Positions 1-64,000 of a DNA stretch of 64,000 bases are shown here, one piece after another. Position 1 is the first letter of the stretch. Every line of letters begins with the position of its first letter. Made by a program: the position numbers and the translations under genes. The notes beneath the pieces were generated by a model that was not told the origin of the DNA, did not search any database, and saw nothing but the letters and a program-made list of their open reading frames with translations. Location of the stretch: IMG/VR virus record IMGVR_UViG_3300046009_010174, positions 1 through 64,000 of that record. The stretch is one strand, 5' to 3'. The stretch comes from a virus.

Positions 1-7094: not shown

Positions 7095-10000
7095 ATGTCC
7101 GAAAGTTCATTATCGTTTGCATCAACATCAAGTTTTAGAAATAGTTTACTGAATAGGAATTTACCCCCCTATGCAGTGACTGGTGTTTATACAGCACCTG
7201 TTGGTACTAGAACATATGAAACAAGTTTAAGTGATTACAATGTTATTAATTCACCTGATGATTTAATCTCACAGAATCCATTTGTAAGACAACTTTATCC
7301 GTTGAATGAGTATGGACCTGAAGGTGGATATAATTATACAATCACATACAATAACCCACCAATAATTAATAGTTCTAATCAAGGTGAATATAGTCCAAAC
7401 GACACAGTACTAGATTTAGTTAATGAATTTTTTATTGACGCAGCATATATCGAAAACAGATATGGTCCTGTGGGAGGATTCAATGATATGGTTATTATTG
7501 ATAACATACAAAACAATAATAAGTTATATACACCATATTGGAATCCCCCAACTTTTGTACCCTCTTCCTATAGTCCATATCAGATTCTAATTTCTCCTGA
7601 CCCCGCTGGTGATAGTGGATTATTATCACAAGATTCATATTTAGCTAAGCTTGGGGCTCAAACTTTAAAAAAACTTTTTCAGGACAGAGTTGATGCTGAT
7701 ACAAGAAGAAATACACAAGGCACTTTGACTCTTGATACAACAAGTGACCCTTTTGATATTTCTTTAATTATTGCGGGTAAAGAACCCTTGAGGTCTAAAA
7801 ATTGGACTATTACAGTACCAACAACACCAACTAATGAATCACCATTTATACAAAGTTTGGGGGGTGCATATTTTCCTGTATCACCTATTGCTGGTGATTA
7901 TTTTGACCCTGTACTTTTTAATGCTGGTTCATCCACACAAATATCATTAGCTCTTAACGTACCTAATTTAACAACTGGAGGTGGAGGTTTACCACTCACC
8001 TTAAATATTACAACGAATCCATCACAGAATTTCATTGATAACACTGGTACAGGTCAACAATCAGCTTTATTTGCTAATATTGATTATAATAGATATAGAG
8101 CACAATATACAAGAACTTCACAATTTGCACAAACTGAAAGTACAATAAATCAAAATGGTACTTTGAATGGTGGTTACTATGTGGGTAGTAGAACATCTGA
8201 ACCATCGACTATTACATCACCACCTTTACAAATACCTATTGACCCATTCGGAAGACAAGTACAAACACCGGTTTATGGACCTAGTGAGTTGGGTAGTTTA
8301 TATGAAGGAAATATTGGTCGATTAAATTTTGGTTTGGCTGGTAAATCATCATCTGATGGTGGAGGTATTGATGGTCAATTTGTGTGGGTTTCACCTAAAT
8401 ATAAAAGTGATGCTGGTTTTAAAGCAACACCTGGTGGTGGTACTGGTTCACAAGATGAGGAATTTAATTTAATAAGTTCACAATATACAAGTAACGAATC
8501 AACAAATTTACAATTCAAAGAAAGTTCTATTTTAGATGCAACTCAACGTCTTGTTAATTCGGCGGATTTAGTTAATGGTATTTCGAGATTAAAACACGTT
8601 GGAAATGCAATTAATCAAGTTAGTAAAGTTTTCAACGATGGATATAAAGAATTAACAAAAGGTTCAAGAGTTTTATCATATAGAGATAACACTACTGGTG
8701 CTGAAGCGGGTATTGAATATTGTAGGGTATTTGCAAAAGATACACCTTATTACACTTATGGTGATTTACAGAAATCAGATGGTATTACTAAATCAGGTAG
8801 AAGATTTGACTATTCTGTATTGGACAACACTTATAATTTAAACATAGCACCACTCAAAAATCCTGGTTCAACAAATCTACAACCAAATGCAAAAGGTCAA
8901 GTTGTTGCTAAAAAATATATGTTCTCAATTGAAAATCTTGCTTGGAGAACATCAAGTAAACCTGGGTTTACATATGATGATTTACCTGCATGTGAAAGAG
9001 GACCTAATGGTGGTAGAATTATGTGGTTCCCACCCTATGATTTAACATTTGAAGATAGTGCTGATGTATCCTTCGATGCAACAACTTTTATTGGTAGACC
9101 TGAACCTATATATACTTACTCAAAATCAAGTAGAAGTGGTTCAGTAAATTGGAAAATCATAGTCGACCATCCTTCTGTTATGAACACAATTGTTCAAAAA
9201 CAACTTAAGGGTCAAACTAAAGAAAAAATTGATTCAATAGTTGATTCATTTTTTGCAGGTTGTGTAAAATTTGACATTTACGAATTAGCTAAAAAATTTA
9301 ATACAATACCATTGTCTGAATTATATACATACCAAGAGGTTATTAATAATCCAAGATTAACCAAAGAAGAACTTGGTCAAGTTATAACAGAAATATCAAA
9401 AGAAAATGTACCACTTGGAGGACAAGATGGAGGAAATGTTACTCCACCTCAGGGTGTCAAAAAAACTACACCAGACCCAGCTAAACAAGCTTTTGTTGAT
9501 GCCTATTTAGGTATAGGTTTTTATTTTGACAATGATATTCCATCATCTGGTGATATTCCATATAATAGTACTTATGATGGTTATATTTCAAAAAAAGAAA
9601 CTTATAAAACGAATGCTGAATCAGCTTTTGCTTCAGGTGGAACTTATTGTAAACAAAATGTTGAATTTTGTAATAGAGCCAAAAATGTCAACGAGTTTTT
9701 CGATTCTGTTGTAAAAACAAATTATGAAAAAGTTTCAAGTGGACAAAAGAATTTTATTACTGATGCCTTTGATTTATTGAATAATAAAAAAGGAACTATT
9801 ACTATAGAAATGGAGGGTGCTGCCTCAGCGACTGCGTCAGTTGATTACAATAAAAAATTGTCACAAAGAAGAATAGATTCAGTTGAAAGTTTCTTAAAAT
9901 CTTTTAAAATCGGAGATGCTAATTTACAAAAATTTATTGATGATAAAAAACTAATAATTAAAGAAATTGCAAGTGGTGAACAAGCTAAAAGTGTTGTTCC

Positions 10001-12134
10001 CAAATCGGCAGATGGTACACCAGGTTTTGAAGTAAATTGTACTGAGGATATTAAAAGTACAACTGGTGCTATCACTTTTCAATCACAAGTATATTCTGTA
10101 AATGCAATGGCTTGTAGAAGAGTTATAATAAAATCAATTGTTGTTGATGTACCCGATATTGAAACTATTGAACAACCGAATGTTGAAGAACAAAAAGAAG
10201 TCAAAACACAACAAGTTGATGTTGTATCAAGTAGACCTGTAGATAGAGTTCAACCAACTGTAGATATTGTTAAAAAACTTAAAGATGGTATTGGTAAAAA
10301 AATATTGAGAAACTTATTTAGTGAATGTGATTATTTTGAAGTATTGAAGGAAGAAAATCCTATGGTATATACTTCAATTGTTGAAAAAATAAAGTATTTC
10401 AATCCGGCTTTCCATTCTATGACACCTGAAGGCTTAAATGCTCGTCTAACTTTCTTGAATCAATGTACAAAACCTGGTGAAACGATACCAACAATAGGTC
10501 CTGATGGTAAACCAAGATACAATGATGCTCAAAATACTGCATTTGGTGCACCACCAGTTCTAATACTTAGAATAGGAGATTTTTACAATACAAAGATAAT
10601 ACCTAAAAGTGTTAGTTTTACATACGAAAAAGATGGTCAATTTGATATGAATCCTGAAGGTATTGGATTACAACCAATGATAGTTTCAGTAAAAATGGGA
10701 TTTGACATTATTGGTGGTATGGGTCTTAAAGGTCCTGTAGAACAATTACAGAATGCTTTATCATTCAACTATTATGCTAACACAGAAATATATGATGAAA
10801 GAGCAACACCTACTGATGAAAGTTATAAAGTTGTAGACCAAGAAATTATTACTTCTTTAACCGCAGGAGAAGAAGCTGCGACAACTCAAAATTCAACACC
10901 ACCACAGACAAATCCTGGTGGTTCAACTATAGGTGAAATTATTACAAATATACCAGTACCTAATGGTCAAAATGGTGAAATCTCATACGGAAAAGTAATG
11001 GACACATTAATAGACCAAAGTGTAGGTTATTTCAATAACACACTTAATACATTAGAAAAGATTACACTAAATTATAATTATGGAATTCTACAATTGGTGA
11101 ATCAAAAAAGATTATATACGACTGGTTTAATGAAAGGAGCAACTTGGGCAAACCAAGATACACCAATCTGGGGTGCACCATCTAGTGTTGGTGAAACATT
11201 GGCCACTTTATTTAAAAATGTAACTGATGATATTGATGATGATGCTAACATAATTATTGAAGAATTAAATGCTAAAAAATTTGGATTAGATTCACCAGCA
11301 ATTAAAGGAGTTAAACAAAATATGAAAGAGTATTTTAAAACACTTCAATCTGAATTTGAGAATGGTATTACAACTATAACACAAGAGTTTATAAAGTTTG
11401 AACAAGATTTTGTTTACTTAATACGACAAATAAATTTAATAAGTGAAAATACTGATGGAAAACTTTTGAATGGTAATAAACCGAGAGTTTATAACTTAAC
11501 AGGTACTTCAGAAGTAACAGCATCAAGTTTGGAAAGTAGTCCAAAACCAACTAACACTACTGAGGAATTATCTTATGATTATGAGAAAGTTTACGAAGCA
11601 TTGATTGACTATAATGATTATTTGTCAGGATTGGAAACTGAGGCAAAATATACAATTATAACAACAGAAGAAGGTTTAGATGAAATTTTTCCATTGAATG
11701 ATTCTTTATTTAAAGATAATTCTGAACTTCTTTTCTTTATGGTTATATCAAGAATATTCTCTGATAAAAATAAAAGGGATGGTTTTATTAATAGTATAAT
11801 TAAAGGGGAACTTCTTAAAATTTCAGACCCACTAAATTTAAAAAATCAATTTACACAGATAGTAAATAAGTTAGCTAATAAATATGATAAGGAATTAGCG
11901 GAAGAGGAAAAAATGTTCAAAGAACTAAGAAAAGATAAATATTTAAAAAATTTCTTAAGTAGTCCTGACGAAAAACTTTATCCTAAAGGTAAAACAAGAA
12001 AATTTAATTATACAACGATACCTAACCAAAATACTAATGCAACACAAGAAACAAATATAAAAAATGTTTTTAGTACCACTAATACTAATCAAGATACTCA
12101 AACATTTGATGGAAAAGTTTCATTCAATAGTTAA
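7095..12134 (+). CDS. Giant baseplate/hub protein with embedded OmpA-like domain
   Basis: A 1679-aa structural protein. The N-terminal 500 residues are Ser/Thr/Asn/Gly-rich. Around 610-710 a conserved-looking baseplate segment appears (KYMFSIENLAWRTS, GRIMWFPPYDLTFED, SGSVNWKIIVDHPS). Residues about 797-1018 match an OmpA-like peptidoglycan-binding fold: first strand GIGFYFDNDIP, core IEMEGAASATASVDYN, helix KKLSQRRIDSVESFL and last strand ACRRVIIKSIVV. A later tube-cap-like region (VSFTYEKDGQFDMNPEG) and a helical tail follow. It lies between the tape measure and gp53-like genes, so it probably caps the tube at the baseplate hub. The OmpA-like part may anchor the tail tip on peptidoglycan. 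The OmpA call is strong by motif; the rest is inferred from position. Confidence 0.75.
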   Translation: MSESSLSFASTSSFRNSLLNRNLPPYAVTGVYTAPVGTRTYETSLSDYNVINSPDDLISQNPFVRQLYPLNEYGPEGGYNYTITYNNPPIINSSNQGEYSPNDTVLDLVNEFFIDAAYIENRYGPVGGFNDMVIIDNIQNNNKLYTPYWNPPTFVPSSYSPYQILISPDPAGDSGLLSQDSYLAKLGAQTLKKLFQDRVDADTRRNTQGTLTLDTTSDPFDISLIIAGKEPLRSKNWTITVPTTPTNESPFIQSLGGAYFPVSPIAGDYFDPVLFNAGSSTQISLALNVPNLTTGGGGLPLTLNITTNPSQNFIDNTGTGQQSALFANIDYNRYRAQYTRTSQFAQTESTINQNGTLNGGYYVGSRTSEPSTITSPPLQIPIDPFGRQVQTPVYGPSELGSLYEGNIGRLNFGLAGKSSSDGGGIDGQFVWVSPKYKSDAGFKATPGGGTGSQDEEFNLISSQYTSNESTNLQFKESSILDATQRLVNSADLVNGISRLKHVGNAINQVSKVFNDGYKELTKGSRVLSYRDNTTGAEAGIEYCRVFAKDTPYYTYGDLQKSDGITKSGRRFDYSVLDNTYNLNIAPLKNPGSTNLQPNAKGQVVAKKYMFSIENLAWRTSSKPGFTYDDLPACERGPNGGRIMWFPPYDLTFEDSADVSFDATTFIGRPEPIYTYSKSSRSGSVNWKIIVDHPSVMNTIVQKQLKGQTKEKIDSIVDSFFAGCVKFDIYELAKKFNTIPLSELYTYQEVINNPRLTKEELGQVITEISKENVPLGGQDGGNVTPPQGVKKTTPDPAKQAFVDAYLGIGFYFDNDIPSSGDIPYNSTYDGYISKKETYKTNAESAFASGGTYCKQNVEFCNRAKNVNEFFDSVVKTNYEKVSSGQKNFITDAFDLLNNKKGTITIEMEGAASATASVDYNKKLSQRRIDSVESFLKSFKIGDANLQKFIDDKKLIIKEIASGEQAKSVVPKSADGTPGFEVNCTEDIKSTTGAITFQSQVYSVNAMACRRVIIKSIVVDVPDIETIEQPNVEEQKEVKTQQVDVVSSRPVDRVQPTVDIVKKLKDGIGKKILRNLFSECDYFEVLKEENPMVYTSIVEKIKYFNPAFHSMTPEGLNARLTFLNQCTKPGETIPTIGPDGKPRYNDAQNTAFGAPPVLILRIGDFYNTKIIPKSVSFTYEKDGQFDMNPEGIGLQPMIVSVKMGFDIIGGMGLKGPVEQLQNALSFNYYANTEIYDERATPTDESYKVVDQEIITSLTAGEEAATTQNSTPPQTNPGGSTIGEIITNIPVPNGQNGEISYGKVMDTLIDQSVGYFNNTLNTLEKITLNYNYGILQLVNQKRLYTTGLMKGATWANQDTPIWGAPSSVGETLATLFKNVTDDIDDDANIIIEELNAKKFGLDSPAIKGVKQNMKEYFKTLQSEFENGITTITQEFIKFEQDFVYLIRQINLISENTDGKLLNGNKPRVYNLTGTSEVTASSLESSPKPTNTTEELSYDYEKVYEALIDYNDYLSGLETEAKYTIITTEEGLDEIFPLNDSLFKDNSELLFFMVISRIFSDKNKRDGFINSIIKGELLKISDPLNLKNQFTQIVNKLANKYDKELAEEEKMFKELRKDKYLKNFLSSPDEKLYPKGKTRKFNYTTIPNQNTNATQETNIKNVFSTTNTNQDTQTFDGKVSFNS

Positions 12135-12137
12135 ATT

Positions 12138-12461
12138 ATGGCAAGACAAACATATAACAGATACGCAGATTTTCTTTTAAACGGACAACAAACGATTGTT
12201 CCATATATTCAACTACCAAACAAAAGTAGTGATAAAAGATACATTTATAAAATTGGGATGTCCAGAATGGATAAAGTGTCACAACAATATTATGGTTCTC
12301 CAACTTTCGGTTGGTTAATCTTGATGGCTAATCCACAATATGGTGGACAAGAATGGAACATACCTGATGGTTCTATATTGACAATACCATATCCGTTAGT
12401 AACTTCTTTACAAGATTACAAATCCCAATTAAACAATCATTTCTTCTATTATGGTAGATAG
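12138..12461 (+). CDS. 53: Baseplate wedge protein gp53-like, LysM-type
   Basis: A 107-aa protein starting 3 nt after the previous stop. After YIYKIGMSRMDKVSQQYYGSP comes FGWLILMANPQ and IPDGSILTIPYP, the beta-alpha-alpha-beta layout of LysM-like domains found in T4 gp53 and T6SS/R-pyocin relatives. Gp53-type proteins link wedges around the hub. It is shorter than T4 gp53 (196 aa), keeping little beyond the LysM core. The 3' end overlaps the next start by 11 nt, implying coupled translation with the 2450-aa protein. Confidence 0.8.
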   Translation: MARQTYNRYADFLLNGQQTIVPYIQLPNKSSDKRYIYKIGMSRMDKVSQQYYGSPTFGWLILMANPQYGGQEWNIPDGSILTIPYPLVTSLQDYKSQLNNHFFYYGR

Positions 12462-15400
12462 ACCCGAAAATATATTAGTCGATTTTGACTATAACAACAT
12501 TATAGTAGTTGACCCAAACAAAATTATTGATGAGGATGGTCGTGCAAAAGACAGACACATCAGAATGGAGAATATGGTTTATTATGCTAATTTGGAATGT
12601 AAAGTAGTTCCAAGAACTAAATTAGCCGTGGGTGTTGCAGCTAATGATGCAATTCAAACAGTATCTGTAGCATCTCTTAATTTTCTACAACCTGGTGGAG
12701 AAGATTATCTTAATACTAAATGGACTGATGAAATAACAGGGAAAGATTCTTTGAAAGGTCAAGGTATTAATCAACCAATAAAAAACCAATTTCAAAATCC
12801 GAATAAAAGTGATGACTACTATGTAAGACAAACAATTAATACTGGTGGTAAACCTGGTGCTACTGACACTGGATTATTAGGTATAAAGTCAATTAGTGTC
12901 ACAATTAACACAGCATTTGAACCAGTTATATCAATAAAAATGATTGATATAAGAGGTAAAGCTCTATTTGAATCAGGTGATAGTTCACCATATGCTGTTT
13001 TCTTCAACCTACCATATCCTTTATTCTATCTAACACTAAAGGGGTATCTAGGTAAAGCAATCAGGTTACCATTGATGTTGTATAAATTTGGTGCTTCATT
13101 TAATACTGGTTCGGGTAACTTCGATGTGGACTTACAATTTTATACATACAAATATAATGTAATGACTGAAATTACAATGGCTGGTCTATTAGCTACACCT
13201 TATATGTATAAAACAAATCTTAGAATACAAGAAAGAAGTGGTGTCCCCAATCAGTCAGCAAACGTACAAGATAGAACAGTTACTAGAGGGTATCAAAAGA
13301 TTCAAGAAGTTTATAGTGAATATAAATCAAAAGGTATCATACCTGATGATTTTCCTGAACTAACGTTGATGGAAATGAAAGATAGATTGGACATTTTTAT
13401 TAAAAATAAAATGGACACTTTTGCAAAAGAAAACTTACAACCATTGAGTGATTGTGAAAGTTATAGAGTTAACTTAGCGGAATACTATGGTGATGTTTAT
13501 TTTTATGCAGGAAATCAATCTTGGTTCAATAGAAATATGGACACACAAAATTTTATAGTTTTGACTGATAAAAAAACTAGGGTTTATACGTTCACTAAAG
13601 TTATAGATACACCTGATAAAAGAAACACTGCTGAAAGTGAATTAATTGGGAAAATTAATGATAATAATAAAAAATTAAAAACCAATCAAACTGTTGGTGA
13701 GGATGGAAAATATAAAATAGGAAAAAAACCTGAGGTTAAGAGTGCGATAAATTTTAGTATAAGTATAGATACCTTCAGAAAAGTTGTACAAATCAAAGAT
13801 ATTGATATCGCTGAAACCTTCCTACAACGTAAGAAAAAAGAACCCACACCAGCTGAATTGGAGACATTTCAAGCTGAGTTGGAATTACAATTAGAGTTTC
13901 AAGCGGGTTCATTTAAAACAAAAAATGGGGACATAAAACAAGAAAAAAAATACTTTTTTTTCGAAGGTGATGGTTCATTTACTTCAATAGTACAACAAAT
14001 GAACACAGACCTCAAAAGAATAAAAGAGGATATTGAAAATGCTTTGACTGAGACATTGGCCGACTTATTACAAAATAAAAACAATGGTATTGGTTTTGTA
14101 CCAAACATTAGAAATGTGTTAGCTGTGTTCTTTGCTAATGGTGAGGCATTTTTGAGATTGATGGATGATGTACATACTAAAGCTTGGAATGAAAGAAATA
14201 GTGATGTTAGGAAGAAAGCAATTTTTGACCCACAAGTTGCTGGTGCTTCACAAGATAATATAAATCCAGGTGATGACACTAATACACCAATTTATCCTTG
14301 GCCACAATTTATTGTCGCAACTAATGGTGAAAATGGACAAGAAAAATATGAAATTAGATATCCTGGTGACCAATCTTTAATAAGTCGTACTCAAGGTTAT
14401 TTATATGATAAATGGCCTGAAATTGAATTTGTTGAAGAATTCATTAAAGGTTTGACTGAGAGAGACCCCGAAAGAAAAGAAATCGGACCGACAACAAATG
14501 AGGTATTAGATATTAAACGTGCATCTATTAATGCTATTGAGTTTCCAATAACCAATCAAGTTTATAGTAATAAAGAGGAAGTTAAGTTCTTTTATGAGAT
14601 TTACGAGAGATTAATTTATTTAGTTAATTTTTCAAAAATTACTCGAGCAAACAATACTAACTCTACTGCTGACGAAATATCAAATGTTTTAGCCGAGTTT
14701 GAAAGTGGTAATCTTTTGGATAGTTTGGGTGTAAATAGTCCATTCATAATTATGAAACTTAAAAATTTGGGTTTCAATGCTCAAACTTTTCCTTTAATCC
14801 TTAGACAAATATCTAATGGTGGTATAGGAGAAAGTTGGCAAAATTATATCAGAGGAATTTTCAATACAAAATATATACGTAATCAAATTTCTAATTCTAG
14901 TTTCGAATTTATTAAAAGTTCTGATTTTATTAGTAGAGCTACTGAACCTCAATTATCAATTGTTGACGAAGACAAACTACAAAATTTTATTGATGATTCT
15001 ACCGCAGGTAATAAAGTTGATTTTACTGACACTTTTCCATTTACAAATTTAAATTGGTGTAAAAATAATTTAGCTAATGGTGTTGGTGTATCCACAGTTA
15101 ATCAAGCTATGGATACGAAAGATGTTATATTTTATAATAAAAATAAAAAAGTTATAACTAATTTTAACCAAGATACGACCTTTAACCAAATCAGACCAAT
15201 TACACACTTTGTTTTTCAAAATGTTAGTGAACCATCAGTAACGGAAGATAATTTAAAGACATTTTTACAAAGTAGAACAACTGATTATAAGTTACAACTT
15301 ATAACTGAAGGTAATGTTGATTATTCAAATTATAATGGAAATTTAGGTTTGGCTAATCAAACATCTTCTATGTTTAATACACCATACTTTACCAACTCAA

Positions 15401-18400
15401 TACAAGAAGCAATACAGAAGTTTAGGAATGGTGACCCCTACCCTTTTACTGTTCCCGCTTACTTGTTTTTGAATAGTTTACCATTAGCAACACCCAAAGA
15501 AAAATATAAAAGTTGGGACTTTGGTGAAGAAAAAACATTGAGTTATATTTTTGCAAGTTTAAAAAAATATTCGGGTGTTCACAAAGTACCATACGCATGG
15601 TTATTAAAATTAGGTTCTGTTTGGCATCGTTATAAAAAATATGTTGAAAGTACAAATAACTTTGATATATTGGATAACTCTTGGAAAAACTTTAATAGCT
15701 TAGTAAATTATGACCCAGTTACATCAGCAGCAACTAAAACATATAGTTTGACAATTAATAATGCAAACGTTGACATAGTATTAGAAGACATCAATACAAT
15801 CGGTGTGGGGACTGGTACAACTACTTCCGTAATTATGAATGTTGGATTTTATCCAAAATTAATAAATGACTTTAACGTTTTTTATCAAGGTTATGAAATA
15901 ATTAAAAGTAACCAACAAATAAATGGTATTGCAAGAGTAACTGGTGGTACAATATTAACAATTTCATCAGTAAATTTAGACCAACTCACAATCGGTAACA
16001 TTTTAGGTGGGACAAGTTTTTTAGCTGGTACTACAATCTTATCACAAATAAATGGAACACCTGGTGGTATTGGTCAATATACTATTAATTTACCACAATC
16101 AGTAACTGACTCAAACTTTTTTATAACCAATTCACAATCCGTTGGATATTCAGATACTTTAATACAACAAGCGTTAAGTTCTGGTTTAACAATGGAATAT
16201 GTTGCTGAAGCAATTATAAATGAAACAAACTCAGCAAGAAATCTCAATACTAAAATCATACCTTGGTCGGTGAGTGTTAAAACACCAGCGGGTAAATTTT
16301 GGTATCAAATACCATCAAGTGGTAGTTTGTTTAATCAAACAAAATTGGAATGTTTTAAAAAGACATCAACAAATGGAATTTCATCAGTTGTAATTCCAGT
16401 TACTGGTAATACTGCAATTCATAATGGTGCTGTTAGAACCTTTTGGACTGCCCCAAATTATGGATATTTTGATAACAATAAATTAACTAAACCTTCATAC
16501 GATTCGTATTTAAAATATATAAACCCATCAAGTGATGACCAAGAAAATTTTAGTTTCAGTCCAGTAACCCCATCAAAGATTGAGGAACTTTTATCAATAT
16601 TCCCTAAAGATGTTTTGGATGGTTTCGAAACTGAGTTTTTAAAATTTTCACGTTCAGTTTATGACATTGAAAGTGATGGGTCAACAAATATACCAGGAGG
16701 TATAAATGAAATACCATCTAAAGCTGCATTCAAAAATTTCCAAGCTTTGATGAGGGATATGATGAAAATACCTGTCATAACTGGTAATACAGGTGAGGAA
16801 ATTGTATCAACTATTCAAACAAGTCAATTTGAAAAAATAAATTCTTATCTTTCAGATTTTCTTCTCTATGATATCTACTTTAAATTTGGTAATCCATCAA
16901 ATTATGATAGGAAGTTATTTTTAACTTTTTCAAATGAAGAAGTTGTTGACCCCATCGTTTGGGAAAAGTATCAAATCATAACACCTAATAGTGTACCTGT
17001 AAATGGAAACCCAACTTTGTTATTTTCAGAGGTTAATTATCCTAATGTTTGGAAGGCTTTGAGAACCTATGTGGGATTTTCAACAATACAAGATATAAGT
17101 TATAAAAATAGTGGTTCATATATCACTGATTTCTTTGTTGATTTTAATGTTGCGTTTACGGAAGATAATGTTAAATCTTTTGCTCAAATTATCAAAATTT
17201 ACGCAACTCAGAAACTAAATCAGTTTCAAGTAAATCAAATTGAACCACCTCAGTCACCACCAACACAACCAACTCAGATTGTAGGTATAACTTATCTCAA
17301 AAACTTATTTACAATTAACATAGAATACTATGATGGTAAATATAGAACAGTTTATAAGAACTCTGGTGGGACACCTCTATTTGAAAGTAAGTATGAAAGT
17401 ATTCCACTTTCATTGAGAGCAGCAAACAATTTTAATGTAACTGCAACAACAAATGTTTATTATTCGGCAATAACTAATCAAGTTATTGAAACTGCATATA
17501 ATTCATTATCTAATAATCCTAATGACCCGCAATATATTGTAAGACAAGAATTTGTTGAACCCCAAACTTATACACCAACACCAAACACCACACAACAGAA
17601 AGGTAAAAATGCCTTTCAAACTGCTATGTCATCCTACTTGTCTCAAGTGGATAACTTTAGAGATAAGATTGTTAACAATTTGATACCAAAATTACAAAAA
17701 TCTTTGGCCAATGTTAATATGACAGTTGAAGAACAGAAACCATCGAAGTTGACTGGTGAACCACAACCTAAAGTTGAATTATGGGAATCATTTAAAGCAC
17801 TAAATGATAAATGGATTTCTGGTAATGACTACAAAACTAAAACATTATTTGAGGATGTTTTATTATTGGATAGGGCAAATAAAAACATTGGGGAAGAAGT
17901 ATTAATTGATATATTTTCAATAAGTGACCAAATTACAAACATAAATGCTTCGGCTAGTTTGTATTCTTACGTTACGGGTATATTACAATTAAATCATTTT
18001 GTTGTACTTACAATACCTAACTACATCAATTTTTACAATGTACAAGATGCGATTAAAGACCCAAAACCAAGATTGGAAGGTACTGCAGAATTTGCAAATA
18101 CACTTTTTGGGACATTTTTAAATGTTGATTATAGAGAATCAACAGCTAAAATGGTTTGTACTTACGCAGGTAAAGCTAGTGAACAACCTGATGTTAAAAG
18201 TGTTGACTTCAGATTTAGAAGTGATTCATTTGATTTGACTAGAGCAAGTGATAATCCCTTGGTTGAAAATCAAGTTGGTAAAAAAGATTGGGATAAATCA
18301 AATAGAGTAGTTGGATTTAATGTTGATATCGGTCCTCAAAATCAGGGTGTATTTAAAAACTTTAGTGTTGGTCAAAATTCATCTTTAGCAACATCAGAAT

Positions 18401-19803
18401 CACTTCAGATTTTAAACCAAATGGCAAATCAAGGTGGAAACAGAGGTGGTGCAACACAAAGTGTATCCTTATATAATTTATATAAGAACAGAAGTTATAC
18501 TTGTAATATTGATATGTTGGGAAATGCTTTAATACAACCAACAATGTACTTTAATTTAAGAAACGTACCTATGTTTAGTGGTTCGTATTATATTACTTCA
18601 GTATCACACAACATCACAGATTCAAGTTTTGAAACTAGTTTTGAGGGAGTTAGACAACCAGTACCAAATTTACCAAAGATTGATAATTACATACAAAATC
18701 TTAGAGCTAACTTGGTGAGTAAAATTACTGAATTGATTAAACAACAAAGTACAACAACTACAGTACAACAAAATACAAACGTTAATAGTGTTACAAATAA
18801 TGTTACAAGTAATGCTGGTAATGGTGCTTCACAACAAGTTTCTCAAACAACAAATGAAGCTTGTAAACCAGTTGAACAATATAGTAAATTTGTTAACAAT
18901 ACTACACCTACTGAGGTTACAATTAATTATCAAGATTTGATTAAAGAAATAAAAGGTCAATCTAATGATGATAAACTACTTTATACTATTTTCTTTTGGT
19001 CTTATACAAATTCATTCAATGGTAAAGATGGACTAAGAGTTATTGGAAATAATCCAGGTTATTTATCTATTGACCAATATTTTGGTACAATTGGAAATGA
19101 AAAATATTTCTGTACAACGAAAAATATTCCGTATGTTGAGTTTAGTTCGTTGTCAAATTATGTTGAGTTTCTTATTAAAAGATGGCAATCAAGGGTTATT
19201 ACTTTACAAAGTAATGGAGAACAAATCAATGTGGATGATTACGTTAAATTTGCTTATATAAATTCATTTGCTGATAGTGTTGGTAAAGGAACTGAGAGTT
19301 ACAATAAAATGGTTGGAACTAATGACTTTCAAAAATATAAGGATGACTTTAATAAAGCACTACAAATATTAAAACCAGCAACTAATGTTGTAACTCAAAT
19401 TACACCACCACCAGCACCGCCACAACCTTCGATTTTACAAGAAACAATTGTCACTGGTGGATTAGATGGTAGTTTCCAAAGATTAACTATACAAATAAAA
19501 CCAAATAGTGGTTTGTGGAAAATATTTGCAGTTAATTTGGATTGGACTTCATCAGCATTGTGTTCACGAAGTGGTAAAAATAAATCTATACCAGAATATA
19601 TTAGTACAGACCAACAATCAGTATTGATAAATAATACTGATTTAATATCACGAATTGGTTGTAGTGGTGTCTCTAGAAATGATTTTATTGGAACATACAA
19701 TTTTGTGATTTGGGTTTACGTTAATCCTGTTTTAGCTGATGGTAGAACAGACCAAAACAGACAACAAGAAATAGGAAAATATCCGATACAGATTGTATTG
19801 TAG
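12451..19803 (+). CDS. Giant baseplate hub protein (2450 aa) with possible C-terminal lytic domain
   Basis: One of the largest tail proteins expected in any T4-like phage. The N-terminus (about 1-260) is beta-rich and hub-like (SISVTINTAFEPVISIKMID, PLFYLTLKGYLGKAIRLPLM). Residues around 2028-2070 carry PTMYFNLRNVPMFSGSYYI and VSHNITDSSFETSFEGVRQP, reminiscent of the C-terminal part of gp27/gpD-type hubs. A Thr/Gln/Asn-rich linker follows. Residues about 2160-2300 (VIGNNPGYLSIDQYFG, YVEFSSLSNYVEFLIKRW) resemble the NNPG-type fold of phage lysozyme/transglycosylase-like domains. A beta domain closes the protein. It would combine hub and cell-wall-cutting functions that T4 splits between gp27 and gp5. 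Hub role is fairly likely; the lytic domain is tentative. Confidence 0.65.
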   Translation: MVDRPENILVDFDYNNIIVVDPNKIIDEDGRAKDRHIRMENMVYYANLECKVVPRTKLAVGVAANDAIQTVSVASLNFLQPGGEDYLNTKWTDEITGKDSLKGQGINQPIKNQFQNPNKSDDYYVRQTINTGGKPGATDTGLLGIKSISVTINTAFEPVISIKMIDIRGKALFESGDSSPYAVFFNLPYPLFYLTLKGYLGKAIRLPLMLYKFGASFNTGSGNFDVDLQFYTYKYNVMTEITMAGLLATPYMYKTNLRIQERSGVPNQSANVQDRTVTRGYQKIQEVYSEYKSKGIIPDDFPELTLMEMKDRLDIFIKNKMDTFAKENLQPLSDCESYRVNLAEYYGDVYFYAGNQSWFNRNMDTQNFIVLTDKKTRVYTFTKVIDTPDKRNTAESELIGKINDNNKKLKTNQTVGEDGKYKIGKKPEVKSAINFSISIDTFRKVVQIKDIDIAETFLQRKKKEPTPAELETFQAELELQLEFQAGSFKTKNGDIKQEKKYFFFEGDGSFTSIVQQMNTDLKRIKEDIENALTETLADLLQNKNNGIGFVPNIRNVLAVFFANGEAFLRLMDDVHTKAWNERNSDVRKKAIFDPQVAGASQDNINPGDDTNTPIYPWPQFIVATNGENGQEKYEIRYPGDQSLISRTQGYLYDKWPEIEFVEEFIKGLTERDPERKEIGPTTNEVLDIKRASINAIEFPITNQVYSNKEEVKFFYEIYERLIYLVNFSKITRANNTNSTADEISNVLAEFESGNLLDSLGVNSPFIIMKLKNLGFNAQTFPLILRQISNGGIGESWQNYIRGIFNTKYIRNQISNSSFEFIKSSDFISRATEPQLSIVDEDKLQNFIDDSTAGNKVDFTDTFPFTNLNWCKNNLANGVGVSTVNQAMDTKDVIFYNKNKKVITNFNQDTTFNQIRPITHFVFQNVSEPSVTEDNLKTFLQSRTTDYKLQLITEGNVDYSNYNGNLGLANQTSSMFNTPYFTNSIQEAIQKFRNGDPYPFTVPAYLFLNSLPLATPKEKYKSWDFGEEKTLSYIFASLKKYSGVHKVPYAWLLKLGSVWHRYKKYVESTNNFDILDNSWKNFNSLVNYDPVTSAATKTYSLTINNANVDIVLEDINTIGVGTGTTTSVIMNVGFYPKLINDFNVFYQGYEIIKSNQQINGIARVTGGTILTISSVNLDQLTIGNILGGTSFLAGTTILSQINGTPGGIGQYTINLPQSVTDSNFFITNSQSVGYSDTLIQQALSSGLTMEYVAEAIINETNSARNLNTKIIPWSVSVKTPAGKFWYQIPSSGSLFNQTKLECFKKTSTNGISSVVIPVTGNTAIHNGAVRTFWTAPNYGYFDNNKLTKPSYDSYLKYINPSSDDQENFSFSPVTPSKIEELLSIFPKDVLDGFETEFLKFSRSVYDIESDGSTNIPGGINEIPSKAAFKNFQALMRDMMKIPVITGNTGEEIVSTIQTSQFEKINSYLSDFLLYDIYFKFGNPSNYDRKLFLTFSNEEVVDPIVWEKYQIITPNSVPVNGNPTLLFSEVNYPNVWKALRTYVGFSTIQDISYKNSGSYITDFFVDFNVAFTEDNVKSFAQIIKIYATQKLNQFQVNQIEPPQSPPTQPTQIVGITYLKNLFTINIEYYDGKYRTVYKNSGGTPLFESKYESIPLSLRAANNFNVTATTNVYYSAITNQVIETAYNSLSNNPNDPQYIVRQEFVEPQTYTPTPNTTQQKGKNAFQTAMSSYLSQVDNFRDKIVNNLIPKLQKSLANVNMTVEEQKPSKLTGEPQPKVELWESFKALNDKWISGNDYKTKTLFEDVLLLDRANKNIGEEVLIDIFSISDQITNINASASLYSYVTGILQLNHFVVLTIPNYINFYNVQDAIKDPKPRLEGTAEFANTLFGTFLNVDYRESTAKMVCTYAGKASEQPDVKSVDFRFRSDSFDLTRASDNPLVENQVGKKDWDKSNRVVGFNVDIGPQNQGVFKNFSVGQNSSLATSESLQILNQMANQGGNRGGATQSVSLYNLYKNRSYTCNIDMLGNALIQPTMYFNLRNVPMFSGSYYITSVSHNITDSSFETSFEGVRQPVPNLPKIDNYIQNLRANLVSKITELIKQQSTTTTVQQNTNVNSVTNNVTSNAGNGASQQVSQTTNEACKPVEQYSKFVNNTTPTEVTINYQDLIKEIKGQSNDDKLLYTIFFWSYTNSFNGKDGLRVIGNNPGYLSIDQYFGTIGNEKYFCTTKNIPYVEFSSLSNYVEFLIKRWQSRVITLQSNGEQINVDDYVKFAYINSFADSVGKGTESYNKMVGTNDFQKYKDDFNKALQILKPATNVVTQITPPPAPPQPSILQETIVTGGLDGSFQRLTIQIKPNSGLWKIFAVNLDWTSSALCSRSGKNKSIPEYISTDQQSVLINNTDLISRIGCSGVSRNDFIGTYNFVIWVYVNPVLADGRTDQNRQQEIGKYPIQIVL

Positions 19804-19826
19804 TTTTTTTTTTCAGTTACAACAGA

Positions 19827-19834
19827 TATTTATA
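19827..19834 (+). promoter_or_regulatory. Late-promoter-like TATTTATA box
   Basis: TATTTATA lies 14 nt before ATG 19849, in the 45-nt gap after the 2450-aa gene. Confidence 0.55.
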
Positions 19835-19848
19835 TAAAAACTAAAAAT

Positions 19849-20073
19849 ATGAGTGTAAAATTAATTTTAGATAATTACTTAGGTAAAAATACTAGAACCT
19901 CTGAAAAAGATATGGGGGATGGTACTAAACAAGTTTGTGATTTAGACACTGGTGAATGTTACACAGTGAGAATGAAAGATGGTCTTATTGAAAGAGTTGA
20001 TAATACAATGAGAACTCATAAAAAAATTCAAGTTGAAACAACAACAGGAATAAAACAACTATTAAATGGTTAA
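19849..20073 (+). CDS. Small hypothetical protein, 74 aa
   Basis: Not recognised. It has LILDNYLGKNTRTSEKDMG, a Cys pair in VCDLDTGECYTVRM and the C-terminal stretch VETTTGIKQLL, consistent with a small beta-hairpin domain. It has its own late-promoter-like box and ends 2 nt before the next ATG, so it is probably co-expressed with the Pro-rich protein as a late gene, perhaps a minor virion component. Confidence 0.75.
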   Translation: MSVKLILDNYLGKNTRTSEKDMGDGTKQVCDLDTGECYTVRMKDGLIERVDNTMRTHKKIQVETTTGIKQLLNG

Positions 20074-20075
20074 TA

Positions 20076-20792
20076 ATGAAAACTGACTTAAGAATTTTAG
20101 AAGAACTAAAGAGATATAATCAAATTAATAAATACATAAACGAACAAGAACTACCACCAGCACCAGGGGGAGAAGTTCCACCAGTACCTGGAGGGGAAAT
20201 ACCACCAGCACCAGGGGGAGAAGTTCCACCAGCAGGTGATGTTCCAGCTCCAGCTCCTGATACTGCAGCAGGAGCACCTGCACCACCAACAGCACCACTA
20301 CCTGAACCAATTGACACAGAGTCCGACCCTGATGTTGAAAAATTAGGAGACGAAAAGAAAAAAGGTGATAAGGAAGAAATTGAAGTCACTGATTTAGTTA
20401 AAGGACAAAAATCTGTTGAAGAAAAACAAGATGAATATTTCGAAAGTTTATTCAACCATCTCAATGATTTGGAATCCAAATTAAATGCTATGGATGGTAT
20501 ATTAGATAGATTAAATTCTATTGAAACTAAAATTGAAAAATACAGAGTTAAAACACCTGAAGAAAAATTAGAACTTAGAACTTTAGATTCAGGTCCTTTT
20601 AACCAAAAATTAAGTAAGTTTTTTGAAGACAAGGAGGAGGAAATGGAAGCGAGTGGAAAAAATGAATATGTTTTAACCACAGACGAAGTTGAAAGTTATT
20701 CACCTAATGAAATTAAAAGAAGTTTCAGAGATTTTGGTGATACTGAGATGACTCCTGAAAATGACGTAAGTAAATTCAAAAAAATATATTAG
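20076..20792 (+). CDS. Pro-rich repeat / coiled-coil protein, 238 aa
   Basis: Not recognised by family. The first 24 residues are a charged amphipathic helix (DLRILEELKRYNQINKYI). Three 8-residue units of the type PPAPGGEV and a partial fourth follow, then an Ala/Pro-rich stretch. The second half is acidic and coiled-coil-like (LFNHLNDLESKLNAMDGILD, RLNSIETKIEKY), ending in a charged tail. The layout resembles a flexible virion or scaffold-like protein with an N-terminal targeting helix; this is inference. It is the last gene before the replication block. Confidence 0.75.
   Translation: MKTDLRILEELKRYNQINKYINEQELPPAPGGEVPPVPGGEIPPAPGGEVPPAGDVPAPAPDTAAGAPAPPTAPLPEPIDTESDPDVEKLGDEKKKGDKEEIEVTDLVKGQKSVEEKQDEYFESLFNHLNDLESKLNAMDGILDRLNSIETKIEKYRVKTPEEKLELRTLDSGPFNQKLSKFFEDKEEEMEASGKNEYVLTTDEVESYSPNEIKRSFRDFGDTEMTPENDVSKFKKIY
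20154..20240 (+). repeat. 24-bp tandem coding repeat
   Basis: Three 24-bp units (20154-20177, 20178-20201, 20202-20225) and a partial fourth encode PPAPGGEV, PPVPGGEI, PPAPGGEV and PPAGDV. Units 1 and 3 are identical in DNA and unit 2 differs at several bases, suggesting slippage or recombination changes unit number. Confidence 0.9.
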
Positions 20793-20799
20793 AACTTAA

Positions 20800-20831
20800 T
20801 TTGACAAACCCACGGCTGACACTTACTATTG
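20800..20831 (+). promoter_or_regulatory. Bacteroidota-type housekeeping promoter upstream of gp32-like gene
   Basis: TTTG (20800-20803) is followed after 20 nt by TACTATTG (20824-20831), one mismatch from the Bacteroidota -7 box TAnnTTTG. The spacing suits the -33/-7 arrangement. It lies 37 nt before the SSB ATG. The TTGACA (20801) and TATAAT (20834) also present are 27 nt apart, too far for a standard sigma-70 promoter. Confidence 0.5.
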
Positions 20832-20868
20832 TGTATAATATTTCTTAACAAAAAACTTTTTAAACATT

Positions 20869-21720
20869 ATGGCGACAAATCCATTAGATGCTATTTTAGC
20901 TCAGTACGAACAATCACAAAAATCAGGTAGTAATACCAACAAAATGTCTCAAGATGAGAGAATGAAGAAATACTTCGCAGCTCTTCTTAAGGACAATGAA
21001 AAACAAGGACAAAAAAGATTAAGAATCCTTCCAACTACAGATGGAAGTTCACCTTTCAAAGAGGTGTGGTTTCACGAAATCCAAGTAGATGGTAAATGGC
21101 AAAAGTTCTATGACCCAGGTAAAAATGATAATGAGCGTTCTCCACTTACAGAAGTATATGAAGAACTTATGTCAACTGGTAGAGATGCCGACAAAGAACT
21201 TGCAAAACAATACAAACCTCGTAAATTTTACATTGTTAAACTTATCGACAGAGATAATGAAAACGATGGAGTTAAGTTTTGGAGATTCAAACACAACTAC
21301 AAAAACGAAGGTATCTTAGATAAACTTATTCCTATCTTTAGAGCAAAAGGTGATGTAACCGATTCTCAAAAAGGTAGAGATATTATCTTAGAGATGACCA
21401 AAGCAAAAACCCCAAAGGGTGCAACATATACAGTTATTCAAACTATTATGTATGATGACCCAGCTCCACTCCACGAAAACAAAGAAACAGCTGAAGGTTG
21501 GTTGAATGATGAACTATCTTGGGCTGATGTTTACTCTAAAAAACCAGTAGAATACTTGGAAGCTATTGCCAAAGGTGAAACACCAAGATGGGATAGTGAA
21601 AAGGGTGGTTATGTTTATAGTAACTCAGATTCAGGTGAAGTTGTATTAGGTGGTAAATCCACACCAACTTATTTGGACGATTCTGATGATTTCGAACCAA
21701 GTGGTGACCTTCCGTTCTAA
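20869..21720 (+). CDS. 32: Single-stranded DNA-binding protein (T4 gp32-like)
   Basis: A 283-aa protein with the gp32 plan: a basic N-terminal region, an OB-fold core starting with KRLRILPTTDGSSPFKEVWF and including YIVKLIDRDNENDGVKFWRF, and an acidic C-terminal tail (DDSDDFEPSGDLPF) like the partner-binding tails of SSBs. It coats ssDNA in replication and recombination and loads UvsX and helicase. Unlike T4 gp32 it contains no cysteine, so the structural zinc site is absent. It heads the replication block behind a host-like promoter and is followed by a strong hairpin, allowing it to be made in excess over the genes downstream. Confidence 0.85.
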   Translation: MATNPLDAILAQYEQSQKSGSNTNKMSQDERMKKYFAALLKDNEKQGQKRLRILPTTDGSSPFKEVWFHEIQVDGKWQKFYDPGKNDNERSPLTEVYEELMSTGRDADKELAKQYKPRKFYIVKLIDRDNENDGVKFWRFKHNYKNEGILDKLIPIFRAKGDVTDSQKGRDIILEMTKAKTPKGATYTVIQTIMYDDPAPLHENKETAEGWLNDELSWADVYSKKPVEYLEAIAKGETPRWDSEKGGYVYSNSDSGEVVLGGKSTPTYLDDSDDFEPSGDLPF

Positions 21721-21736
21721 AAATATTTTTTAACCC

Positions 21737-21767
21737 GAACCCCATTAACAAAGTGGGGTTCATTTTT
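21737..21767 (+). terminator. Hairpin terminator after gp32-like gene
   Basis: An 8-bp stem (GAACCCCA / TGGGGTTC) with a 9-nt loop is followed by A and five T. It starts 16 nt after the SSB stop and probably attenuates transcription into the uvsX operon. Confidence 0.8.
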
Positions 21768-21776
21768 AAATCCTAA

Positions 21777-22004
21777 ATGAAAATTCAAATTAAAATGATT
21801 GATGCTCTTGCTCTTAAATACGAGAGTGAGATAGCAGAGGCTGAGGCCACTTTATTGGTTTATTTCTCTAACTCAGTTGGTATTGGTGAACATCCACAAC
21901 ATTTAGAAGAAATGGACAAGTATGTTGAGAAAATGGCTAATGCTAAAGACAAGTTGGAAACACTAAAAGAATTTGTAAAATATAATTTAAACGATGGCAA
22001 TTAA
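21777..22004 (+). CDS. Small helical protein, 75 aa
   Basis: Not recognised. It is mostly helical and acidic (LALKYESEIAEAEATLLVYF, EEMDKYVEKMANAKDKLETL), suggesting a helical hairpin. The last 11 nt overlap the uvsX start, so the two are translationally coupled. The position suggests a small partner of recombination or replication proteins, but nothing in the sequence proves it. Confidence 0.75.
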   Translation: MKIQIKMIDALALKYESEIAEAEATLLVYFSNSVGIGEHPQHLEEMDKYVEKMANAKDKLETLKEFVKYNLNDGN

Positions 22005-22998
22005 GAAAACGGATTTCAGTAGTATTAAAAAGAAGTTCTCCACCTCAGCAAAGTACAAACAACAAAGATACTTTGACTTGGGTACTGAGTTCTTGGATGC
22101 TGTTGGATTACCAGGTCCTGCTGTAGGTCACCTAAATATGTTTTTAGGTCACTCTGATACTGGTAAAACAACTGCTTTAGTAAAAACTGCAGTAGATGCT
22201 CAAAGAAAGGGTATTCTACCTGTGTTCATAATCACAGAACAAAAATGGAGTTTTGAGCACGCAAAATTGATGGGACTACAATGTGAAGAAGTTGTGGACG
22301 AAGAAACGGGTGAAGTTGATTGGGATGGTTTTTATATCTTCAACAATAACTTCGAATACATTGAACAAATCACAGATTATATCAACGACTTACTTGATGC
22401 ACAAGAAAAAGGTGACCTTGAATATAGTTTATGTTTTATGTGGGACTCAGTTGGGTCAATTCCTTGTAAAATGACATTTGAAGGTAAAGGTGGTAAACAA
22501 CATAACGCCTCAGTTCTTGCCGATAAAATTGGTATGGGTATCAACCAAAGAATCTCAGGTTCTAGAAAAGCGGATTCAAAGTTTGAAAATACTTTGATTA
22601 TCGTTAACCAACCTTGGGTTGAATTACCTGATAACCCATTTGGACAACCAAAGATTAAAGCTAAAGGTGGTGAAGCAATATGGTTGAACTCTTCTTTGGT
22701 ATTTTTGTTTGGTAATCAAAAAGGTGCTGGAACAACCAAGATTACGGCAACTAAAGATAAGAGAAGTGTTAAGTTCGCTTCAAGAACAAAAGTATCTGTA
22801 TTAAAGAACCACATTAATGGTTTGGGATATGATGATGGTAAGATAATTGTAACTCCCCACGGATTCTTATCAGGTAAAGATACAACAGAAGAAAAAGTTT
22901 CTATTGAAAAATATAAGAAAGAATACGCAGATTATTGGAAAGATTTATTAGGTTTGGAGGGAGATTTTGATTTGAAAGAAGAAAAAGAATATGAATAA
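21994..22998 (+). CDS. uvsX: UvsX-like recombinase (RecA family)
   Basis: A 334-aa RecA-family ATPase. Walker A is GHSDTGKTT (residues 52-60), the Walker B-like strand is LCFMWDSVGS, and IIVNQPWVE plus KAKGGEAIWLNSS cover the L2/DNA-binding part. Length and spacing fit T4 UvsX (391 aa), somewhat shortened at the C-terminus. It forms filaments on gp32-coated ssDNA and carries out strand invasion for recombination-dependent replication. It overlaps the preceding small gene by 11 nt and the methyltransferase by 8 nt, so all three form one operon. Confidence 0.92.
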   Translation: MAIKKTDFSSIKKKFSTSAKYKQQRYFDLGTEFLDAVGLPGPAVGHLNMFLGHSDTGKTTALVKTAVDAQRKGILPVFIITEQKWSFEHAKLMGLQCEEVVDEETGEVDWDGFYIFNNNFEYIEQITDYINDLLDAQEKGDLEYSLCFMWDSVGSIPCKMTFEGKGGKQHNASVLADKIGMGINQRISGSRKADSKFENTLIIVNQPWVELPDNPFGQPKIKAKGGEAIWLNSSLVFLFGNQKGAGTTKITATKDKRSVKFASRTKVSVLKNHINGLGYDDGKIIVTPHGFLSGKDTTEEKVSIEKYKKEYADYWKDLLGLEGDFDLKEEKEYE

Positions 22999-23998
22999 AC
23001 TAAAAGTAATATCACTATTTTCTGGTTATGGTACACAAGAGTTGGCACTGAAATACATTGGTGCTAACTATGAAGATGTTGCAAATTGTGACATCCTTAA
23101 AGTTGCGAACATAGCTTATGATTCATTACACGAGACAACATTGGGTAACTTGGGGGACATATCAAAGGTAAACGAAGATAGTTTCCCCCAATGTGACCTG
23201 ATGACCTATTCTTTCCCTTGTCAAGATATATCAATATCAGGGGTACAAAAGGGTATTCAAAAAGGTACAAGAAGTGGTTTGTTATATGAAGTTGAAAGGA
23301 TTTTGACAAAGAACCAACCGAAGTATCTTTTGATGGAGAATGTTAAAAACTTGGTATCACATAATCACATTGAGAACTTCAAAGCTCATATTTCATTCTT
23401 AAATGAATTGGGTTATGGTTGTTCTTGGAAGGTATTGAATGGCGCCGACTTTGGTTGTCCACAGAATAGAGAGAGGGTGTTTATGATGTCCGTATTTGGT
23501 TTGACAAATAATGAAGTTGAAACAATTATGAGTGGTGTTGAGAAACATAAGAAAGATAGAGTTCCTATGAGACCATTCATCGAAAATGAGATTACAGAGG
23601 ACTTATTTATCACTTGTGACATTACACCTAACCATCCCAAAAAAGATAGTGTGTGCAAACTTGTGGCAAGGAGAAACGATGTTAACTACGACCAAGCAAG
23701 ACGAGTTTATTCGATTGATGGTTGTTCCCCTTGTTTAACAACAACTGGTTCACCACAGATTATGGTTGATGGAAGAATAAGAACTATCACAGGAAGAGAG
23801 GCTTACAGATTTATGGGTGTTAGAGAAGAAGATATTGATAAACTATTATCAACAAGTTTAACAACTAATAATCATATTGCGTTGGCGGGTAACTCCATTT
23901 GTGTACCAGTAATGGAAGCTATCTTTACCGAGTTCTTGGGTGAGTATATCACTCAAACGAAAGAAACAAAATCGTTCACACAATTAAGTTTATTTTAA
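22991..23998 (+). CDS. C5-cytosine DNA methyltransferase (Dcm-type)
   Basis: A complete 335-aa enzyme with the standard motifs in order: FSGYGTQ (motif I, residues 10-16), SFPCQD with catalytic Cys77 (IV), ENVKN (VI, from 116), CPQNRERVF (VIII), RTITGREAYRFMG (IX) and AGNSICVPV (X). The target-recognition region lies between VIII and IX (about 190-255). It transfers a methyl group from SAM to cytosine C5. It overlaps uvsX by 8 nt and its stop abuts the rnh start (TAAATG), so it is a full member of the replication operon, with no restriction enzyme nearby. Self-protection against host restriction or a replication-linked epigenetic mark is inferred. Confidence 0.93.
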   Translation: MNKLKVISLFSGYGTQELALKYIGANYEDVANCDILKVANIAYDSLHETTLGNLGDISKVNEDSFPQCDLMTYSFPCQDISISGVQKGIQKGTRSGLLYEVERILTKNQPKYLLMENVKNLVSHNHIENFKAHISFLNELGYGCSWKVLNGADFGCPQNRERVFMMSVFGLTNNEVETIMSGVEKHKKDRVPMRPFIENEITEDLFITCDITPNHPKKDSVCKLVARRNDVNYDQARRVYSIDGCSPCLTTTGSPQIMVDGRIRTITGREAYRFMGVREEDIDKLLSTSLTTNNHIALAGNSICVPVMEAIFTEFLGEYITQTKETKSFTQLSLF

Positions 23999-25006
23999 AT
24001 GACAAAAACACTTGTTATTGATGCGAACAACTTGATGAAGATAGGCTTCCATGGCGTGAAAGATTATTATCATAATGGAAATCACATTGGGGGTATATGG
24101 CATTTTCTCAATACAACTAGAAGATTTATTGAAGAATATAATTTTGATAAAGTAATGGTTTTTTGGGATAACGAAGGTAATGCTAATAAACGAAAGTTAA
24201 TTTACCCCCAGTACAAAGAAAATAGAATCCAAGAACAAAATGAGTTTAAGGTTCAATCATTTACCTTTCAAAAAGAGAGGGTAAAACAATACTTGGAGGA
24301 GATGTTCATTCGTCAAGTGAACATAGAAAATAACGAAGCTGATGACTTGATTGCATATTATTGTCAGATAGCAACTGACGAGAAGATTACCATTTTTTCA
24401 TCAGATAAAGATTTAACCCAACTTATATCCAAGAATGTTTCCATTTATTCACCATCAGCCAAACAATTGTATAATTTTGGTGATAAAATTAAACTCAAGG
24501 AACACGAGATTCCTCACAACAATATTTTGGTTTATAAAATATTAGCGGGAGATAAATCCGACAATATTGATGGAATATATTATTTGGGTGATAAAACTTT
24601 ATTCAAATTATTTCCTGAACTACTTGAACAAGACGTAACTATTAACGATATTTTATCCAAGGCAGAAAATCTCCTTAAAGAAGACAAAGAAAATAACACT
24701 CTTAAAAATCTTTTGACAGGTAAGACAAGAACTGGAATTTATGGTGAAGAATTTTTTGAAATTAACCAAAAGATTGTAGATTTGTCAAACCCATTGATTG
24801 ATGATGAAGGGAGAGAAGTGGTTGAACTTTATTATAAAGAAACACTTGACCCTGATGGAAGAGGACATCGAAATCTAATTAAAATGATGATGGAAGATGG
24901 ATTTTTTAAGTTCTTACCGAAAGGAGATGACGCTTGGGTTAATTTCTTAAAACCCTTTTTAAAACTTACAAGAAAAGAAAAACACAATTTTAAAACAAAA
25001 AAGTAA
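23999..25006 (+). CDS. rnh: 5'-3' exonuclease / RNase H (FEN family)
   Basis: A 335-aa member of the FEN/T4 RNase H family. Metal-binding acidic residues are visible at D8 (VIDANN), D57 (FWDNEG), E113/D115/D116 (NEADDL), D136/D138 (SSDKDL) and D185/D188 (LAGDKSDNIDG), the last within the helix-hairpin-helix-like region. It removes RNA primers and flaps during lagging-strand synthesis. Length is near T4 RNase H (305 aa). The ATG directly follows the methyltransferase stop. Confidence 0.9.
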   Translation: MTKTLVIDANNLMKIGFHGVKDYYHNGNHIGGIWHFLNTTRRFIEEYNFDKVMVFWDNEGNANKRKLIYPQYKENRIQEQNEFKVQSFTFQKERVKQYLEEMFIRQVNIENNEADDLIAYYCQIATDEKITIFSSDKDLTQLISKNVSIYSPSAKQLYNFGDKIKLKEHEIPHNNILVYKILAGDKSDNIDGIYYLGDKTLFKLFPELLEQDVTINDILSKAENLLKEDKENNTLKNLLTGKTRTGIYGEEFFEINQKIVDLSNPLIDDEGREVVELYYKETLDPDGRGHRNLIKMMMEDGFFKFLPKGDDAWVNFLKPFLKLTRKEKHNFKTKK

Positions 25007-25012
25007 AACACA

Positions 25013-25465
25013 ATGAGAGAGCAAGACATTACCAAATTGGAGTTCTTAATGATGGTTAACGACAACATCATAGTTCAAAGATACTTCAATGTTAGAGATT
25101 ACAATCCTGATGCAAGAAATTCAGTTGATTTCAAAGAGTATATGGATGATTTAATCCATAACTTGAATTATCAACTTAAGATGAAAGCTGTGAGTTATTT
25201 GTTGGAGAATCAATATGATATCACAAACAAACCTGACATCCTTAATACCTCCTATGTAGATGGCCCTGAGTACTTTAACATTTATTTAAAACAAGGGGAC
25301 AAGTTACTTTGTCATAGAAGATTTGACGCTAAAATCTACCCTCCAAAGATTAGATACACAGTTGACATCAGACAAACAATCAAAGGAATTTTATCAGAAT
25401 TAACTAGTTTATTTTCAGCAAGAGACCTTTCTTTTGATTATCTTGGACTTAATACAAGAGTGTAA
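25013..25465 (+). CDS. Conserved-looking hypothetical protein, 150 aa
   Basis: Not assigned to a family. The N-terminal half is helical (DITKLEFLMMVNDNIIVQRY, FKEYMDDLIHNLNYQLKMKA). The second half appears beta-rich with YFNIYLKQGDKLLCHRRFDA and a final helix (TIKGILSELTSLFSA). It starts 6 nt after the nuclease stop and ends before the helicase. T4 carries replication accessory genes (dsbA, 33, 59) beside rnh, so an accessory role such as helicase loading is possible, but no homology was recognised. Confidence 0.75.
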   Translation: MREQDITKLEFLMMVNDNIIVQRYFNVRDYNPDARNSVDFKEYMDDLIHNLNYQLKMKAVSYLLENQYDITNKPDILNTSYVDGPEYFNIYLKQGDKLLCHRRFDAKIYPPKIRYTVDIRQTIKGILSELTSLFSARDLSFDYLGLNTRV

Positions 25466-25473
25466 TATTTATT
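25466..25473 (+). promoter_or_regulatory. TATTTATT box before helicase
   Basis: TATTTATT lies 19 nt before ATG 25493. It is the only such box seen immediately upstream of a gene inside the replication block; it may be chance in AT-rich DNA. Confidence 0.3.
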
Positions 25474-25492
25474 CATACAACAAATTTAAACT

Positions 25493-26872
25493 ATGTCATC
25501 TAACAAAAATTTTGATTATTTAGGGAGCTCATTTCAGATACAACTACTTAATCAAATTGTGGTAGATAGTACCTTTTCAAGGTCAATAATTGATGTAATA
25601 GAACCTAATTATTTCGAAAACAAATACTTCAAACTCATCATACAGATGATTAAAGAGTATAATCAAAAGTGGGACTCAGTGCCCACTTTTGACACATTGG
25701 AACAAATCACAAAATCTGAGTTTCAACAAGAACAAATTGCTAAAGTAGTAATTGACACACTTAAGAAAATTAAGGATGCACCTATCTCTGGTGGGGATTT
25801 CGTTCAAGAGAAAGCGTTAAAGTTCTGTAAACAACAAGAGTTACAAAAGGCTATCACAAAAGCACAAAAAGTAATTGATGGGGGTGAGTTCGAAAACTAC
25901 GATACCCTTGAGGAAATGATTAGAGATGCCCTACAAGTGGGTATCAATGAAAACGGAATGTTGAGTGTATTCTCAAACTTGGATGATGTACTAAACGAAG
26001 ATTTTAGACACCCAATTCCTATGGGTATTGGTGGTATCGATAGATTATTAAAAGGTGGTTTAGCTAAGGGTGAGATTGGTGTTGTGTTAGCACCAACAGG
26101 TGTGGGTAAATCAACATTCTTGACCAAGATTGCCAACCACGGATTTAACTTGGGTTATAATATTCTTCAAATATTTTTTGAAGATAATCCCAAGGTTATT
26201 CAAAGAAAACATTTTACATTGTGGACTAAAATCCATCCAGATGATATGTCTAATAAGAAGGAAGAAGTAATGACAAGAGTTAAGGAGATTGAACAAAAAA
26301 TGGAAAATCAACTTATCTTGGAAAAACTTCCCTCTGATACAATGACAATGACACAAATCAAAAATCTTGTAAGAAAAAAGATTGCTGATGGATGTAAAAT
26401 TGATATGATTTTATTAGATTACATCGATTGTGTTGTACCTGAGAAAAACTTGGGTGATGAATGGAAATCGGAGGGTTCAGTTATGAGAGCATTTGAAGCA
26501 ATGTGTCACGAATTGAACTTGGTAGGATGGACAGCAACACAAGGTAATAGAAGTTCTATTTCTGCTGAAGTTGTAACAACAGACCAAATGGGTGGTTCTA
26601 TTAAGAAAGCTCAGGTGGGTCATGTGATTATATCAGTGGCAAAAACATTACAACAAAAAGAAATGAAGTTAGCAACAATTGCGATTACAAAATCAAGAAT
26701 TGGTGATGATGGTATTATCTTTGAAAATTGTAAGTTTGATAATGGGATGTTGGACATCGATACAGAATCTTCGGTAACATTCTTGGGACACGAAGAACAA
26801 AAAGAAGAAAACAATAGACAAAGAATTAAAGATTTATTAGAAAAAAGAAAACAAAGAGAAAACACAAATTAA
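25493..26872 (+). CDS. 41: Replicative DNA helicase, DnaB family (T4 gp41-like)
   Basis: A 459-aa helicase of the DnaB/gp41 class (T4 gp41 is 475 aa). The N-terminal helical domain (1-160) is followed by a RecA-like motor: APTGVGKST (Walker A, near residue 200), ILQIFFEDN (H1a-like), MILLDYIDC (Walker B, near 305), [11 protein letters not shown] (H3) and an arginine-finger-type region near KSRIGDDG. It forms a hexamer unwinding DNA at the fork and works with the primase at 60043. It ends 2 nt before nrdB. Confidence 0.92.
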
Positions 26873-26874
26873 TT

Positions 26875-27825
26875 ATGACAGAAAAAATATTAACAGAAAA
26901 TCCCAATCGTTTTGTGATTTTCCCAATCCAATACCACGACATTTGGGAATACTACAAACAACATCAGGCTGCGTTTTGGACAGCTGAAGAAGTTGATTTA
27001 AGTGGAGACATTAGGGATTGGCAGAACTTATCAGAGAATGAACAATACTTTGTTAAAAATGTATTATCATTCTTTGCAGCATCTGATGGGATTGTCAATG
27101 AGAACTTGGCTGAAAACTTTTATAGAGAAGTGCAATATCCTGAAGCAAAATTTTTCTATGGATTTCAATTGATGATGGAAAATATCCATTCACTAATGTA
27201 TTCTTTGTTAATTGATACTTATATATCCAATCCTGAAGAAAAAGATGAATGTTTCAATGCAATCGATAGATTACCCGCAGTTCAGAAGAAAGCCAAGTGG
27301 GCATTAAATTGGATTGAAAAAGCATCCTTCCAAGAAAGATTGGTAGCTTTTGCTGCGGTAGAAGGTATATTCTTTTCAGGTTCATTCTGTTCTATCTTTT
27401 GGTTGAAATCAAGAGGAATTATGCAAGGACTTTGTAATGCTAACTCCTTGATTTTCAAAGATGAAAACCTACATTGTGATTTCGCAATTCACTTATTGAA
27501 CAACCATATTGAAAACAAACCAAGTGAAAAAAGAATAAAAGAAATATTACTTTCAGCATTGGAAATTGAAAAAGAGTTTATTACAGAATCACTACCAGTA
27601 TCTTTAATCGGTATGAACTCCAATCTTATGAAACAATATTTGGAGTTTGTTGTTGATGGTTTACTGGTTAAGTTGGGATGTAGTAAACATTTCAATGTAG
27701 AACAACCATTCAAGTTTATGGAACAAATTGCCGTTGAAACAAAAGGTAACTTCTTTGAATCAAGAACGGTTGAGTATCAAAAAGCAAAACTTAACGAAAC
27801 AATTTCATTCACAGACGATTTTTAA
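26875..27825 (+). CDS. nrdB: Ribonucleotide reductase small subunit, class I
   Basis: A 316-aa NrdB. Metal ligands and radical residues are visible: the EEVDLSGD segment, E102 and H105 in MENIHSLMY, the likely radical Tyr109, and the second ExxH in KDENLHCDF. It houses the diiron-tyrosyl radical that starts ribonucleotide reduction in NrdA. It is shorter than E. coli NrdB (376 aa), as is common in phages. It lies between the helicase and nrdA with 2- and 9-nt gaps. Confidence 0.93.
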
Positions 27826-27834
27826 AATTAAACT

Positions 27835-30252
27835 ATGTCATTAAGAATTCAAAAAAGGGATGGGGATGTTGTATCCTTTAACCCCACCAAAATACAAAAC
27901 AGAATAAAAAAAGCGAGTAAGAACTTAAATGTAAACTCTGACCAGATTTTTATTAAGGTTATTACTTCCGTACCAACAGAAGGTGTCATATCAACAAAAC
28001 AACTTGATAAGTTGATTTATGAAATTGCTGCATCATATACAGGTAGCCACCACGATTATTCGAGGTTGGCATCTTCTGTTGCAATATCTTCATATCACAA
28101 AGAAACAAATGAGAGTTTTAGTGAAACAATGAAGTCGTTGGCCGACCTTGGTATTGTAAATCAAGAGTTAATCAATATGATTGATTCCTATGGTGATTTA
28201 AATATTGATGAAGTAATCAATCACGAAAACGATTATAACTTTGATTACTTTGCTTGGCGTTCCTTATTTGAAATGTATTTGTTAAAAACACCTGAAGGTG
28301 TAACTGTGGAAAGACCCCAACATATGTATATGAGGGTTGCACTATGGGTAACAAAATCATTTGATGAAGCTGTAGAATACTACAAGTCATTATCAAATCA
28401 ATTAATATCCCCTGCAACACCAATTATGATTAATGCGGGTACAAAGATTCCTCAATTGGCATCTTGTGTTCTACATTATAACAATGATGACTCAAGAGAG
28501 GGATTGTTGGCCACGATGAATGACATTTCTACTTATTCTGCCGATGCTGCAGGTATTGGGCTTTGTATGTCAAATATTAGAAGTAAGGAGAGTAGATTAA
28601 GCACATCTGGTGGTTTTGCTGGAGGTTTGTTAAAATATCTTAAAATAGCAAATGAATCATTAAGATTCTTTAACCAACAAGGTAGAAGACCAGGTTCTGC
28701 CGCAATTTATCTTGAACCTTGGCATAAAGATATCTTTGACTTGTTGGACATTAAAAAGAATACAGGTGCAGAAGAACTAAGAGCAAGGGATTTGTTCACA
28801 GCTTTGTGGATTCCTGATAATTTTATGAGAGCCGTAAAAGAGGGTGGTGATTGGTATTTGTTCTGTCCTAATGATATTAAGAAAGCTGGTTTAAAACCAT
28901 TACAAGAATGTTTTGGTACAGAATACGAAAGTGTTTATGAACAAGCGGTAAATCTAGGTTTAGGTAAAAAAGTAAAAGCAACAGATGTTTGGACTAAGGT
29001 AATTGAATCTCAAATTGAGACTGGTGTACCTTACCTTTGTTCTAAAGATAATGCTAACAACAAAACTAATCATCAGAACATTGGGGTTATTAAACAATCA
29101 AATCTTTGTAACGAGATTTACCAATTTACTGACGAGAAAACTACAGCAATATGTACACTATCTTCAATGGTATTGAAAAACTTTGTAAAAGATGGTGAGT
29201 TTGATTTTCAACTTCTTTATGAAGAAACAAGAAAGGTTGTAAGAGCTTTAAACAAAGTTGTTGATATTAATAACTACTCAACAGCAAAAGGTGAAAAAGG
29301 TGGTAGAGAACAAAGAGCTATTGCTATAGGAACTCAAGGTTTAGCTGATGTGTTTTATCTTATGGATTATGAGTTTACTTCACCTGAAGCAAAAAAATTA
29401 AACAAAGAAATTTTTGAAACAATTTATTTTGCTGCAATCACCGAAAGTAATAGGTTGGTAATTGATGGTGATTATAGTAAATATGTCCATTTTGATGGTT
29501 CACCAATGTCACAAGGTCAATTCCAATTTGATATGTGGGGATTAACAGAATCTGATTTATCAGGTAGATGGCCTTGGGAAGTATTAAAGTCAAATGTTAA
29601 ACAATATGGTATTTGTAATTCATTGTTTACTGCTCAAATGCCTGTAGCAAGTTCTGCTAAGATTACTGGTTCATATGAAATGACAGAACCCGCTCACTCA
29701 GCAATCTTCAACAGACGAGTAGTTGGTGGTGAAATCATGATTGTAAATAAGTATCTTATTAATGACTTTGAGAAACTTGGTATTTGGGGTGAAGATTTGA
29801 AAAATGAAATTATATACAATGAAGGCTCAATTCAAAATATTAATTTCAACAACTACTTAGACCCCGAAGACAAAAAGTATAATCAAAAAGTTAAAAGAAT
29901 TGAACACTTGATTAAGAAGTACAAAACGATTTGGGAAATATCACAAAGAGAATTAATTGATATGGCGGCAGATAGAGGACCTTTTATTGACCAATCACAA
30001 TCAATGAATATCTATATGGGTAATCCTACTTTATCGAAGATTACTTCATCACATTTCCACGCATGGCAAAAAGGTTTAAAAACACTTTGTTATTATGTGA
30101 GAACAAAGGCAATATCAACAGGAGCAAAACATTTGGCTATGGATATATCCAAGATGGATAAACCAAAAGTAACACCAACCTTACCTCATATTGAACCTGT
30201 TACAAACAAACCAACGGATTCACCTTTTGATTGTTTTGGATGTTCATCTTAA
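27835..30252 (+). CDS. nrdA: Ribonucleotide reductase large subunit, class I
   Basis: An 805-aa NrdA. The N-terminus is an ATP-cone (LRIQKRDGDVVSFNPTKIQN). The active site has the Cys in IPQLASCVLH, the NLCNEI motif and LCMSNIRSKESR, and the radical path ends in CYYVRTKA. The C-terminus ends with a CFGC pair, the swinging thiol pair reduced by thioredoxin/glutaredoxin. With NrdB it converts NDPs to dNDPs for phage replication. A strong terminator follows, closing the replication block. Confidence 0.94.
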   Translation: MSLRIQKRDGDVVSFNPTKIQNRIKKASKNLNVNSDQIFIKVITSVPTEGVISTKQLDKLIYEIAASYTGSHHDYSRLASSVAISSYHKETNESFSETMKSLADLGIVNQELINMIDSYGDLNIDEVINHENDYNFDYFAWRSLFEMYLLKTPEGVTVERPQHMYMRVALWVTKSFDEAVEYYKSLSNQLISPATPIMINAGTKIPQLASCVLHYNNDDSREGLLATMNDISTYSADAAGIGLCMSNIRSKESRLSTSGGFAGGLLKYLKIANESLRFFNQQGRRPGSAAIYLEPWHKDIFDLLDIKKNTGAEELRARDLFTALWIPDNFMRAVKEGGDWYLFCPNDIKKAGLKPLQECFGTEYESVYEQAVNLGLGKKVKATDVWTKVIESQIETGVPYLCSKDNANNKTNHQNIGVIKQSNLCNEIYQFTDEKTTAICTLSSMVLKNFVKDGEFDFQLLYEETRKVVRALNKVVDINNYSTAKGEKGGREQRAIAIGTQGLADVFYLMDYEFTSPEAKKLNKEIFETIYFAAITESNRLVIDGDYSKYVHFDGSPMSQGQFQFDMWGLTESDLSGRWPWEVLKSNVKQYGICNSLFTAQMPVASSAKITGSYEMTEPAHSAIFNRRVVGGEIMIVNKYLINDFEKLGIWGEDLKNEIIYNEGSIQNINFNNYLDPEDKKYNQKVKRIEHLIKKYKTIWEISQRELIDMAADRGPFIDQSQSMNIYMGNPTLSKITSSHFHAWQKGLKTLCYYVRTKAISTGAKHLAMDISKMDKPKVTPTLPHIEPVTNKPTDSPFDCFGCSS

Positions 30253-30259
30253 AAATAAG

Positions 30260-30290
30260 AATCACGACTTAAGGTCGTGATTTTTTGTTT
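30260..30290 (+). terminator. Rho-independent terminator after nrdA
   Basis: A perfect 9-bp stem (AATCACGAC / GTCGTGATT) with a 5-nt loop is followed by six T. It begins 7 nt after the nrdA stop. Confidence 0.9.
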
Positions 30291-30295
30291 TATGG

Positions 30296-30329
30296 TATTT
30301 ATAGAAAAAATATAGGGTATATATTTATT
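30296..30329 (+). promoter_or_regulatory. Pair of late-promoter-like boxes before gp25
   Basis: TATTTATA (30296-30303) and TATTTATT (30322-30329) lie 29 and 3 nt before ATG 30333. This is the first late-type signal after the replication block. Confidence 0.55.
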
Positions 30330-30332
30330 GTT

Positions 30333-30791
30333 ATGGCAAATGGTTTTACATATGGTATAAATTTCCCATTCAAGGATTCTTATGAAGGAAATTACTTAAG
30401 TTTATCTCAAACAACTGAACAAGAAATCAGAAGTAATTTAATTCATTTATTGTTAACTAGAAAAGGTACAAGATATTATTTACCTGACTTTGGAACAAGA
30501 TTATATGAGTATCTATTCGAACCTTTGGATGGTCCTACTTTTTCTGATTTAGAATCAGAAATTAGAGATTCTGTTGCGGAATTCATACCTGGTATAACAA
30601 TAACAAATGTGACTATAACACCTGCCTCGGAGGGTGAAGAAGATAAAGGATACTACATAAATGAAGATAACCAAAGAGAGTTTAGAGTACCAGGTATTGG
30701 ACAAATGGAACACACAGCAAAAATAAAAATTGACTACATATCAACTGATACTGCTTTTGAAAGTAGTGACTTTGTAATTATTAATATATAA
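30333..30791 (+). CDS. 25: Baseplate wedge protein gp25-like (GPW/gp25 family)
   Basis: A 152-aa protein (T4 gp25 is 132 aa). ATG 30333 is preferred over the upstream in-frame codon at 30285, which lies inside the terminator. It shows the family pattern: INFPFKDS at the start, the helix TEQEIRSNLIHLLLTRKGTR, then PDFGTRLYEYLFEP and a final beta strand. The lysozyme-like fold of gp25 is structural and joins wedge and sheath-initiator parts. It is followed 4 nt later by gp6, as in many contractile systems. Confidence 0.92.
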   Translation: MANGFTYGINFPFKDSYEGNYLSLSQTTEQEIRSNLIHLLLTRKGTRYYLPDFGTRLYEYLFEPLDGPTFSDLESEIRDSVAEFIPGITITNVTITPASEGEEDKGYYINEDNQREFRVPGIGQMEHTAKIKIDYISTDTAFESSDFVIINI

Positions 30792-30795
30792 TTCT

Positions 30796-32634
30796 ATGGC
30801 TAACAAAAAAATATCATATACAACCAGAGATTTCCAATCCATAAGAACGGAACTTATTAATTTTACAAGAACATATTACCCAGACCTAATTGATAATTTC
30901 AATGATGCCTCAATATTTTCGGCTCTATTGGATTTAAATGCTGCGGTTTCAGATAACTTACAATACAATATAGATAGAAGTGTACAAGAAACCGTACTAC
31001 AATATGCACAACAAAGGTCTTCCATTTTTAATATAGCAAGAACTTATGGACTGAAAGTACCTGGTCAAAGACCTTCTGTGGCATTGGTTGATTTCTCAAT
31101 AACAGTGCCTGTTTATGGTGATACTGAGGACTTAAGATATTGTGGTATTTTAAGGAGAGGGTCTCAGGTTAATGGGGCTGGTCAAGTTTTTGAAACTGTG
31201 AGTGATATTGATTTTGCTTCGCCAATAAGTTCGGATGGTGTTCCAAATAGATTAAAAATACCAAATTTTGATTCTAATAATAGATTATTAAACTACACCA
31301 TAGTAAAACGAGAAACTGTAGTAAATGGTACTACAAAGGTATTCAAGAGAGTTATTACCGCAAATGACATAAAACCTTTTTTTGAGTTGTTTTTACCCGA
31401 AAGAAACGTTTTAGGTGTAACGAGTGTTTTACTTAAAGATGGTACTCAATATGCAAATGTCCCTACAGCTGAAGAATTTTTAGGTTTAGAAAATAGATGG
31501 TATGAAGTTAAAGCATTGGTTGAAGATAGGGTATTCATCGAAGACCCAACCAAAGTATCTGACAATCCTGGTATTAAGGTAGGAAAATATGTTCAAACAA
31601 ATACAAAATTTATATCAGAATTTACACCTGAGGGTTTCTGTAAATTAACTTTTGGTGGTGGTAGTCAATCAGCAGACGAACAATTAAGAGAATTTGCTAG
31701 AAATGGTTTTGAATTAAACTTATACAAATATTCAAACAACTTTGCTTTAGGTAGTACATTGAAAGCTAATAGTACACTATTCATTCAATATAGAATAGGT
31801 GGAGGTACTGGAAGTAATTTAGGCGTAAACGTAATTACTCAGATAGGTACAATAAACTTTAATGTCAACGGACCTTCAACTTCGGTAAATACAAGTGTAA
31901 TTAATTCTTTGTCTTGTACAAATGTCACTGCAGCAATTGGAGGAGCACCAGCACCAACTACCGAAGAAGTAAGAAATTTAGTGACATTCAACTTTTCAGC
32001 ACAAAACAGAGCTGTTACAATTAATGATTATGAATCATTAATAAGAACAATGCCTTCACAATTTGGAGCACCAGCCAAGGTTACAATCACAGAGGAGAAC
32101 AATAAAATTAAAATTAAAATGTTGTCTTATGATGAAACTGGTAGATTGACTGAGGTGGTTTCAAACACACTCAAAAATAACGTAGCTAATTACTTATCGA
32201 ATTATAGAATGATTAATGACTACATTTCTATCGAAACTGCGAATGTAATCGACTTAGCATTTACGATAGATGTTGTTTTAGATAATAGTCAGAATCAAGG
32301 TGCCGTAATAACTCAAATAGTTGATAATGTAACTAATTTTATGTCACCTTCAGTTAGAAACTTAGGTGAAAATGTTAATATATCAGAATTAAGAAGAATA
32401 TTACAATCACAGAATGGTGTAATAACTCTATCAAACATATCGGTGTTTAATAAAGTAGGTGGTGAATATTCATCATCTCAAACATCACAAAGGTATTCAG
32501 ATAGTGAAACTAAACAGATTGAATTAATAGATGACACAATTTTTGCAGAACCTAGTCAAACTTATCAAGTAAGATATCCTGGTAAAGATATTAGTGTGCG
32601 TGTTAAGAATTTGAGTACGGTCAATTTTTCGTAA
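30796..32634 (+). CDS. 6: Baseplate wedge protein gp6-like (baseplate J family)
   Basis: A 612-aa protein (T4 gp6 is 660 aa). The N-terminus has ISYTTRDFQSIRTELINF and ALLDLNAAVSDNLQYNIDRS, the typical gp6/J start. The core has KLTFGGGSQ and LFIQYRIGGGTGSNLGVN, and the C-terminus TTEEVRNLVTFNFSAQNRAV followed by TINDYESLI, hallmark J-family segments. Gp6 forms the ring connecting baseplate wedges and triggers sheath contraction. It sits directly after gp25. Confidence 0.92.
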   Translation: MANKKISYTTRDFQSIRTELINFTRTYYPDLIDNFNDASIFSALLDLNAAVSDNLQYNIDRSVQETVLQYAQQRSSIFNIARTYGLKVPGQRPSVALVDFSITVPVYGDTEDLRYCGILRRGSQVNGAGQVFETVSDIDFASPISSDGVPNRLKIPNFDSNNRLLNYTIVKRETVVNGTTKVFKRVITANDIKPFFELFLPERNVLGVTSVLLKDGTQYANVPTAEEFLGLENRWYEVKALVEDRVFIEDPTKVSDNPGIKVGKYVQTNTKFISEFTPEGFCKLTFGGGSQSADEQLREFARNGFELNLYKYSNNFALGSTLKANSTLFIQYRIGGGTGSNLGVNVITQIGTINFNVNGPSTSVNTSVINSLSCTNVTAAIGGAPAPTTEEVRNLVTFNFSAQNRAVTINDYESLIRTMPSQFGAPAKVTITEENNKIKIKMLSYDETGRLTEVVSNTLKNNVANYLSNYRMINDYISIETANVIDLAFTIDVVLDNSQNQGAVITQIVDNVTNFMSPSVRNLGENVNISELRRILQSQNGVITLSNISVFNKVGGEYSSSQTSQRYSDSETKQIELIDDTIFAEPSQTYQVRYPGKDISVRVKNLSTVNFS

Positions 32635-32660
32635 AGATTTATTTTGAATTGTATTGAATT

Positions 32661-32702
32661 ATCTTTTTGAAATGAACGTATAAACTATTTATTTCAAAAG
32701 AT
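32661..32702 (+). repeat. Inverted repeat enclosing a late-promoter-like box
   Basis: ATCTTTTTGAAAT (32661-32673) pairs with ATTTCAAAAGAT (32691-32702) with one bulge. The 17-nt loop and right arm contain TATTTATT. It lies between gp6 and the 1782-aa gene. Confidence 0.55.
32686..32693 (+). promoter_or_regulatory. Late-promoter-like TATTTATT box
   Basis: TATTTATT lies 14 nt before ATG 32708. Confidence 0.5.
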
Positions 32703-32707
32703 AATTA

Positions 32708-35700
32708 ATGTCTCAATCATATAGAATAAGAACCGAAGTCGGTAAGGATAAGTACGTAAATGTACTATTAGAACAAGATTTCGAACAATTAGAAATCCTT
32801 TCATTAAAGATTCTTCAAAGTCAAATTTACACTAGATTATGTTCAGATTATGGTGTTGTTGCTGGAAGAATTACCGCTAATTCAGGGTTCGGTTTACCAA
32901 ATTGTAAAGTGTCTATTTTCATCCCTCTATCCAATGAGGATGAAAACAATCCTATTATATCTGATTTATATCCCTATAAACTTTTAAGTGATACTAATGA
33001 AGATGGTTATAGATATAATCTATTACCTTATGTTAAATCACATAGTGGACATAACCCGACTGGTTCTTTTCCTGACAGAATAGATGTACTTACAGACCCA
33101 AATTTAATAGAAGTTTACGACAAATATTATAAATTTACGGTAAAAACAAATGATAGTGGGGACTTTTTAATATTTGGTGTTCCATTAGGTACTCAAACAA
33201 TTCACGTTGATATTGACTTATCTGATATTGGTGAGTTTTCATTATCACCCCAAGATTTAATTAGATTGGGTGTTGCGACCGAATCTCAAGTTGCTGGTAC
33301 AGAATTCAGAACATCGACCGACCTAAATACATTACCACAAATAATAACACTTAATAGAACAATTAATGTTGAGCCATTGTGGGGTCAACCTGAAGTTTGT
33401 ACTATTGGAATTACAAGAACTGATTTCGATATTACAGAGGAATCAGGTATAGAAATTACGCCAACAGCAATTTTTATGGGTAGTATTTTCTCAAATGGTA
33501 ACGACCAATTTCAAACTCAGAGATGCAGACCAAAATTAAGAAGTGGTGATTTGTGTAACTTAGTTGCAGGCCCTGGTGAAATATTAGCAATTAGACAAAC
33601 AATATTTAATGATGATACAGGAAGACCTGTTTTAGAAACTTTCCCTTTGGAATCAGGAGGTCAAGTTATTGACGATAATGGTGCTTGGTTGGTTGACGTA
33701 CCTATGAATTTAGATTATGTCACAACTAATGAGTTTGGTGAAAGAGTAATTTCTAATGACCCAAAAGTTGGTATTCCGACAAGAGGAAAATATCGATTTA
33801 AAATTAAATGGAATCAATCACCTACTTTGTCTGAGGACATAAAAAGAGGTTATTTCTTAGTTCCAAATGTTAGAGAATATGGTTGGGAAGTAAATGTGGA
33901 CAAAGACCCCTTAGTTATACAAGATTGGATAACTAACCCATTATCAATACCACCAACTATTGACCCAAACTTTTATCCAAACAATGAATTAGCAAAAAAA
34001 TCGTATTCCTTTAGTTTAGATTGGAATGATTATGTTGACCCTCAAACTGCAATTAATTGCGAAGATACATTTTATTTAATGTCTTTTAACAAAGTTTACA
34101 CTGTATCACAACTAATTGACCAATATAGAAGGGGATTTTTACCGAATGAATTCGTTGGAATAAAAAATAATTTAGATGATGCGTGTGAAAGTGATAACGT
34201 AAAGTTTCCAAACAATGATGCAAATTATAGATTTGATTTATTGTATTTGTTAGCACTTGTGGCTATGTTTATTTTTAAACCAATTTTATTTGGTTTAGTT
34301 CCTATAATTCATATTGTTGCTGCTTTGGTTGCAATTTTAGGGTTCGTATTTGGAATTATTGTTGGGGTTATTTTATATATCGTTTTACCAATATGTTATG
34401 TTATTGCGGGAATTGTCGCTTTTTTGAATTGGTTAGGTGCTGGTTTGGAACCTATTGATTGTATTGACCCTGAAGAGATTAATCAAATTATGGACGATAT
34501 GTTCAATTTGTATAAAAAAATATTGAATATAAATTTACCATTGTTAGTTTATCCCAATTGTGAATTGTGTTCTTGTGAACCAGGAGGTGAGTTAAGTACC
34601 CCACCATCAAGTGTTCAATCCTCAGGTAATTATGTCGCAGCAGCCACAGAAACGGGTGGAAATGGTATTTTATCAACATATATGTTACCTACCCAATATG
34701 ATGTCAAAGATGTTGATGTTCAGTTTAGAAGTGGTATACAAGCTTTATTGGCTGGTGCTGCATATACTCGTGATGAACCATCAGGTAAGGCAAGAGTCCC
34801 CCAATTTTCAAGTTTTGGAACAGATACTACTTGTCCTTCTGTAAGTACACCTGAAGACCCAACAAAAATAGTTTTATTTACTAACAACCTCACTTTAGCG
34901 GAAAGAATTAATTTATTTAACGTAAAAGCTAAATATTTCGATGAGAATCAAATAACAAATCCTGGTGGAGGTGTAAACAGAATTAAAGTAACTTTCAACA
35001 CACCAAATAATAATCCACTTACAAAATTCCATTTGGATAATATGTTAGTAATTTCTTGTAAAGAAAATACTTTATCAAATTTTCCAGTTGGTCAAATTAT
35101 TACGTTCCAAGACCCGAACTTAAGTTCGGATATAAATATTAATGGTTTTACACAATTAAATCAATATGGAACTGGTGCTGTAACTGGTTCAACATATCGT
35201 CAACAACCTATAGAAAATGTACAATTATCATATGCAAATCCAAATGGTAATGGTTCTATCTCAGTGTTAGGGGGTTATGACTTATTTTTCTCAGGAGACC
35301 CACAATTCCATAAGTTTCCTATGGATATTGAGTATTTCCAAGTAATTACAGCTATGACCTATTCAAATTATACTGGTCAATGTCAGTCAGCAAGTTTAAG
35401 TAATAATAAAACATTACCACATCGTACTTTAGGTAATGATACATTGTTAAGAGAGGTAAATGGTGTTTACTCTTATAGTTATTATCCACCATCACCACCA
35501 CATCAACAGTTCCCGCCAGCAAGATTATACAATCCTATGAAATTGTATAAAAAAAATACTGAACAAGTTATTGTTTTTCTTGTAAGAGGTGTTGACCCAT
35601 ATTCAACCAGACAACCTTGTGAATATGATTTGAGTAGATTGTTCGGATATGACTTGGATGTTAACGGACTACCACAAGGTAACGTTATAGTTAGAGGTAA

Positions 35701-38056
35701 TTATAAACTTAATATACCAATACAAGCATCAAATAATAATAATAATCTAAATGGTCTAAGGGCTGTGAGACATAGTTTTGGGATAACAAGCACAACCCAA
35801 AATATTTTATCTACGTCAGATATAATAACGGGAATACCACTATACTATAATTCTTTTAATTTTGAATTGTCCACAAGTGGTTTGGCTAAATTTAGTAGTT
35901 TTACTTCTGATATGCCAAGTTATTATTCTAGTTTGGACTCATCTGTTCCTGCAAGTTTTAGACCAAACGATGTACCATCAACAAGTCAAATTAGTTTAAG
36001 TAGATTTGCTGAAACACCTTCAGTGTTTTACAACAACTCAGAAGTTTTGAGGGTGAAAAGTCATGCGGCAACCATTAATCAATTCGCAAACCCAACCTTA
36101 CCATTTCAAGGGGGTAATTCACCATATTATTGGGGGTTTTCTGTTGAAATTGATTCATTTTTAGGTACATTTCCTGCTGGTTCAAACACATCAGGCTGTA
36201 ATCGTGATTATTTTGGGGCATTACCTAATGATTATCTTTATGATACGAGAGGATACTATGTTAATGAAATTATAGATGGTGGTTCTTTGATGGGACAAGA
36301 AAAATCTCGTATTACAAGTGCAGTATTTGATTTTTATGCTGATGGTTGGTACTTTGCCCCAAGATACAACAATACGTATAATTTCCAAGCGGCAACAACA
36401 CCTACGAATGCAAGAAAAATAATAATGCGTTCAGATAGATTACCAACTTCATCAACCGTTACTGATGTACAAGGAAATAGCTTACCATTACAAAGTAATC
36501 TAATCTTTAGTTTGTTCAGATTAAGTGATAGTGGTTTAACTCAAGGAACTACTGGTACAGCATCATTCATTGGTGGAGGAGCTGACCCATCAAATTTAGA
36601 TTTAGTTACCTCTGAGTCAGTTCCCAATCCTGTTTTTGAATCATTTACTTGTGAGAATGCAGTACCATTATTTTGTTATACTGTAGGTACGAACAACGAA
36701 ATTTCAATAAAACCTGATGATAACATTTGTTACACAAATGGTGTGACTGGAAAAAAAATAATGAAAAACGGATGTTATCAACTTATTTCAGAAATCTTGT
36801 TATCACTACCTGCTGACCTTTTAATTGTTAATGAATGGACATCAAGGTTATTAGTTAATTTCGGTGCTTGTAGAAATGTGTGGTCTCATTTATTCGTTAA
36901 TAATTGGATTAATGGTTCTTTGTATGCGTTTGCATTTAAAAATGACAGAATTTTTGATGCTAATAATGTACCACGTAGTCAATATTGTCGTAGGACATTA
37001 TATCTACACCCAACAAACAATTTTTATTATAGAAGTAGTCCATACGTAACTGGAACAACGACTGGATTTATTGGTGCACCACCAAGTACTTTCAACATAT
37101 TACCTTTCGTACCTGGTATCCCTTTCGGTGGGAATGATAGGAACTTGAAGTTCCCAACAACTATGTTAGATTTAGGTCCTAGGTCTCAATTTTTACAAGA
37201 ACTTGTTTTTTCTGATGAATTTGATGGTTATGTTGTTAACAGAATGGATGATTCATCTTATTCTGATGTAAGTGAGATATTAAATCTACTTATAATAAGT
37301 AGATTAACAAATCTAAGTTTTATTGGTATATTATTGAGTGCTGCAGGTGGAACTATATTTGAATTCTTCTTAAATAATAGAGATTTATTTAAAAACCTTG
37401 TTGATGCTGATTATGCCCAAATGATATCTATAAGTTCCGAATTAGGAATTTCAGCTTTCGAACCTGCAAATTATCCTACTGACCCAAATGGACAAGACCC
37501 TATTTATATCAATAGCCCGTTTGCTAGTGATGTTGTAATGGGAATATTTTGGTCAAGTGATACACAAGTTAGAGATTATATATCACCAAAAAGAAATATA
37601 ATCAACACCAATGCTAATTTAGGTTCAATTTGTGGGTTTTCAAATATACCTGTGTTCTCGCAAGAAGTTCCATTCTATCAATGGCAAATACAACCAAACG
37701 CAGATGGTGGTGCTGCTGAGAGTATTTTTGGGTCTCAAGGAAACAATTGGTTTACTAACCCCATTAATAGTAATGGTACTTTTTTTAGTTCAAACTATCA
37801 ATCAATGGACAGATTACAACAAACTTCTAGATATTTTAGATATGATAGTAATACTAAAGGTACTGGTTATATTTTTGCTACAGACCAAAATGGTGATGAA
37901 GATGGTAATAGACAATTATGGTCACACAATAATCCTGACGACAACAACATCACTATTGGTGCACCATTCCACTTCTATTTTGGTCTGAAAAAAGGAAAAA
38001 CTTCTTTTGATAGATTTAGAAGAAAATGGATAAAATTTGATACAATAACTGATTAA
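32708..38056 (+). CDS. Giant baseplate-associated protein with membrane-like segment, 1782 aa
   Basis: It follows gp6, where T4 has the wedge protein gp7 (1032 aa). Residues about 50-175 resemble carboxypeptidase-regulatory/transthyretin-like beta domains (VAGRITANSGFGLPNCKVSI, DSGDFLIFGVPLGTQTIHVD). Residues about 511-581 form an almost unbroken hydrophobic stretch (LLYLLALVAMFIF, IVAALVAILGFVFGIIVG, VILYIVLPICYVIAGIVAFL), enough for about three membrane helices. A Cys cluster (CELCSC) follows. The remaining 1200 residues are beta-rich and Ser/Asn-rich with a second short hydrophobic patch near 1540. The membrane stretch is unusual for a baseplate protein and could insert into the host membrane on infection. 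Function is otherwise unknown; baseplate location is inferred from position. Confidence 0.65.
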   Translation: MSQSYRIRTEVGKDKYVNVLLEQDFEQLEILSLKILQSQIYTRLCSDYGVVAGRITANSGFGLPNCKVSIFIPLSNEDENNPIISDLYPYKLLSDTNEDGYRYNLLPYVKSHSGHNPTGSFPDRIDVLTDPNLIEVYDKYYKFTVKTNDSGDFLIFGVPLGTQTIHVDIDLSDIGEFSLSPQDLIRLGVATESQVAGTEFRTSTDLNTLPQIITLNRTINVEPLWGQPEVCTIGITRTDFDITEESGIEITPTAIFMGSIFSNGNDQFQTQRCRPKLRSGDLCNLVAGPGEILAIRQTIFNDDTGRPVLETFPLESGGQVIDDNGAWLVDVPMNLDYVTTNEFGERVISNDPKVGIPTRGKYRFKIKWNQSPTLSEDIKRGYFLVPNVREYGWEVNVDKDPLVIQDWITNPLSIPPTIDPNFYPNNELAKKSYSFSLDWNDYVDPQTAINCEDTFYLMSFNKVYTVSQLIDQYRRGFLPNEFVGIKNNLDDACESDNVKFPNNDANYRFDLLYLLALVAMFIFKPILFGLVPIIHIVAALVAILGFVFGIIVGVILYIVLPICYVIAGIVAFLNWLGAGLEPIDCIDPEEINQIMDDMFNLYKKILNINLPLLVYPNCELCSCEPGGELSTPPSSVQSSGNYVAAATETGGNGILSTYMLPTQYDVKDVDVQFRSGIQALLAGAAYTRDEPSGKARVPQFSSFGTDTTCPSVSTPEDPTKIVLFTNNLTLAERINLFNVKAKYFDENQITNPGGGVNRIKVTFNTPNNNPLTKFHLDNMLVISCKENTLSNFPVGQIITFQDPNLSSDININGFTQLNQYGTGAVTGSTYRQQPIENVQLSYANPNGNGSISVLGGYDLFFSGDPQFHKFPMDIEYFQVITAMTYSNYTGQCQSASLSNNKTLPHRTLGNDTLLREVNGVYSYSYYPPSPPHQQFPPARLYNPMKLYKKNTEQVIVFLVRGVDPYSTRQPCEYDLSRLFGYDLDVNGLPQGNVIVRGNYKLNIPIQASNNNNNLNGLRAVRHSFGITSTTQNILSTSDIITGIPLYYNSFNFELSTSGLAKFSSFTSDMPSYYSSLDSSVPASFRPNDVPSTSQISLSRFAETPSVFYNNSEVLRVKSHAATINQFANPTLPFQGGNSPYYWGFSVEIDSFLGTFPAGSNTSGCNRDYFGALPNDYLYDTRGYYVNEIIDGGSLMGQEKSRITSAVFDFYADGWYFAPRYNNTYNFQAATTPTNARKIIMRSDRLPTSSTVTDVQGNSLPLQSNLIFSLFRLSDSGLTQGTTGTASFIGGGADPSNLDLVTSESVPNPVFESFTCENAVPLFCYTVGTNNEISIKPDDNICYTNGVTGKKIMKNGCYQLISEILLSLPADLLIVNEWTSRLLVNFGACRNVWSHLFVNNWINGSLYAFAFKNDRIFDANNVPRSQYCRRTLYLHPTNNFYYRSSPYVTGTTTGFIGAPPSTFNILPFVPGIPFGGNDRNLKFPTTMLDLGPRSQFLQELVFSDEFDGYVVNRMDDSSYSDVSEILNLLIISRLTNLSFIGILLSAAGGTIFEFFLNNRDLFKNLVDADYAQMISISSELGISAFEPANYPTDPNGQDPIYINSPFASDVVMGIFWSSDTQVRDYISPKRNIINTNANLGSICGFSNIPVFSQEVPFYQWQIQPNADGGAAESIFGSQGNNWFTNPINSNGTFFSSNYQSMDRLQQTSRYFRYDSNTKGTGYIFATDQNGDEDGNRQLWSHNNPDDNNITIGAPFHFYFGLKKGKTSFDRFRRKWIKFDTITD

Positions 38057-39876
38057 TGGGAAATATTAACTATACAAGAGTTGTTTTGGGGTCTTTGAGG
38101 TATAAGTCAGCGCCAAATACTGATTTATCCTTTCAGATTCCATTTAAGAGTACTCAACGTGAGTTGATAGAGTACGATAGGAGTGCTGATATAAATTTAC
38201 AACAAGTATTCCAAGATGAAAGGGAAGCTTCAAATTTGTTCAGACCATCTTGTAAATTTAATGTAGTATTCAAAAATGGTTACACAGGTACAACCAATTA
38301 CAGACCTTTCGAACGAAACTTGTATTACACCAATGCTGAAGAAGTTATAAGTTCTAGATGTGTATATAATAATAATAGTTCACCTTTACCTTGGGGTGGT
38401 TTTCCACTATATAATGAATTTGATTTTATACGAAACGATTACAATGTTTCAGGTTACACAACATCACCAAATAATCATATAAATTTTGTAGCAAGTAGTG
38501 CAAGTACGTATAATTGGAATTTCTTTTTATCGTATGGGTATGATAATGATTATACCAAGGAACACACTGCAACCTTTTTGATACCTGATGATATAAATCC
38601 TTACTATGAGACAGTTAATTGGGTAGTAGGTGATGGTATCCCCTTCGTATTGACAAAAGGAACTTTCAATGGTAGAAATGTTTTAAGATTTAGATGTCCA
38701 ATAAAACATGGTATGGATGTGGGTGAATATGTTCAACTAAGTTCAAATTTTACTTACGATAATAGTAGATTATTTCAAGTTTATAGTTTGGGGGATTATA
38801 GTTATGGTTCTGAAGAGTATATTTTTAATTTGGTTGATTATGGATACACCGGAACAACATTCAGTGTTGGACTAAAAGGAACTGCTAAAAGAGTTTTAAA
38901 TCCAAATAACGTCACTGATACAATCTCAGAGTATTATGTTAGAAAACACAAAATAGTTACAAATGTTAATGATGCTTTATTAGTTAAAACTGGTTTTGAA
39001 GAAAATAGTTACAACAATGTAAAGAAGTATGAAAGTAGTGGTTTTACCCCTGATGGCCAGGCAAGAGTTTCTGTTAAGGAGGGAGGTCAAGCATATTCAT
39101 TAACCTTCAATAAAAAAATAGATATTGGTTCTTTATTAGACAATCAACGAAGACCATTAACAGAATTATTTTTTACGGTAATTTGGAAGGGATATTTTGG
39201 ATGGACTTTGGGCATGCCTAAAATTTCACCCCAAACTGGTTTCTACGGATTAAAACAAGGATGGGAATTCAATTTACCCTTAGATACAACAACTAATCAA
39301 CCTAGTCCTTGGTGGCAAAATTCAGAATCTAGGTCTGAAACAAATTTTCCGATTGGAACATATACAACAACTCAAACTTCACAACCTCAGTATGGATTTA
39401 CATATGTTGAAACTCTAAATGAGGGGGATGAGATGGATGGTGAGATATGTGAGTGGAATAATTTTGCCCAAACTGAAAGAATGATTGTAGACATATATCA
39501 TAAAATACGATTTAATCCTTTTGTTTTTGCAACTAACTCAAACACGATAGATAACCTCAATTCTAGAGGTTATTATTATAAACCATTTTATAGTTTACCA
39601 ATACGTGTTTTTTCTGATTATATTGAGGATGGTAATTTTAACACAATAGTTGGTGTACCCGATTACGCATATTTCTCAACATCACAAAATACCTTTAGAT
39701 GGAGGGATTTATATCCATATGGCTTTGTTGACTCAACTGGATTGGGTTATGATTATCCATTTTTAAATGGTGTTCATTATCCTTATGACAATTATACTTT
39801 TAGAATAATACCTGAAGGAACTAATTATACAGAACAAACTATAATAACTCAACCAACAATAGATAATTGTGAATAA
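38056..39876 (+). CDS. Baseplate/tail structural protein, 606 aa
   Basis: Not recognised by family. It is beta-rich and aromatic (NYTRVVLGSLRYKSAPN, YETVNWVVGDGIPFVLTKG, RFRCPIKHGMDVGEYVQLSS) without catalytic motifs. It starts on the last base of the previous stop (TAATG), so it is translationally coupled to the 1782-aa protein. By order after gp6 and a giant wedge-like protein it could correspond to T4 gp8, but no sequence evidence supports that. Confidence 0.7.
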   Translation: MGNINYTRVVLGSLRYKSAPNTDLSFQIPFKSTQRELIEYDRSADINLQQVFQDEREASNLFRPSCKFNVVFKNGYTGTTNYRPFERNLYYTNAEEVISSRCVYNNNSSPLPWGGFPLYNEFDFIRNDYNVSGYTTSPNNHINFVASSASTYNWNFFLSYGYDNDYTKEHTATFLIPDDINPYYETVNWVVGDGIPFVLTKGTFNGRNVLRFRCPIKHGMDVGEYVQLSSNFTYDNSRLFQVYSLGDYSYGSEEYIFNLVDYGYTGTTFSVGLKGTAKRVLNPNNVTDTISEYYVRKHKIVTNVNDALLVKTGFEENSYNNVKKYESSGFTPDGQARVSVKEGGQAYSLTFNKKIDIGSLLDNQRRPLTELFFTVIWKGYFGWTLGMPKISPQTGFYGLKQGWEFNLPLDTTTNQPSPWWQNSESRSETNFPIGTYTTTQTSQPQYGFTYVETLNEGDEMDGEICEWNNFAQTERMIVDIYHKIRFNPFVFATNSNTIDNLNSRGYYYKPFYSLPIRVFSDYIEDGNFNTIVGVPDYAYFSTSQNTFRWRDLYPYGFVDSTGLGYDYPFLNGVHYPYDNYTFRIIPEGTNYTEQTIITQPTIDNCE

Positions 39877-40714
39877 CAACAGATATTATATAACATTACC
39901 AGTAACCTCACAAGAGATAAACATACCAATAGAAATTACAGAAGATTTCTTAGGAAGGTCTGATAGTATTGAACTTTATGAAGATGAGGTTTTGGGTCAA
40001 GTTATTGGTATTCCATTTGATTTTGAAGTTGGTAGATATTCACATAATGAATATTCACCAACAAACACACAAACATCAGTTAACTACGAATTCTACTTTT
40101 ATAGTGGAAATCCTAACACTTTGAGTGCAACAACATGCCCTTTATCAAGTTCACCTGATTTAACACTTTGGGGGAATAATTATTTGGCTGAAGGTTTCAA
40201 TTCAAAAGAATTGTATTACTTTGCTAACTCTTTTGCAAATTCGTTTTTCAAACTTGATTTTTACGATAGACCTGACGAAAAAAACCAAACTAATTATTTT
40301 ACCGTAATAATACCAACTCAACAAGGTTTTACGACAACAGCGTCAATTTCACCTTACATAGCACCAGTACAAGTTAAAATACCAAAGTATAAATTGGATT
40401 TTGTTGGTGACAAAGAGGGTTTCTTTTTTTATTGGTTAAATGTACCACAATTTTTGACATTAGATACTTTTTATATGTCAATGAAATTTTTTGATGCAAA
40501 GTTGGGTGTTTTTGTAAGAATGATGAATGAACCTCAATGTCGATTACCAAACAAATACCAATTTGATTCAAGTATATATTTTTATAATAAAGTGAAACTG
40601 AATTACGATACAAAAAAATATGAAATTTTTGATGGTAAAAATCATAATAATAGAATAGGTACAACGACAAATCCTATGAAGTGGTACGAATATGTTAATC
40701 CACCAAATTTATAA
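39869..40714 (+). CDS. Tail structural protein, 281 aa (GTG start)
   Basis: Not recognised by family. The start is GTG at 39869, overlapping the preceding gene by 8 nt; no nearby ATG fits. It is rich in aromatic and beta-forming residues (YYITLPVTSQEINIPIEI, FFYWLNVPQFLTLDTFYMSM). The end overlaps the next ATG by one base. Coupled translation and composition mark it as part of the same baseplate or fibre complex. Confidence 0.7.
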   Translation: MNNNRYYITLPVTSQEINIPIEITEDFLGRSDSIELYEDEVLGQVIGIPFDFEVGRYSHNEYSPTNTQTSVNYEFYFYSGNPNTLSATTCPLSSSPDLTLWGNNYLAEGFNSKELYYFANSFANSFFKLDFYDRPDEKNQTNYFTVIIPTQQGFTTTASISPYIAPVQVKIPKYKLDFVGDKEGFFFYWLNVPQFLTLDTFYMSMKFFDAKLGVFVRMMNEPQCRLPNKYQFDSSIYFYNKVKLNYDTKKYEIFDGKNHNNRIGTTTNPMKWYEYVNPPNL

Positions 40715-41892
40715 TGGAAAGTACAATTTATAACATAAGAATTTCACCTGAAAATATATCCAACGATTTATTTATTGTTCCGTATTTCGGAGGATTTTCC
40801 CCACAAATTAGTGGAGACCCTTGTTGTGTTACGACTTTTTCAACAACACAAAAATATGAAGGATTTACGTATGTTTACTCCTCTATGACAAATGTTTTAT
40901 CAGGCGGTACTAATGGGACTTCTTTATTAACAGGACTAACATTACCTATTTTATTTACACAATCAGCTGTAGATTTCGGATATTATTCAGTATTTGATGG
41001 AATGATATTACAACAAGATGTAATGACTAATTTTGTCTTTACAGGCTCAACCATATTCCCAAACAATTTTACAGTAATTCTTTACAATACATCAGAAATA
41101 GAACTAAAAAAATACTTGAGTTTTTCGAACTATCAAATTAGTTGGGGCGATGGTTCAACAACAACTATTGGACCTTATACTTCAACACCTTATACTCACA
41201 CATATAGTTCTGCTGGAGAATATACAATAACTATGTCGGGTATGAGTCCTTGGGGTTATAACACAATTCAAAAAACACTAACAATACCATTCTCTTCAAC
41301 TACGATTAACAATCCAAATGGTACTGCGTATTTTACCCCACTTGGTGGAAGTTGGTCAGGAAGTGCTTTGAATTACAATTTTATTTATAGTGGTGATTCA
41401 GATTGTGAAACAACAATAGAAGGATTCAATACATTTTTGGGTAACTCAGATTTAATCATATCAGGTTATAGTAAATCAGGACTTAATGATTTGGAAGTTT
41501 ATGGTTCAATTAATAACCCTAATTTTTATTTAGGAAAATATAAAATCGGATGGCAAGTTACAGGTAGTTCCAATGTTGTTGGTACTTTTTGGGGACCGAA
41601 TCCAAATGGTTATACAGCATATACTATTAATGGTGTTGATTACTATGACTATCCTGATGGTACGACTTTATTCATCGTTAGTGGTGTGTCTGAGGTTGAT
41701 TATGTTTGTTCTGCTATAACTAAAAATGAAGCACTACTCAATGTTATTGATGAACCTGCAATACAAACAAATGTTTTTGTTGAAAGGGGTAAGAATTCGG
41801 GTATTGAAACGATGATAAGATTGGGGGAGGTTGATAATCTTGGGGATTTAGATAATTATGGCTACGGATTTTTTAAAGTTACAAAGTTGTAA
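40714..41892 (+). CDS. Tail protein with PKD-like domain, 392 aa
   Basis: Residues about 142-192 match a PKD/Ig-like beta sandwich: ISWGDGSTTTIGPY, THTYSSAGEYTITMSG, ending in KTLTIPF. The rest is Ser/Thr/Gly-rich with a Cys pair near residue 36 (DPCC) and a beta C-terminus. PKD modules are common in Bacteroidota surface adhesins and polysaccharide-binding proteins, so host-surface binding is a reasonable inference. Coupled to the previous gene by TAATG. Confidence 0.7.
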   Translation: MESTIYNIRISPENISNDLFIVPYFGGFSPQISGDPCCVTTFSTTQKYEGFTYVYSSMTNVLSGGTNGTSLLTGLTLPILFTQSAVDFGYYSVFDGMILQQDVMTNFVFTGSTIFPNNFTVILYNTSEIELKKYLSFSNYQISWGDGSTTTIGPYTSTPYTHTYSSAGEYTITMSGMSPWGYNTIQKTLTIPFSSTTINNPNGTAYFTPLGGSWSGSALNYNFIYSGDSDCETTIEGFNTFLGNSDLIISGYSKSGLNDLEVYGSINNPNFYLGKYKIGWQVTGSSNVVGTFWGPNPNGYTAYTINGVDYYDYPDGTTLFIVSGVSEVDYVCSAITKNEALLNVIDEPAIQTNVFVERGKNSGIETMIRLGEVDNLGDLDNYGYGFFKVTKL

Positions 41893-41898
41893 CTTTAA

Positions 41899-41906
41899 TA
41901 TTTATT
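41899..41906 (+). promoter_or_regulatory. Late-promoter-like TATTTATT box
   Basis: TATTTATT lies 41 nt before ATG 41948, close to the 39-nt spacing at 1117 and 3716. Confidence 0.45.
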
Positions 41907-41947
41907 AATAGGTTAGTCAATATAAACTTAGAATAAAAGAATAATAA

Positions 41948-42856
41948 ATGGCACTCGCAAGTTATGGTACTATAAGACCATCAGATGTTTCACCAGAAGA
42001 CGTTGAGATAATTTTACATTATACCCCATCAAGGGATGATACAGCTAATTTTGTATTGACTAAATTAGATTCAGTTTCATTATTGAGACCATACTTTAAC
42101 AATAGTAGTACTGGTGGTAATGCTAACATAGAAATATTAGGTGGTTTATATAATTTAAAATTACCTGCTGACCAATTTAATGCAATAGGAATTTACACAA
42201 TTTATTTAAGACCAACTCAAATAAGAACTAAAATATTAGATTGTGGTGTGTTATCAGCATTACCTAATGTTAGAGGTATAATAATTGATTTGAATCAAGT
42301 ACCAAATCAATATAGAAACAAGTTTACAAATCAAGGTTTAGTTGGTTTCAGAATTGAATATCTTAACACAGATGGTTCAAAAATACCTAACTTTTTTAGA
42401 GTAATTACATCTTCATTTTTCTGTGAACCTGTAATTCAAAATCTAACGAACACTTCGCAAAAAGCGATAAGATACAGATATACTGATAGTAATAGTGGAT
42501 TATTGTTTTGTACATTGTCACCATCATCAGCACCAACTAATAAACCGAATGCAATACCATACATTGGTCAACCTGACCAAGATATCATAATAACTAATAC
42601 TTTCTTCAATCCAATAACCCTTGATATTGAAGTTGCTGAACACGATTTCTCAACGTTGGCTATTGCACTTTATGGTAATCAAACCAAATCTATTGATGAT
42701 GGTATCTACACTTACTACGATAGTCAAAATAACATATACAGACAATATAACCTATACGAAATCAGAGACCAGTTTAATGAGCTTCTATTTGAGGTAAGAC
42801 AAGACAGAGGTAATAATATAGATTTCAGTAAAAACTTCACTAACATCACTTCGTAA
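41948..42856 (+). CDS. Tail structural protein, 302 aa
   Basis: Not assigned to a T4 gene. It begins LASYGTIRPSDVSPEDVEII and includes NFVLTKLDSVSLLRPYFNN, GIYTIYLRPTQIRTKILDCG and a C-terminal segment NLYEIRDQFNELLFEVRQD. It is beta-rich with no catalytic motif. It is coupled to the next gene by TAATG. Structural role and location are inferred from position between baseplate proteins. Confidence 0.7.
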   Translation: MALASYGTIRPSDVSPEDVEIILHYTPSRDDTANFVLTKLDSVSLLRPYFNNSSTGGNANIEILGGLYNLKLPADQFNAIGIYTIYLRPTQIRTKILDCGVLSALPNVRGIIIDLNQVPNQYRNKFTNQGLVGFRIEYLNTDGSKIPNFFRVITSSFFCEPVIQNLTNTSQKAIRYRYTDSNSGLLFCTLSPSSAPTNKPNAIPYIGQPDQDIIITNTFFNPITLDIEVAEHDFSTLAIALYGNQTKSIDDGIYTYYDSQNNIYRQYNLYEIRDQFNELLFEVRQDRGNNIDFSKNFTNITS

Positions 42857-45800
42857 TGGCTAAATTCACATGTCCTCCTCAAACACCATCAGGTGCTGGT
42901 ACTTTTGCAAATAATCTAGTTGGTTTACAATTAGTTACTGGTGGGGGTTTGACACAAGGAACATTTAATTTTACACTTTCGGCAAGTGAAAAAGTTAATA
43001 GAAACTTTTCCACTGGTACTTTTTCTAATCCAATCAGTTTGGATTCGATGGGTATCATAGATATTAATCAAGCCAAAGCTATTATAGAAAATAATTACAA
43101 AGTTTATCCAAATTTTGATTTAACTCAAGTTACAAACTTTGTTTTATATGGGTCTATGGCCAAAAGGATGTCAGCTGCAGTAACACAAGTTATTAGTTAT
43201 TTTCCTGCAGCACTAGAATCAACGACATTAAGATTGGATTATTCCACTGGTGTAACAGCATTTAATGTTGTTTTCAGTTTACAATATAATGAAACAACGT
43301 TTGAATTAGACCTTACCAAAATAAGAAATCCTTTTGGAATTGATTATACAACTAACTCAACTAGAAATCTGTCCCTCAGAGAGATACCAGTATCAACATT
43401 GAGGAATATGACATTAGAATATGCCAAGTATTCCTTATATTATAATGAAATTGGGTATCAAGTTAAACGTATAGTACCAACAAATTCTTTAACATCAGGT
43501 AATTTAAGTATTACTGTCGTTGGTAATCCATTTTCAGGTGAAACGAATGTTTTTGGAAATATTATAATAAGACCAAATGATAGTGAAGTTAATAAAGTTT
43601 TTAATGAAAATTTAGACGAAGTTGAAAACTTCTTATTAAATAGAACATCAACACCGATATATACAGCATCTTTCGTCATCCCTAAAGAAGCTGATGATGG
43701 AACGTATTACTCCGATAATGCTTCGGTAACTTGGCCAATATTGGGATTATGGAATTTGGACATTATCTCAAGCACTTTTGTTGATTACTTAACAGTGTTG
43801 AACGACATCAGTGTATCATTTGATTCATATAGGACAAATCTTGTATCAAGATTTTTTACAACACCAGCATTTAAAGAATTTGATACCATTGGTCAAAAAA
43901 TGGATAAAGTTCTCCAAATCTATGGTAGAAGTTTTGATGAGGTAAATAAATATATCACAAGTTTATCTTATGTTACATCGGTTAACTACAATGTAAGAAA
44001 TGACATCCCATCTCAATTATTAAGAAATTTAGCTCAAACTTTAGGTTGGCAGACGAATATTTCACCGATAACTAATACTGATTTTTTAAACTCTGTTTTT
44101 GGTCAAACAAATCAAGAAAAATCTATGTTCAGTGGGGTTCCAGTTGCTCAAACACCCGATGAATTGAATTATCAATTTTACAGAAATGTCTTATTGAATA
44201 CCGCTTATTTATTCAAATCAAAAGGTACTAGAAAATCAATTGAAAATTTGTTAAGATTAATTGGTGCACCTGAAGCTTTGGTTGAATTTAATGAGTACGT
44301 TTACTTAGCCGACCAACGAATTAATATAAATAAGTTTAATAGTTATTATGCACAAATTTCAGGTGGTACTTTAGTAGAACAAACACCAACACTAGAAAGT
44401 TCGAATGTCTTCACTTTGTTTGGCGTACAATATACTGGATTTACAACTACTGTAACAATAAAAGACGTTAATATAACAATTGATGAATTCCCAATTGACG
44501 AATTTGGATTTCCCAAACCAATAACGGATAGTGAAGCTTATTTTTTTCAGATAGGTAGTGGATGGTTTGAACAAACCCCACAACACAGAGCACCTGAACA
44601 AGTGAATTCAACTTTAAGTGTTTTCACAGGACTGAATCCCGATTATCAAACAAGTTTAAAACCATACACTTATGGTCAAGAATATTTAGACAGATTCAGA
44701 AAATTTCCATTTATTCAATTAGGCTATAATATTTCACCATCTGTTGATAATAACAAATCTTGGTACGATTCTGAAGTACTACTAAGAGTTAACTTAGATG
44801 GTAATATTAACGCAAGATACTTCGTTGCTGATGACAAATTAGTTTTAAATGTTAAGAATACTGAGATATTTTTGAATCCTGCACAAGGACTTTTATATGA
44901 TGTTTGGTATATGTCACGTTTGTACAATTATCCAATACCAAATCAAGGTATGAATTATGTCAATCCGAATGGGTGTTTTCCAAACGCGGCAAGTTGCTAC
45001 CCTGATAGAAATGGTGTTGATTGGACGATTATTAACCCACAACCAAAACAAAAAACCTTCTTCGAATTTGCTCAAACATTTTGGAAGAATACGATTAATG
45101 TAAGAAATAGACAATATTCTACTGATGGTAAAACTAGTGGTTACCCAACACTACAATCAATTTATTGGAAATATTTACAATCATTACAAGATGTGAATAT
45201 AGCAAACAATAATTTCACTTACCAAACTATGATAGAATACGTTAATGGTTTGGGTGATTATTGGATACGCTTAATTGAACAAATGGTTCCAGCAACAACC
45301 ATTTGGAATACTGGTGTCAAGTTAGAAAACTCAATTTTCCATAGACAGAAATTTCAATGGAAAAGACAAAGAGGTTGTCAGATTATATTAGATACACCAC
45401 CACCAACACCTGACCCTGTTGATTTATGTGAGTGTATAAGTATTACTGGTGCTTCAGTTGGAAGTAGTACATTAATAACAACATTGAGTCCTAATGGTTA
45501 TGTTAATGGCAAACAATCATTCTTGGGTTATGACCCTTGTTGTGGTTTAGTTAAAGATATAATTATTTCTTATAATTCGGGGTCAACTCGTTGGGAATAT
45601 TATTATGATGGAACTCTTGTAGGTACTTTAAACTCAACATCTGATTGCCCAATTGGTAGTGTTTGGTCGAATACAAAAAATAATGTTGGAACTATTTCAT
45701 CAACTAATAGAACTATTTGCCCAAATCCTGCATCGTTTACACCATTGAGACCTAATCCTTGTAGACCATGTGAGTTGAATGATAGTTTATATACCTACGA

Positions 45801-46233
45801 TTGTCCTATACAAAACACAGAGTGTCCAAAATATCCTTGGTTAAGTGACCCAAAACTTGGTAGTTTTGGTAGTGTTTTAGGTAAATTGTTGAATGAATAT
45901 CTTACTTCTATTGGTTATGACCCAAATAATTGTAGTTTGAATACGTTAACCACAGAGTGGTATGTGGATATTAGGATAGATGATATTCAAGTTGTTTCTT
46001 ACCCATTCTTCAATGGAATAGGATATAATTTAATACCATTAAGTTATCCTACAACTACGAATTGGGACACAGCATTAGTTACCGCTATGAATTTGATTAA
46101 ACCACTAGGTTATGATTATTACTTTACTAGTGACGATACTATTGTAGTTTATAATCAAGTGTGTTCTGTGTCAGAAGCTGATATTAACTTCAAGTTAAAT
46201 ATCGGAATAAACTTCTCAATTTATTGTGTATAA
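42856..46233 (+). CDS. Baseplate wedge-like protein with gpI/gp7-type motif, 1125 aa
   Basis: Around residues 350-470 it contains VLQIYGRSFDEVNKYITSL, LRNLAQTLGW and FKSKGTRKSIENLLRLIG. The KGT-plus-helix motif is characteristic of phage tail protein I (P2 gpI), related to the C-terminal part of T4 gp7. This gene, rather than the 1782-aa one, may therefore be the true gp7 equivalent. From about 850 onward it is Cys-rich (DLCECISITG, GYDPCCG, PCRPCELND), with a C-terminal segment (WYVDIRIDDIQVVSYPFFNG) that also seems to occur in the next protein. The start overlaps the preceding stop. Confidence 0.7.
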   Translation: MAKFTCPPQTPSGAGTFANNLVGLQLVTGGGLTQGTFNFTLSASEKVNRNFSTGTFSNPISLDSMGIIDINQAKAIIENNYKVYPNFDLTQVTNFVLYGSMAKRMSAAVTQVISYFPAALESTTLRLDYSTGVTAFNVVFSLQYNETTFELDLTKIRNPFGIDYTTNSTRNLSLREIPVSTLRNMTLEYAKYSLYYNEIGYQVKRIVPTNSLTSGNLSITVVGNPFSGETNVFGNIIIRPNDSEVNKVFNENLDEVENFLLNRTSTPIYTASFVIPKEADDGTYYSDNASVTWPILGLWNLDIISSTFVDYLTVLNDISVSFDSYRTNLVSRFFTTPAFKEFDTIGQKMDKVLQIYGRSFDEVNKYITSLSYVTSVNYNVRNDIPSQLLRNLAQTLGWQTNISPITNTDFLNSVFGQTNQEKSMFSGVPVAQTPDELNYQFYRNVLLNTAYLFKSKGTRKSIENLLRLIGAPEALVEFNEYVYLADQRININKFNSYYAQISGGTLVEQTPTLESSNVFTLFGVQYTGFTTTVTIKDVNITIDEFPIDEFGFPKPITDSEAYFFQIGSGWFEQTPQHRAPEQVNSTLSVFTGLNPDYQTSLKPYTYGQEYLDRFRKFPFIQLGYNISPSVDNNKSWYDSEVLLRVNLDGNINARYFVADDKLVLNVKNTEIFLNPAQGLLYDVWYMSRLYNYPIPNQGMNYVNPNGCFPNAASCYPDRNGVDWTIINPQPKQKTFFEFAQTFWKNTINVRNRQYSTDGKTSGYPTLQSIYWKYLQSLQDVNIANNNFTYQTMIEYVNGLGDYWIRLIEQMVPATTIWNTGVKLENSIFHRQKFQWKRQRGCQIILDTPPPTPDPVDLCECISITGASVGSSTLITTLSPNGYVNGKQSFLGYDPCCGLVKDIIISYNSGSTRWEYYYDGTLVGTLNSTSDCPIGSVWSNTKNNVGTISSTNRTICPNPASFTPLRPNPCRPCELNDSLYTYDCPIQNTECPKYPWLSDPKLGSFGSVLGKLLNEYLTSIGYDPNNCSLNTLTTEWYVDIRIDDIQVVSYPFFNGIGYNLIPLSYPTTTNWDTALVTAMNLIKPLGYDYYFTSDDTIVVYNQVCSVSEADINFKLNIGINFSIYCV

Positions 46234-48374
46234 TGTCTTGTTTTTTAGATGTAGTAGTAAATAGTATAACTGGTGATTGTAGTAATACGTCCTCAGGTGC
46301 GTTTAATATAAGTATCAATGGTAGTGCTCCTGATTTTACAATTTCTTGGATTGACCCTAGTTTTGGTACAATTCCACTTAGTGGTGCCACAGGGTACACA
46401 ATTAGTGGACTTTCGGGTGGTTCTTATGTATTTAATGTTATTGATAGTTGTTCAGGAGGTAGTACAACATTTCCTGTAAGTGTCTATATTTCGACAGGGA
46501 CTTGTGTTACCTTGACAGGTGTTCAGAATACAACTTGTAATCTGAGTAATGGTAGTATTACTGCTGATACAACAAATTATTATAATTCACCTACTTTTAG
46601 TTTATACGAAATATCGAGTGGGTTTATTACTTCAGGACAAAGTTTCAACAATATCTTCACATTTAATTCTTTATCTGCAGGTACATATTATGTTATTGCG
46701 GACGATGGTGGGGGATGTACTGGTAAATCTGAATCATGTATTGTTAAGTCATCAACTACGTTAGATTTTGGTGTATATGTCATCAATGATGCGGGATGTG
46801 CAGTGGACTCAGGGGCAATCTACGTTACTGGTCAAACTGGAGTACCACCATACACATATTTGTGGTCAAATGGTCAAACAACCCCATCAATCACAGGATT
46901 AACACCTGGTAATTACAATGTGGTGGTGACAGATAGTGCTGGTTGTTCTAATAGTTTGGGTGTGGTTGTAAATGAAGTACCACCAATTGGATTGGGAACA
47001 TTTACAATTACAAATCCATCTTGTTACACTTCGGATGGAAGTGTAACAGTTGTTACAACTGGTGGTACTGCACCTTTTTATTATTCAGGTTCTAACGGAA
47101 CTGTAACAATTACTTTTGCTTCGAGTTATACATTTACTGGTGTTGCCGCAGGTAATTTCTCAGTTAGTGTAACTGATGCTGGTTTATGTAATTTTGTGGC
47201 ATCCACAATTTTGTTGACTCCGAATTCATTTACTAACGTAACAGTTTCAACAACCAACTCACTATGTAATAATAATACAGGTGTTGTTTCAGTTTCTCTA
47301 TTTGGTGGTTCCCCTCCTTATTCATATACTCTGATAGATTTCACAGGAAACTCAGCAACAACAGTTACTAATGCAACAAATGTAAACTTTAATGCCTTGG
47401 AATCGGGTAATTACACCTTACAAATTACTGATGGAGGACCTTGTGTTTTTACTCAAGCTGTGACAATAAATAATACAATTTTATATACTTTAAGTTCAGT
47501 TGTATCAGGTACAACTTGTGGACAAAATAATGGTGTTGTTACTTTAAATATAAGTAGTGGAGGTACACCACCCTACATCTATCAGATGGATGGTGTTTTA
47601 GTTAACACAAGTTTGTCAGGTTATACATTTTCAGGATTAGCACCTGGTAATTACACAGCATCTGTAATTGATGCTAATTTATGTCAACAATTTTTACCAA
47701 TATTAATACCAACCTCATCCTCGGTAAATTTTATATTAAACCCAACATCACCACTATCGGGAAATGATGGGATGATAGAAACTTTTATATTAGAAGGTGA
47801 ACCTCCGTTTAATTTAATATGGAGTTCAAACGCACCAAGTGGACAAACTGGTTTAACAATAACTGGTCTCACTGCTGGTACGTACAATCTAAGTGTTACA
47901 GATGATAATGGATGTACACAAGTAAGAAGTGTAACTTTATTCGGATACAATTTAATATCTTCATATCAAGTTTTAAATATTTGCAACGATAATTTTGTAA
48001 ATTCGGGTCAATTAATCAAAAAGGGACTACAACAGATGTATCTTGAAGGTTTTCATGACTTAACATCAGGTGATACCAATTGTTTACTAAGTGCCGCAAC
48101 TTTTGTTTGTGAAGTTAGTGTAAATGGGGTAACCAACTCAATTGGTTTTTATAATTCCACATCGTTAAACGATTTTCCAACTGATAGTGTATATTTTAAT
48201 GTTGTTGAAATATTATTATCACTATACCCCGAATTAGAAACAATAACTATTGATATATCGACAGGTGAGATATTAATTAGTTCATTGTGTAATCCATCCA
48301 TTGGGATGATTGATGCAACAATAATTGTGAGTGTAATAATTCTTTACAACATAAATTGTGTAAGTTGTGCATAA
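46233..48374 (+). CDS. Tail fibre with seven SprB-like repeats, 713 aa
   Basis: Starts at ATG 46233, overlapping the previous stop (TAATG). Residues 1 to about 570 form roughly seven tandem repeats of 75-85 residues. Each has a Cys and GS.. segment, a GG.PPY-type turn (GVPPYTYLWSNG, GGSPPYSYTL, GGTPPYIYQM) and an ending like ITGLTPGNYNVVVTDSAGC. This matches SprB-type repeats (Pfam SprB), named for the flavobacterial gliding adhesin SprB. The C-terminus (about 575-713) is a separate domain with FVCEVSVNGVTNSIGFYNST. It is probably a fibre or adhesin reaching the host surface. Repeat identity is strong; function is inferred. Confidence 0.82.
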   Translation: MSCFLDVVVNSITGDCSNTSSGAFNISINGSAPDFTISWIDPSFGTIPLSGATGYTISGLSGGSYVFNVIDSCSGGSTTFPVSVYISTGTCVTLTGVQNTTCNLSNGSITADTTNYYNSPTFSLYEISSGFITSGQSFNNIFTFNSLSAGTYYVIADDGGGCTGKSESCIVKSSTTLDFGVYVINDAGCAVDSGAIYVTGQTGVPPYTYLWSNGQTTPSITGLTPGNYNVVVTDSAGCSNSLGVVVNEVPPIGLGTFTITNPSCYTSDGSVTVVTTGGTAPFYYSGSNGTVTITFASSYTFTGVAAGNFSVSVTDAGLCNFVASTILLTPNSFTNVTVSTTNSLCNNNTGVVSVSLFGGSPPYSYTLIDFTGNSATTVTNATNVNFNALESGNYTLQITDGGPCVFTQAVTINNTILYTLSSVVSGTTCGQNNGVVTLNISSGGTPPYIYQMDGVLVNTSLSGYTFSGLAPGNYTASVIDANLCQQFLPILIPTSSSVNFILNPTSPLSGNDGMIETFILEGEPPFNLIWSSNAPSGQTGLTITGLTAGTYNLSVTDDNGCTQVRSVTLFGYNLISSYQVLNICNDNFVNSGQLIKKGLQQMYLEGFHDLTSGDTNCLLSAATFVCEVSVNGVTNSIGFYNSTSLNDFPTDSVYFNVVEILLSLYPELETITIDISTGEILISSLCNPSIGMIDATIIVSVIILYNINCVSCA

Positions 48375-48378
48375 TAAA

Positions 48379-48403
48379 AAACCCCACCTAAAAAGTGGGG
48401 TTT
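48379..48403. terminator. Bidirectional terminator between convergent genes
   Basis: AAACCCCAC / GTGGGGTTT forms a 9-bp stem with a 7-nt loop between the plus-strand fibre gene and the minus-strand RuvC-like gene. T-rich sequence follows on both strands, stronger in the minus direction. Confidence 0.9.
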
Positions 48404-48407
48404 AATT

Positions 48408-49007
48408 TTACCATAAATTTTCTTGTTTCATATATCCTAACACACAACAATAAGCATCACTCATATCAAAATTCTCTTTCTTAAGAGTATTGTTTTTTGT
48501 GTAACCCCAATTTATTTGAGGTTCTCTTTTGGCTACTTGTTCCCAAATAATTTGTTTTTTGTCACAATCCTTTGGTAATCCACCAAACAAAACAAACTTC
48601 CCTTTACCATTATCTTTCACTAACCATGGGAAAGCGTTTTTTCTTGAGTTGTATGTTGATATGTATTCAGGAACAATACCTAAAACATCATATATCTCTT
48701 TGGAAATAAGAGTATTATATCTCATTAAAGTTTGTATAGTATAAACATTGTTACTATTTAAAAGTGGCTCTTCGATAACAACTTTTTTGATGTTTAATTC
48801 ATCATACCCCTCTAATTTAGTTTTGAAAATTTCGGTCTTAAGAAATAATTCCTTCATTTTATTTTCTTCTTTAGGTTTGGTTACTGGTGAGATATGAGTT
48901 AATTCCAATAATTCCTTACTTTCTATGTCAAACAATGCCCAACCAATTGTTTTCGTAGAAATATCTAACCCCAAAACCTTTGGGGATTGTTTCATTTTAT
49001 CATTCAT
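48408..49007 (-). CDS. RuvC-like Holliday junction resolvase (RNase H fold)
   Basis: A 199-aa protein with the RuvC-type acidic tetrad layout: D15 in VLGLDISTKTIGWAL, E79/E80 in KKVVIEEP, and D181/D184 in FDMSDAYC. Size is close to E. coli RuvC (173 aa). RuvC-fold enzymes cut four-way junctions; T4 uses the unrelated endonuclease VII (gp49), so this may be its functional replacement in packaging and recombination. Met1 or Met5 could be the start. It is the last gene of the minus-strand cluster, 3 nt after the 806-aa fibre gene. Confidence 0.8.
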   Translation of the reverse strand: MNDKMKQSPKVLGLDISTKTIGWALFDIESKELLELTHISPVTKPKEENKMKELFLKTEIFKTKLEGYDELNIKKVVIEEPLLNSNNVYTIQTLMRYNTLISKEIYDVLGIVPEYISTYNSRKNAFPWLVKDNGKGKFVLFGGLPKDCDKKQIIWEQVAKREPQINWGYTKNNTLKKENFDMSDAYCCVLGYMKQENLW

Positions 49008-49010
49008 AAA

Positions 49011-51431
49011 TTAAATATCTAATTTGATTACAAACTGTTGAATCCCCGTTCTCGGATATGGAGATTGTAGCTTTGAAACAATCATAAGATTTTTGTCTGA
49101 ATCGTAAAGACCAATTTCAGTTACGAATGGTTGGACTGAAGTATTCCACGATGGATTTGAGGAGTATTGGAATTCTGATTGACCTAATACTATCTGATAC
49201 CTCATTTCATAAATTGTGGCTTGAATGTCAGTTTCTATATTACCATAAAAATAATATTCATCACCAAAATTTAATTGAGTTCCTGAAAAACCTGCCGTAG
49301 TTATATCAATATAATCACTTAAGTCATAAAGTGGTGCATTATCATATAAGTCCTGAGTTATAACAAACGTATTACCTGTTAAACCTGATTGTGTTAAATA
49401 CCCATTATTACTTGTACCACTAAGTTGGAAATTATAGTCAATTATTCTCCATTGTGATGGTTCTGGTCTACCATTACCCTCAACCTTTTGACAAATAATT
49501 TCAAATGAATCAGCAATAAAACCTGACGTAATATCACAACCTACAGAACATATACTTGGATTAGATGATAAACAATTAAATTCATCACCAAATCTTACAC
49601 TAACATTTTGAGAATTCAAAGGATTACAAGTTATGTTAGGTCCTTGTATTACTTGATAATAATTAGAATGTAAAGAATTAGTATAGGCTGAAGAGTTTGA
49701 TAATCGATATGTAACGTGTAAATATTCAGTTTCGCCAGTCAGAATTCCCTCAACAGATTCGTTATCCAAACCACAAATATTTGGTGTAATTAAAGCAACC
49801 TTTGGCGCTGGTAATGTCCAGTTTCTATTGGCTTTATATGACATTGCGGCAATAATCTCTTCATCATCAATAATGATTAGTTTGTGGTCAGGAAATACCT
49901 TACCAATTCTGTTTGGTATTCCCGCAATCGGTGTTGTATTTGGGTTTGGATTAGTATCCCATAGGTGATAATATCTTATACCTGGATTATTCATATCTTG
50001 GTTTTGATTTGACTCCAAGTAATGAACAGTAAATAATGGTATAATTAAATCATCAAAACCAGGAGGGTCAACATAAAAAGTTTGTCCATAACAACATTCA
50101 GGGTTTTTATGCCACATTAACCACGGAATGTGTAATTTGAAATTCCTTGCTTCTCCTATTGTATCATCAGGTTCAGTAATATCGTGAGGTTCCAAGGCGA
50201 ATTTTTCACCATAGAAAAAATCAATCGTATTATTAGTATAATGAATAATAGCAATGGCCTTTTGTTCTTCAGGTGTAACTACAACCTTTTCATCAAAAGA
50301 GTTATAATAATAAGTTGAATCAGTATCGGTTTGTCCACTACTTGAAGCGTAACCAAAATATTCTTTAGACCCCAAATAATCAATAGAACCAAATTTAGTA
50401 TAATCTTTGTGTGTTGAGGAATTTATACCTGCTGGACTTTCTGACCAAGGAATATTCATATTCCAAATTTTAACATCAAATTGGTCAGTATAACAAACCG
50501 ATTCAAAATTGATAACATCATATGGGAAGTGTTGAGATGGTGTTACACTATCATAAATCTCAGTCATTCCTGATGGATATACAATTACACGAGCATAACA
50601 ATCACCACTTAAATATGTAAAATCAGGTGTTGACCTATCCAAAGTTATATTATCCAAACAAACATCAACAATTCGATATGTTAAAATCGTATAACAACTT
50701 GACATATCCACAACACAAGTTGCAGTATAACTCGGTAAACACGGGCCACAATTAGTCACAGGACAAGTTGTGGTTGTAGTTGTTGTTGGAGGTGATGGTG
50801 GACTACAAGCGTCAGTTGTTGTTGTTGTCGTTACTGGTAAGGTAGTTGTAGTAGTTGTTGCAGTGAAACAATTACAGTCATTAACACCATTACCATCATA
50901 AATTATCGTTATAAAATCACCAATTTGATAGTTCCTAACAAAATCATTGTTACATGTAATTGCCGAAACCACAATCAAATTTGAACCATTCAAACCACTC
51001 ATTTGTATTACATAGTTAGATGTTAGTGCGTAGTCACCTGTGGTTATTGCACTCCACTCTATGTTTGAACCTGATGTTGTACCTAAGAAAAACCCCCTTG
51101 GTGATGCTGTATTATACACTGGACTTACAATCGATTGCATAAATGGGATTCCATATGTATTTCCGTTGTTACCATCCACGTAGTAAGGGTATTTAATGTT
51201 TTCCTTATTTGATTGAGGAACACCTGCCGAATTTTGAGCATTGAAACTTGGCTCTAATACTCTACTATTATATTGGTTATAACTTGTTTGAGGAATAGCA
51301 TTATACGAAACTTCACTATCACCAATTTGAAAATAACTTATATTAAAATTACCTTGAGAAATTTTTTGTCTCCCAGTATCGGTAATCCTTGTGTTTATTA
51401 AACCTGCTGTGTTTTTTAAAATATATCCCAT
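49011..51431 (-). CDS. Modular tail fibre/baseplate protein with Thr-rich linkers, 806 aa
   Basis: The N-terminus has NTRITDTGRQKISQGNFNIS followed by YFQIGDSEVSYN, a pattern often seen at the start of phage tail or fibre proteins (DxGRxKLxxGxFxI..FxxGD). Around residues 190-225 runs of Thr (TTTTTTLPVTTTTTTDACSP) form a flexible linker rich in Cys. The large C-terminal part is beta-rich with structural-type sequence (NFKLHIPWLMWHKNPECCYG, KVFPDHKLIIIDDEEIIAAM). No catalytic motif is seen. It is a likely fibre or fibre-adaptor, placed by the N-terminal motif and by neighbours. Confidence 0.7.
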   Translation of the reverse strand: MGYILKNTAGLINTRITDTGRQKISQGNFNISYFQIGDSEVSYNAIPQTSYNQYNSRVLEPSFNAQNSAGVPQSNKENIKYPYYVDGNNGNTYGIPFMQSIVSPVYNTASPRGFFLGTTSGSNIEWSAITTGDYALTSNYVIQMSGLNGSNLIVVSAITCNNDFVRNYQIGDFITIIYDGNGVNDCNCFTATTTTTTLPVTTTTTTDACSPPSPPTTTTTTTCPVTNCGPCLPSYTATCVVDMSSCYTILTYRIVDVCLDNITLDRSTPDFTYLSGDCYARVIVYPSGMTEIYDSVTPSQHFPYDVINFESVCYTDQFDVKIWNMNIPWSESPAGINSSTHKDYTKFGSIDYLGSKEYFGYASSSGQTDTDSTYYYNSFDEKVVVTPEEQKAIAIIHYTNNTIDFFYGEKFALEPHDITEPDDTIGEARNFKLHIPWLMWHKNPECCYGQTFYVDPPGFDDLIIPLFTVHYLESNQNQDMNNPGIRYYHLWDTNPNPNTTPIAGIPNRIGKVFPDHKLIIIDDEEIIAAMSYKANRNWTLPAPKVALITPNICGLDNESVEGILTGETEYLHVTYRLSNSSAYTNSLHSNYYQVIQGPNITCNPLNSQNVSVRFGDEFNCLSSNPSICSVGCDITSGFIADSFEIICQKVEGNGRPEPSQWRIIDYNFQLSGTSNNGYLTQSGLTGNTFVITQDLYDNAPLYDLSDYIDITTAGFSGTQLNFGDEYYFYGNIETDIQATIYEMRYQIVLGQSEFQYSSNPSWNTSVQPFVTEIGLYDSDKNLMIVSKLQSPYPRTGIQQFVIKLDI

Positions 51432-51434
51432 AAA

Positions 51435-51442
51435 GATAAATA
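51435..51442 (-). promoter_or_regulatory. Late-promoter-like box, minus strand (TATTTATC)
   Basis: TATTTATC, read on the minus strand, lies 3 nt upstream of the ATG ending at 51431. Confidence 0.35.
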
Positions 51443-51455
51443 TCGAAAATTGATT

Positions 51456-52181
51456 TTATGTGACGATAATGTTACAACAATAACATCCTGATATAGAAAC
51501 ATTACTTAAAGTGTAATTTTCAACACTTTGACCTAAATAACAAGCGACATCTTGGTTTTTAGTTGTAGTTGTATATGTTGTTAATATTAAAGTATCTGAA
51601 TTTGTATAAGTGAGATTGTTCCATCCCTCAGTGTACGAAGTGATGTAAACATTTTGATTTTGACAACCTGGTGTTGGATTATAAGTTGTACTCAAAGTCG
51701 AACTTGAGTATGAAATAGATTGTGTGACACTATTTTTAACCAAGTCACTCGTTGACGTTGTTGTAGAAGTACCTGAGAATGGAGAAGATTTTGAAGTATT
51801 TAAATGTACCAAATTAAATGTTATAGTTACACCACTTGGTAAACTTGGAAACACTGAAATAGTTGTATCGTATTTTTTTGTTAATGTTGTATTGTTATTA
51901 ACTATTGTTGTTGACGAAGTATTAATTGTAACGTTGTATGTTATTGAATTATTCGATGTGTTTAGAATAACAGAATTTGTTGATGTTTCACCCGACACGT
52001 CTTTTACAATAACAGAGTATTGACCAGGACATAAATTACTAAATAATGGTGTATTAAAATAGGTTAAACCATTATTAATTGAGTAGGAATATGGTGGTGT
52101 TCCATTGTAACCTTGAATTGCAAAAGAACCATCACATCCACAAATTGTATCATTTATATTAACAGTTGAAGTTAAAATCAT
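51456..52181 (-). CDS. Short fibre protein with one SprB-like repeat, 241 aa
   Basis: The first 80 residues match a single SprB-type repeat: ICGCDGSFAIQGYNGTPPYS, a LCPGQYSVIVKDVSG ending and Cys in the expected places. The remainder is Ser/Thr/Asn-rich beta sequence with little Lys, and ends with Cys-rich CYCCNIIVT. It lies 3 nt upstream of the 731-aa fibre stop, in the same direction. Probably a fibre accessory or tip subunit. Confidence 0.65.
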   Translation of the reverse strand: MILTSTVNINDTICGCDGSFAIQGYNGTPPYSYSINNGLTYFNTPLFSNLCPGQYSVIVKDVSGETSTNSVILNTSNNSITYNVTINTSSTTIVNNNTTLTKKYDTTISVFPSLPSGVTITFNLVHLNTSKSSPFSGTSTTTSTSDLVKNSVTQSISYSSSTLSTTYNPTPGCQNQNVYITSYTEGWNNLTYTNSDTLILTTYTTTTKNQDVACYLGQSVENYTLSNVSISGCYCCNIIVT

Positions 52182-52184
52182 ATA

Positions 52185-54380
52185 TTAGCTTGTTGAAGTA
52201 AATGTGTATGTACTTGTTTTAGTACCCCCAGCAACTAAATTGGCTGTTAATGTAACTAAATAAGTATGTGTATTACCAATCGGAGGACACGGGCCTTCCC
52301 ATCCTTGAGTATTTGAAGCACCTGGGTCACCTGTGGTTGGATTTATTGTCACACCACCAGGCCAAGGTATTGATGAACTAACCTGAGTGGTTGTATTTGG
52401 TATATTTGTTACATCCCAATGAATATATCCCGGATTGTCTAAATCTTCACAATAAATTTCAAAACTACTAATGTCTGAACTTGTTAAACCCCCCAACAAA
52501 TACCATTTAAACCAAGGAGTTTCATTAGAACCACCACAAGCCCCTGAAAATTTAAATGTTGTTGGTATGTCACTATCATCTAACGCCCACCAAGCATTAA
52601 TTGTTAAAGATAAAAAGTCAGAACAAGCACCTATTGATGTTATAGTTTGTTGTTGAGGACTTGGAGGATTAACAGACATTGTCCATGCTCCTGAAGTTGG
52701 TGAACTTGGATATCCTTTGAATATAGTCCAAGTAGATGTACCTAAAGCTGTATTTATAATACTACTTGTTGATGCCGATAACGACCATACTCCCGAAGTA
52801 CCAACAGATGGGTTAAAATATACAATTTCATTACCAGAATTTGATATCCAAGATGTTTGGCCATTTATATAAGTGTTATATTGGAAAGTAATTTGAGTTG
52901 TGGTTGGAGTAGGTGTACCGCCAGTCCTTTTGGTTGTCGTAATTGACATACAGAAAATATTTTCTAAATAGTTTGGAACTGGAGGTAAAGTTGTTGTTGA
53001 TGTTGTAGTCGTTGTAAAACCAGGTACTGTACAAGTTGTTGTGAAAGTATAGTCACCATAATAGTCACTAACAACGGCAGTATAACTACCAGTAGATAGA
53101 CCATTTATTGTCTTACCACCTATTAGTGTAGCACCATTAGGAAAAGTCCATTCTATTGTGTATGGAGGAACACCACCAACGATACTTAATGTTATTGAAC
53201 CATTTGAACTATCAGGGTTTCCAGTAATATTTGTTACATTACAGATTACGTTTAATGGTTGTATAGTGAGTACGTTACAATCATTTACTGGTATATAACC
53301 CGAGTTTATATATGACCTAGTTGTTGTAGTTGTCGTTGAAGTGGTAGGTGTTACACCAGTACAAGGTGTTCTTAAAACTTGTGAACAAAAAGGTGAACCC
53401 GAACATGTTACTAATGTAAATCCACTCGAACAAGTTAACCCAGTAACACCTGAATTATCAAAAGTAGTACCCGTTAAATCTCTTGTGGTGAATACGGTTA
53501 CTAAGGTTAATGCTGATTGGGAAGTAATTGCACTCAAAGACGAAACACTACCTGAATAAATTTCAGCACCGAAACCACCAGTAGCTCCTGTACTTGAATT
53601 TAGACCTTCCATTTGAATATAATTCGGTCCTGCTGGTAAAGTTATTGGGAAAACTGACCAAGTTGAAAAAGTTTGACCATGTGTTCTATAAGCTGAAAAT
53701 GAATTGTACTGATTACCGAAAGTAAAACCACTTGTATTAGCTTCAACTAATAACACACCATTTAATTTAAATCTGTAAAAATCGTCAGCACCCATTCCCA
53801 AATAATAGGTTTGAGATGTTGGATTATTGAAACAAGCAGTGAAACCAATCCATTCATTTGCTGGAGAAAAAGGTGATGTTGTTGTTGGCCAAACACCTGA
53901 GTAATTTAATCTACCTGGTGAATTGGGTAGAAAAGTTGTTGATTTATTACCCCATACTGTATTAGAATTAGCACATGGCCAAATTCTAGGTCCGTGAGTT
54001 GTTGCACTTAATGAACAACTTTCTAATAAACCACTTGGAGAAACAATACTTTGACCAGCACCCGGGCCTCCCAAAATATAATTTAAAGTTCTATCCTTCA
54101 AACTTTTGGTAGTATCAGAATCTATAAAAAATGATGTGTTGAATAAGGGTGTCCCATTTTTTGTTTGAGAACCAGTTGTAATTCCTGTCAGTATAATTGG
54201 AAACGTCAAATTAGTTATGTCTTCATAAAAAATTGTCCCCATATATCCGTTGGTAGAAAACTGACCTGCTTTCAAAACAACAAGAGTTGAGGCAGAACCA
54301 CTGGTTGATGCGGTTACTTCTCTTATACACTCAGAATTATCAGGTGCTGCGGTATAACCAGATGGACAAAAACAACTCAT
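52185..54380 (-). CDS. Modular fibre protein with PA14-like, SprB-like and PEBP-like domains, 731 aa
   Basis: The N-terminus is Cys-rich (FCPSGYTAAPDNSECI). A PA14-like carbohydrate-binding region follows (ACFNNPTSQTYYLGMGADDF, YRFKLNGVLLVEANTSGF). A TSTTTTTTRS linker precedes an SprB-like repeat (NGSITLSIVGGVPPYTIEW), then a TTTTTSTTTLPP linker. The last 150 residues match a PEBP/YbhB-type domain: SDIPTTFKFSGACGG, IYCEDLDNPGYIHWDVTNIP, and GWEGPCPPIGNTHTYLV. PEBP proteins bind lipids or small ligands; in a fibre it may bind a surface molecule. It has a late-promoter-like box 15 nt upstream. The PEBP match is strong; binding function is inferred. Confidence 0.78.
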   Translation of the reverse strand: MSCFCPSGYTAAPDNSECIREVTASTSGSASTLVVLKAGQFSTNGYMGTIFYEDITNLTFPIILTGITTGSQTKNGTPLFNTSFFIDSDTTKSLKDRTLNYILGGPGAGQSIVSPSGLLESCSLSATTHGPRIWPCANSNTVWGNKSTTFLPNSPGRLNYSGVWPTTTSPFSPANEWIGFTACFNNPTSQTYYLGMGADDFYRFKLNGVLLVEANTSGFTFGNQYNSFSAYRTHGQTFSTWSVFPITLPAGPNYIQMEGLNSSTGATGGFGAEIYSGSVSSLSAITSQSALTLVTVFTTRDLTGTTFDNSGVTGLTCSSGFTLVTCSGSPFCSQVLRTPCTGVTPTTSTTTTTTRSYINSGYIPVNDCNVLTIQPLNVICNVTNITGNPDSSNGSITLSIVGGVPPYTIEWTFPNGATLIGGKTINGLSTGSYTAVVSDYYGDYTFTTTCTVPGFTTTTTSTTTLPPVPNYLENIFCMSITTTKRTGGTPTPTTTQITFQYNTYINGQTSWISNSGNEIVYFNPSVGTSGVWSLSASTSSIINTALGTSTWTIFKGYPSSPTSGAWTMSVNPPSPQQQTITSIGACSDFLSLTINAWWALDDSDIPTTFKFSGACGGSNETPWFKWYLLGGLTSSDISSFEIYCEDLDNPGYIHWDVTNIPNTTTQVSSSIPWPGGVTINPTTGDPGASNTQGWEGPCPPIGNTHTYLVTLTANLVAGGTKTSTYTFTSTS

Positions 54381-54395
54381 TAATTAGATTTTAAA

Positions 54396-54403
54396 TATAA
54401 ATA
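54396..54403 (-). promoter_or_regulatory. Late-promoter-like box, minus strand (TATTTATA)
   Basis: TATTTATA, read on the minus strand, lies 15 nt before the 731-aa fibre start and is followed by TTTAAAAT, as at 3716-3723. Confidence 0.55.
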
Positions 54404-54406
54404 GAT

Positions 54407-55384
54407 TTATTGATTGTTTTGAACAATCTTTTTCATTATTTCGATGTATTTTATTGTTGAACTATTTTTCTCCACGTAATCAAAAAAATTAATGTTGGTT
54501 TTCAATTTATCTAAAGGACTTACATTAATAAATTCACCTTTATAAAATTTTGAAGATTTCAAGTCATCGGTAACACCTGCCATATGTAGTATTGAATGTT
54601 GATTATAAATCTCCATTGAATCTGTTGCCCACGAAAAACTTAATTCATCTGATATTTTAGTTTCATAATTATGTAACCATAAATTCCACAATAAAGACCA
54701 CATTTCTGCTGTCCAAAATTGTATTTCACCAGGACTTATCGGAAATCTTTTTTGGTAACTCAACATTTGGTCATAAAGTGGTGTACAATCTTCATAAATT
54801 TTTTTCCATAGTTCTTTTGTCGTGTTTTTCAACAAATACTGACCACCACCTGAGTTAAGTTGGTTTTCTTTTATAGTATTAACATCAATTCCTATAATAT
54901 CACTCATTTCTCTCAAAAGTTGACCTTTTTGTGAGTTTGGATGTCTTCCTTCATATCTTTTACAACAATCCATAATGTAGTTGTAACCAATATAACCGAT
55001 TGTATCTGATAAATAATTTATTTCATCTTTGAGTAATGAATTGAAATCAGGTAATTTTCTGAATACAATATCAGCATCGTGTAAAAAAATATTTCTACTT
55101 AAAATCGGAAACTCCTCAATTAATTTGTAAACTAAAAATGGTTTTATGTTAGGTATATAATGTTTTTGTTTTCTATCATCTAAATAATGATGAACATTAA
55201 TTCCTAAATCTTTTAAATTTAAGGATTCATCACTAGGTTTGGTATTACCATAAACCATTGCAAATACAACGTGTATTTGATTTGGATTGATTCCCATCTC
55301 AATAAAGTTGTGAACATAAACTCTTACTTGCCAATGAAAGTAAGGAACATCTGGTTGTGCTGATACAAAAATTAAATCCTCCAT
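54407..55384 (-). CDS. Glycosyltransferase-like protein (GT-A type), 325 aa
   Basis: The N-terminus is a Rossmann-like strand (EDLIFVSAQPDVPYFHWQVR). The HDADIVF motif near residue 100 resembles the metal-binding DxD of GT-A glycosyltransferases. Other features fit sugar transferases: GGGQYLLKNTTKELW and SPGEIQFWTAEMW. It lies within the fibre cluster, so it may glycosylate fibre or other virion proteins, or alter host glycans. The donor and acceptor cannot be deduced. Confidence 0.65.
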   Translation of the reverse strand: MEDLIFVSAQPDVPYFHWQVRVYVHNFIEMGINPNQIHVVFAMVYGNTKPSDESLNLKDLGINVHHYLDDRKQKHYIPNIKPFLVYKLIEEFPILSRNIFLHDADIVFRKLPDFNSLLKDEINYLSDTIGYIGYNYIMDCCKRYEGRHPNSQKGQLLREMSDIIGIDVNTIKENQLNSGGGQYLLKNTTKELWKKIYEDCTPLYDQMLSYQKRFPISPGEIQFWTAEMWSLLWNLWLHNYETKISDELSFSWATDSMEIYNQHSILHMAGVTDDLKSSKFYKGEFINVSPLDKLKTNINFFDYVEKNSSTIKYIEIMKKIVQNNQ

Positions 55385-55413
55385 AATACAAAATTATAGA
55401 GGATTATTTGACT

Positions 55414-56628
55414 TTATAAATAATATAAAACATCCGCAGCCCCAATAAAAGTAGCATTTGCACCTAATGGTGTTATACATAACCACATTTCATCTAAAGT
55501 ACCATTAACATTTGAACCAACTCTTATTTGATTGTCATCTAATTTAGTGGTCGTTAAAGCAGATGTACCAGCCTGACCAATTAATGATGTCATTACGTGT
55601 CCTGGTGTTGTTATTGTTGGAGTTCCATCACTTAAAGAATATTGAAAAGGTGAGTTAGGTATATCAGTCCAACTTGGCGTTGAAGATAATGTTGGATTGA
55701 ATTCTATAGTCAACAAGTAATTATCGTTTGAAGTGTTTAAGATACTGATTGTGTCAAACTGAGATGTTACACCAATGTAATTTTCTTTTAATCTATAGCC
55801 AATATATGGGTATTTTGTACCTGAGGTGGCCATCGTAGTTGTTGCGGTATGTGGAATTGAAACCGTAGAATACAAACCATTCAATGCACCTTCTGTAGAT
55901 ACTTGAGAACAAATCATATCAAAATAACCTGAACCAACACCAACTTGTCTTATTTCATATCTAATTGGTTGATTCGGTGAAGACATATATACTGTTGGAA
56001 TATTGTTAGCAGCAGTATAATCAATAAAATATATTGTTTGACCTGATAAAACCATACCAAATCTCACTCTACCTACACCTAACCATTGATAATCTACAGT
56101 CATTAGATTTGTTTCAGCCCAATCAAAATTATTTGGGTCGAATTCGGTTGAGTTCCAAGTTGTTGAGTCAGCACTAAAAGTACAAGAACCACTTAAGAAT
56201 ATATTAAATGTTATTGCACTAGTAACACCATTACTTTCCAAAAAGTAACCATCAAATACTGAATTATATGGTGACCCTGTTGTTGATTGAAAACACCCAA
56301 CTCTTTTAATAACATTGGATTCAATTTGAAAATTACTAAAACTTCCCTCAAACAACTGACTTTTACCTGGTTGGTAAATTGGATGTGTTTTAGTTTTACG
56401 AATAACTAAATCATTGTTAGCTGATGTTGACATTCTAACTCTTGCGTATTGTTGACTAAATACGGATGTTGCAGTACCAGCAGTTACCTCACTAACCTGA
56501 AGTGGATTTTTATCAAATGTATGTTTAATATCCAAAAGATTTTGGACTGCGGCAGTCCTTAATCTACCGAAAGCGTCTAAGTTAGGTCCATCTGAATATT
56601 TTATTGAGTTATTAAAAATGTATGCCAT
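55414..56628 (-). CDS. Tail fibre/structural protein, 404 aa
   Basis: Begins IFNNSIKYSDGPNLDAFGRL; a DAFGRLRTA-type segment recurs near the N-terminus of many phage fibre proteins. The remainder is beta-rich, Ser/Thr/Asn/Gly-rich, with few Lys and no catalytic motif (YFLESNGVTSAITFNIFLSG, RYEIRQVGVGSGYFDMICSQ). It starts 1 nt after the stop of the 271-aa gene. Receptor-binding or virion decoration is the likely role. Confidence 0.7.
   Translation of the reverse strand: MAYIFNNSIKYSDGPNLDAFGRLRTAAVQNLLDIKHTFDKNPLQVSEVTAGTATSVFSQQYARVRMSTSANNDLVIRKTKTHPIYQPGKSQLFEGSFSNFQIESNVIKRVGCFQSTTGSPYNSVFDGYFLESNGVTSAITFNIFLSGSCTFSADSTTWNSTEFDPNNFDWAETNLMTVDYQWLGVGRVRFGMVLSGQTIYFIDYTAANNIPTVYMSSPNQPIRYEIRQVGVGSGYFDMICSQVSTEGALNGLYSTVSIPHTATTTMATSGTKYPYIGYRLKENYIGVTSQFDTISILNTSNDNYLLTIEFNPTLSSTPSWTDIPNSPFQYSLSDGTPTITTPGHVMTSLIGQAGTSALTTTKLDDNQIRVGSNVNGTLDEMWLCITPLGANATFIGAADVLYYL
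55415..55422 (-). promoter_or_regulatory. Late-promoter-like box, minus strand (TATTTATA)
   Basis: TATTTATA, read on the minus strand, lies 30 nt before the glycosyltransferase-like start. It overlaps the stop codon of the 404-aa gene. Confidence 0.5.
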
Positions 56629-56629
56629 A

Positions 56630-57445
56630 TTATATTATCCACCAATTATTATTTCTTGCCACAAATGAAAGTGACATATAGTTTATGTTCATATCAACGT
56701 AAGCGTTCCCATCAATTGTACCCGAAGATGGTGTTATTCTTATTCTATAAGTACTTGCATAACCACCTTCGTCTTTGATTGTTAATTTATATCCTTGAAT
56801 ACCTGAGGGTGAAAATAAAGTGACATCAACATTACCTGAGTAACTTATTCCATTATAACTATAACCTGTAACTAATGTAATAGCTGAAGTTGATATACCA
56901 GTTGTTGATTCGGTGGAAGTACCTACACCTATAACATTAAAAGTACCACCAGTATTATTTACAAGTGTCAATGTTCCCGCCGAAAATGTACCACCAGTAA
57001 CCCTTATGTCCGTTGGTAAATTTTGATATGTCGTTGCTGATATTGTTCCACTACTAGTTGTTCCCGTGACTGATAAATTTCCATTAATTGTTAAACCAGT
57101 CATAGTATTAACATTTACAGAAAATGAACTTCCATCACTTTCAGATAAAGTAAATGTATTATTATTGTAAGTAAAAGCGGTAACACTTGTGTCTGTAAAT
57201 CCTGTAACAAATCCTGAAACTGAAAAAGTACCACCAGAACTATTAGTAAATGTTATTACACCTGTTGAGGAATTATAAGTACCACCTGTAATGTATACCG
57301 ATTGTACTAAATTAGTTACTTGTTGGATTGTTGCTTTATATGATGAACCTGCAGGATTTTGCGATGTATCACTGGTATTAACAATATGTATTAAATCAGT
57401 GAATGTTACTCCTGTTGCTAAAGTTCTATCGGTAAGAAATGCCAT
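56630..57445 (-). CDS. Tail fibre-like beta-repeat protein, 271 aa
   Basis: The N-terminus (LTDRTLATGVTFTDLIHIVN) resembles fibre attachment segments. The body consists of repeated short beta units with Gly/Thr turns (YITGGTYNSSTGVITFTNSS, RVTGGTFSAGTLTLVNNTGG), consistent with a triple-beta-helix-like shaft. The end is beta-rich with a terminal NNNWWII. A late-promoter-like box lies about 12 nt upstream. Confidence 0.72.
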   Translation of the reverse strand: MAFLTDRTLATGVTFTDLIHIVNTSDTSQNPAGSSYKATIQQVTNLVQSVYITGGTYNSSTGVITFTNSSGGTFSVSGFVTGFTDTSVTAFTYNNNTFTLSESDGSSFSVNVNTMTGLTINGNLSVTGTTSSGTISATTYQNLPTDIRVTGGTFSAGTLTLVNNTGGTFNVIGVGTSTESTTGISTSAITLVTGYSYNGISYSGNVDVTLFSPSGIQGYKLTIKDEGGYASTYRIRITPSSGTIDGNAYVDMNINYMSLSFVARNNNWWII

Positions 57446-57457
57446 TTTATTTTTTTA

Positions 57458-57465
57458 TATAAATA
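57458..57465 (-). promoter_or_regulatory. Late-promoter-like box, minus strand (TATTTATA)
   Basis: TATTTATA, read on the minus strand, lies about 12 nt before the start at 57445. The box ends just before the stop codon of the next upstream gene (57467). Confidence 0.55.
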
Positions 57466-57466
57466 G

Positions 57467-57766
57467 TTAGGACATAAAGAAATATGGAACACCATCCATA
57501 AAAAAGAAATCTTGTAAATCCATAAAGTCCTTATTATCATCACTACAATATAAAACTTTGAATTTCTCACAACCATCACTTGTAATTACCTTAATACCCA
57601 AAGCTGGTGCAGTTTTGAATTGTTGTGGAAGTGCAAATAAATTATTTAAAGGTACGTTTGTATCAATGTACGCAACCAAAACACATTGAAGGCCATATAC
57701 ATCACAAATATAAACTGTATAGGGAAAATTAAGACCAAAAATGGATGAAAATTCTAAAGTAGTCAT
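57467..57766 (-). CDS. Small hypothetical tail-cluster protein, 99 aa
   Basis: Not recognised. The pattern FPYTVYICDVYGLQCVLVAY, followed by KVITSDGCEKFKV, resembles the 71-aa protein at 59774-59989 (TPFDIYLCDDPLTTCVYVST, KVVDDNNCEII). Cys pairs and beta strands suggest a small beta-sandwich module. It may be a fibre cap or attachment piece. Confidence 0.65.
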   Translation of the reverse strand: MTTLEFSSIFGLNFPYTVYICDVYGLQCVLVAYIDTNVPLNNLFALPQQFKTAPALGIKVITSDGCEKFKVLYCSDDNKDFMDLQDFFFMDGVPYFFMS

Positions 57767-57782
57767 TTGAATAGTTACTTTA

Positions 57783-57790
57783 GATAAATA
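57783..57790 (-). promoter_or_regulatory. Late-promoter-like box, minus strand (TATTTATC)
   Basis: TATTTATC, read on the minus strand, lies 16 nt before the ATG ending at 57766. Confidence 0.4.
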
Positions 57791-57806
57791 CTACATTTTA
57801 TATAAA

Positions 57807-59768
57807 CTAAAATCCACCATCAATCAAAGTACCTCCTTTACCTGTATCACCAATAGTTGAAATACAAATAGTACAATTTTCGAAGAAACTTACACCTGAA
57901 GTTGGAAAACTGTTTCCTGACAAATAAGTTGAAGTTGAACCCAAAGGTAACGTTGGATATGTGGTTGAATAAGAAATAAATTTCCAACATTGTCCATTGT
58001 ATGGTGAACTTGATAAACTGAATACTTGATTTGGAGTATATGTCGGACCTGGTAAAGTTTGTATTACATATTGAGTTGGGTCAGAACATCTCTGATACAA
58101 ATAATAACCAACTGCTTGTGAAGACGTTGGAGTAGGTGTTAATGTTGGAGTGATGGATGGGGTTGGTGTAATTGTAGGGGTTGGGGTTATATCAGGAGTA
58201 CAAACACTATCACAACTTGACAAACCAGTGATACTTCCCAAAGGACCATCAACCAAATCTATTTGGTCAACACCGATTACGTCTAATTCTATACCTAAGA
58301 ACACAACACACTTTGAAACACCATTTATATTTGCCTTGAATATATCTGATTGTGTTAAAGTACCACCTGATGGTAATATTATTGGATTTACAGCATAATA
58401 TAAACTACCATTTGAACAATCAACGAACTTCTTACTCGAAGGACATTCTAATATTCCAATTACTGGATTAAAGGTAACTGTTCCTGAGATATTACAAGGT
58501 CTTGTCACTTCAGGTGTCATTGTAGGTGTTACACTTATTGTTGGTGTTGGAGTTGGTGTATAACCAGTAATTGTTGCATCCAATGCTCTACCACCACAAG
58601 GGTCACTTGGTGTTGGTGTTGGAGTTATTGTTGGTGTTAAAGAGATTGTAGGTGTTACACTCGGAGTAGGAGTAACTTCACAATCAAAAACCGCAGTGAA
58701 ATCTAAAACTGAACAATTTACAGTTGGTGTTGGTGTTGGTGTTGGACATGCTCCACTGAAAACATAATCATCACATAAATCGGGACAACTTGAGTTACAA
58801 GGATATGGTCCTTCAAGTAAACAAGAGCCACCCAACGTAGTCGATAAACACCAAGTACCTCCAGTTGTAAAATATATAAAGTCACCATTCGTTGTTCCAG
58901 ACCAATATGTTTCACTATTATATGTACCAGCAGACAAGTAGGTGTCATCATAACCTAAACCTGTGTCACTTATACAATATATGGGTGGACAACCCAAACA
59001 AGAAATTAATTCACTAAAAAGATTAATTGAAGAACCTGTTAAATCCGATAAACAATTTAAAGCATTATCAATAGTTGTTGTAGTAAATGATGGACAATAA
59101 CTTGTTGTTAATGAACCAGCACCCCTTGGAACTGATGTGGTTAAATTTTCTATTTCCCAATCATTAGTGTCCCAATACATTACCATAAAGTCACCATTGA
59201 TATTTGTAAACGTATAATATTGTCTGCCATTTATAATACCATCATTGTATAATCCTCTATAATAATAACCACCTGAATATTCGATTCCAAGTAATAGACA
59301 ACATTCATCTATATTACATTGATATGTATTTGTACAATCAACACAATCTGTAAAAATAACTGGAATTGCAAAATCCATTTGTAATGCTGTCACATATGGA
59401 TATGATGCTGCGTCACCATCGTCTGTAATGTTATGACATCCATAACTAACGTTAGTACTATTAGTAAAAGCTGCAAAGTAGACATAATATGACGCACCTG
59501 AAAAACCTGATAACGAATTAGGAATTTCGACAGAAAATGAATCAACAGAACAACATGCAGAAAAATCGTAGGTTAAATCTAAAGTACCTTGTAATTGTAC
59601 ATCCAAACCCACATAAGTTGAACCAGTAACGGATTCATCAGCTGAAATATAAAATGTTTGACTTGGTGGTATATTAATTATAATATTACTACCTTGAGAA
59701 TCTATGAATGTGAATCCACTATATAATGTAGAACCTGTGTTTGCAACAAAAAAGCCGTAATTAGCCAT
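57807..59768 (-). CDS. Modular fibre protein with Pro-Thr linkers, 653 aa
   Basis: The N-terminus (NYGFFVANTGSTLYSGFTFI) begins a beta domain with Cys pairs (CCSVDSFSVEIPNSLSG). Cys-rich modules follow (TNTYQCNIDECCLLLG, SCLLEGPYPCNSSCPDLC). Long PT repeats link domains in three places (PTPTPTVNCS, TPTITPTPTPSDPCGG, TPTPTITPTPSITPTLTPTP). The DNA of these linkers is repetitive. It is a likely elongated virion adhesin. It starts 5 nt after the 71-aa protein's stop. Confidence 0.68.
   Translation of the reverse strand: MANYGFFVANTGSTLYSGFTFIDSQGSNIIINIPPSQTFYISADESVTGSTYVGLDVQLQGTLDLTYDFSACCSVDSFSVEIPNSLSGFSGASYYVYFAAFTNSTNVSYGCHNITDDGDAASYPYVTALQMDFAIPVIFTDCVDCTNTYQCNIDECCLLLGIEYSGGYYYRGLYNDGIINGRQYYTFTNINGDFMVMYWDTNDWEIENLTTSVPRGAGSLTTSYCPSFTTTTIDNALNCLSDLTGSSINLFSELISCLGCPPIYCISDTGLGYDDTYLSAGTYNSETYWSGTTNGDFIYFTTGGTWCLSTTLGGSCLLEGPYPCNSSCPDLCDDYVFSGACPTPTPTPTVNCSVLDFTAVFDCEVTPTPSVTPTISLTPTITPTPTPSDPCGGRALDATITGYTPTPTPTISVTPTMTPEVTRPCNISGTVTFNPVIGILECPSSKKFVDCSNGSLYYAVNPIILPSGGTLTQSDIFKANINGVSKCVVFLGIELDVIGVDQIDLVDGPLGSITGLSSCDSVCTPDITPTPTITPTPSITPTLTPTPTSSQAVGYYLYQRCSDPTQYVIQTLPGPTYTPNQVFSLSSSPYNGQCWKFISYSTTYPTLPLGSTSTYLSGNSFPTSGVSFFENCTICISTIGDTGKGGTLIDGGF
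58120..58745 (-). repeat. Pro-Thr coding repeats in fibre gene
   Basis: Short degenerate repeats of the GTTGGTGTT type, read on the plus strand, occur at about 58125-58195, 58515-58560, 58610-58680 and 58720-58745. They encode PT-rich linkers; unique domains separate them. Confidence 0.7.
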
Positions 59769-59773
59769 TATTA

Positions 59774-59989
59774 TTATACTACTAAATTGGAGATTATTTC
59801 ACAATTATTATCGTCAACAACCTTAAGATTATATGATAATTGACCATCCAAAATGAATGGGACATCAAAAGAATATGTTCCACCAGTTATGGTTGAAACA
59901 TATACACAAGTTGTAAGGGGGTCATCACATAAATAAATGTCGAAGGGTGTAGCCCCAGTTACTCCATTTATTGTTATCGTTGTTGGCAT
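59774..59989 (-). CDS. Small beta protein, 71 aa
   Basis: Begins PTTITINGVTGATPFDIYLC and continues CVYVSTITGGTYSFDVPFIL, with two Cys near DDPLTTC and one near the end (DDNNCEII). It seems to share a pattern with the 99-aa protein at 57467-57766. It is the first gene of the minus-strand cluster, preceded by a late-promoter-like box, and divergent from the primase. Function unknown. Confidence 0.68.
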   Translation of the reverse strand: MPTTITINGVTGATPFDIYLCDDPLTTCVYVSTITGGTYSFDVPFILDGQLSYNLKVVDDNNCEIISNLVV

Positions 59990-60006
59990 TTGACAAAATT
60001 GTTTTT

Positions 60007-60014
60007 TATAAATA
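60007..60014 (-). promoter_or_regulatory. Late-promoter-like box in divergent intergenic region
   Basis: TATTTATA, read on the minus strand, lies 17 nt before the 71-aa gene. On the plus strand the same bases read TATAAATA, the T4 late box, 28 nt before the primase ATG. Confidence 0.5.
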
Positions 60015-60042
60015 TATTAGGTAGTAAAACTTTGTGAATATT

Positions 60043-60945
60043 ATGGCTGACGACAATGAAATAATAGTAGATTTACTCAATGACATATTTGGAAAGGAAA
60101 AACAACATTACGAGTCCAAATGTCAAGTTTCATACAATTGCCCTAATTGTGATGAAGGTAAAAATAAGGGTAATTTGGAGATTAATTATTTCAAACATCT
60201 ATTTCATTGTTGGAGTTGTGGTGATACGGACAATATGCACGGGTCACTTGGAAAGTTAATAAAAAAATATGGTAAAAAGTCACATTATAAAACATATTCC
60301 ATATTAGCTCCAGAAGAAAACAAACCATTACAAAGAAAGAAAGTTGAAAAACTAAAATTACCTGAACACTTCAAGAAGTTCAACGAAGTTTCAAGTATCT
60401 ATCCTGTAAGGAGACAAGCCTACAACTATCTAATGAATAGAGGTATTACTGATGAAATTATTGAAAGATATGGTATTGGATTTTGTGATAATGGTAGTCA
60501 CGCAGGTAGAATTATAATACCATCATATGATAATAAAAATGAATTAAATTATTATATTGCGAGAAGTTGGGATTTACATACAAAAGCTAAATATAAGAAT
60601 CCTGAATCGGAAAAAGATAAAATCATATTCTTTGAGAGTTTGATAGATTGGGAAAAAGATATTACCTTGGTTGAGGGAGTATTTGATTCTATCTTTATAC
60701 CAAATAGTATACCAATGTTGGGGAAACATATGAGTTCGTTATTATTTAATATCTTGTACGAGAAAGCCAAAAGAAATATAACAATTGCATTGGATGGTGA
60801 TGCCTATGATAATGCGGTAAGTTTATACCACGAGTTAAATGGTGGTGAATTATATGGAAGAATAAAGATTGTAAAATTACCACTTGATAAGGACATCGCT
60901 GATTTGAGGGGAAACATAAATGAATATTACATAACAATAAGATGA
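60043..60945 (+). CDS. dnaG: DNA primase, DnaG-like (Toprim, zinc-binding)
   Basis: A 300-aa protein; ATG 60043 is preferred over GTG 60034. The zinc domain uses C33, C36 (YNCPNCDEG), C56 and C59 (LFHCWSCGD). The primase core follows: YGIGFCDNGSHAGRIIIP and the Toprim residues VEGVFD, IALDGDAY and LPLDKDIADL. It makes RNA primers for lagging-strand synthesis with the DnaB-like helicase (25493). It is somewhat shorter than T4 gp61 (342 aa). Its stop overlaps the next start (ATGA). Confidence 0.9.
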   Translation: MADDNEIIVDLLNDIFGKEKQHYESKCQVSYNCPNCDEGKNKGNLEINYFKHLFHCWSCGDTDNMHGSLGKLIKKYGKKSHYKTYSILAPEENKPLQRKKVEKLKLPEHFKKFNEVSSIYPVRRQAYNYLMNRGITDEIIERYGIGFCDNGSHAGRIIIPSYDNKNELNYYIARSWDLHTKAKYKNPESEKDKIIFFESLIDWEKDITLVEGVFDSIFIPNSIPMLGKHMSSLLFNILYEKAKRNITIALDGDAYDNAVSLYHELNGGELYGRIKIVKLPLDKDIADLRGNINEYYITIR

Positions 60946-61787
60946 CAGATTTATATAAAGTAAGAGATGAGATATTGGAAATAGTGGGGAATAGACAAAA
61001 AGAACTACAACTTACATTTGAGGAAGAAGCTCATAAATATACAATGTTGGATATCAATGGAAAACTGAAAGATGATTGGTATTCCGTATCAAAGATTATT
61101 AAAAAATATTACGATGAGTTTCCAGCTGAAGAAATTGCATTAAAAAAGGCCAAAGGTGATGTTGAAGAACAACAAAAATTATTAAAAGAATGGGCTGATG
61201 CTGGTACATATTCTACTAACTTGGGGAGTAGAACCCACTATTTGTTGGAACAAAAATCATTGGAAATGTTTGATATCGAAAAAGAAGTTAGACAACCCAT
61301 ATTTGATTGTGATTTTGAACAAATATTGAAGAGTGATAGAATGGTTAGTGCTGGTGGTAATTATTTGGAATTAATGAAAGAAAGAGGTGCGGTTTTACTA
61401 GATACTGAAATGGTATTAGGTGATAACGAATTACAATATGTTGGACAACCCGACCAAATGTGGTTAATTGAAAATAAAGAAAAAAACCAAATAGGTATTT
61501 TCTGTGGTGATTATAAAACTAACAAACCAAAAAACTTTGAATCTAATCAATTTACCAAACCAATGAAGTATCCCTTCAATAAGTTACCAAACAATGCTTT
61601 GGGACACTACTATATCCAACTTCCACTATATTTAAGATTATTATTTAAAATGTTGAAAGGAAGTAAGTATGAAAATATTGGACTATTTGGGGCAATTATA
61701 GTATTATTGAAAGACGATGGGACATTTGAAGAATTTAGAATACCAACATCGGTTATTAATCAGGTAATGAATTTGAAAATCTTTTAA
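60942..61787 (+). CDS. PD-(D/E)XK nuclease, RecB/Cas4-like, 281 aa
   Basis: The motif core is LQYVGQPDQMWL (catalytic Asp near residue 169) followed after a beta turn by IGIFCGDYKTNKP (D.K, near 188), the hallmark of RecB-type PD-(D/E)XK nucleases. Upstream, YSVSKIIKKYYDEFPAEEIA and GSRTHYLLEQ give the helical Glu/His part; downstream, HYYIQLPLYLRLL matches the Q-containing helix (motif QxxxY). It overlaps the primase by 4 nt, implying a role in replication or recombination, perhaps end processing. Confidence 0.83.
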   Translation: MTDLYKVRDEILEIVGNRQKELQLTFEEEAHKYTMLDINGKLKDDWYSVSKIIKKYYDEFPAEEIALKKAKGDVEEQQKLLKEWADAGTYSTNLGSRTHYLLEQKSLEMFDIEKEVRQPIFDCDFEQILKSDRMVSAGGNYLELMKERGAVLLDTEMVLGDNELQYVGQPDQMWLIENKEKNQIGIFCGDYKTNKPKNFESNQFTKPMKYPFNKLPNNALGHYYIQLPLYLRLLFKMLKGSKYENIGLFGAIIVLLKDDGTFEEFRIPTSVINQVMNLKIF

Positions 61788-61793
61788 AACAAA

Positions 61794-61979
61794 ATGGAAT
61801 TGGAAAACGAAGTATTAATTGAAAGGGAGAAGGAATATCTCGATGACTTGAAAATGGTGCTCAAAAAATTAAAAAAGAAATACACATTTATTTATAATGG
61901 TGTGAAGTTTGTCTCTGATAGGGAAATTATAGGTGTTGAACCTGAGACATATAAATTAATTTACAAAAACAACAATTAA
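61794..61979 (+). CDS. Small hypothetical protein, 61 aa
   Basis: Not recognised. Charged helix (NEVLIEREKEYLDDLKMVLK) followed by a short beta segment (FIYNGVKFVSDREIIGVE). It sits 6 nt after the nuclease and 3 nt before the next gene, in the primase operon. Confidence 0.65.
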   Translation: MELENEVLIEREKEYLDDLKMVLKKLKKKYTFIYNGVKFVSDREIIGVEPETYKLIYKNNN

Positions 61980-61982
61980 AAA

Positions 61983-62255
61983 ATGGAAAACCAAAAATTA
62001 GAATCAGTTGAAGTTTCAGTTTATGAATCTTTTACAACTTACCTTAGAAAAAAACCATTGGTTATTAACATTACAGATTATCCTGAATTGGATGGTATGG
62101 ATGAAGACCAAATCCAAGCTTATATTTTGGAAAATGGTTGGGATATGAAACCTATGGATGGTAATGTTTATGAAAGTTTGATGGAAGAACTTAATAACCA
62201 AGATACCGAATGGGATAAAATTGATAATGAAGATTTTAATATAATTGTAGAATAA
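61983..62255 (+). CDS. Small acidic hypothetical protein, 90 aa
   Basis: Not recognised. Highly acidic (DYPELDGMDEDQIQAYILEN, EELNNQDTEWDKIDNEDFNI), no Cys. It lies in a run of small genes between the nuclease and gp47; the acidity suggests a protein-binding or inhibitor-like role, but this is speculative. Confidence 0.7.
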   Translation: MENQKLESVEVSVYESFTTYLRKKPLVINITDYPELDGMDEDQIQAYILENGWDMKPMDGNVYESLMEELNNQDTEWDKIDNEDFNIIVE

Positions 62256-62256
62256 T

Positions 62257-62487
62257 ATGGATAACCTAATTAATACAGAACAAAACCTACCAAAAATTGA
62301 CCTTAAAGAACAACCAACTATTACCTGTGAGGAGTGTGGGTCAAAATACTTTAAAGAAGTAGTTCTAATCAAAAAAGTTTCTAAAATGTTAACAGGTAGT
62401 TTTGAAGATACCTTAGTACCATTCCCAACTTATCGTTGTGATGATTGTGGACACGTTAATCCCGACTTCGAATTATTTGATAAATGA
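62257..62487 (+). CDS. Zinc-ribbon protein, 76 aa
   Basis: Two CxxC pairs, C24/C27 (ITCEECGSKYF) and C61/C64 (YRCDDCGHVN), are separated by a beta-like stretch, a zinc ribbon. It starts one base after the previous stop. Small zinc ribbons in phages can act in transcription or replication complexes, but the target here is unknown. Overlaps the next gene by 4 nt. Confidence 0.75.
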   Translation: MDNLINTEQNLPKIDLKEQPTITCEECGSKYFKEVVLIKKVSKMLTGSFEDTLVPFPTYRCDDCGHVNPDFELFDK

Positions 62488-62687
62488 TAGATAACAAGAT
62501 ATTATTGGAAACTTATATGATTGGTTTCTCTGACGAGTTGAAAGGTGAAACAAGGGAATTCAAAGACCCAATGTTAATAAGAGCATATGAGTTGGGAAAA
62601 GTTGATGCCTTTGTTGGTGATGATGTTATGTCCGTTAATTACCAATCTGACGAACATTTATTAAAACGAATTAAAAATTATGATTAA
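62484..62687 (+). CDS. Small hypothetical protein, 67 aa
   Basis: Not recognised. Helical and acidic (LLETYMIGFSDELKGETREF, LIRAYELGKVDAFVGDDVMS). The ELGKVDAFVGD-type segment resembles a small helical repeat. Overlaps the zinc ribbon gene by 4 nt and gp47 by 8 nt. Confidence 0.7.
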   Translation: MIDNKILLETYMIGFSDELKGETREFKDPMLIRAYELGKVDAFVGDDVMSVNYQSDEHLLKRIKNYD

Positions 62688-63456
62688 AAAATTGGTTCAT
62701 TTCTCAGATTTGCATTTGAGATTAATTAAAGACCACGACCTATATAAAACAATCCTTACGGATATGTTTAACCAATTCAAGGAAATACAACCTGATAGAG
62801 TCGTATTTACAGGCGACCTAGTACATAGTAAAAATCAAGTCAGCCCTGAACTTATTGAAATGGTAAGGTGGGTATTAGATGAATGTTCAAAGATTGCCAA
62901 AACAATTGTTATTGTTGGTAACCACGATATGTTGGAGAACAACTTATCACGATTAGACACATTAACCCCCATCATCCAATCAATGGACAATGACAATATT
63001 GTTTATTATAAGGATAGAGGTGTATATCAAGACGAAAATATAGATTGGGTTGTTTATTCATTATTTGAACATAACATTCCACCAGTTATAGAGAAGTCAG
63101 ACAGATTAAAGATTGGGTTATTTCACGGACCTATTGTTGGTTTATACACAGATATTGGATATAAGTTTGAGACAGGATATGAGGTCAGTAAGTTTGAAGG
63201 ATGTGATATTGTTCTATGTGGTGATATACATGCCAGACAAACGATTTATTTGGATAAAACACCAATAATCCAAGTAGGCTCAACAATCCAACAAAACTTT
63301 GGGGAATCTTTACGGAAACACGGATTTGGAATATATGATGTTATTAAAGATGATTATTCATTTGTTGACTTGAATAATCCTCGACCATTCCTTAAGTTTG
63401 AGATGAACTCATTTGAAGATATTATTGATGGAAAAGAAAAATTACTTAACGCTTAA
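62680..63456 (+). CDS. 47: Recombination nuclease subunit gp47-like (SbcD/Mre11 family)
   Basis: A 258-aa metallophosphoesterase with the Mre11/SbcD motifs: HFSDLHL (D10, H12), FTGDLVHS (D46), VGNHDM (N81, H82), the LFHGPIVG motif and CGDIHARQTI. T4 gp47 is longer (339 aa); the C-terminal helical part is reduced here. It partners gp46 (SbcC/Rad50-like) to resect DNA ends for UvsX-dependent recombination and for host DNA breakdown. Its 3' end overlaps the next gene by 29 nt. Confidence 0.9.
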   Translation: MIKKLVHFSDLHLRLIKDHDLYKTILTDMFNQFKEIQPDRVVFTGDLVHSKNQVSPELIEMVRWVLDECSKIAKTIVIVGNHDMLENNLSRLDTLTPIIQSMDNDNIVYYKDRGVYQDENIDWVVYSLFEHNIPPVIEKSDRLKIGLFHGPIVGLYTDIGYKFETGYEVSKFEGCDIVLCGDIHARQTIYLDKTPIIQVGSTIQQNFGESLRKHGFGIYDVIKDDYSFVDLNNPRPFLKFEMNSFEDIIDGKEKLLNA

Positions 63457-64000
63457 TAAACAAAACCAAAAAGATTTAACTGATTATTGTAAGTTAAATA
63501 ATATTGAAGATGTTGATAAGTTCTTCCAGAAATGTTTTAAGAGGGGATATGATATTGAAAGATATGGATTGATTGGAAATACAAGTGAACCTGAAAAAAT
63601 AATAGAATATGTTGAAAAAGAAGTTCCTATTGAGGTTGTTAAATATATCGAGAAAGAGACAATTAGAGAAGTCCCAATCGAAGTTATTAAAGAGGTTGAA
63701 AAGGAGGTCATTAACACAGTCTATGTCGAGAAGGAAGTCCCAATCGAAAAGATAGTTGAGGTAATAAAAGAAATACCTATTTACATATCAGGTGACACTC
63801 AAATTATTGAAAAGATAATTGAAATTCCAATTGAGGTTATAAAAGAAGTTGAAGTAGTTAAGGAGATTGATAAACCAAATGAAAAGATGGGGATGTTACA
63901 AGAAACCTTGATGAAACTGAGAAGGGAAATGGGGGATAAAGACAAAACAATTACAGAACTCAACAATAAGATTGAACAATTAGAGAAATTGGTATCAAAC
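63428..64000 (+). CDS. Coiled-coil protein with EKEVPIEV repeats (3' end outside window)
   Basis: An open frame from ATG 63428 reaches the window end (191 codons, no stop). After an N-terminal globular part (YLTLNKQNQKDLTDYCKLNN) it consists of about seven imperfect copies of EKEVPIEV/EVIKE (IIEYVEKEVPIEVVKYIEKE; IREVPIEVIKEVEKEV) and ends in coiled-coil (LQETLMKLRREMGDKDKTIT). T4 has gp46 near here, but no Walker A has appeared yet, so this may be an inserted protein or a spacer before gp46. Its 29-nt overlap with gp47 suggests coupling. Confidence 0.8.
   Translation, partial: MEKKNYLTLNKQNQKDLTDYCKLNNIEDVDKFFQKCFKRGYDIERYGLIGNTSEPEKIIEYVEKEVPIEVVKYIEKETIREVPIEVIKEVEKEVINTVYVEKEVPIEKIVEVIKEIPIYISGDTQIIEKIIEIPIEVIKEVEVVKEIDKPNEKMGMLQETLMKLRREMGDKDKTITELNNKIEQLEKLVSN

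Follow-up and report, generated by a model that had tools for sequence, protein, structure and literature searches.

It is poorly known how contractile tails get their tip through peptidoglycan or sense it, and one gene of an uncultured phage puts the question in a specific form: what is a domain of the OmpA type, a peptidoglycan-binding fold of bacterial envelopes, doing inside a large tail protein? The gene (7095..12134, on the + strand, as are the five neighbouring tail genes listed next and the parts of this gene located further on) codes for a protein of 1679 aa and is found in a window of 64 kb, the whole stretch of DNA that was analysed, belonging to the IMG/VR record IMGVR_UViG_3300046009_010174 (64,095 bases), a virus of bacteria. 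The window carries a T4-like tail module. Upstream of the gene lie the tail tube protein (3763..4251; phrog_4542, E 7.9e-27), a baseplate hub subunit (4305..5063; phrog_150, E 5.1e-14) and a 603-aa protein (5245..7056) that is in the tape-measure position by synteny with the cultured Flavobacterium phage immuto and for which Pfam and PHROGs gave no convincing family match. Downstream are a 107-aa LysM/gp53-like baseplate protein with the conserved C-terminus FYYGR (12138..12461; phrog_7145, E 1.4e-5) and a hub-type tail protein of 2450 aa (12451..19803; phrog_52 at residues 2017-2128). Elsewhere in the window, an ORF with CxxC motifs between the tail sheath and tail tube genes (1131-2687) has, by eye, the look of an inserted endonuclease of the homing type. 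Three proteins of the fibre region (46224-48374, 51456-52181 and 52185-54380) contain repeats that resemble, also by eye, the SprB/PKD-type adhesin repeats of Bacteroidota, a hint that the host may belong to this phylum.

The presence of an OmpA-like domain in this protein had been proposed in an initial annotation, at 9484-10150, a span that is one base out of frame (residues 797-1018 correspond to nt 9483-10148). The domain itself is real, and we place it at residues ~791-1019 (9465..10151) on the basis of profile matches, an AlphaFold2 model and structural matches. Taken as a single sequence it does not reach the curated cut-off of Pfam PF00691 (E 2.4e-4, 21.8 bits against the 27.2 required), and the whole 1679-aa protein obtains 18.9 bits; a 350-aa piece of the protein also matches phrog_7897, of unknown function (E 3e-4). 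The profile of the family, on the other hand, is clear. The searches of viral contigs provided 137 loci including the window itself, i.e., 136 others, from which 119 full-length homologues were kept together with the query (18 partial ones were dropped) and 58 representatives were aligned. PF00691 was matched by 40 of these 58 at E<=0.01 (best 5.8e-6), and the family profile retrieved 29 PDB sequences at E<=1 (best 9.5e-7), of which 28 are OmpA/Pal-type chains. The other one, a photosystem chain, was taken as a chance match.

The structural evidence goes in the same direction. The AlphaFold2 model of the domain, with the alignment of the relatives as input, has a confident OmpA fold (pLDDT 90.9), with a helical insert of ~60 residues between beta1 and alpha1. 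All the 50 PDB matches listed by Foldseek were OmpA-like domain chains. The best VIA match (Z 10.2, rmsd 2.2, 120/120 residues) was with the A. baumannii OmpA domain, 3td3_A, and its complexes with DAP and with the pentapeptide, 3td4 and 3td5, scored within 0.2 of it; a family missing from a VIA list is not thereby excluded. The family profile, the AlphaFold2 model, Foldseek and VIA together rule out a chance resemblance to OmpA.

As for the protein that carries the domain, it had been called a baseplate hub protein. It does appear to be a central baseplate protein, but the fold of its flanks and the gene order make it better read as a tube initiator than as a hub. The phage would be a T4-like one with a contractile tail, and the 1679-aa protein probably its tail tube initiator, with the OmpA-like domain located in a loop of its beta domain, as judged from the modelled fold of the flanking halves and the synteny with immuto26A_236. 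The putative tube-initiator-like beta domain would be divided into a first half at residues ~600-704 (8892..9206) and a second half at residues ~1149-1210 (10539..10724), the limits of both being approximate. In VIA, the model of this core matched the diffocin chain 8v3w_T (Z 10.1, 119 residues aligned at rmsd 3.3, target of 138), PVC 6j0n_b (Z 9.9), AFP 6rao_G (Z 9.7) and baseplate chains of phiCD508, E217, pyocin R2, A-1(L) and Mu (Z 8.2 to 9.4). These tube-initiator matches extend over model residues of about 137-745 (143-743 for the two flanking halves, around the insert at 324-555); such ranges, which in VIA mark just the two ends of an alignment, take in the OmpA insert, itself matched at 322-555. 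The core model outside the OmpA-like domain has low confidence (mean pLDDT 60.2), and it is not independent of the model of the domain, the same relatives having been used in both. A tube-like beta domain related to known tube initiators may thus be proposed with moderate confidence, given the low-to-middling pLDDT of those parts.

At the level of sequence, the first half of the core is homologous to proteins of immuto, of the Microcystis phage Mel-JY01 and of a huge-phage relative (hhalign E 2e-6 to 3e-9). The second half is weakly similar to the immuto-type proteins (hhalign E 0.009 and, with a larger set, 0.001), and by itself it fails column shuffles (score of 20.2 against a maximum of 21.1, with one of the 30 shuffles higher); against the larger immuto-type alignment only a short match remains. 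Between both halves there are ~16 residues in immuto and ~446 in the 1679-aa protein. Profiles of the immuto-type proteins gave no match in PHROGs or among the PDB sequences, where no solved sequence relative of the tube domain was found, and a weak PHROG match appeared in 2 of 27 core members. The gene order is common to the window and phage immuto: sheath, tube, hub subunit, tape measure, a small ORF, the 1679-aa gene or its homologue, the LysM-like gene and the hub. The gene is located in both cases between the tape-measure position and the LysM and hub genes; in immuto the sheath, the hub subunit and the tape measure are annotated, and the tube gene appears as a tail completion protein in one record and as a tail tube protein in another. 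Along these lines, in the relatives sampled the homologue is followed by an ORF of ~110 aa and then by one of ~2,200 aa. Because both flanks match chains of the tube-initiator type, we interpret the protein as a tube initiator whose tube domain has received OmpA as an insert, and the gene order agrees with this. Seven cysteines of the protein (543, 633, 723, 982, 1007, 1078 and 1124) are invariant in the 58 representatives and could form disulfides or a metal site.

How old and how widespread is this arrangement? Two of the sets of relatives comprise the best 80 matches, out of at least 595 and at least 600 respectively, and the set of immuto-type loci the best 80 of 201. The domain was recognised by profile in 76 of 83 further core-bearing ORFs; among the other seven one is truncated (L138) and six (L186, L214, L190, L178, L139 and L140) keep by eye a degenerate version, below the profile threshold. 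Among the best 80 of the 201 immuto-type loci neither profile found OmpA in any (0/80), and the tube domain is uninterrupted. Being nearly universal in one lineage and absent from 80 of 80 immuto-type loci, OmpA looks like an old insertion. Searches of cultured phages with tblastn gave no close match to the whole protein (E<=0.01), to the C-core (E<=1) or to L140 and L139 (E<=0.01). Among the divergent core relatives, L140 is a Prochlorococcus single-cell contig, L139 comes from a rumen Paludibacteraceae MAG and L138 from a Holophagaceae MAG; since binning placed these contigs in three distant phyla, the hosts of the lineage may be many. This widespread lineage of uncultured phages thus carries its OmpA-fold domain on what is probably the first ring of the tube.

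A way to approach the role of the domain is to look at the pocket that in its bacterial counterparts holds the diaminopimelate (DAP) of peptidoglycan. In TagL the contacts with DAP are Asp486, Asn494, Leu497 and Arg501, according to PMC8253398, and by spacing they correspond to Ser911, Asn919, Leu922 and Arg926 of the phage protein; the HMMER alignment also sets Ser911 (9825..9827) on the Asp. The other pocket residues Asn919, Leu922, Ser923 and Arg926 (TagL N494, L497, S498 and R501) are found at 9849..9872. The pattern had been described as a complete OmpA-like one, including the Arg of YN..LSQRRIDSV. The Arg is certainly kept, in all of the 154 distinct relatives (from 213 domain matches in a wider set); the pattern is incomplete, the Asp of the GHTD motif being Ser in 58/58 representatives and in 143 of the 154 relatives, the others having Asn (8), Leu (1), Asp (1) or a gap (1). 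The rest of the pocket is nearly fixed (N919 in 153, L922 in 145 plus Ile in 8, S923 in 148), as are Cys982 and Cys1007 (153 each), which delimit a span (10038..10115) that may be closed by a disulfide. These pocket residues and the C982/C1007 motif are among the most conserved of a domain in which the median modal fraction is 0.34 and the remainder drifts to an identity of 26-48%, the closest representative excepted; outside the pocket and the Cys/Met motif few residues are conserved.

For comparison we examined bacterial OmpA domains of one genome (21 PF00691 places, giving 20 distinct domains from overlapping loci once duplicates were dropped), among which the Asp is present in 20/20, a figure biased by a seed pattern that required it, and the Arg in 17/20. 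Conservation is thus reversed with respect to bacterial OmpA: the Asp is replaced while the Arg and the Asn are kept. When the flanking core is placed in a tree with its root on L139 and L140, the only Asp-bearing relative (L184) is nested among Ser-bearing ones, so Ser looks old and Asp secondary; the Asn-bearing relatives form one clade. Judging from these alignments, the pocket is conserved but retuned.

What does this mean for the clamp on the cell wall proposed in the initial annotation, in which the tail tip would hold the DAP of peptidoglycan as OmpA or Pal do? The closeness of the fold to a domain of A. baumannii that binds DAP and the conservation of Arg926, Asn919, Leu922 and Ser923 are what would be expected of it. 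However, experiments with the D271A and R286A forms of the A. baumannii OmpA found both residues critical for DAP binding by ITC, according to PMC6572160, and the first of the two is the one replaced by Ser in the window and in 143 of the 154 relatives. Since Ser911 stands in place of this critical Asp, canonical DAP clamping appears doubtful on the residues present, and we regard the clamp as unlikely. One of the two key gripping residues having been replaced in nearly all relatives, the domain may hold something other than ordinary cell wall. The domain had also been thought to orient a wall-cutting domain of the neighbouring 2450-aa protein, in which Pfam, NCBIfam and PHROGs recognised none; its C-terminal 500 aa and those of 33 homologues gave only scattered weak matches in Pfam, among them one CHAP (E 0.015). 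The hub protein beside the homologue in immuto (L240:16555-19371) ends in a VanY-type D-Ala-D-Ala carboxypeptidase, unrecognised in the 2450-aa protein of the window.

The main rival to the explanation that we prefer (see below) keeps the cell wall as ligand in another form, precisely because the most conserved residues of such a variable domain include the pocket. The domain could grip at puncture a non-canonical form of the host wall, for example cross-linked DAP with an acylated amino group, for which no Asp would be needed; Arg926 would still hold the carboxylate and the tube tip would be latched or positioned at the peptidoglycan, a DAP chemistry that is our own supposition. A fixed pocket (Arg, Asn and Leu in nearly all relatives) amid the moderate drift of the rest suits a small constant ligand, and the natural presence of Asp in L184, nested among Ser-bearing relatives, also fits. 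Besides, an acidic residue is present at position 812 or 814 in 143/154 relatives (in the window, Asp812-Pro816 at 9528..9542), in the loop between beta1 and alpha1 that lines the DAP site in TagL (PMC8253398), and such residues might partly compensate for the missing Asp. Against it count the Asp being the most conserved pocket residue in the bacterial control (20/20, with the Asp-biased seed) and the structural role ascribed to the LysM domains found in the same region of other baseplates. We give this altered wall binding a lesser, though not negligible, likelihood.

At the other extreme, the domain could be inert, the product of an old insertion of OmpA origin that is maintained just for folding or spacing, the pocket residues being conserved for internal packing. 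The degenerate versions in L186, L214, L190, L178, L139 and L140 indicate that some lineages tolerate the loss of the pocket. Yet R926 is present in 154/154 and N919 in 153/154 relatives, and the OmpA fold as such has no need of the Arg since 3 of the 20 bacterial domains are without it, all of which makes simple filler distinctly improbable.

The explanation that we find most likely, at somewhat under an even chance, is a docking role inside the baseplate. It is an argument by analogy: published tube initiators carry or contact LysM, a wall-binding module that PMC11915804 and PMC10966104 describe as a structural component, and an OmpA-like domain with a kept but changed pocket would likewise be most likely a docking module. 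We infer that its ancestor bound peptidoglycan and that in the phage the pocket would have been readjusted to hold on to a conserved partner within the virion, a carboxylate being bound by Arg926. The copies of the domain around the first ring of the tube would then form a docking collar that might tie together the tube initiator, the LysM-like protein, the hub and the wedges until contraction. A speculative candidate for the partner is offered by the adjacent LysM-like protein, in its near-invariant C-terminus FYYGR. This end, or a close version of it, is found in nearly all relatives (R in 123, G in 126, Y in 125 and Y in 127 of 129 unique sequences). Of 103 distinct cases, 100 have the start codon of the next gene overlapping this end, which accounts at the level of the DNA for part of the conservation; the codons of the Arg and of the Tyr(-4) vary, which argues for selection on the protein. 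None of 75 immuto-type termini, chosen by ORF size and position without a LysM profile, has a YYGR end. The two deepest relatives, L139 and L140, are without YYGR and have degenerate OmpA regions. Against this partner, L186 and L214 keep the YYGR end despite having lost the pocket, so the link between this end and the integrity of the pocket is not a clean one. Against docking in general, one might expect an interface between proteins to have a larger number of conserved residues beyond the pocket and the Cys/Met motif.

It is possible, and we propose it tentatively, that contractile-tailed phages have made of a wall-gripping domain of bacteria a device mounted on the ring where the tube begins, its ligand chemistry being new: a lock that would hold the C-terminus of the LysM-like protein and be released on contraction, or a sensor of cross-linked peptidoglycan, which is not a favoured ligand of ordinary OmpA domains. 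If true, a single baseplate would have recruited LysM and OmpA, both of them wall-binding folds, next to each other. The question raised is whether the tip of the tube holds the wall or whether a wall-binding fold has been reused to hold the machine together, as LysM has been elsewhere. In searches of the open-licence PMC literature (titles and starts of abstracts of the papers listed) we found no description of an OmpA fold in a tube initiator.

OmpA domains in other phage genomes are already known from annotation, in other contexts. Bacillus phage G has one by annotation (gp249/gp250), and Cellulophaga phage phi17:2 has another (R9ZWT8), known here from its Foldseek row only. In Prevotella phage Lak-B5 the OmpA protein resembles, by eye, a binding protein with OmpA at its C-terminus, and its region gave no match to the profiles of the flanking core. 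Compared with the OmpA/Pal/MotB domains (PF00691; the nearest solved ones being A. baumannii OmpA 3td3/3td4/3td5 and P. gingivalis PorE 6top), the phage domain has the same fold and the N..LS..R motif, but differs in the Ser at the Asp of the DAP pocket, the helical insert between beta1 and alpha1, the pair C982 and C1007 and its location within a virion protein instead of an envelope one. With the tube initiators and their kin (diffocin 8v3w_T, PVC 6j0n_b, AFP 6rao_G, Mu gp43, A-1(L) gp18) the 1679-aa protein shares the beta domain, matched by its flanking halves, and a gene neighbourhood made up of the tape-measure position and genes for a LysM-like protein and a hub. It differs in that one loop has received ~446 residues, OmpA included, and in its total length, versus 138 to 446 residues in the matched chains named here. 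The relatives by sequence immuto26A_236 (716 aa) and WWT39329.1 of Mel-JY01 (2255 aa), with a homologous first half and a weaker second one, are without the OmpA insertion and have the domain uninterrupted; in immuto, with the same gene order, the LysM-like protein has 101 aa versus 107 in the window. The LysM of other baseplates (Mu gp43, A-1(L) gp16, T4 gp53) are also a wall-binding fold in the tube-initiator region, described as structural, but OmpA is a different fold and the phage of the window has in addition a separate LysM-like protein. Finally, TagL provides a case of an OmpA-type domain tied to a contractile machine, as in the phage of the window; TagL, which has Asp486 intact, serves the secreting cell as a membrane anchor, whereas the phage domain is carried in the tail itself.

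Follow-up and report, generated by a model that had tools for sequence, protein, structure and literature searches.

Genes at the locus and identity of the giant protein

The window, that is the whole stretch of DNA analysed here, comprises 64,000 nucleotides (positions 1 to 64,000) of IMG/VR virus record IMGVR_UViG_3300046009_010174. It carries, directly after a gp6-like baseplate gene, a reading frame for a giant protein of 1782 amino acids. The genes of this region are arranged as follows:

30285..30791, + strand: gp25-like baseplate wedge protein (PF04965, PHROG 261)
30796..32634, + strand: gp6-like baseplate wedge protein (Baseplate_J; PF04865, PHROG 219)
32708..38056, + strand: 1782-aa giant protein with an ATG start, a conserved neighbour of gp6
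38056..46233, + strand: five downstream genes (606, 281, 392, 302 and 1125 aa), in an order kept in relatives

The order gp25, gp6, giant protein, 606, 281, 392, 302 and 1125 aa is complete in 103 loci, and the remaining loci agree with it but end at contig ends. Because this order is strictly conserved, the giant protein is most readily placed in the baseplate region, as a structural protein that probably binds close to gp25/gp6. Its gene position, beside gp25 and gp6 in a conserved order, is that expected of a T4-type baseplate wedge protein. Searches against Pfam, PHROGs, NCBIfam and PDB sequences returned no match for the 1782-aa protein, and no relation to known wedge proteins (gp7, gp53, gp8 and others) emerged from these libraries; fold comparison recovered a transthyretin-like domain only, a result that remains compatible with a wedge-protein relation. 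The downstream 1125-aa and 606-aa proteins likewise have no PDB sequence match, and the baseplate of this phage group is thus largely uncharacterised.

The AlphaFold2 model of the giant protein is poor overall (mean pLDDT 56.5, pTM 0.31), and its models are predominantly beta or coil. Residues 45-253 resemble transthyretin-like and carboxypeptidase regulatory-like domains (VIA-align Z up to 9.4 over 90 residues, rmsd 2.6), which tentatively suggests a transthyretin-like beta domain at the N-terminus. The C-terminal model gave no significant Foldseek match, and comparison with PDB structures yielded only Z values of 2.0-2.3. We also considered the giant protein as a tape measure protein, a class that is long, mainly helical and encoded between the tail tube/chaperone and hub genes. 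That assignment was rejected: the gene follows gp6, and beta structure or coil dominates the models.

Several other genes of the window drew attention in their own right. The protein encoded at 46224-48374 (+) contains SprB repeats (PF13573, E 5.6e-21); such repeats are typical of Bacteroidota surface proteins and therefore hint at a Bacteroidota host for this phage. A tail-fibre-like protein (52185-54380, -) matches the phosphatidylethanolamine-binding protein family PF01161 in its C-terminal part, residues ~614-713 (E 1e-11), which is unusual for a phage tail-region protein, and also matches TIGR00481 (E 1.5e-9, below its cut-off). The 1679-aa tail-region protein at 7095-12134 (+) shows a weak OmpA-like peptidoglycan-binding stretch at residues ~874-944. 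A cysteine-rich ORF of 518 aa (1131-2687, +), flanked by the genes for tail sheath and tail tube, resembles homing-type nucleases by eye and has no NCBIfam match.

Distribution of homologues

At least 596 stretches in IMG/VR encode relatives of the giant protein. Scans with divergent members recovered 328 loci in viral contigs, corresponding to 144 distinct homologues. Conservation was evaluated on 141 distinct proteins of at least 640 aa each, and a representative set of 65 homologues below 75% identity was drawn up. Neither a tblastn search of 50,697 annotated phage records with two queries nor scans of the GTDB species genomes found a homologue, and predicted viral structures supplied a single clear one, in Myoviridae sp. 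ctPuP5 (41% identity). Some homologues sit on contigs of 270-310 kb (L059, 308574 bases; L076, 272437 bases), which means that jumbo-sized genomes occur within this phage group.

Judged by gp6, the closest annotated phages are Flavobacterium phage immuto, Microcystis phage Mel-JY01 and LR756508 (gp6 identity 24-28%). A profile search found no giant-protein homologue in these three; other proteins follow their gp6. These post-gp6 proteins share with the giant protein a position in the gene order, but unlike it they lack both homology to it and a membrane-like segment, and no hydropathy segment above 1.4 was found in the genes directly after gp6.

A conserved hydrophobic stretch

The initial annotation had pointed to about 70 near-continuous hydrophobic residues at positions 511-581 of the giant protein and had described them as membrane-like, and both points were borne out. 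The features in and around this part of the protein, together with the N-terminal domain, are as follows:

32840..33466, + strand: tentative transthyretin-like / carboxypeptidase-regulatory-like beta domain, residues 45-253 (low-confidence model)
34184..34186, + strand: Cys493, upstream of the stretch (65/65 representatives)
34208..34219, + strand: P501 and D504 of an 'FPTND' motif, N-terminal helix boundary (each 65/65 representatives)
34238..34450, + strand: hydrophobic stretch, residues 511-581 (conserved in 141/141 homologues)
34238..34342, + strand: conserved long helix A, residues 511-545, predicted from periodicity and the AlphaFold2 helix
34346..34435, + strand: hydrophobic extension that varies within the family, residues 547-576; short or missing in some relatives in the alignment
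34559..34576, + strand: C618-x-x-C621-x-C623 motif directly downstream (C618 and C621 65/65, C623 62/65 representatives)

Kyte-Doolittle hydropathy (19-residue window) exceeds 1.6 across residues 508-583 and reaches a maximum of 2.97. This single-window maximum is within chance for the composition of the protein (shuffles mean 1.9, up to 3.2), whereas the longest run free of D, E, K, R, N and Q extends to 49 residues and never exceeds 39 when the protein is shuffled 2000 times. The stretch therefore stands out by its length and not by its peak hydropathy. Of the 32 window genes tested, every other one has a hydropathy maximum of 1.94 or less.

A hydrophobic stretch of 28-129 residues (median 66) occupies the same place in all 141 distinct homologues, and replacement by polar residues, which had been named as an observation that would speak against a membrane-like segment, was not found in any of them. 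The predicted membrane-insertion energy, a biological-scale estimate with parameters checked on glycophorin A and a LacY segment only, is below zero in 141/141 homologues (median -3.3 kcal/mol), as against none of 380 distinct neighbouring structural proteins (gp6 and the 606-, 281-, 392-, 302- and 1125-aa proteins). An independent hydropathy count, scoring segments above 2.2, gave 86 of 87 giant-protein homologues versus 0 of 381 proteins of the same neighbour genes. On two hydrophobicity scales, then, the membrane-like character is kept family-wide and is absent from the neighbouring baseplate-region proteins. Some 18-24 residues in the membrane hydrophobicity range, kept in relatives, are characteristic of a transmembrane segment, and the stretch contains them. 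Identity within the stretch is 0.27-0.52 compared to ~0.8 in the N-terminal domain, and the combination of low identity with retained hydrophobicity suggests that hydrophobicity, rather than sequence, is what is kept. Residues 1524-1555 were examined as a second conserved hydrophobic segment and dismissed, as most relatives have none there; insertion energies below zero outside the main stretch occur in only 4 of 125 homologues. The stretch is a real, strongly conserved and previously undescribed feature of a large group of uncultured, T4-like phages.

Helix architecture and bracketing residues

The initial annotation had proposed three membrane helices, and this count did not survive comparison with relatives. 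The number of predicted segments among 82 distinct proteins is one (14 proteins), two (44), three (20) or four (4), and in the alignment some relatives retain almost nothing hydrophobic beyond the first helix. A fixed architecture of three transmembrane helices was consequently rejected. Over residues ~511-546 the mean hydrophobicity of the 65 representatives peaks at 100 degrees per residue (permutation p < 0.0005), the periodicity of an alpha-helix. Helix A contains the kink residue P525 and the near-invariant H535, and its polar residues form a narrow stripe (517, 524, 535, 538, 542 and 545). A hairpin turn at K524-P525 is disfavoured because the hydrophobic phase is continuous there, with similar values on either side of P525 (17 versus 34 degrees). 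In the subfamily nearest to this protein, residues 547-575 are also in phase with helix A (22 versus 33 degrees), and AlphaFold2 predicts one continuous helix over residues 511-575 (block pLDDT 69-87). The stretch is thus probably one long, kinked helix with a narrow polar stripe, followed by a variable extension. Such a helix, with 34 residues conserved and 65 in the model, is longer than a single bilayer crossing, which counts against the membrane reading.

The stretch is bracketed by conserved residues. In addition to the cysteines listed above, C451 is invariant (65/65 representatives), while H535 is present in 64/65 and D510 in 58/65. With cysteines on both sides of the insert, it is a reasonable inference that they clamp its ends together, as a metal site or as disulfides. 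Apart from H535 the polar face of the helix is variable, and the flanks are acidic on average (+1.6/-4.1 per 20 residues on the N side and +2.2/-2.9 on the C side). Within helix A, conservation is higher at hydrophobic than at polar positions (Spearman -0.48, p = 0.003), a measure that is biased by alphabet size and uncalibrated on known membrane helices. This sign is opposite to the expectation that the lipid-facing side is more variable, although the entropy measure itself favours it. A hydrophobic face conserved over the polar face is the pattern of soluble amphipathic helices and therefore cautions against a membrane reading.

Possible roles of the helix

The explanation that we consider best, while holding it tentatively and at somewhat short of even chances, is that the helix of this baseplate-region protein is shielded in the virion, becomes exposed on the host and contacts an envelope membrane. 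The long hydrophobic alpha-helix would sit as an insert in the protein, with its ends joined by cysteines (C493 with C618/C621/C623). In the free virion it would be shielded, probably against other copies or adjacent baseplate proteins. A change in baseplate shape on the host would expose it, the exposed helix would enter or coat one of the host envelope membranes, and the contracted baseplate would thereby be anchored or sealed there. We infer the contact, its timing and its mechanical role; in favour of membrane contact are the composition of the stretch, its universality and its contrast with every neighbouring protein. The putative tape measure protein of this phage (5245-7056, 603 aa, assigned by position only) has a hydropathy maximum of 1.05 and no membrane-like segment, and another protein may therefore do that work. 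A bolder version, which we regard as rather unlikely, holds that the membrane-entering role has moved from the tape measure to the baseplate protein: several copies of the helix, each in a cysteine-clamped stem and bearing the near-invariant His, would move outwards as the tail contracts and fix the baseplate in a host membrane.

The main competitor is a stretch that never meets a membrane, and it is a possibility to be taken seriously even if we lean against it. Here the long helix would be buried in an oligomer core (e.g. three or six copies round the baseplate axis) or against partners, leaving only the narrow polar stripe exposed. An unbroken helix that repeats at 100 degrees and has a narrow, more variable polar face would fit such packing; the AlphaFold2 helix takes the place of bilayer-length hairpins, and the cysteine bracket suggests a structured stem. 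Burial accounts less easily for a hydrophobicity far beyond that of all neighbouring structural proteins, or for stretches of up to 129 hydrophobic residues whose second half is poorly conserved in sequence, and none of the neighbours was seen to carry a partner hydrophobic helix of similar length.

Two membrane roles raised by the initial annotation fared worse. A role in assembly, with the helix tethering the unfinished baseplate to the infected cell's inner membrane, appears unlikely. One would expect a segment of such insertion energy to be taken up by the co-translational membrane insertion machinery of that cell, and membrane anchoring of baseplate-type machines is known from thylakoid-anchored contractile injection systems (tCIS) and the archaeal T6SS (PMC8894136, PMC11566945). 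The acidic flanks are nevertheless the reverse of what the positive-inside rule predicts for an N side in the cytoplasm and make assembly anchoring less likely, and with one to four predicted segments the two flanks would end up on opposite sides in some homologues. Least probable of all, and by our estimate very improbable, is a pore through which DNA crosses the host inner membrane once the tail has contracted. A hydrophobic helix whose polar stripe bears a near-invariant His, in a phage whose putative tape measure protein has no such segment, would suit a pore. The polar face is variable at every other position, however, some relatives do without the second hydrophobic part, and the conserved unit is one long helix. 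Moreover, a gene beside gp6 points to a wedge-region protein, which in T4 geometry would sit well away from the inner membrane; in T4 the tube penetrates and leaves the baseplate behind on the outer surface. What stands of the original proposal is a real and conserved stretch, while the three-helix count falls and the inner-membrane pore gains no specific support. A membrane function of the helix appears likely enough to merit testing.

Comparison with known systems

Hydrophobic regions of this kind have been described in tape measure proteins. The first hydrophobic region of the TP901-1 tape measure protein is essential for infection (PMC5099701), and the tape measures of diffocin (CD1366) and Pam3 (gp16) have membrane-like regions, whereas such regions are small or missing in the tape measures of T4 and T5 (PMC10996793). 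Like the helix of the giant protein, the regions of TP901-1 TMP, CD1366 and gp16 are long hydrophobic parts of a tail protein, and they are proposed to enter the host membrane (PMC5099701, PMC10996793). The giant protein differs in that its gene lies after gp6 and not between tail tube and hub, in being beta-rich and in having no detectable sequence relation to them.

Among the baseplate/fibre proteins Cis12 and Cis13 of the Anabaena thylakoid-anchored CIS, a predicted transmembrane helix fixes the contractile machine to a membrane (PMC8894136). They resemble the giant protein in being baseplate-associated with a predicted transmembrane helix; the helix of Cis13, however, lies at the C-terminus of a small fibre protein and does its work within the cell that makes the machine, whereas that of the giant protein is inserted internally in a phage protein of 1782 aa. 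The putative archaeal T6SS membrane anchor Hbor_38620 and CisA of the Streptomyces CIS are likewise membrane proteins linked with a contractile machine, and their genes lie within or beside the cluster that encodes it (PMC11566945, PMC12237407), but they are separate membrane proteins of the producing cell and not, as here, a domain of a phage structural protein. We treat the resemblance to these systems as a lead. A search of the literature found no matching baseplate wedge protein with transmembrane segments.

Known membrane segments lie mainly in tape measure proteins, and how contractile-tailed phages pass or hold on to the host membrane is still poorly understood. Whether its helix meets a membrane or is buried, the giant protein represents a family without a match in the searched protein-family libraries. 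A universal membrane-like helix in a baseplate-region protein would point to a different solution or, if buried, to an unusual hydrophobic baseplate core.

Follow-up and report, generated by a model that had tools for sequence, protein, structure and literature searches.

The 64,000-nucleotide stretch of viral DNA analysed here (the window) comes from an IMG/VR record of 64,095 bases, a virus fragment that encodes a single PEBP domain, found at the C-terminus of a 731-aa protein (the carrier). PEBP proteins occur across most of life and are familiar mainly through lipid-binding proteins and flowering signals, while the role of their cavity is disputed between binding site and active site. The carrier and the genes around it are as follows:

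46224..48374, plus strand: SprB-repeat protein of 716 aa, without PEBP (SprB E=5.6e-21)
48408-49007, 49011-51431 and 51456-52181, minus strand: three genes conserved round the PEBP carriers of related phages
52185..54380, minus strand: 731-aa carrier in the ORF list, with PEBP at its C-terminus
Carrier, N-terminal part: no known family assigned by Pfam, PHROGs or tblastn
Carrier, residues ~345-355 and ~456-465: Thr-rich linkers
Carrier, residues ~366-452: SprB-like repeat region
Carrier, residues ~470-592: further domain between the SprB-like repeats and PEBP
52188..52604, minus strand: PEBP domain, carrier residues 593-731 (~139 residues)
54407-55384, minus strand: 325-aa protein of phrog_4417 (function unknown), next gene upstream of the carrier
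55414..56628, minus strand: 404-aa virion structural protein (phrog_1645, E=3.6e-50)

The first-pass annotation took the carrier for a tail fibre protein, with PEBP at the fibre tip as a possible lipid or ligand binder. This may be so; over the first ~590 residues, Pfam, PHROGs and tblastn found no homology to a fibre family, and a PA14 match at residues 177-237 falls below the Pfam threshold. Searched whole by tblastn, the carrier has zero matches among 50,697 named phage records, and its full-length AF2 model, built with three sequences, has a pLDDT of 32. The PEBP domain itself recurs in identical form on five further contigs, including one of 194,498 bases, and at 93% identity on a sixth. 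Its dN/dS is 0.064 against L007 and 0.13 against L061, two diverged homologues, which marks it as a coding domain under purifying selection and rules out chance.

Gene neighbourhood and presence or absence of the domain on homologous carriers

The surroundings of the carrier are those of tail and structural genes, with baseplate wedge, SprB-repeat and phrog_1645 virion proteins nearby, the last of these showing 31% identity to structural proteins of Virus Rctr197k and cyanophages. The record also holds T4-like replication and baseplate genes, encoding UvsX-like and single-strand binding proteins, a DnaB-like helicase, ribonucleotide reductase and the baseplate wedge. The stretch 46224-59989 encodes one virion-type protein after another, with small beta-type domains and with linkers rich in Thr or in Thr/Pro (TTTTTT, TPTPTPT), and most of these proteins match nothing in PHROGs or Pfam. 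The SprB repeats hint at a host among the Bacteroidota.

Among the three conserved minus-strand genes, relatives show 75-76% identity at 48408-49007 and about 56-59% at 49011-51431. The former is a RuvC-like resolvase gene inside the structural cluster, a place that it keeps in related phages. The 325-aa phrog_4417 protein contains an HDAD motif of glycosyltransferase-like appearance and is 81-83% conserved in phages with the 731-aa carrier. The fold of the downstream gene junction shows nothing notable. At 1131-2687 on the plus strand lies a gene for a 518-aa HNH or homing endonuclease (phrog_3339, 2.4e-102).

Homologous carriers occur both with and without the domain. The 716-aa SprB-repeat protein of the window, which has no PEBP, corresponds over its whole length to residues 1-716 of orthologues in related phages; these are 1184-1191 aa long and end in PEBP, the 1184-aa forms continuing beyond residue 716 with a Thr/Pro linker, a further domain and then PEBP. 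In the same region L278 encodes a 751-aa protein, a 30% homologue of the PEBP carriers that L062 and L064 encode (882-895 aa), which stops exactly where PEBP begins in those carriers. At least three virion-type proteins thus carry the domain in the group of the window phage.

Predicted fold and cavity residues

By sequence and predicted fold, the C-terminal ~139 residues of the carrier are a PEBP domain, as the first-pass annotation had proposed from three PEBP motifs, which are indeed present in the 731-aa ORF in the order that it gave. The interval assigned to the domain at that time (52185-52660) does cover it, but PEBP starts near residue 593 (52604), so that ~19 residues of the preceding region had been taken in. 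The PF01161 profile covers residues 614-713 with E=1e-11 and 45.7 bits, for a curated cut-off of 24, and a plain phmmer search against the PDB matches the domain to E. coli YbhB (1vi3) at 9e-5. The suggested comparison of a predicted structure with PEBPs bears this out: an AlphaFold2 model of the domain, made from an 11-row alignment, has a pLDDT of 83 and a pTM of 0.81, and all of the ten PDB structures closest to it are PEBPs, with TM up to 0.76. YbcL comes first (E=1.1e-8, TM 0.74), and Ig/FN3 folds rank directly behind the PEBPs. Since the input alignment contained one YbhB row, a profile of nine phage rows without YbhB was also run, which retrieves YbcL (5.5e-16) and YbhB (2e-14).

With YbhB/YbcL (PF01161; TIGR00481; PDB 1fjj, 1vi3, 1fux), the phage domain shares a common predicted fold (TM about 0.75), the same cavity-rim residues and the GPxPPxGxTHxY motif. 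It differs in being fused to virion proteins, whereas YbhB and YbcL are stand-alone cellular or periplasmic proteins; it also lacks the Arg discussed below, has a shorter C-terminus, stays under the cut-off of the TIGR00481 subfamily (37.8 bits vs 57.75) and stands apart on the tree.

The cavity residues of the window domain are:

52443..52445, minus strand: D646, cavity-rim Asp (D71 of FT), kept in 17/17 phage domains
52419..52421, minus strand: H654, cavity-rim His (H87 of FT), kept in 17/17 phage domains
52266..52268, minus strand: H705, cavity-rim His (H118 of FT), kept in 17/17 phage domains
52263..52265, minus strand: T706, in place of the usual Arg (R119 of FT), so that the HR pair reads HT

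Across PEBPs, five charged residues are nearly invariant and three of them lie at the cavity rim (PMC8793217). In the phage group, D646, H654 and H705 are among only 13 of 139 positions that are invariant in 12 divergent domains. The Asp, His and Pro of the anion pocket named in the first-pass annotation are kept, here and in relatives, but its HR pair is not. The shoulder salt bridge pair of second Asp and Arg is likewise incomplete: D648 is present (its position is kept in 14 of 17 phage domains), but the Arg has become T706. Arg stands at this position in 2 of 17 phage domains and 32 of 61 cellular ones. Its absence from many cellular PEBPs means that T706 does not exclude membership of the superfamily, and loss of the Arg was rejected as a phage-only signature, many actinobacterial PEBPs and 29 of the 61 cellular domains also lacking it. 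The two grounds on which the first-pass annotation would have given up its proposal, another fold or a lost pocket, are thus contradicted by what is found.

PEBP domains on unrelated phage proteins

First described as a feature of the 731-aa protein, the window domain is better seen as one example of an exchangeable module that is more widespread among phages. In IMG/VR, scans by motif and profile recover PEBP on several unrelated carriers in uncultured tailed phages:

L067: T7-type tail nozzle (PF25675 5e-141, phrog_457 2e-141)
L018/L066: T4-like baseplate hub (phrog_1922 4e-61)
L068: carrier adjoining the portal and scaffold genes of a podovirus
L202, 345-2588, plus strand: subtilase fused to PEBP (Peptidase_S8 PF00082 5e-25)
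L273, L281 and others: SprB-repeat carriers of ~1190 aa, on contigs of up to 308 kb
L062, L064, L112: carriers of ~880 aa
L113: carrier with Thr/Pro linkers
L110, L063: stand-alone or glycine-linker PEBP forms

Phage PEBP counts and prevalence derived from the GWxGPCPP scan of IMG/VR are to be read as "at least". The nozzle fusion was found on one contig, L067, and on no second one. Beside the stand-alone PEBP gene of L110, one gene away, lies a phage subtilase gene (Peptidase_S8; 5007-7190, minus strand). The hub and nozzle fusions, whose carriers are judged to be virion parts by homology, make up the strongest evidence that this PEBP group belongs to virions, while the fusion in L202 resembles an enzyme with a targeting module.

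Each of the 15 phage records searched contains exactly one PEBP match, including those of 194, 272 and 308 kb; several of the records are fragments. In a maximum-likelihood tree built on an alignment trimmed to 95 core columns, one branch splits the 17 phage PEBPs from 61 cellular ones with support of 100/99, and this split is present in 200 of the 200 bootstrap trees examined. The window domain stands apart from the 61 cellular domains and does not group with YbhB/YbcL. As no root was inferred, the tree speaks for separation and not for any direction of transfer. The pattern [FY][IV]HW[SD]V[TD][NG]I retrieved no confirmed cellular relative of the phage type from a collection of 84,980 species, cellular PEBPs being retrieved by a wider pattern only. 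Among the 50,697 named phage records, tblastn of the phage-type domains returned YbhB, the lambdoid moron YbcL and two weak matches in unannotated records. A match in an unverified Staphylococcus phage record was set aside (E=0.05, unannotated, motif absent).

Two trivial sources were considered and rejected. Most IMG/VR motif matches are ybhB genes at prophage edges, a form of host contamination, but the window domain sits inside a phage protein and apart on the tree. Nor is the prophage moron YbcL its source, since YbcL groups with the cellular domains; it too is a phage-encoded PEBP, but a secreted-type stand-alone gene placed between replication and lysis genes. An Arcobacteraceae contig (L198) encodes a 1217-aa bacterial ORF with a C-terminal PEBP (GPCPPSGTTHTY), phage-like in layout but grouped in the tree with PEBPs of cells. 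PEBP homologues also occur in giant DNA viruses (Tupanvirus, Orpheovirus), with weak structural matches (E about 0.01); these viruses infect eukaryotes, whereas the window PEBP comes from a tailed phage. Literature searches, which reached few subscription titles, turned up no paper on PEBP in phage virion proteins, in keeping with the earlier remark that such a module is undescribed.

Possible roles of the module

The phage PEBP group is probably an exchangeable ligand-binding module, displayed at the C-terminus of virion proteins and used in adsorption to the host surface; the likely ligand is an anionic or sugar group. The terminal, linker-borne position, the outside-type carriers and a polar cavity kept amid divergence all point this way. 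That a single copy is kept while the carrier changes suggests one function belonging to the domain itself, and the occurrence of the same domain on other tail and virion proteins, once per record, suggests a mobile docking module at the cell surface. In the large T4-like phage of the window, PEBP would be displayed as the terminal domain of a protein that has several domains and Thr-rich linkers and is itself presumably located on the virion. The conserved D/H/H cavity would then recognise, on the envelope or capsule of the host, a small polar or anionic group, perhaps a sugar or a phosphorylated head group, and this recognition would lead to reversible adsorption or to positioning of the virion. 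Several points count against such a role: the low dN/dS, whereas many receptor-binding tips change fast; the N-terminal region of the carrier, which belongs to no known family; the argument that the D/H/H cavity of PEBPs looks less like a binding site than like an active site (PMC8793217); and the behaviour of RKIP, which binds phospholipids but hardly binds free head groups in solution (PMC2864760). The name "phosphatidylethanolamine-binding" should consequently not be taken as stating the ligand.

Added beta-sandwich folds are widespread in the virion proteins of phages, and PEBP might be such a structural spacer and nothing else, Ig-like in use and with its pocket a relic. This is unlikely. 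The fold does resemble, superficially, the immunoglobulin arrangement (PMC8793217), the Ig/FN3 folds follow the PEBPs in the structural ranking, and behind the THxY motif the phage form has 24 residues ending in a beta strand vs 42 in YbhB. A relic pocket should decay, yet the rim triad is among the few invariant positions of the domain, and spacer domains come in several copies where PEBP comes once per record. The Ig-like accessory domains of tailed phages are similarly beta-sandwich modules exchanged between phages on unrelated virion proteins, but PEBP is a different family, with a conserved polar cavity and no repeats.

Little probability is likewise given to a virion-borne enzyme that would have D/H/H as its active site and, as the virion adsorbs, would act on a small group in the envelope or slime of the host that contains sugar or phosphate. 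The published case keeps this alternative alive: active sites often have two His and an Asp round a polar cavity, an arrangement absent from a set of non-catalytic ligand-binding domains (PMC8793217), and this triad is invariant in 17 of 17 phage domains. Actinobacterial and other extracellular PEBPs, moreover, are fused to carbohydrate-metabolism modules and stand, as in the phages, at the C-terminus of long multi-domain proteins, although these are cellular and not virion proteins (PMC8793217). Against an enzyme, the phage domains have mostly lost the Arg and sometimes the second Asp of the five charged residues, the same review establishes catalytic activity for no PEBP, and in the L202 carrier the enzyme part is already supplied by a protease. 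A carrier that is no part of the virion, but a host-takeover or moron protein encoded by chance within the structural region, is very improbable: stand-alone YbcL, encoded by lambdoid phages away from structural genes, proves that phages do carry PEBPs as morons, but the carrier gene stands in a row of structural genes, other phages have PEBPs of this group fused to hub and nozzle proteins, and YbcL falls outside the phage group.

A ligand-binding module for the host surface therefore remains the preferred reading. Its boldest form, put forward tentatively and with rather less assurance, is that PEBP may be a previously unrecognised adsorption module of phages, single-copy and mobile between the virion proteins of unrelated tailed phages, whose ancient cavity docks to a surface group common to many bacteria. 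In uncultured phages whose size reaches 308 kb, PEBP is a new type of domain among the parts exchanged between virion proteins. Its ligand should be found on the host surface, and the small soluble domain could be used to seek it. With the cavity kept, the rest diverged and one copy placed on outside-type proteins, the phage group would offer a clean test system for the PEBP cavity.
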